DNA from: a virus
Strand: one strand, 5' to 3'
Length of the DNA: 23,152 nt
Virus record (IMG/VR): IMGVR_UViG_3300042261_000591
Location: 1 to 23,152 of that record
The notes under the pieces are model-generated. The model was not told where the DNA came from, made no database searches, and was given only the letters and a program-made list of their open reading frames with translations. A program made the translations under genes and the position numbers. This document shows positions 1 through 23,152 of the stretch, piece after piece; the stretch's first letter is position 1; the number at the start of each line of letters is the position of its first letter.

Positions 1-1
1 C

Positions 2-214
2 AACGATCTCAGCGGACTTGTTGATAAGTATGCTGAATTCGTGATGGATTCGATGGACATGAAGACGATGGAACAATTCGTCTTTGATACACTTGTCGAA
101 TCGTATTGTGGTTATAGTGAAGAAGAATTGATTAGTGAGATTCGTGAATGTTATGGTGACGAATGGTTTGAGGATAATGGTATCGAACTGAGCAACGGAC
201 CTGATGCCGTGTGA
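2..214 (+). CDS. Partial small acidic hypothetical protein (5' end outside window)
   Basis: The frame is open from the window edge and ends at TGA 212-214, giving 70 visible residues; the start lies to the left. The peptide is acidic and looks helical (starts NDLSGLVDKYAEFVMDSMDM). It resembles short cyanomyovirus proteins of the pattern LVDKYVEFVMDSMDM...E..Y, recalled rather than searched. Composition is less GC-rich than the cassettes that follow. No catalytic motif or membrane segment is visible. The stop is followed by the TGGCACA motif and a G-run/C-run hairpin, as after several cassette genes, so it is probably the last gene of its own unit. Function unknown. Confidence 0.7.
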   Translation, partial: NDLSGLVDKYAEFVMDSMDMKTMEQFVFDTLVESYCGYSEEELISEIRECYGDEWFEDNGIELSNGPDAV

Positions 215-226
215 CGGTTGAGGAAC

Positions 227-260
227 TGGCACAAGGGGGGTTGTGTTCGTGCTGCCCCCC
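227..260 (+). terminator. TGGCACA element plus G6/C6 hairpin
   Basis: TGGCACA (227-233) is followed by GGGGGG (235-240), a 14-nt loop and CCCCCC (255-260). There is no T-tract. It lies between a stop codon and the next promoter, so it is read as a U-tract-less terminator. CACAA/TTGTG could form a competing small hairpin. Confidence 0.45.
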
Positions 261-263
261 TGC

Positions 264-282
264 CATACTGACATCAGTTCAG
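264..282 (+). promoter_or_regulatory. Cassette promoter, copy 1
   Basis: CATACT at the -10 position is followed by gacatcagttcag, matching the CAGTTCA part of the cassette motif. The GTG start lies 29 nt after the -10 start, the same spacing as in other cassettes. The -10 box is the weakest of the set and no -35 box is visible. Confidence 0.55.
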
Positions 283-292
283 GGAAACCCCC

Positions 293-580
293 GTGCAATT
301 CCAACTCTTCCTCGGTCGCAACATCCCCGACGCTGGGCAAGTGACCAAGGCGATGATGACCCGCTTCATTCGTGAGCAGGTCTGCCCCCGCTTCGATGGG
401 TTCACCGTCACCGAAGGCGTGGGATTCTGGAAAGGTGAGCAAGAGCAGGTGACCATCCTGACCTTTATCACCGACGACAGCGACAGCGTGGCAGCGATCG
501 CTGAGGCATTCAAAACCGCCTTCCGTCAGGAGAGCGTGCTCATGACCGAAGTGGCGCTGCCTGTGTGTCAGTTCGTGTAG
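293..580 (+). CDS. DUF3574-like small protein
   Basis: A 95-aa protein starting at GTG 293. That start sits 29 nt after the -10 box, and no better ATG lies near it; a purine-rich GGGAAA is about 10 nt upstream. The pattern FLGRNIPDAG (5-14), CPRFDGFTV, then a late QESVL and a C-terminal C..F matches what I know of DUF3574: a YFGR-like start, PRFPDGLTV, a central W, then QESVL and C..F. There is no signal peptide or membrane segment. DUF3574 has no established biochemical role to my knowledge, so the function is unknown. It is a single-gene unit with a hairpin after the stop. Confidence 0.75.
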   Translation: MQFQLFLGRNIPDAGQVTKAMMTRFIREQVCPRFDGFTVTEGVGFWKGEQEQVTILTFITDDSDSVAAIAEAFKTAFRQESVLMTEVALPVCQFV

Positions 581-607
581 TGGCACATCGGGGGCAGCAA
601 TGCCCCC
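581..607 (+). terminator. TGGCACA element plus GGGGGCA/TGCCCCC hairpin
   Basis: Directly after the stop, TGGCACA (581-587) precedes a perfect 7-bp stem (590-596 with 601-607) closed by a GCAA tetraloop, a GNRA loop. No T-tract follows; the next promoter begins 12 nt later. Confidence 0.6.
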
Positions 608-618
608 TCTCCACCCCC

Positions 619-636
619 TATAATGATTCCAGTTCA
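619..636 (+). promoter_or_regulatory. Cassette promoter, copy 2
   Basis: TATAAT 619-624 is followed by gattccagttca. It is preceded by a C-run (CCCCC) rather than a recognisable -35. The ATG lies 30 nt after the first base of the -10. Confidence 0.7.
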
Positions 637-648
637 GACAAAGACCAA

Positions 649-813
649 ATGCGCTACGACGTGATCTGCCCTTCCGCCCCCTGGGAGAACACGACCACCG
701 ATGAGGACCGTGCCTGGGATCTGTGCCTCTCCCTCTCTGAAGAGTACGGTTACTGCCAGGTTCGCCACAATGAGACGGGCATTATCATCGGAGACTATAC
801 CAACGGGCGCTAA
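649..813 (+). CDS. Small hypothetical protein, 54 aa
   Basis: ATG 649 is chosen over the in-frame upstream start at 565. It is 30 nt past TATAAT, whereas 565 would overlap the previous gene and lie upstream of the promoter. The product is acidic to neutral (starts MRYDVICPSAPWENTTTDED), with a short helical centre and a C-terminal beta-like HNETGIIIGDY. The shape (tyrosine-rich strands, W.LCLSLSEE.GY..V) suggests a compact alpha/beta fold, but no family is recognised. The stop codon lies in the loop of a terminator hairpin. Confidence 0.6.
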   Translation: MRYDVICPSAPWENTTTDEDRAWDLCLSLSEEYGYCQVRHNETGIIIGDYTNGR

Positions 814-830
814 GTCGCCCCCCTTTTTTT
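805..830 (+). terminator. Intrinsic terminator with stop codon in the loop
   Basis: GGGCG (805-809) pairs with CGCCC (816-820). The 6-nt loop includes the TAA stop (811-813), and CCC plus seven T residues follow. A classic Rho-independent layout, and one of only a few cassette terminators with a T-tract. Confidence 0.75.
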
Positions 831-839
831 ATACTTTTT

Positions 840-847
840 TATAAATA
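840..847 (+). promoter_or_regulatory. T4-type late promoter
   Basis: An exact TATAAATA, the T4 late promoter consensus read by gp55/gp33-type factors, ending 21 nt before ATG 869. It differs from the surrounding TAYAAT cassette promoters and serves only the endonuclease. Confidence 0.7.
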
Positions 848-868
848 AGTATAGGTGCGTGGCGTATT

Positions 869-1345
869 ATGAAACAACTAAAAAACCTCCCAGATTATTA
901 CATCACAGAAAATGCTGAGATTATTTCAAGGCGTTGTAAAAGAGAGAAAAAACTAAAACAATCTATTGATCGGTTTGGATACTTGAGAGTTGGGATGATG
1001 AACTCAGAAGGTAAAATAGAATGTCACAGAATCCACCGATTGATGATGCTAACCTATGGGGGAGATCCACCTATAGGTATGAAAGATCCGACAGTAGATC
1101 ACATCAATGGGGACAAACTTGACAATCGGATTGATAACTTGCAGTGGTTATCTAACAAAGATAATTCATACAAAGCGGTAAAAGATTCTGTAAAAACTTA
1201 TACCATACAATCCAAAAGTGGTAAGACATTTGTTATAACAAACATCAGTCAATTCTGCAGAGATAATAATTTGGATCGTAGTTGTTTGTTGAGAAGTTAT
1301 AACAAAGGGTGGTGGCACAAAGATTATAAAATTATTAGTAAGTAG
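869..1345 (+). CDS. HNH homing endonuclease (NUMOD4-HNH type)
   Basis: A 158-aa protein with a NUMOD4-like N-terminus (residues about 6-40, PDYYIT...I.S...KKLK...GY). The HNH core is at about 52-95: H56 in CHRIHRLM, D77-H78-N80 in VDHINGD, N86 and the NLQWLS motif at 90-95. The C-terminal part (117-150, SGKTFVITNISQFCRDNN) looks like a NUMOD1 DNA-binding helix. Such free-standing enzymes cut DNA site-specifically to spread their own gene. The catalytic residues look intact. It is markedly AT-rich and uses A/T-ending codons, unlike the GC-rich genes on both sides, so recent insertion is likely. It has its own late promoter 22 nt upstream of the ATG. Confidence 0.9.
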   Translation: MKQLKNLPDYYITENAEIISRRCKREKKLKQSIDRFGYLRVGMMNSEGKIECHRIHRLMMLTYGGDPPIGMKDPTVDHINGDKLDNRIDNLQWLSNKDNSYKAVKDSVKTYTIQSKSGKTFVITNISQFCRDNNLDRSCLLRSYNKGWWHKDYKIISK

Positions 1346-1442
1346 GTTCAGTGGCGATCATTTTCGTCATTAGGGCTACCCCGCCCCTCCTTCGCTTGTG
1401 ACCTTAGTATAAACCCCCAGGGGGAGCGAAGCGGCCGCCCGT

Positions 1443-1464
1443 GTGCCACTTCGTAAGGTGGCAC
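1443..1464 (+). terminator. Stem-loop, possible terminator
   Basis: A 9-bp stem (GTGCCACTT paired with the segment ending GTGGCAC, one G-U pair) with a 4-nt CGTA loop. No T-tract follows. It contains the TGGCAC sequence seen at other cassette ends. Confidence 0.45.
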
Positions 1465-1494
1465 AGACCCCGTAGACCTGGCACCCTGACCCCC

Positions 1495-1509
1495 TATAAT
1501 ACTTTCAGA
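1495..1509 (+). promoter_or_regulatory. Cassette promoter, copy 3 (long leader)
   Basis: TATAAT 1495-1500 plus actttcaga, with CCCC before it. The terminal GTTCA of the motif is replaced by GAAGC. The nearest ATG is 121 nt away instead of about 30. Confidence 0.6.
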
Positions 1510-1615
1510 AGCGAACCCTCCCAGCGAAACCACCCGACAGCGGGTCAGGTCCTGTGGTAAGATCCTTCACTTGCTGTAGGGGAGATCAGCACCCCACCCC
1601 AAAGCATTTCACCCG

Positions 1616-1750
1616 ATGACCGATCGTTCCTTTCAGACTGCCATCGCTGCCATGTGCTTCGCTATGGTGAGCATTGTGGCAGGCGCCTGGACCATCCACC
1701 TTGTGACACCTCAGCAAGTGGCACCCCAAGCGTCCACGATCACCATCTGA
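1616..1750 (+). CDS. Small single-pass membrane protein, 44 aa
   Basis: ATG 1616 to TGA 1748-1750. After a short polar N-terminus (MTDRSF), residues about 8-28 form a hydrophobic helix (AIAAMCFAMVSIVAGAWTIH) long enough to span a membrane. The C-terminal tail (VTPQQVAPQASTITI) is polar. There is no clear Shine-Dalgarno. GC-rich codon use matches the flanking cassettes, which supports it as coding. Its stop abuts the next cassette promoter. The role is unknown; small inner-membrane peptides are common in phage early regions. Confidence 0.55.
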   Translation: MTDRSFQTAIAAMCFAMVSIVAGAWTIHLVTPQQVAPQASTITI

Positions 1751-1755
1751 CCCCC

Positions 1756-1773
1756 TATAATACTTTCAGTTCA
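1756..1773 (+). promoter_or_regulatory. Cassette promoter, copy 4 (best consensus)
   Basis: TATAATACTTTCAGTTCA, a full match to the cassette consensus, preceded by CCCCC. The ATG is 31 nt downstream of the -10 start. Confidence 0.75.
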
Positions 1774-1786
1774 GAGGCACACCTCC

Positions 1787-2032
1787 ATGAAGGTCACTCC
1801 CATCGGCTCCAACCAAACCCAAGTCTCCCTGGCAGACGGGACTGAGGTCCTGTTCTCCTACGCCACCCCCGTCGCCGCCTTGGTGCCTGGTAAGGGGTGG
1901 ATGCGGACTGAAAAGACCCATAGCGTCACCACGACCAAGCACGTTAACCGCTGGTTGAACAACAACGCCAGCACCTACGCTAAGGTGGCGCTTGTGCCAC
2001 AATGGGATCTGGACCAACTGGTGGCGTTCTGA
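1787..2032 (+). CDS. DUF8033-like cyanophage protein, 81 aa
   Basis: An 81-aa protein with the pattern MKVTPIGSNQTQVSLADGTE, then VLFSYATPVAA and WMRTEKTHSVTTTKHVNRWL. This closely fits a small family common in phages and cyanophages (DGT.VLFSY.TPVA......TS...SVTTT.HINKW), which I remember as DUF8033; the family name is the less certain part. The N-terminus is beta-rich and one amphipathic helix lies near VNRWL. The start is supported by the 31-nt spacing from TATAAT. The GAGG 5-14 nt upstream could act as a ribosome binding site. Function unknown. The stop codon lies inside a hairpin loop. Confidence 0.8.
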   Translation: MKVTPIGSNQTQVSLADGTEVLFSYATPVAALVPGKGWMRTEKTHSVTTTKHVNRWLNNNASTYAKVALVPQWDLDQLVAF

Positions 2033-2043
2033 GGGGCGCCACC
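2020..2043 (+). terminator. Hairpin with stop codon in loop
   Basis: GGTGGCG (2020-2026) pairs perfectly with CGCCACC (2037-2043). The 10-nt loop contains the TGA (2030-2032). No T-tract; the next promoter starts 4 nt later. Confidence 0.5.
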
Positions 2044-2046
2044 CCT

Positions 2047-2064
2047 TACAATACTCTCAGATCA
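2047..2064 (+). promoter_or_regulatory. Cassette promoter, copy 5
   Basis: TACAAT followed by actctcagatca, preceded by CCCCT. The ATG is 30 nt downstream of the -10 start. Confidence 0.7.
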
Positions 2065-2076
2065 AACGAACCGACC

Positions 2077-2253
2077 ATGACCTACGCTCAGATCACCGCC
2101 TCCGAACTCTCCGCCTCTGAGGCACGGTGCGCCATCTTTGACCTGGCAGACGACTTCTCCTGGGAGACCGTCGCCCGTGAGATGATCTCCCGCATGAGCG
2201 GCGATGAGGCGCGGGAGTTTGTGGAGGACTTCATCTCCCTCTATGCCGATTGA
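2077..2253 (+). CDS. Small acidic helical protein, 58 aa
   Basis: ATG 2077 is preferred over the in-frame 2002 because 2002 lies inside the preceding gene and upstream of the promoter. The product MTYAQITASELSASEARCAI... is acidic and predicted all-helical, ending EFVEDFISLYAD. No family is recognised. Its tail (REFVEDFISLYAD) loosely recalls the partial gene at the left edge (EFVMD...D), and the sequence after both stops is also shared (TGAGG.ACTGGCACA), hinting at duplicated cassettes. Function unknown. Confidence 0.65.
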   Translation: MTYAQITASELSASEARCAIFDLADDFSWETVAREMISRMSGDEAREFVEDFISLYAD

Positions 2254-2258
2254 GGCAC

Positions 2259-2287
2259 TGGCACACTGGGGGTCACACCCGACCCCC
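2259..2287 (+). terminator. TGGCACA element plus GGGGGTC/GACCCCC hairpin
   Basis: TGGCACA (2259-2265), then a perfect 7-bp stem (2268-2274 with 2281-2287) with an ACACCC loop and no T-tract. Confidence 0.6.
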
Positions 2288-2295
2288 TGACCCCC

Positions 2296-2313
2296 TACAA
2301 TACTCTCAGTTCA
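2296..2313 (+). promoter_or_regulatory. Cassette promoter, copy 6
   Basis: TACAATACTCTCAGTTCA, a full consensus match, preceded by CCCCC. The ATG is 30 nt from the -10 start. Confidence 0.75.
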
Positions 2314-2325
2314 CAAGGAAACCCG

Positions 2326-2511
2326 ATGAAAGTCTACGCCGTCATCGCTGGAACCGACTACGAAGGGCAATCCTTTGACTCCCTGCGTCTGTTTGATTGC
2401 CGCTCCACCGCTGAGGATTATGAACTGGAACTGCAGAAGCAGTTCGGTGTAGACTACACCCTGCTGGAAGTGCGGGAGGTCTGCATGAAGTCCGCTCTGG
2501 CAACCGCCTGA
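2326..2511 (+). CDS. Small hypothetical protein, 61 aa (MKVYAVIAG type)
   Basis: A 61-aa protein starting MKVYAVIAGTDYEGQSFDSL. A beta strand, then SLRLFDCRSTAEDYELELQK forming a helix, then a second strand YTLLEVREV, suggest a small beta-alpha-beta fold. It resembles the widespread phage peptides of the form MKVYVV.....YEG......F.....AE.Y, which have no assigned function. This leader is one of the few with a plausible Shine-Dalgarno (AAGGA, 10 nt before the ATG). It is a single-gene unit. Confidence 0.7.
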   Translation: MKVYAVIAGTDYEGQSFDSLRLFDCRSTAEDYELELQKQFGVDYTLLEVREVCMKSALATA

Positions 2512-2516
2512 GCAAC

Positions 2517-2552
2517 TGGCACACTGGGAACGGCAGCGCCCCAAAGACTGCC
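2517..2552 (+). terminator. TGGCACA element plus GGCAG/CTGCC hairpin
   Basis: TGGCACA (2517-2523), then GGGAAC and a hairpin of GGCAG (2532-2536) with CTGCC (2548-2552). Loop CGCCCCAAAGA. A variant with compensatory changes occurs at 2960-2981. Confidence 0.55.
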
Positions 2553-2553
2553 C

Positions 2554-2571
2554 TACAATTCTCTCAGTTCA
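2554..2571 (+). promoter_or_regulatory. Cassette promoter, copy 7
   Basis: TACAATTCTCTCAGTTCA. The ATG lies 32 nt from the -10 start. The promoter abuts the hairpin ending at 2552. Confidence 0.72.
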
Positions 2572-2585
2572 CCAAACGAACCCCA

Positions 2586-2750
2586 ATGCGTTACAACCCC
2601 GCCACCGACCGCGCCTGCAGCATTGAAGAGATCGCTGCCCAGTGCAAAGCGGCAATCCTGAAGGCAGATGCCTGCCGCGCCATCGACACCGCCTACGATG
2701 AGATTCTGACCTTCTACCGCTGGGAGGAGGATCTGCTGGTCGCCGCCTGA
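2586..2750 (+). CDS. Small hypothetical protein, 54 aa
   Basis: ATG 2586 to TGA 2748-2750. The product starts MRYNPATDRACSIEEIAAQC and continues as a long helix rich in Ala, Glu and Lys, ending YRWEEDLLVAA. Three cysteines are present (residues 11, 20 and 29) without a metal-binding spacing I recognise. The start is supported by the promoter distance. The next promoter begins immediately after the stop, with no hairpin between. Function unknown. Confidence 0.6.
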   Translation: MRYNPATDRACSIEEIAAQCKAAILKADACRAIDTAYDEILTFYRWEEDLLVAA

Positions 2751-2755
2751 TCTGC

Positions 2756-2761
2756 TACAAT
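2756..2761 (+). promoter_or_regulatory. Cassette promoter, copy 8 (downstream part replaced)
   Basis: CTGCTACAAT, like copy 10 at 3435, but the downstream CTCTCAGTTCA is replaced by a GGGGGC/GCCCCC hairpin (2765-2782). Only the -10 box is conserved. Confidence 0.45.
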
Positions 2762-2764
2762 ACA

Positions 2765-2782
2765 GGGGGCAGCAACGCCCCC
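2765..2782 (+). other. GGGGGC/GCCCCC hairpin in the leader
   Basis: A perfect 6-bp stem (2765-2770 with 2777-2782) and AGCAAC loop, nearly the same sequence as the terminator at 590-607. Here it lies after the -10 box, so it would be in the transcript leader or force an early stop. Confidence 0.55.
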
Positions 2783-2803
2783 TCCACCCCATCACCTGAA
2801 CCG

Positions 2804-2947
2804 ATGAGCACTCGCTACGAAGTCCGCTACCGCGTCCCCTACAATGAGTGTGAGTGGCGCTCCCAGTTCTTCCGCACCCTTGACGAAGCGGAGCGCATGG
2901 TCGCCTTCTACCGCTCCTGTGGGTCGCCCGCTCACCTGGCACCCTGA
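2804..2947 (+). CDS. Small hypothetical protein, 47 aa
   Basis: ATG 2804 to TGA 2945-2947. The product begins MSTRYEVRYRVPYNECEWRS, a beta hairpin pattern. It continues FFRTLDEAERMVAFYRSCGSPAHLAP, a helix plus a short tail, which recalls a widespread phage peptide type (YEVRY.....W....F.TL.EAE....F..S.G). The last codons overlap a TGGCAC sequence. No function is known. It probably shares a transcript with the next small gene, which lacks its own full promoter. Confidence 0.6.
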   Translation: MSTRYEVRYRVPYNECEWRSQFFRTLDEAERMVAFYRSCGSPAHLAP

Positions 2948-2959
2948 ACCAATGGGAAC

Positions 2960-2981
2960 GGGAGCGCCCTTAAAGACTCCC
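2960..2981 (+). terminator. GGGAG/CTCCC hairpin, variant of 2532-2552
   Basis: GGGAG (2960-2964) pairs with CTCCC (2977-2981), loop CGCCCTTAAAGA. TGGGA (2953-2957) could also pair with TCCCA (2978-2982). It has the same layout as 2532-2552 but a changed, still paired, base pair. Confidence 0.5.
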
Positions 2982-3011
2982 AGCAAACCAACCAACTATC
3001 CTAGCACACCC

Positions 3012-3155
3012 ATGACCCTTGACCTTGCCATCTCCCTGCTCCGCCAGGGCCGCAACGGTTCCCAGATCCTGAGCATCCTGGAGGGACTTGAAGACGGACA
3101 GCGCATCGCCCAGGAGGGTGACGCCGAACCGACCGCCGATCCGATCCAATTCTGA
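3012..3155 (+). CDS. Small hypothetical protein, 47 aa
   Basis: ATG 3012 is chosen because in-frame upstream starts overlap the previous gene. The product MTLDLAISLLRQGRNGSQIL then SILEGLEDGQRIAQEG is a pair of helices followed by an acidic, proline-containing tail (DAEPTADPIQF). LLRQG.NGSQIL.IL resembles the small cyanophage pattern of alternating leucine helices, but no domain is recognised. There is no cassette promoter before it. The only -10-like string, TATCCT at 2997, is too close to the ATG. Co-transcription with the gene at 2804 is more likely. Confidence 0.55.
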   Translation: MTLDLAISLLRQGRNGSQILSILEGLEDGQRIAQEGDAEPTADPIQF

Positions 3156-3158
3156 TAG

Positions 3159-3191
3159 TGGCACAACGGAGGGGCACACCCCCTCCCTTTT
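3159..3191 (+). terminator. TGGCACA element plus intrinsic terminator
   Basis: TGGCACA (3159-3165), then GGAGGGG (3168-3174), loop CACAC, CCCCTCC (3180-3186), C and TTTT. A good Rho-independent terminator. Confidence 0.75.
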
Positions 3192-3196
3192 GCCTC

Positions 3197-3214
3197 TATA
3201 CTGATCTCAGTTCA
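3197..3214 (+). promoter_or_regulatory. Cassette promoter, copy 9
   Basis: TATACT followed by gatctcagttca. The leader after it (gacaaagacc) is the same as in copy 2. The ATG is 29 nt from the -10 start. Confidence 0.7.
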
Positions 3215-3225
3215 GACAAAGACCG

Positions 3226-3429
3226 ATGAACCGCAACGCCGCCGACCTGCAACAGTTCCTGGATGACCTGACCCCCCTGGAGCGGGAGGCAATCGCCAAT
3301 GCTACCGCTCAGGATTGGATCGACGCCTTCGGTTCCTGTGTGAAAGATCCTGAGTTCTGGCAGGGTATCGGCGCCGCCTTCCTGGAGGGTCTGCAACGGG
3401 GTCTGAACGACTACCTGAACGACCGCTGA
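3226..3429 (+). CDS. Small acidic helical protein, 67 aa
   Basis: A 67-aa protein starting MNRNAADLQQFLDDLTPLER. The whole sequence reads as amphipathic helices (FLDDLTPLEREAIANATAQDW, then FWQGIGAAFLEGLQRGLNDYL) separated by a short turn with one Cys. It is acidic and cytosolic, with no membrane segment. No family is recognised. The leader matches that of the gene at 649, which supports the start. It is followed directly by the next promoter with no hairpin. Confidence 0.65.
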   Translation: MNRNAADLQQFLDDLTPLEREAIANATAQDWIDAFGSCVKDPEFWQGIGAAFLEGLQRGLNDYLNDR

Positions 3430-3434
3430 CCTGC

Positions 3435-3449
3435 TACAATACTCTCAAC
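3435..3449 (+). promoter_or_regulatory. Cassette promoter, copy 10
   Basis: CTGC then TACAATACTCTCAACCA; the final GTTCA is lost. The ATG is 28 nt from the -10 start, and the previous stop is 5 nt before the box. Confidence 0.6.
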
Positions 3450-3462
3450 CACAATCGACCCG

Positions 3463-3642
3463 ATGATCCGCCAAGGTCCCTTCCTGATCAACGCCACCGC
3501 CGCCGCTGATCCTGCCTGCCAAGCGGCGATGGCATCCTACCTGGAGCGCCTGCAGCAGGAGGAAGTCCGCCGCGAAGCGATCCGCTCAGGTCGGGCACCC
3601 GCAGGACAGTGGGCAACCTGGCACATCAGCGACCGCCACTGA
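3463..3642 (+). CDS. Small hypothetical protein, 59 aa
   Basis: ATG 3463 to TGA 3640-3642. The product starts MIRQGPFLINATAAADPACQ. It continues with a charged helix (MASYLERLQQEEVRREAIRS) and a basic, tryptophan-containing tail (GQWATWHISDRH). The central helix could form a coiled coil or dimer interface. No family is recognised. Codon use is strongly GC-ending like its neighbours. Confidence 0.55.
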   Translation: MIRQGPFLINATAAADPACQAAMASYLERLQQEEVRREAIRSGRAPAGQWATWHISDRH

Positions 3643-3656
3643 TCCTCCCCACCCTC

Positions 3657-3671
3657 TATAATTCTCTCAAG
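3657..3671 (+). promoter_or_regulatory. Cassette promoter, copy 11
   Basis: TATAAT followed by tctctcaag. The first ATG is only 17 nt from the -10 start; a second in-frame ATG (3719) is 62 nt away. Neither has the usual 30-nt spacing. Confidence 0.6.
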
Positions 3672-3673
3672 CG

Positions 3674-4237
3674 ATGCCCGCCGCCCAACTTCGCTGGTAT
3701 CACCAACTGGATCCTGAAATGACCGCCGCTACCATCACCACCGCTCAGCAGCAATACCTGGACGCCTTCGCTGCCCTCTACGAAGCAGCGGACGCCCTGA
3801 ACGCTGGCGACCCCATGTCCTATGCCCGCTCCCGTGAGATCCACCTTGCCTGCCTCCTGGGGCACACGGTCGCTGATACCTACAGCGGCGCTGACGCCTA
3901 CGAAGCGGACGGGACCCCTGTAGAATACAAGTCCACCATCGGCGCTCAGATCAGCGCAACCTACAATGGCATCAGTGTGCAACCGACCTGGGAGGATCAG
4001 GAAGCATACCTGATCGACCACAAAATCGGCGCCTATGCCCGCCACTATTATGCCCGCTACGAAGGCGCCCAGGTCGCTGAGGTGTGGGTCCTGGATTCTG
4101 ATACGGTGCTCTCCCTGCTCCTGCCGAAGGCACAGAAGCAATACGCCAGCAAGCGCAACGGCAAGGCAAAGGACCCCCGCATCGGTGTCACCCTCTCCGC
4201 TGGTGAGATCCGCCGTTACGGTCGCCGCCTGGTATGA
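3674..4237 (+). CDS. Putative PD-(D/E)XK nuclease-fold protein, 187 aa
   Basis: By far the largest cassette protein. Residues 74-88 (DAYEADGTPVEYKST) give D79-x4-E84-x-K86, a good PD-(D/E)XK signature, with E55 on the preceding helix (SREIHL) as a further candidate ligand. A conserved-looking block follows (ATYNGISVQPTWEDQEAYL, 95-113), then HYYARYEG....EVW, LLPK and the C-terminal DPRIG....AGEIRRYG. I recall similar proteins in cyanomyoviruses without assigned function. Endonuclease activity is inferred, and host or rival-phage DNA is the likely substrate. The start is ambiguous: 3674 would leave almost no leader, while 3719 would give a 172-aa protein that keeps all motifs. The stop overlaps the next start (ATGA). 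Confidence 0.6.
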   Translation: MPAAQLRWYHQLDPEMTAATITTAQQQYLDAFAALYEAADALNAGDPMSYARSREIHLACLLGHTVADTYSGADAYEADGTPVEYKSTIGAQISATYNGISVQPTWEDQEAYLIDHKIGAYARHYYARYEGAQVAEVWVLDSDTVLSLLLPKAQKQYASKRNGKAKDPRIGVTLSAGEIRRYGRRLV

Positions 4238-4401
4238 TTCGCGCCCTGACCCGTTCCCGCTCCGCTGACTTCCACCGTGCTACCATGCTCCGCCTCCTGA
4301 TCGCTGGCACCCTGCTGTGGTTGCTCTGGGAACCGATCCGCCCCGTGCGCCTTGTGACAGCAGAGGCACTGTACACTGCAGGCGACCTGATCCGCCGCTG
4401 A
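4234..4401 (+). CDS. Small membrane protein, 55 aa, coupled to the nuclease-like gene
   Basis: ATG 4234 overlaps the upstream TGA as ATGA, typical of translational coupling. It is the only cassette gene with such an overlap and it has no promoter of its own. After a basic N-terminus (MIRALTRSRSADFHRATMLR), a hydrophobic helix at about 18-33 (MLRLLIAGTLLWLLWE) is followed by a polar tail with RPVRLVTAEALYTAGDLI. The positive-inside rule predicts an N-in, single-pass protein. Similar small cyanophage proteins with the pattern W....R.VT...L....D.I are remembered but have no function. Coupling suggests a job linked to the nuclease-like protein. Confidence 0.6.
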   Translation: MIRALTRSRSADFHRATMLRLLIAGTLLWLLWEPIRPVRLVTAEALYTAGDLIRR

Positions 4402-4406
4402 CCCTG

Positions 4407-4424
4407 TAGACTTCTCTCAGTTCA
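4407..4424 (+). promoter_or_regulatory. Cassette promoter, copy 12
   Basis: TAGACT (weak -10) followed by tctctcagttca, a full downstream match. The ATG is 30 nt from the -10 start. Confidence 0.6.
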
Positions 4425-4436
4425 GACAACCAACCG

Positions 4437-4658
4437 ATGATGACCTTCGCCACCCTCTCCAACGATGAGATCGTCAAACTGCTTGACGACGCCAACGTCT
4501 GGCACGATGACGCCCAGTACGATGCCTGCTATGCCGAACTGGTGAAGCGCGACGCCCTCCCTGCTTACATGAGCGAAGACCTGGAGTGCGGCGCCTATGA
4601 TGACGATGCCGACCTGGAGTCCTACTCCCTGGAGTGCGCCTTCGGTCCTGAAGAGTGA
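4437..4658 (+). CDS. Very acidic small protein, 73 aa
   Basis: Starts at ATG 4437, or 4440 (MMTF). The product MMTFATLSNDEIVKLLDDAN then VWHDDAQYDACYAELVKRDA is helical. The C-terminal half is dominated by Asp and Glu (SEDLECGAYDDDADLESYSL), ending FGPEE. The strong negative charge resembles DNA-mimic or inhibitor peptides used by phages against host nucleoid or nuclease proteins, but that is a guess from charge alone. No family is recognised. The gene is followed by a 7-bp G-run/C-run hairpin. Confidence 0.65.
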   Translation: MMTFATLSNDEIVKLLDDANVWHDDAQYDACYAELVKRDALPAYMSEDLECGAYDDDADLESYSLECAFGPEE

Positions 4659-4663
4659 CACCT

Positions 4664-4690
4664 GAGGGGGTGTCCACCGATGCCCCCCTC
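4664..4690 (+). terminator. GAGGGGG/CCCCCTC hairpin
   Basis: A 7-bp stem (4664-4670 with 4684-4690) with a 13-nt loop, following the stop after 5 nt. No T-tract. Confidence 0.5.
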
Positions 4691-4707
4691 TCCCCCCACC
4701 GACCCCC

Positions 4708-4725
4708 TATAATTCTTTCAGATCA
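4708..4725 (+). promoter_or_regulatory. Cassette promoter, copy 13
   Basis: TATAAT followed by tctttcagatca, preceded by CCCCC. The ATG is 29 nt from the -10 start. The leader (aaacgaaacgac) is close to that of copy 5. Confidence 0.72.
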
Positions 4726-4736
4726 AACGAAACGAC

Positions 4737-4934
4737 ATGACCACGACCACCGACTTCTACATCAAGCGCACCTACGGGGACTTCTTCGGGAAGGTCTCCC
4801 ACGTGGACTTCATCGGTCCCTACGGTGAGGATCAGGAGTTCGCCGTTGCGATGCAGCGTGGGCACGACCAGCGCCGTGCCAAACCCGCTAAGATCCAGAT
4901 CATCAAATGGGAGTGGGTTCAGGGTAAGGACTGA
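4737..4934 (+). CDS. Small hypothetical protein, 65 aa
   Basis: A 65-aa protein starting MTTTTDFYIKRTYGDFFGKV. Aromatic-rich alternation (FYIKRTYGDFFGKVSHVDFIGPYG) suggests a small beta sheet. A basic segment with HDQRRAKPAKIQIIKWEWVQ follows. The C-terminal half is positively charged, so nucleic acid contact is possible but not shown. No family is recognised. The start has an ATG at 29 nt from TATAAT. The next cassette begins about 20 nt after the stop. Confidence 0.65.
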   Translation: MTTTTDFYIKRTYGDFFGKVSHVDFIGPYGEDQEFAVAMQRGHDQRRAKPAKIQIIKWEWVQGKD

Positions 4935-4954
4935 TCCTTCGTCCCCCTTCGTGC

Positions 4955-4972
4955 TACAATTCTCTCAGTTCA
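4955..4972 (+). promoter_or_regulatory. Cassette promoter, copy 14
   Basis: GTGCTACAAT continuing to a full TACAATTCTCTCAGTTCA. The ATG is 33 nt from the -10 start. Last of the series. Confidence 0.72.
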
Positions 4973-4987
4973 CACCCCACCCCTCCG

Positions 4988-5176
4988 ATGGCAATCTTCT
5001 CTCAGTGCAGCGACCTCCAGACCCGCGAAACCATGTGGGTCGCTCGCAAGACTGACGACGCACCTCAGACCCGCTACGCTGGACAGATCACCACCGCTGA
5101 GGGTTGGTGGTGGGCAGGGTGCCACGCCGACCGTTACCAGCAGGAAGCGGTCGATCGCCTGCCGCAGTGGGGGTGA
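4988..5176 (+). CDS. Small hypothetical protein, 62 aa
   Basis: A 62-aa protein starting MAIFSQCSDLQTRETMWVAR. The run AEGWWWAGCHADRY (three tryptophans, Cys, His) is unusual; with Cys7 it leaves a possible but unproven metal-binding set. The C-terminus is short and helical (QEAVDRLPQWG). No family is recognised. It is the last gene of the GC-rich block and is followed by the strongest terminator in the window. Confidence 0.6.
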   Translation: MAIFSQCSDLQTRETMWVARKTDDAPQTRYAGQITTAEGWWWAGCHADRYQQEAVDRLPQWG

Positions 5177-5208
5177 CCCCCGCCCCCGTGCGTTCGTGAT
5201 CCGCAGTG

Positions 5209-5249
5209 CCCCCCGTTCGCGGGGGGTCGCGGCGCCGCGCCGCGTTTTT
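5209..5249 (+). terminator. Tandem double-hairpin terminator with T-tract
   Basis: CCCCCC (5209-5214)/GGGGGG (5221-5226) with loop GTTCGC is followed 1 nt later by CGCGGCG (5228-5234)/CGCCGCG (5238-5244) with loop CCG, then TTTTT. This is the strongest terminator in the window, and base composition switches to AT-rich immediately after it. Confidence 0.85.
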
Positions 5250-5391
5250 AAAAAACGCTAACTACCCTAATCTATAAAGTGTTACCAAAGCGAGCTAAAA
5301 ATACACAAGGCACTTGAAAATTTTTTCGGTAATAAAAAATACACACAAGGTCGCTATATAATACCGAAAAATAAAATAATATTAAGGGCGG
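5250..5391 (+). promoter_or_regulatory. AT-rich control region with direct and inverted repeats
   Basis: A gene-free stretch. It holds a direct repeat (AAAAATACACAAGG at 5297-5310 and AAAAAATACACACAAGG at 5334-5350) and a 10-bp inverted repeat (TTTTTCGGTA 5322-5331, TACCGAAAAA 5362-5371). The inverted repeat arms flank and touch a -10 box, TATAAT 5357-5362. The arrangement suggests an operator for the gene at 5392. Confidence 0.5.
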
Positions 5392-5568
5392 ATGAAAAAA
5401 AATTTCGATGATAATATAGAAACCATCAGTGTTGATCCAATCACAGGTGAGTATTATGTTGTAATACCTGAGTGGATCGCTAATGAATTATCTTGGTACG
5501 AAGATACTGAGATTAAGTTTAATGTCGAGGGCGATGAAGTTGTTCTGAGTGAAAACAAAGGATCTTGA
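5392..5568 (+). CDS. MazE/AbrB-like small protein, 58 aa
   Basis: ATG 5392, with AAGGG 4-8 nt upstream as a Shine-Dalgarno. The product starts MKKNFDDNIETISVDPITGE and continues YYVVIPEWIANELSWYEDTE, IKFNVEGDEVVLSE. The layout, beta strand, IP then a short helix (EWIANEL), GDT/EDT-like turn, I.F.VEGDEVVL, matches the AbrB/MazE swapped-hairpin fold (I-P...L.....D.....DG..I.L). It may be a DNA-binding regulator or antitoxin-like protein. It is unusually acidic, which argues against strong DNA binding. The inverted repeat around its promoter fits autoregulation. No toxin partner is seen next to it. Confidence 0.6.
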   Translation: MKKNFDDNIETISVDPITGEYYVVIPEWIANELSWYEDTEIKFNVEGDEVVLSENKGS

Positions 5569-5594
5569 CGTTCCTCTATATAATATGTTATGAT
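5565..5594 (+). promoter_or_regulatory. Sigma70-like promoter
   Basis: TTGACG (5565-5570), 18-nt spacer, TATGAT (5589-5594). The -35 overlaps the preceding stop codon. A TATAAT at 5579 lies too close to this -35 to use it. ATG 5618 follows at 24 nt. This is the only place in the window with a recognisable -35 box. Confidence 0.5.
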
Positions 5595-5617
5595 CTGAAA
5601 TGTAATTACAATCAATT

Positions 5618-6385
5618 ATGGCTAAAGGATTTACTGTTAAAGCAAAAACTCCAGTCGTCGCCAAAAGCAATTCGAGCACCGAAGAATTCGATTACGATCT
5701 TGCCAAAGAAATGGTAAGAGGTAAAAGTATCGTTTTCTGCTTGCCAGGTCGCGGAGTTTCATACACTTACTTAAAAAATTTCGTACAACTTTGTTTTGAT
5801 CTGGTGCAAGCAGGTGCAAGTATCCAGATCTCTCAAGACTACAGTTCGATGGTAAACTTTGCACGTTGCAAGTGTCTAGGTGCAAATGTTCTTCGTGGAC
5901 CTGATCAAGTTCCCTGGGATGGAAAACTGAAATATGATTATCAACTCTGGATTGATAGTGATATTGTGTTTAACTCCAATAGTTTCTGGCAATTGGTTTT
6001 GATGGATAAAGATATCGCTGCAGGTTGGTATTGCACCGAAGATGGTCGTACTACATCTGTTGCACATTGGTTGGAAGAAGATGACTTCCGTAATAATGGT
6101 GGAGTGATGAATCACGAAACTCTCGAAAGCATCTCTAAGCGTCGTAAACCATTTACTGTAGACTACACTGGTTTTGGATGGCTTCTAATCAAATATGGTG
6201 TCTTCGAACACGCTGAGGTTAAGTATCCTTGGTTTGCTCCAAAGATGCAAGTCTTTGAGTCAGGTGATGTTCAAGATATGTGTGGTGAAGACGTTTCATT
6301 CTGTCTTGATGCCAAAGAAGCAGGATTTGAGATTTGGTGTGATCCTCGCATTCGCGTTGGTCACGAAAAGACTCGCGTTATCTGA
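5618..6385 (+). CDS. Glycosyltransferase-like protein (GT-A type), 255 aa
   Basis: A 255-aa protein. After a basic tail, SIVFCLPGRGVSYTYLKNF (37-55) opens a Rossmann-like nucleotide-sugar domain. DSD (113-115, in YQLWIDSDIVF) is the DxD metal and nucleotide-sugar motif. The segment at 223-250 (GEDVSFCLDAKEAGFEIW, then RIRVGHEK) fits the ED base plus GH ending common in GT-A glycosyltransferases. Similar genes are common in cyanomyoviruses. The acceptor is unknown: virion protein, modified phage DNA base or host surface glycan are all possible. It is preceded by a sigma70-like promoter and heads a compact run of genes. Confidence 0.75.
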   Translation: MAKGFTVKAKTPVVAKSNSSTEEFDYDLAKEMVRGKSIVFCLPGRGVSYTYLKNFVQLCFDLVQAGASIQISQDYSSMVNFARCKCLGANVLRGPDQVPWDGKLKYDYQLWIDSDIVFNSNSFWQLVLMDKDIAAGWYCTEDGRTTSVAHWLEEDDFRNNGGVMNHETLESISKRRKPFTVDYTGFGWLLIKYGVFEHAEVKYPWFAPKMQVFESGDVQDMCGEDVSFCLDAKEAGFEIWCDPRIRVGHEKTRVI

Positions 6386-6390
6386 TTCAT

Positions 6391-6558
6391 ATGGAAACAG
6401 AAGAAAGATATCACATCTATGTGGGTAATGAGAGAAAATTCTCTCATCTTACAGCAGAAGAATATTTTTCAATTATGGAGGATCTGTCGATTGAGTTTTA
6501 TGAGACGGGTTCTCCAAATCCCAAAACAATTCGTACTGAAATACTGAGGAACTATTGA
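6391..6558 (+). CDS. Small acidic hypothetical protein, 55 aa
   Basis: ATG 6391 starts 5 nt after the previous stop; TGA ends at 6558, 2 nt before the next ATG. The product starts METEERYHIYVGNERKFSHL and continues TAEEYFSIMEDLSIEFYETG. This is a beta strand, then a helix, then a polar tail. The tight spacing and AT-rich codon use match the neighbours, supporting a real operon member. No Shine-Dalgarno is obvious. No family is recognised. Confidence 0.65.
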   Translation: METEERYHIYVGNERKFSHLTAEEYFSIMEDLSIEFYETGSPNPKTIRTEILRNY

Positions 6559-6560
6559 TT

Positions 6561-6713
6561 ATGGCTGTAAAATCTAAAGTTGGTCTGAATAAGAGCGGTT
6601 ATATCCCTGGTAAACCGAAAAAGTCTCGTCAGGGAGATGGAATGGGAACCAAATACGCCGCTTCGTCTCGTAATGGAGCACGTAAAAAATACAGAGGACA
6701 GGGTAAGGGATGA
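6561..6713 (+). CDS. Conserved very basic cyanophage protein, 50 aa
   Basis: A 50-aa protein starting MAVKSKVGLNKSGYIPGKPK and ending SSRNGARKKYRGQGKG. It is dominated by Lys, Arg, Gly and Ser with almost no hydrophobic core, so it is probably disordered and nucleic-acid binding, or a scaffold-like virion component. I recall near-identical peptides (MAVKSKVGLNKSGYIPGKPKK) across cyanomyoviruses as hypothetical proteins. AGGA 11-14 nt upstream serves as the ribosome site. Its stop directly abuts the next start (TGAATG). Confidence 0.8.
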   Translation: MAVKSKVGLNKSGYIPGKPKKSRQGDGMGTKYAASSRNGARKKYRGQGKG

Positions 6714-7169
6714 ATGAAAGACCTTGAGGAATGGATAGAGAGAGTTAAACATTCACATCCAGACCTAAAAGGTTTTTCTATATGCCCTTTTGCAAAGGCA
6801 AATACCTATAAAATAGTCAAATCCCCAATAAACGACATCAAACCTCTCAATGAAGAGTTTGGTGTCGTTATTTTTGTGGTTGAGGATGATCTTGATATTG
6901 ATTATGGTTATCAAAAGATCGAAGAACTCAACGAAAAATACCCAAAATACAAATTTTTTGATGATTTTCGGGATGAACCCAGTTTTATTAATGGTGTTCA
7001 AACAAATAATGGGTTGTACAACTTAGTTTTGTATCAAGATACCGAATTTTTGACTAAAATGAGGAAAATTTTAGCAAAAACAGAGTATTATGACTTATGG
7101 GACGATGAGTATCTGAAAAAAATACTCGAAAAGGACTATAAAATAGTCCAAAAAATAAGAAATAAATAG
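6714..7169 (+). CDS. Hypothetical protein with CPFA motif, 151 aa
   Basis: ATG 6714 follows the previous TGA with no gap, with AAGGG at 6706-6710 as Shine-Dalgarno. The product has GFSICPFAKANTYKIV at about 20-35, then beta-alpha-beta segments (EFGVVIFVVEDDLDIDYGYQ, helix KIEELNEKYP) and a helical acidic-basic C-terminus. The CPFA(K) motif near the N-terminus recalls DUF1415, which carries LCPFA, but the rest does not convince me. It resembles uncharacterised cyanophage proteins with SICPFA. A catalytic cysteine is possible. AT-rich. Confidence 0.6.
   Translation: MKDLEEWIERVKHSHPDLKGFSICPFAKANTYKIVKSPINDIKPLNEEFGVVIFVVEDDLDIDYGYQKIEELNEKYPKYKFFDDFRDEPSFINGVQTNNGLYNLVLYQDTEFLTKMRKILAKTEYYDLWDDEYLKKILEKDYKIVQKIRNK
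7161..7168 (+). promoter_or_regulatory. Possible T4-type late promoter before speD
   Basis: AATAAATA (NATAAATA form) overlaps the previous gene's stop region, 37 nt before ATG 7205. It is in a naturally A-rich stretch, so a chance match is quite possible. Confidence 0.3.
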
Positions 7170-7204
7170 ATTTTTTGTGCATTTGTGCCTTGGAAAAGTT
7201 TTCG

Positions 7205-7531
7205 ATGGGTAAGCACCTGCTTCTAGAGGTGTATGATGTTGACTTTGAAGCGATTAATGATGTAGAAGCGCTTCAAAAAATAATGCTTCAGGGCATAGAA
7301 CGCGCAAAGATGACCGTTCTCAATGTATTTTCACACTGCTTTATACCACAAGGGTGTACGGTTGTCATTGCACTTGCAGAAAGTCACGTTTCCTGTCATA
7401 CTTGGCCAGAAAATGGATGCATTGCAATCGATGTTTACACGTGCGGAGAAGGAAATCCACGTTTAATCGCCATCGAGATGCTTAAACATTTAAATTCAAC
7501 TAACTATAATATAAGGGAAATATACAGATAA
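7205..7531 (+). CDS. speD: S-adenosylmethionine decarboxylase proenzyme
   Basis: A 108-aa SpeD-type enzyme that decarboxylates S-adenosylmethionine to supply aminopropyl groups for spermidine. E59-S60 in LAESHVS is the self-cleavage site that makes the pyruvoyl group. H65 (in HTWPENGCIAIDVYTCG) and C80 sit exactly 5 and 20 residues after S60, the spacing of His68 and Cys83 relative to Ser63 in the Thermotoga enzyme. The residue 8 before the Ser is Thr52, where Thermotoga has Ser. Start 7205 is preferred over the in-frame 7175 because it matches the family start (MGKHLL.E), with GGAAAAG 9-15 nt upstream. Such genes are known auxiliary metabolic genes in T4-like cyanophages. Confidence 0.93.
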   Translation: MGKHLLLEVYDVDFEAINDVEALQKIMLQGIERAKMTVLNVFSHCFIPQGCTVVIALAESHVSCHTWPENGCIAIDVYTCGEGNPRLIAIEMLKHLNSTNYNIREIYR

Positions 7532-7591
7532 GTTGCGCCAAGGGATAGCAACCCCTCTAAAAGTTCTGTTTAACCTTTTTGGAGAAAACAG

Positions 7592-7852
7592 ATGGCAACT
7601 AACCCCAATCCTGATAGAGATCGTGAATATATGTACCAAATGTGGGGTACGGATAAACTCATAACCGACTATAGTATGTTACCTGAGAATTATAAAAAAC
7701 AAGTGATACAAGAAATTATGCACGATGAGATTCCTGCTAAAAAGCATAATTTAACTGAACAAACTAAAATTCATGAGCAAATTCGTAATGATGAAGATTA
7801 CGATGATTGGGAATATGGGACTGAACCAACATACGGTTCTTCCTGGAAGTAG
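7592..7852 (+). CDS. Charged hypothetical protein, 86 aa
   Basis: ATG 7592 with GGAG at 7581-7584, a good Shine-Dalgarno. The product starts MATNPNPDRDREYMYQMWGT. It continues mostly helical and charged (YKKQVIQEIMHDEIPAKKHN) and ends in an acidic aromatic tail (NDEDYDDWEYGTEPTYGSSW). No membrane segment or catalytic motif is visible, and no family is recognised. A GTTGC/GCAAC stem-loop lies just after speD and before this gene. The gp25 late promoter starts 2 nt after its stop. Confidence 0.65.
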   Translation: MATNPNPDRDREYMYQMWGTDKLITDYSMLPENYKKQVIQEIMHDEIPAKKHNLTEQTKIHEQIRNDEDYDDWEYGTEPTYGSSWK

Positions 7853-7853
7853 G

Positions 7854-7861
7854 CATAAATA
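7854..7861 (+). promoter_or_regulatory. T4-type late promoter for the tail module
   Basis: CATAAATA, one base off the T4 late consensus TATAAATA, 32 nt before the gp25 ATG and just after the previous stop. The next two genes and the giant ORF follow with almost no gaps, so it may drive all of them. Confidence 0.65.
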
Positions 7862-7885
7862 ACTTTAGAAATTTCTACATAATAA

Positions 7886-8287
7886 ATGCCTGTACAGAGG
7901 GTATCAAGGGGGTTTAAAGATATTAGTTTATCTTTTGAACCCCATCCTGTTACTAAAGATCTGCCTGCTTTAACCAATGAGCGTGCAATTCTTCGTTCTG
8001 TCAGAAATTTAGTGCAAACAGTTCCTACCGAAAGAGTTTTTAACTCTGCCCTTGGTTCTGAGATTACACAAAGTTTATTCGAATTTGTTGATTATGGTAC
8101 GGCAGCAGTAGTTCGAGAGCAAATTATTACATCAATTAAAAACTTTGAGCCTAGAATTACTAATTTAGTCGTTGAAGTTGATCCACAACCAGACTTAAAT
8201 ACGTTTGAAGTTGATATTTCCTTTGATATTCTTGGTCAAGAAACTCCAGCGCAACAATTTACGTTCATATTAGAGGCAACTAGGTAA
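7886..8287 (+). CDS. 25: Baseplate wedge subunit gp25
   Basis: 133 aa, against 132 in T4 gp25. The start MPVQRVSRGFKDISLSFEPH, then NERAILRSVRNLVQTVPTER, the FNSALGSEI turn and LFEF, and the C-terminal EVDISFDI and F.LEATR are the standard gp25/gpW family features (sheath initiator in contractile tails). It is assembled into the baseplate wedge with gp6 and gp53 and nucleates sheath polymerisation. The start is supported by the late promoter. It is followed 1 nt later by gp6, the usual cyanomyovirus order. Confidence 0.95.
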   Translation: MPVQRVSRGFKDISLSFEPHPVTKDLPALTNERAILRSVRNLVQTVPTERVFNSALGSEITQSLFEFVDYGTAAVVREQIITSIKNFEPRITNLVVEVDPQPDLNTFEVDISFDILGQETPAQQFTFILEATR

Positions 8288-8288
8288 A

Positions 8289-10187
8289 ATGCCTTTTACA
8301 AAATTCACAAATCTAGATTTTGATCAAATTAAAACCTCTATCAAAGATTATCTCCGTGCAAATTCTAACTTCACGGATTTTGACTTTGAGGGATCTAACT
8401 TTTCGGTTTTAATTGACACTTTAGCATACAACACTTACATCACTGCCTTTAACACCAATATGGTGGCAAATGAGGCATTTTTAGACTCAGCGACTGTAAG
8501 AGAAAATGTAGTATCTCTTGCTAGGAATATTGGTTATGTTCCACGATCAAGAACAGCAGCAAGAGCAGAAGTTTACTTTACTGTTCCAACATCATCAACA
8601 TCACCAACACTAACATTAGATGCAGGATTGGTTTGTGTTGGAAATGTAAACGATAGTTCTTATGTTTTTTCGATTCCCGAACCAATTACTGCACCGATTA
8701 TTAACGGCGCCGCTCAATTTGGAACGGTAAGTGCTCCTATTGAGATTTGTCAAGGAACATTTCTTAAAAAGCAATTTGTAGTAAATGGTTCTCTAGACCA
8801 AAGATTTTTCCTTGATAACTCATTTATCGATACCTCAACAATTATAGTAAAAGTTAAAGGTGCTGCAGATAGTGGAGAAGGTAAAGAATACGCACAAGTA
8901 AGTAATATACTAAATGTTAAGGCAACTTCTGAGACTTATCTTCTGCAAGAAATCAAAGACGAAAAATATGAACTTCTATTTGGTGATGGAATTTTTGGTA
9001 AGAAACTTGAGAATGGTTCAGTTATCACAGTCACTTATATAATCACTGATGGTGATAGTGGTAATGGTCCAGGTGTATTTGATTATGCAGGGACCGTTCG
9101 TGGATCTGTTAGTGAACTAGTTATTCCCACTGGTAGTATTTCAGTTACAACTGTTAGAAATGCTCAAGGTGGCGGTGAGATTGAGTCTATTGATTCTGTG
9201 AAGTATTTTGCACCTAGATTGTATTCATCGCAGTACAGGGCGGTTACAGGTAGGGATTATGAGTCAATTATACAATCAATATATCCAAATACAGAATCTG
9301 TATCTGTTGTTGGTGGTGAAGAGTTAAATCCACCACAATTTGGTAAAGTTTTAATTAGTATTAAACCTAAAAATGGTGATTTTGTTTCTGACTTTGATAA
9401 ACAACTTATTCTAAGTAAACTTAAAAATTATTCTTTAGTTGGTATCAAACAAGAACTTATCGATCTTAAGATTCTTTACGTTGAGCTTGATACTAATGTT
9501 TATTACAATTCTTCTCAGATAACAAATATAGAAAATCTGAAGTCCACAGTTTATAATGTAATTAATTCTTATTCCAAATCTGTTGATATGAACAAATTTG
9601 GCGGAAGATTTAAATATAGTAAAATACTACAGTTAATTGATAACTCAGATGCTGCTATAACTTCTAATATTACAAAGGTCATTATTAGAAGAAATATAAA
9701 CGCACAACTTAATAGATTTGCACAATATGAATTATGTTTTGGAAATCAATTCCACGTTAATCCATCTGGATTAAATGTTAAAAGTACAGGATTTAATATT
9801 TTTGGTGAATCTAACATCTGCTATTTTACCGATATACCAAATTCGGATTTAACTTCTGGTATTATTTCTATTGTCACTCTAGATGAAGGATCTACAAATT
9901 ATAGAGTAGTTAATAATAATGTAGGATCTGTTGATTACCTAACAGGTGAAATATTCTTAGGTCCTGTTCAGATTACATCAACAGTTAAGAATAACAATGT
10001 TATCGAAGTACAAGCATATCCAGAATCCAATGACGTTGTTGGATTGAAGGACCTATATCTGGCGTTAGATGTCTCAAATAGTAAGATAAATATCGTTAGA
10101 GACACAATATCTTCAGGTGAACAGATATCGGGGGTTGGATTTAAGGTCACATCAAGCTATTCAAACGGAGAATTAACGAGGAGATAA
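8289..10187 (+). CDS. 6: Baseplate wedge subunit gp6
   Basis: 632 aa, against about 660 in T4 gp6. The N-terminal segment MPFTKFTNLDFDQIKTSIKD, then DFDFEGSNFSVLIDTLAYNT, NMVANEAFLDSATVRENVVS and IGYVPRS is highly typical of gp6 (Baseplate_J-like family). A second conserved part is SSQYRAVTGRDYESIIQSIY with GGEE, near 320-350. The C-terminal part forms the dimerisation and trifurcation region in T4. Two gp6 copies per wedge make the iris-like ring around the hub. It starts 1 nt after gp25 and ends 3 nt before the giant ORF. No frameshift is seen. Confidence 0.93.
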   Translation: MPFTKFTNLDFDQIKTSIKDYLRANSNFTDFDFEGSNFSVLIDTLAYNTYITAFNTNMVANEAFLDSATVRENVVSLARNIGYVPRSRTAARAEVYFTVPTSSTSPTLTLDAGLVCVGNVNDSSYVFSIPEPITAPIINGAAQFGTVSAPIEICQGTFLKKQFVVNGSLDQRFFLDNSFIDTSTIIVKVKGAADSGEGKEYAQVSNILNVKATSETYLLQEIKDEKYELLFGDGIFGKKLENGSVITVTYIITDGDSGNGPGVFDYAGTVRGSVSELVIPTGSISVTTVRNAQGGGEIESIDSVKYFAPRLYSSQYRAVTGRDYESIIQSIYPNTESVSVVGGEELNPPQFGKVLISIKPKNGDFVSDFDKQLILSKLKNYSLVGIKQELIDLKILYVELDTNVYYNSSQITNIENLKSTVYNVINSYSKSVDMNKFGGRFKYSKILQLIDNSDAAITSNITKVIIRRNINAQLNRFAQYELCFGNQFHVNPSGLNVKSTGFNIFGESNICYFTDIPNSDLTSGIISIVTLDEGSTNYRVVNNNVGSVDYLTGEIFLGPVQITSTVKNNNVIEVQAYPESNDVVGLKDLYLALDVSNSKINIVRDTISSGEQISGVGFKVTSSYSNGELTRR

Positions 10188-10190
10188 TAT

Positions 10191-13100
10191 ATGATTACAA
10201 CTGGGTTTGATGCGAGAGTTAAAGTTGGTCAAATAATTGAAAGTCAACTTCCAGAGTTTTTACTTACAGAAAGTCCAAAAACTGTTGATTTTTTCAAGCA
10301 GTATTATCTTTCTCAGGATTTTCCTGGTGGACCTGCTGATATTGCAGAAAATTTAGATCTATATCTAAAATTAGATAATTTAACTCCAGAAGCAATGTCT
10401 GGATATACGACATTGACTTCTGATGTGTCAGTAAGTGATACTGAAATATTTGTAGAGAGTACAAAAGGATTTCCTCCAAAAAATGGATTACTCCAAATTG
10501 ATAGTGAGATTATCACGTATTCGGAGATAACAGTCAATAGTTTTGTTGGATGTATTCGTGGATTTTCTGGTATAACCAGTTGTACTTCTTCTTTAGACAA
10601 AGAAGAATTAGTTTTTTCAACTTCTTCAGCGGACAGTCATAGTTCTCAATCTAAAGTTACAAATTTAAGTATTTGTTTCTTAAAAGAGTTTTATCAAAAA
10701 TTAAAAACAAGTTTAACTCCAGGACTAGAAAATGTAGATTTTACTGATAATCTGGATGTTAGTAACTTTATAAAAGAGGCGAGAACTTTCTATCAAGCAA
10801 AAGGAACTGAAGAGTCTTTTAGAATTCTTTTTAATGTTCTTTTTGGAGAAACTCCAAAAATAATTAATCTAGATGGTTTACTTTTACGTCCATCTTCAGC
10901 TCAGTACTTAAGAAGAGAAATTGTTATATGTGAGGCAATTAGTGGCGATCCTTCTAAACTAATAGGACAAACTCTATATAAAAAGACTGATTTAGAAACT
11001 AAAGCATCTATTTCAAATGTAGAGATTGTAACAAGAGGAGTAGATACTTTTTATAGGTTAGATTTGTTTTTAGGATATAGTGATACTGATTCAATTCAAG
11101 GAACTTTTGTAGTAACACCAAAGACAAAAGTAATTGGAGATGTTTCTGTAGGTTCTTCTGTTATCACTGTTGATTCCACAGTTGGATTTTCGGAGTCGGG
11201 TGTTATTATTTCTGGAAGAAATACTATTTCTTATACAGAAAAAACAATTAACCAATTTTTAGGTTGCTCTGGAATTGATTTTGAGATATCATCTACTGAT
11301 GATATTCGTTCTGATGACATTTACTTTGGATATGAAAACGCTAACATCTCAAATATTTGTGAAGTAAGAATAACAGGAGTTTTATCTGATTTTATCGCAT
11401 TATCAGATACACAACAAATAAATGAGAATGAAAATATATCTGTTAAAAATGTTGGAATATCAATTAAGAATCCAGCACAAAATAAAACTTTTCTAGAAAT
11501 TTTTGCAAACTCTTGGGTTTATAATACTAGTACAAGATATGAAATATTATCTATCAGCGGTGCATCATTTACACTTGCAAGTTCTATAGATAAATCAAGT
11601 CTAAAAGAAGGGGATTTAGTTGATATTGTTCGTAGATCTTCCAACACTGTTGTAGCAACAAATGCTGTTGTTGGCAATATCAATCCTTCTAGTAATCAAG
11701 TTACATTAAACAATATCATTGGATTTGTTGCAGATCCATCTCTCTCTTATGATTTAAGAAGAAAAATAAACAAAGCAAAATCATCAAGTTCTGCAGTTGA
11801 AATACAATATGGAAATAATGTTATTACCTCCGATATACAAAATGTTTATCTAGATGACAATAGAGAATATTTTTACGTTGCATCTAATTCTCTACCATCG
11901 TATGAAATTAATATAGAATTAGTTAAAGCAACACTTACAAACGGTGAAGGTGGAACTTCTTTACAAGGTCTAGATGTAGAAACTTTACTATATCATATTT
12001 TATCTTTCCCCAGCACTGTTCCATTTCAAACTGGAGATGAAGTAATTTATGTTCCAGAATCTCTTTCTCTAGAGGGATTGACCCCAGGTGCTTCTTACTA
12101 TGTAAAAATAGATCCTCTAAATGCTAATAAAATTACACTTTATCAATCAAGATCATTTATTGAAGTAGATGATTATGTAGAATTTTATGCATTGCCACCA
12201 GGATCTGGTGGGACTCATAACTTTATCTTAGCAAGTCAAAAAGAATTATTTTTAAAACCGCAGAAAAACTTAATTAAGTTACCTGCAAGTCCTAATATTA
12301 TCAATGGATCTAATGAAAAAACTCAACCTGGAAAAGTAGGTGTTCTTATAAATGGTGTTGATATTTTAAATTATAAAACTGAAGATAAAGTTTATTATGG
12401 ACCTATCGAAAAAATTAAATTATTAAACAAAGGAACAAACTATGATGTTTTAAATCCACCAACAATTACGATATCTTCTCCTGTTGGTGGTGGCGTAACA
12501 GCGTTAGTTCAGCCAGTCGTTAGTGGAAATGTTCAAGGTGTTTTTGTTGATGCACAAGAATTTGATATAGAAAAAGTAATTTCCGTTACAATTAGTGGTG
12601 GAAATGGATTTGGTTGCGTTTTAGAACCTATTTTAGAAAAAAGGTATAGAGAAGTCAATTTTGACGCAAGAGTTTTGGATGACTCTGGTGGTGTTGACAT
12701 TGACTTGGAAACAATATCTTTTCTAACAAATCATAATTTTAAAGATGGTCAAAAGATTATATACAATCCCAATGGAAACGAACCGTTAGGGGTCGGTACA
12801 TATGAAGGAGGTAATTTTGATCAGGATCTTTCACTAGTCAATGGTGCAACTTATTACGCAAAATTAATCAACAATAAAACCATTAAACTATATCCAAGAT
12901 TTGATGATTATATTTCTGGTATTAATACCATTGGATTTACAACAATAAGTGCTGTAGGAATTCATAAATTCAGAACCTTTGATCCTCAAACAACGATTAA
13001 AGAAATAAAAGTTACTAACTCTGGAAATGGATATCAAAACAGAAAATTAATTATTAAACCAGAAAAAGTTGTAACAACGCAAGATTGGATAACTTTTGAT

Positions 13101-16100
13101 AATTATAACTTTAATGATGGTGATATCGTAGAATATCAATGCACTGGAACTCCAATTTCTGGTTTATCAACTTCTAATAGTTACTATGTTTTAAAAATTG
13201 ATTCAAATACTTTTAGACTTGCAAATGCTGGAATTGGTGCATCAATTTTAAGTAATTATGAGAGAAGAAATTTTGTAAAATTAGAGTCACAAGGATCTGG
13301 TTATCATATTTTTAAATATCCCGATATTACTTTATCATTAAATGTATCTTATGGAAGTAGCATTACTGGAATTATTACAGCAACGCCAGTAATTAGAGGT
13401 GAAATTGTAGATGCATATCTATATGAGAATGGAAGTGGATATGGATCGGAGACTATTAATTTACATAAAAAACCAAAAATCACTATTAAAAATGGCAAAA
13501 ATGCTGAATTAAAACCATTTATTCTAAATGGTTCGATAACACAAGTTGAAGTATCTGTTTCTGGTGAAGAGTATAATGCCCCACCTGATCTTATTGTAAA
13601 TGGATCGGGGTCAGGTGCTGTTTTAAGAGCAAATGTTTCTGGAGGAAAAATAACAAGTGTTGTTGTAATTAATGGTGGTGTTAATTATGATGAAAATACT
13701 AGTGTCCAAGTTGTTTCTCCTGGTATTAATGCATTAATTGATTTAGATGTAAGATCACTTGTTGTTAATTCTGAGTTTAGATATGGATCTGAAATTATAA
13801 GTCCATCTAGAAATGGATTGGGATATGGGTGGGTTGGATATACAACAAGCTATGGATTTAGTCAATTTAAAGATGTTGGAAATGTTCATTCACCAATAGT
13901 TGGATGGGCATATGATGGAAATCCAATTTATGGTCCATATGGTTATTCTGATCCTGAGGATTCTGGATCACCAATTAGATTGATGAAACCTGGTTATCTA
14001 TTAGATACCTCAGCAATTTTTAATAGACCAGCATCTTTTGATCCTGGATATTTTGTAGATGATTACAGATATGTTGGATATCAAGATCTCGATGTTCATA
14101 ATGGAAGATATTGTGCTACTCCAGACTTTCCAAATGGAACTTATGCGTATTTTGTTGGCATTAAAACAGATGCCACTAATAAACTAGTTCCATCTTTCCC
14201 TTATTTTATTGGTGATACTTATCGTTCCAAAGTAATTGATGATAATTTCTTAAATCTTGATCAATCATATGATTTTAATTCTTCAGATTTAATTAGAAAT
14301 ACTTTTCCATATAAAGTCAATGATGCTTCAGCATCTTGTGAATTTATATACGAATCTAATGAAGTTACAAATCAATTACTATCGGTACAATCAACCACTA
14401 GTGGTTCTATTGATTCTTATGAAATAATAGAACCTGGTAGCGGATATGCGATTGGAGATGTTGTTAGATTTGATGAATCTGGGACCAAAGGAACTGGATT
14501 AAATGTCGTTGTTTCATCTATCACTGGTAAATCCGTCGTTAATATTGCATCTACAACAACAGAGTATGAGGATGTAGTATTTACGTGGAAAGATAAAAGT
14601 CATATTACAGCACACTTACCATCTTTCCACGAATATTATGGAAATAATAATGTTATATCAGTTTCTGGACTAAGCACTTTTGTACCAAAATTAACTGGAA
14701 CTCATATTGTTGGTATAACTTCAGACTATGTTAACGTAATAAAAGAAATACCATTAAACGTTACTAGTGGTATTATAACTGATATCTATGTTTCTAGAAT
14801 CCCAACAACAGTATCGATAGGTTGTACTCTTGGAATAGGGACAGAATTTATTTCAGTTTTAAATATTTTCTCAGAAAGAAACATTCTCAGAGTTAAGAGA
14901 GGTATAAGTGGTTCTGCTCATACTATAGGAACTAAAATTTATATCAAACAAAATAAGTTAGATATCCCACTAACTCTAGATTATTTTGATTCTGAATATA
15001 ATGAATCAGTATATTTTAATCCTAAAAATTCTGTTGGAGTGGGGTCAACTGCATCAAATACAAATTTAATAAACTATCCTTTAGGGGATATTTCATATCC
15101 TATATCGGTTCAAACTCAAAGCATTTATATTCCAAATCATCCATTTAAAACAAATCAAGAAGTTTTATTAACAAAACCATCTATAGCAACAACATCAATC
15201 TCAGTTGGATCTACTCAAATAAGTCCAAATTTTGGAATTCCTTCAGCAGAATCTCAGATTTTATATGTAATTAATAAATCTAAGGATTATATTGGACTTG
15301 CAACACAAATTGGATTAACAACGACTGGTGGAGTATTTTTCTTTGATAATGGTGATGATAATTATGAATATGGATTGACTCCGATAAAAAATCAGGTTGT
15401 AGGAAATATCATTAATAATAGAACGATTGTTTCTTTATCAACCTCTCACACTTTACAAAAAGGAGATAGTTTTAACCTATCGGTTAAACCACAATCTACG
15501 TTGGGTATAGGAAATTCGTTATTCGTATATTTAAAGTATAATTCTAATTATGATAAAGTTTTAGTAAATCCTGTTGGATTTGGTTCTGACATTGTAGATG
15601 AATATAGAAATACAATTAACTTTCCGCTACACGGATATAAAACTGGAGATAAAGTTTTTTATAATTCATCTGATCTCATTATTAGTGGACTTCAGACAGG
15701 ATCATATTATGTCTATAGAATAGACAATAATACTATTCAACTTTGTGAAACAATAAGAGATTTAAAATCAAATCCAATAATTACGGTTGGATTTGCAAAT
15801 ACTGGTGGAAAAAATCAAGAATTGAGTTTAGTAAACCCACTAATCTCAGCATTTAAAAACAATAATTTAAAATTTGACACATCAGACCCATCACTTACTG
15901 GATTTAATTTAAAATTCTATACAGATTCTCAACTTGCAAATGATTTTGTTTCTGTTGGTTCTTCTAGTGAATTTAATATAGTACAAAATGGAACATTTGG
16001 ATCTTCTGGTTCTTTTGTAAGAATTAATTATGAAGACACTTTACCATCTAGACTTTTTTACGCATTAGAAAAATCTGGATATATTAGTACTTCTGATACT

Positions 16101-19100
16101 GATGTTACAAATTATTCTCAAATTAAGTATATTGATAGTTTATATTCTGGTTCTTATTCTGTTCTTGGATTTGGTGCAACCACAGTAGAAATTTCCTTAA
16201 GAGAAAGACCAGAAAAAACTTCATATACTTTTAATGAAGCGTTAATTGATTATACAACAACTTCACCTTATGAAACTGGTGGTGTAGATAAAATCAATAT
16301 TATTTTTGGTGGATTTGGATATAAGAAAATTCCATCTTTTACTTCCATTGATTCACAAAATGGAATTAACGCCAATATATCAATATCTGGAGTTGGTATA
16401 GGAAACGTCAGAGAGTTTAGAATTTTAGATCAAGGATTTGAGTATGCTTCAGATAAAACTTTAAGACCAGAAGCTTTAATTTCACCAATTTTAAATCTAG
16501 TCAATAATAATGAGATTTCTAATGTTGAAATTGTATACCCAGGAAGAAATTATACTTCTGCACCAGAACTAGTTGTATTTAATCCAGTTACTAAAGAAGT
16601 TATAAATTCTGGATATCTCAGAGCAAAAACTTATTCTTCATCTTTAAGTGAAGTTGAGATTGTGGAGGTTCCTAAGGGATTAAATTCTGTAATCCATGAA
16701 ATTTACTCCGTACAAAATAGTAATGGAGTTGGAATTGCAAGTATCATAGGAAATGGTATAGGAATTGTAACAGTATTTTTAACCACTCCATTCTTAGGAT
16801 TCAGTTCCGCACCATTCACATCTGGAGATGAAATTTTTGTAGAAAATATTGTTAATGAAACACCAGGATCTGGTTATAATTCTCGTGATTATGATTTTAC
16901 ATTCTTTAGAGTTACTAACTTTGAGAATACTATTCCAGCAAAATTAGAATATTCGATTGCTGATGTAGCGACTATAAATCCAGGATTAGCAAGAACAGAG
17001 CAATTCTCCTTTGGATCGGTCATAAAAAGAAAGGATTACCCTATTTTTAGGGCAGTTCAGAAAAGATCTAGTTTTGTTTTAGGTGAAAAAATATTTGTTA
17101 GATCAAATACTGGAGTATTTTTTGAGACTGATTTAGTGGTCACTGATTTTAGATCAGATACTGTTAAATTATTTGGTGAATATGAGTTGTCTATAAATGA
17201 TGTTATTCGTGGAAATGTTTCAGGAACTATAGGCACTATTAATGAAAATACTGGAAATAAAGGTAGATTTGAAACTTCTTATTCATTAAGAAAAGATTTT
17301 GGTTGGTTAGATGATGTTGGAAAATTAAATGAAGACTATCAAGTAATTCCAGATAACGATTATTATCAAAATCTTTCATATTCTGTAAAGAGTACAAAAA
17401 CTTATGATGAAATTATCGATTCCGTTAACAGGTTACTGCATCCAACTGGATTAAAGAATTTTGCAGATACTCAAGTACTATCTAATGCTGGAGCACCAAT
17501 AAATTCAGAACAAATTTCCAATATTGCTGTTTTTGATCTCATCGATGAGAACAGAATTGATGCCATTGCAAATTATGATTTAGTATTTGATCAGGATATT
17601 TTTGTAAACGAAGGTAAAACTTATTCGAAATTCATTAAATTCCAAAATAAAAAACTATCAGATTATATTGAGTGCAGAACTAATAGAGTATTAACTTTTG
17701 ATAATATTGGACCACAATTCTCAAATTCGAATACCGCAGAATCTGGATTTACAGATTTATATTCTTACATAGAACCTTTTGCAAGATTTTTAGTACAGAT
17801 TAAAAATACAAAAACTAGAGAAACTCAACTTACAGAATTAATCGTTCTTTATACGGATAGTGACGTTTTAATAGAAGGTATTAAAGATGCTAATGTTTTC
17901 ACTGTAGAAAAAGGAACTCTGTCTTCAAATGGCAACTCAAGTGGAATAACTGGAACTGGAAAAGCAGTTGCAGATTTGCAAGGAAATGTTGACCAATTTG
18001 ATAATTTAACTTTAAGAATATTCCCCAAATCTATTTTTAAAGATGATTATGATGTTAAAATACTAGTTAATAAATTTAATACTACTATTGCTGGTATTAC
18101 CAGTGCTTTAGAAATAGGAGCTGTAAACTTATATGCAACTAGTGATAACTGTGGTATTACTACTTCTATTACTTTATTGGAAGTAGATTCTTCTAAGATA
18201 CAATCTTTAGTAGGATCAATTCATATTCTAGACCTTGATAACAACGAACAAAATTACTATGAGGTATTCATTCATCATGATGGAAGTGAGGTATATCAAT
18301 CCGAATATGTAGTAGATAATAACAAATATACAACATCTATTTCATCTATAGTTATTGGTATCGTTACTTCATATCTGGATGGTGGGTCATTAAAAGTTGA
18401 TTTTATAAATCCAAGAACAAGTTCTCAACAAATTAGATCTAGAGTCATTGGATTTGGTACATTTGTCGATCCTGTTGTTGGTTTGGGTACATATAGATAC
18501 GCTCTTCCTGGACAAGATAATGAAAGAAGTGCAAGATACGTTACTAATATTTCGGAAAGTGTTGGTGGGGCATCAACTTCTATTGTTGGATTTAGTAGCA
18601 ACTTAATAACAAGTGTAAACAGTTACATTAATGTGAGTATTGGAGAAACTCGTGCAATTCATCAAGTTATGATGATGCACGATGGAAGAGAAATTTATAC
18701 ACTACAAGGTCCATTTTTATCAATAGGAAGCACTCTTGGTATTGGTACTTTTGGTGGAGAATATCACAATGATAGATTGGAATTTAAGTTTTTCCCAGAT
18801 CCAGGAATTACTGGAACTTGTGAAATTATTAGTTTTAATGAACAAATTTATGCAGAATCTGATGGTGCAAATATACCACCAGATTTGATCAATGGACCTA
18901 TTACGGAGTCTGTTGTTCTCGGAGAATTTAATGGATCTCAAGGAGACAGAATTAATAGATTAGACTTTAGTTTAACTTTTGAAGGAATACCAGTTTTTAG
19001 TAAAGTATTCAATCCAGTTGATACATTGGCATTTAAACCAGGTACTGGAGAATTTAAAATTAAAGATCACTTTTTCTCCCCAAATGAAGAATTAACTTAC

Positions 19101-22100
19101 ACTGAAGGATCTACTTTTATTGGTCTACCTGCAATTCCGCTCGGAATAGCAGCAACATTGACGGGTGGTACTATATTTGCTGGAGATTTCTTAGCAGGAT
19201 TCAGTACAATAACTGGCATTTCAACCTCTGATAATTTATTACCAGGTCAGACGGTGCTTGGTTTAGGTATTCCTAGTGGAAGCACGATTGTCAGTGTTGG
19301 TCAGACTTTCCGATATTTTATAGGAAACGTTTCTGGAGTATCTACAATAATTACTGGTGTTGCAAATACCTCAATTCTTCCTGTTGGATCTGGTATTTTC
19401 TCGGGAGATGGCACATCAATTGGAACAATTGTTTCTATCGGTGTCGGATCTGTTTTTGCAAGCACTACAGTACCAGTCGGAACGGGTGTTACTTATTATA
19501 GTAACTCTTTAGGGGTGGGAGTTTCTCTTAATAATGTTTCTCTTGGATCTAGTTTTAGAAATTCGTACACTTCAGGAATACTAACCACTGTCTGCCCTAA
19601 TGATGTTTATGTTATTAGAATTGACAATGATAATTTTAAATTGACTGGAACAAAAAATAGCGGAATTGCTCTTACTTTCACTGATACTGGAAGTGGAAAT
19701 GCTCACAGATTAACAATGAATAAGAGATTGGAAAAATCTCTTATCATCATTGATAATGTTGTTCAGTATCCATTAGCATTTACACCAATTAATTATAAGT
19801 TATCAAATAATGGTGGTGGAATTGGTGTTGGAGTAACTTTATTTGGAATTAGTGGCATTAGTTCTATCAAAATTAATGATGTTCTAAAAGTTAATAATGA
19901 ATTTATGAAAATTCTAAACTTTGGAACGGGACCATCACCAACTGGACCAATTAGTGGTGTTGGAACTTATTTGGTTATGGGTGTCGAAAGAGGATTCTCT
20001 GGATCAATAGCAACCAGTCACTTAGATGGTGATGAAGCTAGAGTTTATAGAGGTGCTTACAATATTGAAGATAGTACATTATACTTCACTCAAGCACCAC
20101 TTGGCAGTGGATTTGCCAGATTAGATAATAGCAATCTCTTAAGACCATATTCTAGATTTGATGGAAGAGCTTATTTAAGAAAAAATTACGCAACAAATAA
20201 AATTTATGATGACATTTCTGATAGTTTTACAGGAACTGGTGTTACATTCACATTAACTTCTTCTGGTCAAAATACTACTGGAATTGAGCCTGGAAGTAGC
20301 ATTCTATTCAATAATCAAATTTTCCAAACTCCAACAACAAATAATAATTCTGGAAACAATTATGAACTATCTGAAGTTACTGGACAAACTAAAGTTACTT
20401 ATACTGGTATTACTTCTTCAGATGGATCTCTTGTTAAATCTTTAGTTGATATTAATCAAAATCAATTGCCAAGAGGTGGAATTATTATTTCTCTGGGATC
20501 CACAAACGGATTGGGATATGCAATTCCAGATGGTGCTAATGTTGGAATTAAAACAGGTCCTTCTGGAGCAATTACTGAAATTATAGGGTATGCAACTACC
20601 GCATCTTATAATTCATTTACCAATTTTGCATATTCTCACGTAACTGGTATTGCAACAATTACGACGGCACAACCTCATAATTTTGTATATGGTGATCAGA
20701 TATCGATTAGAAATCTCAAGTTAGAATGTCCTGATGGATATGCTGGATTAACTCCAAACGTTGCAATTAGTACAGTTGCATATAATAAGACAACTGGAAT
20801 TATGACCGTAACAACGGCATCTCCACACTATCTTGCAACTGGAGTCAATCTAAGGTTACGCAATCTTGTATTCGATTGCCCAATTGGTGCAGGGGCAACT
20901 ATAGGTATTGCATCAGTAACATATAACAAAGTTACTGGCATTATGACGGTAAGCACTTCTTGGAACCACTTACTATCTCCAGGTGATACAGTTAGATTGT
21001 TTGACCTTAACTTCTCTTGCGACTCTTCTGGATATGGTACAACTACTATTTTCCCAGATGGTTCCCAAGGTTACTATTTCCCAGTAAACTCTGTTGGATT
21101 TGCAACTGAATTTACTACAAATGTGGGTACATCTACCATTTCACATTATTATGTGAACGGTGGTTACGCTCAAGTAGGTATAACAACTAGTGTTTTCCCA
21201 GATGGAACTAGAGGATACATTTTTACTACTAATAAAATTATTAACTCAACAAGTTTCGAAACTAATGTTGGTATAAGTACAATCACTCATAATTACCTCA
21301 GTGGTGGAACTGTAGAGGTTGGTATTACTACTAATGTTTTCCCCGACGAAAGAGGCATTCCTTACACGATTAGTAATTTTGATTATCATAAAACAACTGG
21401 TGTATCTACAATAACCTTTAATTATAATCATAATTTTAGAATTAGTGACATAATCAAGTTGAGAAATATTCAATTTGATTGTCCAATTGGTGCTGGTGCA
21501 ACTATTGGTATCACATCAGTAACTTATAATAATGTTACTGGAATTATGACTGTGAGCACTGCTTGGAATCATCTTCTTTCTCCAGGTAATACTATAAGAT
21601 TATTTGGTCTTAATTTCTCTTGCGATTCTTCTGGTTATGGTACAACTACTATTTTCCCAGACGGATCTCAAGGATATTATTTCCCAGTTAATACCGTAGG
21701 ATTCTCAACACAATTTACTACTAATGTAGGAACTTCTACAATTTCCCATTATTATGTTGATGGCGGTTACGTTCAGGTTGGAATTACAACCAGCGTATTC
21801 CCAGACGCAATTAGTACTGGCAATCCAGGCGGTGATGATAATTATCAAATTGTAAGCATTCCAAGTGCAAACTCTATTGTTGTAAATGTTGGAACATCTA
21901 CTATTACTCACAATTATGTTGGAGATGGATATGCTTATGCTAAGAAGAGAGTGGGACCTTATAGAGTTAGAACTATCATAGATAGCGACACTTTTGAAAC
22001 TGATTTATACACAGTTGGATTTGCCCACACGTATGTAAGTGGTGGTGAAGTAAGCAAGTATTATAACTTTAATATTGGTTCTGGTTATAGAGGTGGAGAA

Positions 22101-23152
22101 GTTGGAGTTTACGTCACTTCTCTAACAGGATATGGTGCCGATATACAAGCATTTGCTGGAATAGGTGGAACTTTAGGATTTGTAATTAATAATGGTGGAA
22201 CTGGATATGCATTTACAAATACTTATGTTTCAATACCAGAACCAGCATATGAAAATCTAAACATCGTTGGAGTTTCTAGAGTTGGGGTGGGCAGCACAAC
22301 CCAAACTGGTATTGGTTTACTATTAACTGTTGAGATAGGTTCAGCACAAAGTGAATATGGCGGAACTATTGGAATTGTAACCGCAAACTATGACAAATCT
22401 ACTGGAATTTTAACTGTTACTACCGATTCCGTTCATAATTTATCAGTTGGCAAACATCTACAAATGTATGATCTTAAATTTGATTGCCCAATTGGTGCTG
22501 GAGCAACTATTGGTATCACATCAGTAACTTATGATAATGTTACTGGTATTATGACCGTGAGCACTGCTTGGAATCATCTGCAATTATCTGGATCTACTAT
22601 AAGATTATTTGATCTTAACTTCTCTTGTGACTCTTCTGGATATGGTACAACCACTATTTTCCCAGATGGGACTCAAGGTTATTACTTCCCAGTAAATTCT
22701 GTTGGTTTTGGAACAGAATTTACTACTAATGTGGGAACATCAACTATCTCACATTATTATGTTGGTGGTGGTTACGTTCAGGTTGGAATTACAACCAATT
22801 TATTCCCAGATGGAAGTAGAGGGTATGATTATGTAGTCACAGATGTGGTTGGCATTAAAACGTTTACGGTAAATGTTGGAACATCCACTATAACACATAA
22901 TTACTATAATGGAGGATATATTAAACCAATTGGAATTGGATCTGAAACTGGAGAAGTTAGATCATTTAGAATAGTCAGACCTGGATATGATTTCCAAAAA
23001 GGAGACGTATTTACCGCTGTCGGATTAGTTACCGCTAAGGGATATTCTCAACCAATAGCACCTTTTGAGTTAACTGTTCTTGATACTTATACGGATAGTT
23101 TTGCAGCCTGGCAATTTGGAGAACTTGATTTTATTGATTCTATTAAACCTCT
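10191..23152 (+). CDS. Giant tail or baseplate structural protein, partial (over 4320 aa)
   Basis: ATG 10191 has AGGAG at 10179-10183. The frame stays open to the window edge: 4320 codons plus 2 nt, with no stop. It occupies the gp7 position after gp6 but is far longer than T4 gp7 (about 1032 aa). The N-terminus (VGQIIESQLPEFLLTESPKT, FFKQYY) and KGTEESFRILFNVLFGE (204-220) are the conserved head. The rest is beta-rich, Gly/Asn/Ser-rich and repetitive: GC.RGFSG modules (about residues 120 and 3266), TGD.V.Y...GL..G.YYV modules (about 615, 850, 970, 1810), a YHYH domain (1225-1347), and three copies of a roughly 116-residue block (3561-4212). The visible end has TDSFAAWQFGELDFIDSIK, a cyanophage structural motif. 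Probably a virion structural protein; adsorption or fibre attachment is inferred. No frameshift is seen in the stretches I translated. Confidence 0.85.
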   Translation, partial: MITTGFDARVKVGQIIESQLPEFLLTESPKTVDFFKQYYLSQDFPGGPADIAENLDLYLKLDNLTPEAMSGYTTLTSDVSVSDTEIFVESTKGFPPKNGLLQIDSEIITYSEITVNSFVGCIRGFSGITSCTSSLDKEELVFSTSSADSHSSQSKVTNLSICFLKEFYQKLKTSLTPGLENVDFTDNLDVSNFIKEARTFYQAKGTEESFRILFNVLFGETPKIINLDGLLLRPSSAQYLRREIVICEAISGDPSKLIGQTLYKKTDLETKASISNVEIVTRGVDTFYRLDLFLGYSDTDSIQGTFVVTPKTKVIGDVSVGSSVITVDSTVGFSESGVIISGRNTISYTEKTINQFLGCSGIDFEISSTDDIRSDDIYFGYENANISNICEVRITGVLSDFIALSDTQQINENENISVKNVGISIKNPAQNKTFLEIFANSWVYNTSTRYEILSISGASFTLASSIDKSSLKEGDLVDIVRRSSNTVVATNAVVGNINPSSNQVTLNNIIGFVADPSLSYDLRRKINKAKSSSSAVEIQYGNNVITSDIQNVYLDDNREYFYVASNSLPSYEINIELVKATLTNGEGGTSLQGLDVETLLYHILSFPSTVPFQTGDEVIYVPESLSLEGLTPGASYYVKIDPLNANKITLYQSRSFIEVDDYVEFYALPPGSGGTHNFILASQKELFLKPQKNLIKLPASPNIINGSNEKTQPGKVGVLINGVDILNYKTEDKVYYGPIEKIKLLNKGTNYDVLNPPTITISSPVGGGVTALVQPVVSGNVQGVFVDAQEFDIEKVISVTISGGNGFGCVLEPILEKRYREVNFDARVLDDSGGVDIDLETISFLTNHNFKDGQKIIYNPNGNEPLGVGTYEGGNFDQDLSLVNGATYYAKLINNKTIKLYPRFDDYISGINTIGFTTISAVGIHKFRTFDPQTTIKEIKVTNSGNGYQNRKLIIKPEKVVTTQDWITFDNYNFNDGDIVEYQCTGTPISGLSTSNSYYVLKIDSNTFRLANAGIGASILSNYERRNFVKLESQGSGYHIFKYPDITLSLNVSYGSSITGIITATPVIRGEIVDAYLYENGSGYGSETINLHKKPKITIKNGKNAELKPFILNGSITQVEVSVSGEEYNAPPDLIVNGSGSGAVLRANVSGGKITSVVVINGGVNYDENTSVQVVSPGINALIDLDVRSLVVNSEFRYGSEIISPSRNGLGYGWVGYTTSYGFSQFKDVGNVHSPIVGWAYDGNPIYGPYGYSDPEDSGSPIRLMKPGYLLDTSAIFNRPASFDPGYFVDDYRYVGYQDLDVHNGRYCATPDFPNGTYAYFVGIKTDATNKLVPSFPYFIGDTYRSKVIDDNFLNLDQSYDFNSSDLIRNTFPYKVNDASASCEFIYESNEVTNQLLSVQSTTSGSIDSYEIIEPGSGYAIGDVVRFDESGTKGTGLNVVVSSITGKSVVNIASTTTEYEDVVFTWKDKSHITAHLPSFHEYYGNNNVISVSGLSTFVPKLTGTHIVGITSDYVNVIKEIPLNVTSGIITDIYVSRIPTTVSIGCTLGIGTEFISVLNIFSERNILRVKRGISGSAHTIGTKIYIKQNKLDIPLTLDYFDSEYNESVYFNPKNSVGVGSTASNTNLINYPLGDISYPISVQTQSIYIPNHPFKTNQEVLLTKPSIATTSISVGSTQISPNFGIPSAESQILYVINKSKDYIGLATQIGLTTTGGVFFFDNGDDNYEYGLTPIKNQVVGNIINNRTIVSLSTSHTLQKGDSFNLSVKPQSTLGIGNSLFVYLKYNSNYDKVLVNPVGFGSDIVDEYRNTINFPLHGYKTGDKVFYNSSDLIISGLQTGSYYVYRIDNNTIQLCETIRDLKSNPIITVGFANTGGKNQELSLVNPLISAFKNNNLKFDTSDPSLTGFNLKFYTDSQLANDFVSVGSSSEFNIVQNGTFGSSGSFVRINYEDTLPSRLFYALEKSGYISTSDTDVTNYSQIKYIDSLYSGSYSVLGFGATTVEISLRERPEKTSYTFNEALIDYTTTSPYETGGVDKINIIFGGFGYKKIPSFTSIDSQNGINANISISGVGIGNVREFRILDQGFEYASDKTLRPEALISPILNLVNNNEISNVEIVYPGRNYTSAPELVVFNPVTKEVINSGYLRAKTYSSSLSEVEIVEVPKGLNSVIHEIYSVQNSNGVGIASIIGNGIGIVTVFLTTPFLGFSSAPFTSGDEIFVENIVNETPGSGYNSRDYDFTFFRVTNFENTIPAKLEYSIADVATINPGLARTEQFSFGSVIKRKDYPIFRAVQKRSSFVLGEKIFVRSNTGVFFETDLVVTDFRSDTVKLFGEYELSINDVIRGNVSGTIGTINENTGNKGRFETSYSLRKDFGWLDDVGKLNEDYQVIPDNDYYQNLSYSVKSTKTYDEIIDSVNRLLHPTGLKNFADTQVLSNAGAPINSEQISNIAVFDLIDENRIDAIANYDLVFDQDIFVNEGKTYSKFIKFQNKKLSDYIECRTNRVLTFDNIGPQFSNSNTAESGFTDLYSYIEPFARFLVQIKNTKTRETQLTELIVLYTDSDVLIEGIKDANVFTVEKGTLSSNGNSSGITGTGKAVADLQGNVDQFDNLTLRIFPKSIFKDDYDVKILVNKFNTTIAGITSALEIGAVNLYATSDNCGITTSITLLEVDSSKIQSLVGSIHILDLDNNEQNYYEVFIHHDGSEVYQSEYVVDNNKYTTSISSIVIGIVTSYLDGGSLKVDFINPRTSSQQIRSRVIGFGTFVDPVVGLGTYRYALPGQDNERSARYVTNISESVGGASTSIVGFSSNLITSVNSYINVSIGETRAIHQVMMMHDGREIYTLQGPFLSIGSTLGIGTFGGEYHNDRLEFKFFPDPGITGTCEIISFNEQIYAESDGANIPPDLINGPITESVVLGEFNGSQGDRINRLDFSLTFEGIPVFSKVFNPVDTLAFKPGTGEFKIKDHFFSPNEELTYTEGSTFIGLPAIPLGIAATLTGGTIFAGDFLAGFSTITGISTSDNLLPGQTVLGLGIPSGSTIVSVGQTFRYFIGNVSGVSTIITGVANTSILPVGSGIFSGDGTSIGTIVSIGVGSVFASTTVPVGTGVTYYSNSLGVGVSLNNVSLGSSFRNSYTSGILTTVCPNDVYVIRIDNDNFKLTGTKNSGIALTFTDTGSGNAHRLTMNKRLEKSLIIIDNVVQYPLAFTPINYKLSNNGGGIGVGVTLFGISGISSIKINDVLKVNNEFMKILNFGTGPSPTGPISGVGTYLVMGVERGFSGSIATSHLDGDEARVYRGAYNIEDSTLYFTQAPLGSGFARLDNSNLLRPYSRFDGRAYLRKNYATNKIYDDISDSFTGTGVTFTLTSSGQNTTGIEPGSSILFNNQIFQTPTTNNNSGNNYELSEVTGQTKVTYTGITSSDGSLVKSLVDINQNQLPRGGIIISLGSTNGLGYAIPDGANVGIKTGPSGAITEIIGYATTASYNSFTNFAYSHVTGIATITTAQPHNFVYGDQISIRNLKLECPDGYAGLTPNVAISTVAYNKTTGIMTVTTASPHYLATGVNLRLRNLVFDCPIGAGATIGIASVTYNKVTGIMTVSTSWNHLLSPGDTVRLFDLNFSCDSSGYGTTTIFPDGSQGYYFPVNSVGFATEFTTNVGTSTISHYYVNGGYAQVGITTSVFPDGTRGYIFTTNKIINSTSFETNVGISTITHNYLSGGTVEVGITTNVFPDERGIPYTISNFDYHKTTGVSTITFNYNHNFRISDIIKLRNIQFDCPIGAGATIGITSVTYNNVTGIMTVSTAWNHLLSPGNTIRLFGLNFSCDSSGYGTTTIFPDGSQGYYFPVNTVGFSTQFTTNVGTSTISHYYVDGGYVQVGITTSVFPDAISTGNPGGDDNYQIVSIPSANSIVVNVGTSTITHNYVGDGYAYAKKRVGPYRVRTIIDSDTFETDLYTVGFAHTYVSGGEVSKYYNFNIGSGYRGGEVGVYVTSLTGYGADIQAFAGIGGTLGFVINNGGTGYAFTNTYVSIPEPAYENLNIVGVSRVGVGSTTQTGIGLLLTVEIGSAQSEYGGTIGIVTANYDKSTGILTVTTDSVHNLSVGKHLQMYDLKFDCPIGAGATIGITSVTYDNVTGIMTVSTAWNHLQLSGSTIRLFDLNFSCDSSGYGTTTIFPDGTQGYYFPVNSVGFGTEFTTNVGTSTISHYYVGGGYVQVGITTNLFPDGSRGYDYVVTDVVGIKTFTVNVGTSTITHNYYNGGYIKPIGIGSETGEVRSFRIVRPGYDFQKGDVFTAVGLVTAKGYSQPIAPFELTVLDTYTDSFAAWQFGELDFIDSIKP
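20871..21218 (+). repeat. In-frame protein repeat, copy 1
   Basis: 116 codons inside the giant ORF (residues 3561-3676), from FDCPIGAGATIG through GIMTVSTSWNHLL, SCDSSGYGTTTIFPDG, GYYFPVN, NVGTSTISHYY and QVGITTSVFPDG. It is the most diverged of the three copies at the DNA level. Confidence 0.8.
21474..21806 (+). repeat. In-frame protein repeat, copy 2
   Basis: Residues 3762-3872. Same order of motifs as copy 1 (FDCPIGAGATIG, GIMTVSTAWNHLL, SCDSSGYGTTTIFPDG, GYYFPVN, NVGTSTISHYY). It ends SVFPDA, then diverges into a Gly-rich insert. Nucleotide identity to copy 3 is visibly high over the first 100 bases. Confidence 0.8.
22479..22826 (+). repeat. In-frame protein repeat, copy 3
   Basis: Residues 4097-4212, ending FPDGSRGY like copy 1. 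Between copies 2 and 3 lies unrelated sequence (AKKRVGPYRVRTIIDSDTFE onward), so the repeats are dispersed rather than strictly tandem. Confidence 0.8.

Follow-up and report, generated by a model that had tools for sequence, protein, structure and literature searches.

Two overlapping genes in a viral contig raise the question of what a small predicted nuclease does for a T4-like cyanophage, and with which partner it acts. The contig, referred to here as the window, is the entire stretch of DNA analysed and makes up the whole virus record (23,152 bases). Its right part is a T4-like cyanophage baseplate region with synteny to Prochlorococcus phage P-SSM2, and its left 5 kb form a block of small open reading frames (ORFs) of ~60% G+C. 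Within this block, a sequence-only reading had described a putative PD-(D/E)XK nuclease coupled to a membrane peptide, and had proposed a two-part unit that degrades host or competing DNA near the membrane or excludes superinfecting phages. Both ORFs lie where that reading had placed them (Table 1), sharing the four nucleotides ATGA at 4234–4237.

Table 1. Features of the nuclease locus, in window coordinates
Feature	Position	Strand	Remarks
-10-like element CTATAATTCTCTCA	3656..3669	+	exact copy 5' of the nuclease gene; precedes most ORFs of the block
Predicted PvuII-fold restriction endonuclease, 187 aa	3674..4237	+	phrog_35715; fold and conservation
CATG within the nuclease gene	3814..3817	+	one of 17 in the window
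Codon E55	3836..3838	+	in helix 51–62; invariant together with R54
Codon D74	3893..3895	+	invariant motif aspartate; aligns with PvuII D
Codons E84-Y85-K86	3923..3931	+	invariant ExK, strand 82–89
55-aa peptide, probably membrane	4234..4401	+	phrog_2128, E 1.7e-6; ATGA overlap with the nuclease ORF

Predicted fold and active site of the nuclease

The nuclease ORF is a real gene, with relatives in 43 viral loci when the single protein served as query; an alignment-based search matched 388 stretches, and the top 80 were retained. Translation may begin at M16 (3719), where most relatives start. The protein matches phrog_35715 (E 1.5e-65), which is the nuclease family itself, includes P-SSM2 T4-GC 2880 and is annotated in PHROGs and GenBank records as hypothetical or of unknown function. 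Pfam, NCBIfam and PADLOC returned nothing for the nuclease or the 55-aa peptide, a PDB sequence search with the single nuclease protein gave a chance match only, and a pattern scan of genome contigs found no bacterial relatives. Among phage records, 6 of 50,697 carry the nuclease.

An AlphaFold2 model of the nuclease (mean pLDDT 87, pTM 0.82) presents helix 51–62, strands 82–89 and 95–100, helix 106–116 and strand 123–130 in that order, a PD-(D/E)XK alpha-beta core with D74, E84 and K86. Its best PDB match is PvuII endonuclease (Foldseek E 1.1e-5, probability 1.00), with PvuII entries falling between 1.1e-5 and 1.4e-4. The structural alignment to PvuII (Z 13.4, rmsd 3.6) places 130 residues on a 154-residue chain. 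PvuII entries fill the first nine rows of structure matches (Z 12.0–13.4), followed by the restriction enzymes Eco15I and NhoI (Z 9.5–10.7) and, at lower rank, by Hjc and RecU (Z 6.6–8.1), I-Ssp6803I (Z 7.9) and DpnI. A BFVD fold search returned mostly unnamed or uncharacterised viral proteins.

Residues R54, E55, D74, E84, Y85 and K86 are invariant, along with others, in 50 aligned relatives, and D74 and R54-E55 are also constant in 35 of 35 rows of another alignment. A profile alignment sets D74, E84 and K86 on the D, E and K of PvuII, which we take to be its catalytic residues, with the same D-X9-E-x-K spacing; the profile match itself is marginal (E 0.032 and 0.88) and falls below an unrelated top hit (E 0.011). 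The sequence-only reading had located D79, E84, Y85 and K86 correctly and had chosen D79 as the motif acid. Because D74 is invariant and D79 varies among the 50 relatives, the motif aspartate had been misassigned, and the conserved acid is D74 rather than D79. The assignment to PD-(D/E)XK-type nucleases is nevertheless borne out by the predicted fold and residue conservation: structure prediction, which that reading had proposed as a check, recovered the fold, and E84 and K86 are conserved among homologues.

The overlapping peptide and its surroundings

The peptide gene is also real, with relatives in nine loci besides the window's own record. One hydrophobic stretch (about residues 16–32, peak 17-residue hydropathy ~1.7) makes its description as a membrane peptide plausible. 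The peptide adjoins the nuclease in four of ten peptide-bearing loci (L002, L010, L030 and the window's own record, L001) and lies 0.7–3 kb before or after it in the other six. The ATGA coupling of the two genes is lineage-specific, and the peptide appears from gene order to be a separate cassette rather than a conserved partner of the nuclease. Its proposed role as the second half of a two-part unit was not upheld; the coupled partner in the family is a DNA methyltransferase.

Elements resembling CTATAATTCTCTCA (at most three mismatches) occur in 11 copies on the + strand between window positions 1494 and 4967, before most of the small ORFs; over the whole window, 15 were found against 4.1 expected. 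It could be read as a modular promoter that serves interchangeable cassettes. Within the window, the G+C fraction steps from ~0.60 (1501–5250) to ~0.35 (5500–23152), and several relatives show the same step. Where the high-GC block borders on its surroundings, an HNH_3 endonuclease gene with lower G+C (869–1345; Pfam E 1.7e-11) is possibly a homing gene.

A DNA methyltransferase gene linked to the nuclease

Gene order was compared in 71 distinct mid-identity loci, which share 40–80% identity with the window protein and have 700 nt or more of downstream sequence. In 51 of them, a 190-aa DNA methyltransferase, termed c3 here, begins between −14 and +11 nt relative to the nuclease stop. The two genes overlap by 4 nt in 20 of these 51 loci, and four more of the 71 carry c3 elsewhere in the locus. 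At the nuclease stop, c3 was found in none of 28 window-type loci (at least 80% identity) and none of 4 distant loci. Of the five window-type records that extend more than 15 kb upstream, four carry c3 (G001, G004, G006 and G007, not G010), at ~10–15 kb upstream. Linkage of the type II restriction-modification kind is thus present in the family (51/71), and in the window lineage only at 10–15 kb, in four contigs. Overall, c3 was found in 11 of the 35 records searched, and all six nuclease-bearing phage records also hold close c3 relatives (76 c3 hits in phage records, 16 of them not listed by name).

The c3 protein matches the DNA methyltransferase family phrog_799 (E 5.7e-36), its NPPF motif, of the (N/D)PP(Y/F) form, is invariant in 25 rows, and its model (pLDDT 71) has M.TaqI as top fold match (E 3.5e-6). 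It looks like an N6-adenine-type DNA methyltransferase. Beside the distant homologues of the nuclease, a different methyltransferase occurs: a DPPY enzyme overlaps the homologue by 4 nt in L131, overlaps it in L375 and lies just upstream of it in L378. The SPPY methylase gp049, which adjoins the nuclease in P-TIM68, is widespread among cyanophages that lack the nuclease and was for that reason rejected as the cognate enzyme.

Loss of CATG in nuclease carriers

When all 16 four-base palindromes were counted, with no word singled out beforehand, in six long nuclease contigs, CATG was missing from the three contigs lacking c3 and occurred in the three that carry it; CCGG was also absent from the three lacking c3. 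The c3-less records G010, G029, G030 and G031 hold no CATG, with 542, 854, 485 and 199 expected, and CCGG is missing from them too; the whole record of G067, likewise lacking c3, holds 0 CATG of 903. Seven c3-bearing records contain 19 to 250 CATG (observed/expected, o/e, 0.06–0.33). Four long nuclease-free contigs have an o/e of 0.08–0.43, and CATG is kept in 80 of 82 nuclease-free cyanophage loci (median o/e 0.35; absent from two). In host genomes, the median o/e is 0.82, or ~2.7 sites per kb (64 loci, each 10 kb or longer, among L395–L462, of 80 fetched).

At the level of loci with an expectation of at least 10 and class C dropped, CATG is absent from 20 of 98 nuclease carriers against 2 of 82 nuclease-free loci. 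Zero CATG was seen in 8 of 56 loci with c3 in hand and in 12 of 44 without it (Fisher p 0.13), so that c3 in hand does not distinguish loci with and without CATG at this level, partly because short loci cannot show a c3 gene lying elsewhere. The window itself contains 17 CATG against 98 expected, and no methyltransferase gene was found in its contig. If the nuclease is active, a genome with these sites should need a methyltransferase, so c3 should lie further upstream, as in the 93%-identical G001. By part of the window, the high-GC block holds 14 CATG of 29 expected and the remainder 3 of 69.

A prediction fixed beforehand stated that new nuclease carriers lacking c3 would have no CATG. CATG was present in 15 of 16 new c3-bearing loci and absent from 21 new records with neither c3 nor an adjoining methyltransferase, several of which share identical nuclease sequences. 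As worded, the prediction failed in ten loci (L373 and L375–L383). Nine of these belong to two near-identical sets with a DPPY methyltransferase beside the nuclease, found afterwards, and the tenth, L373, is a 7-kb fragment.

Sorting by upstream sequence covered 63 nuclease-bearing records, entered by hand, with shorter contigs and class C left out. CATG is absent in 12 of 12 fetched loci that have at least 16 kb upstream and neither c3 nor an adjoining methyltransferase, and in 16 of 17 with 8 kb upstream, a class that is not equivalent to having no methyltransferase at all, since D12-family enzymes (G029, G067, G069 and G070) and PF01555 enzymes (G021, G030, G031 and G073) are present in c3-less records. 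The exception, L090 (G021), has CATG and a DPPY methyltransferase gene ~4.5 kb downstream. CATG is absent from 1 of 15 c3-bearing records, 0 of 5 with another adjoining methyltransferase and 14 of 26 not classed either way. The 187-kb record G069 has 12 CATG of 955 expected, all in its last 2.4 kb, where 5 of its 13 AGCT sites also lie; this clustering suggests that the end (L479), whose frames beside the CATG sites we take to be plastocyanin-like and terminal-oxidase-like, may be a foreign tract or a chimeric, misjoined assembly.

In a tree of 39 records, ten of which duplicate the nuclease of another row and in which L090 was counted as methyltransferase-bearing after its DPPY gene was noticed, the methyltransferase label changes three times, with two independent well-supported pairs (sign test p 0.5). 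With so few changes (2–3), a Fisher p of 4.5e-10 overstates the evidence linking methyltransferase and CATG. The strength of the CATG evidence is the depth of loss, not the number of lineages.

Other depleted words

AGCT is absent from 20 of 96 nuclease carriers and 0 of 68 nuclease-free loci, a contrast that forms part of a broader depletion of RGCY words, which extends to nuclease-free phages. Most cyanophages (L188–L267), with or without the nuclease, are strongly depleted in the RGCY words (AGCC, AGCT, GGCC and GGCT), and a few lineages (L017, L100 and L378) are near normal. RGCY was rejected as the recognition site on account of its like depletion in carriers and non-carriers, and CCGG because it is also absent from the c3-bearing G001. 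In the window (1–23152), CCGG occurs 0 times of 34 expected, and many relatives are alike. The distant-homologue phage G033 (L273–L277) lacks ACGT and CCGG, and has GATC and CATG at 5–6% of expectation.

Discussion

The explanation that we consider probable is that the gene encodes a type II-like restriction enzyme of the PvuII fold directed at CATG, with the methyltransferase gene lying elsewhere or the genome purged of CATG; we infer the cleavage, the CATG site and the match with c3. The nuclease of a T4-like cyanophage would cut unmethylated CATG, while c3, with its M.TaqI-like fold, would be the matching methyltransferase that marks CATG in the phage DNA. In the window lineage, c3 would be supplied from 10–15 kb upstream, outside the window contig, and in a few lineages a different methyltransferase beside the nuclease would take its place. 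Carriers with neither c3 nor a substitute may survive by having purged nearly every CATG. We lean, by a modest degree, towards the more specific claim that some cyanophages with genomes of ~100–190 kb and no companion methyltransferase are immune through near-total CATG removal, sequence purging replacing DNA marking. The nuclease could then be used against host DNA and co-infecting phages with unmarked CATG; at their near-normal CATG frequency, host chromosomes would be cut. The action on host or competing DNA suggested by the sequence-only reading is compatible with the findings on the nuclease, and its action at the membrane found no support.

A different arrangement would have host restriction drive CATG avoidance, with c3 a protective orphan methyltransferase and the nuclease serving some other role. 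Depletion of CATG in nuclease-free cyanophages, the similar RGCY depletion in carriers and non-carriers, and the commonness of orphan methyltransferases in cyanophages are all in keeping with it. However, host restriction predicts total CATG loss in phages lacking both genes, yet nearly all nuclease-free loci retain CATG; near-total loss tracks the nuclease, and nuclease and c3 adjoin or overlap in most mid-identity loci. We hold this account unlikely.

The remaining alternatives concern the nuclease itself. The recognition sites of homing enzymes are long and rare, and such enzymes lack a methyltransferase partner, which fits poorly with a four-base word missing genome-wide, a linked methyltransferase and a far higher structural match to PvuII. 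A free-standing homing endonuclease mobilising its own cassette is thus very improbable, even though the block is small and mobile-looking with an HNH gene nearby, the homing enzyme I-Ssp6803I is among the fold matches, and homing endonucleases occur in cyanophages, according to an excerpt of PMC3037559. Slightly less credible again is a structure-specific recombination nuclease of the Hjc or RecU resolvase type: both folds were matched, but well below PvuII and over fewer residues, and methyltransferase linkage and CATG loss would be left unexplained. The least credible is that nuclease and membrane peptide act jointly, such as by excluding superinfecting phages at the membrane. Their four-nucleotide overlap and the absence of a promoter-like element between the two genes favour such a unit, whereas the separation of the peptide from the nuclease in six of the ten loci that have the peptide opposes it.

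The restriction enzyme proposed here would have consequences beyond this locus. The predicted word gives a function-unknown family of widespread marine T4-like cyanophages a direct test, and the nuclease offers a route to how cyanophages cut host chromosomes or exclude rivals. If the purging claim is true, CATG-free nuclease carriers would be natural evidence that site purging can replace methylation, and the presence of such a nuclease in the sea may help explain the general CATG poverty of cyanophages.

Comparison with known systems

The closest structural relative, the type IIP enzyme PvuII (CAG|CTG), has the same fold, the same D-X9-E-x-K spacing and a similar size, its subunit being 18.3 kDa according to a passage of PMC4081073. 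The nuclease described here differs in being phage-borne, in its ~15% identity and in its predicted site, CATG rather than CAG|CTG. The partners differ as well: M.PvuII is an N4-cytosine methyltransferase, and the recurrent partner c3 resembles an N6-adenine enzyme.

Among viruses, the best-known carriers of restriction enzymes are giant viruses of algae and amoebae. By analogy, a close parallel may be CviAII of chlorovirus PBCV-1, a virus-encoded restriction-modification system with the word CATG, whose M.CviAII makes m6A, as part of PMC7248222 states. PBCV-1 differs from the cyanophages in being a eukaryotic algal virus that packages its enzymes in the virion, and the packaged chlorovirus enzymes are believed to break down the DNA of the host (excerpt of PMC7019647). 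Marseillevirus likewise encodes a restriction-modification pair, with the word GATC, and this system does not degrade host DNA, as far as an excerpt of PMC7253447 goes. The chlorovirus precedent would thus favour a host-DNA target and the marseillevirus precedent would not; an enzyme of an archaeal virus has been proposed to keep out other viruses (part of PMC10101028). Virus-encoded restriction-modification as such, including a CATG system, is already known. Among the papers that literature searches on cyanophage and phage-encoded restriction listed, none reports, by title and start of abstract, a restriction system in cyanomyoviruses.
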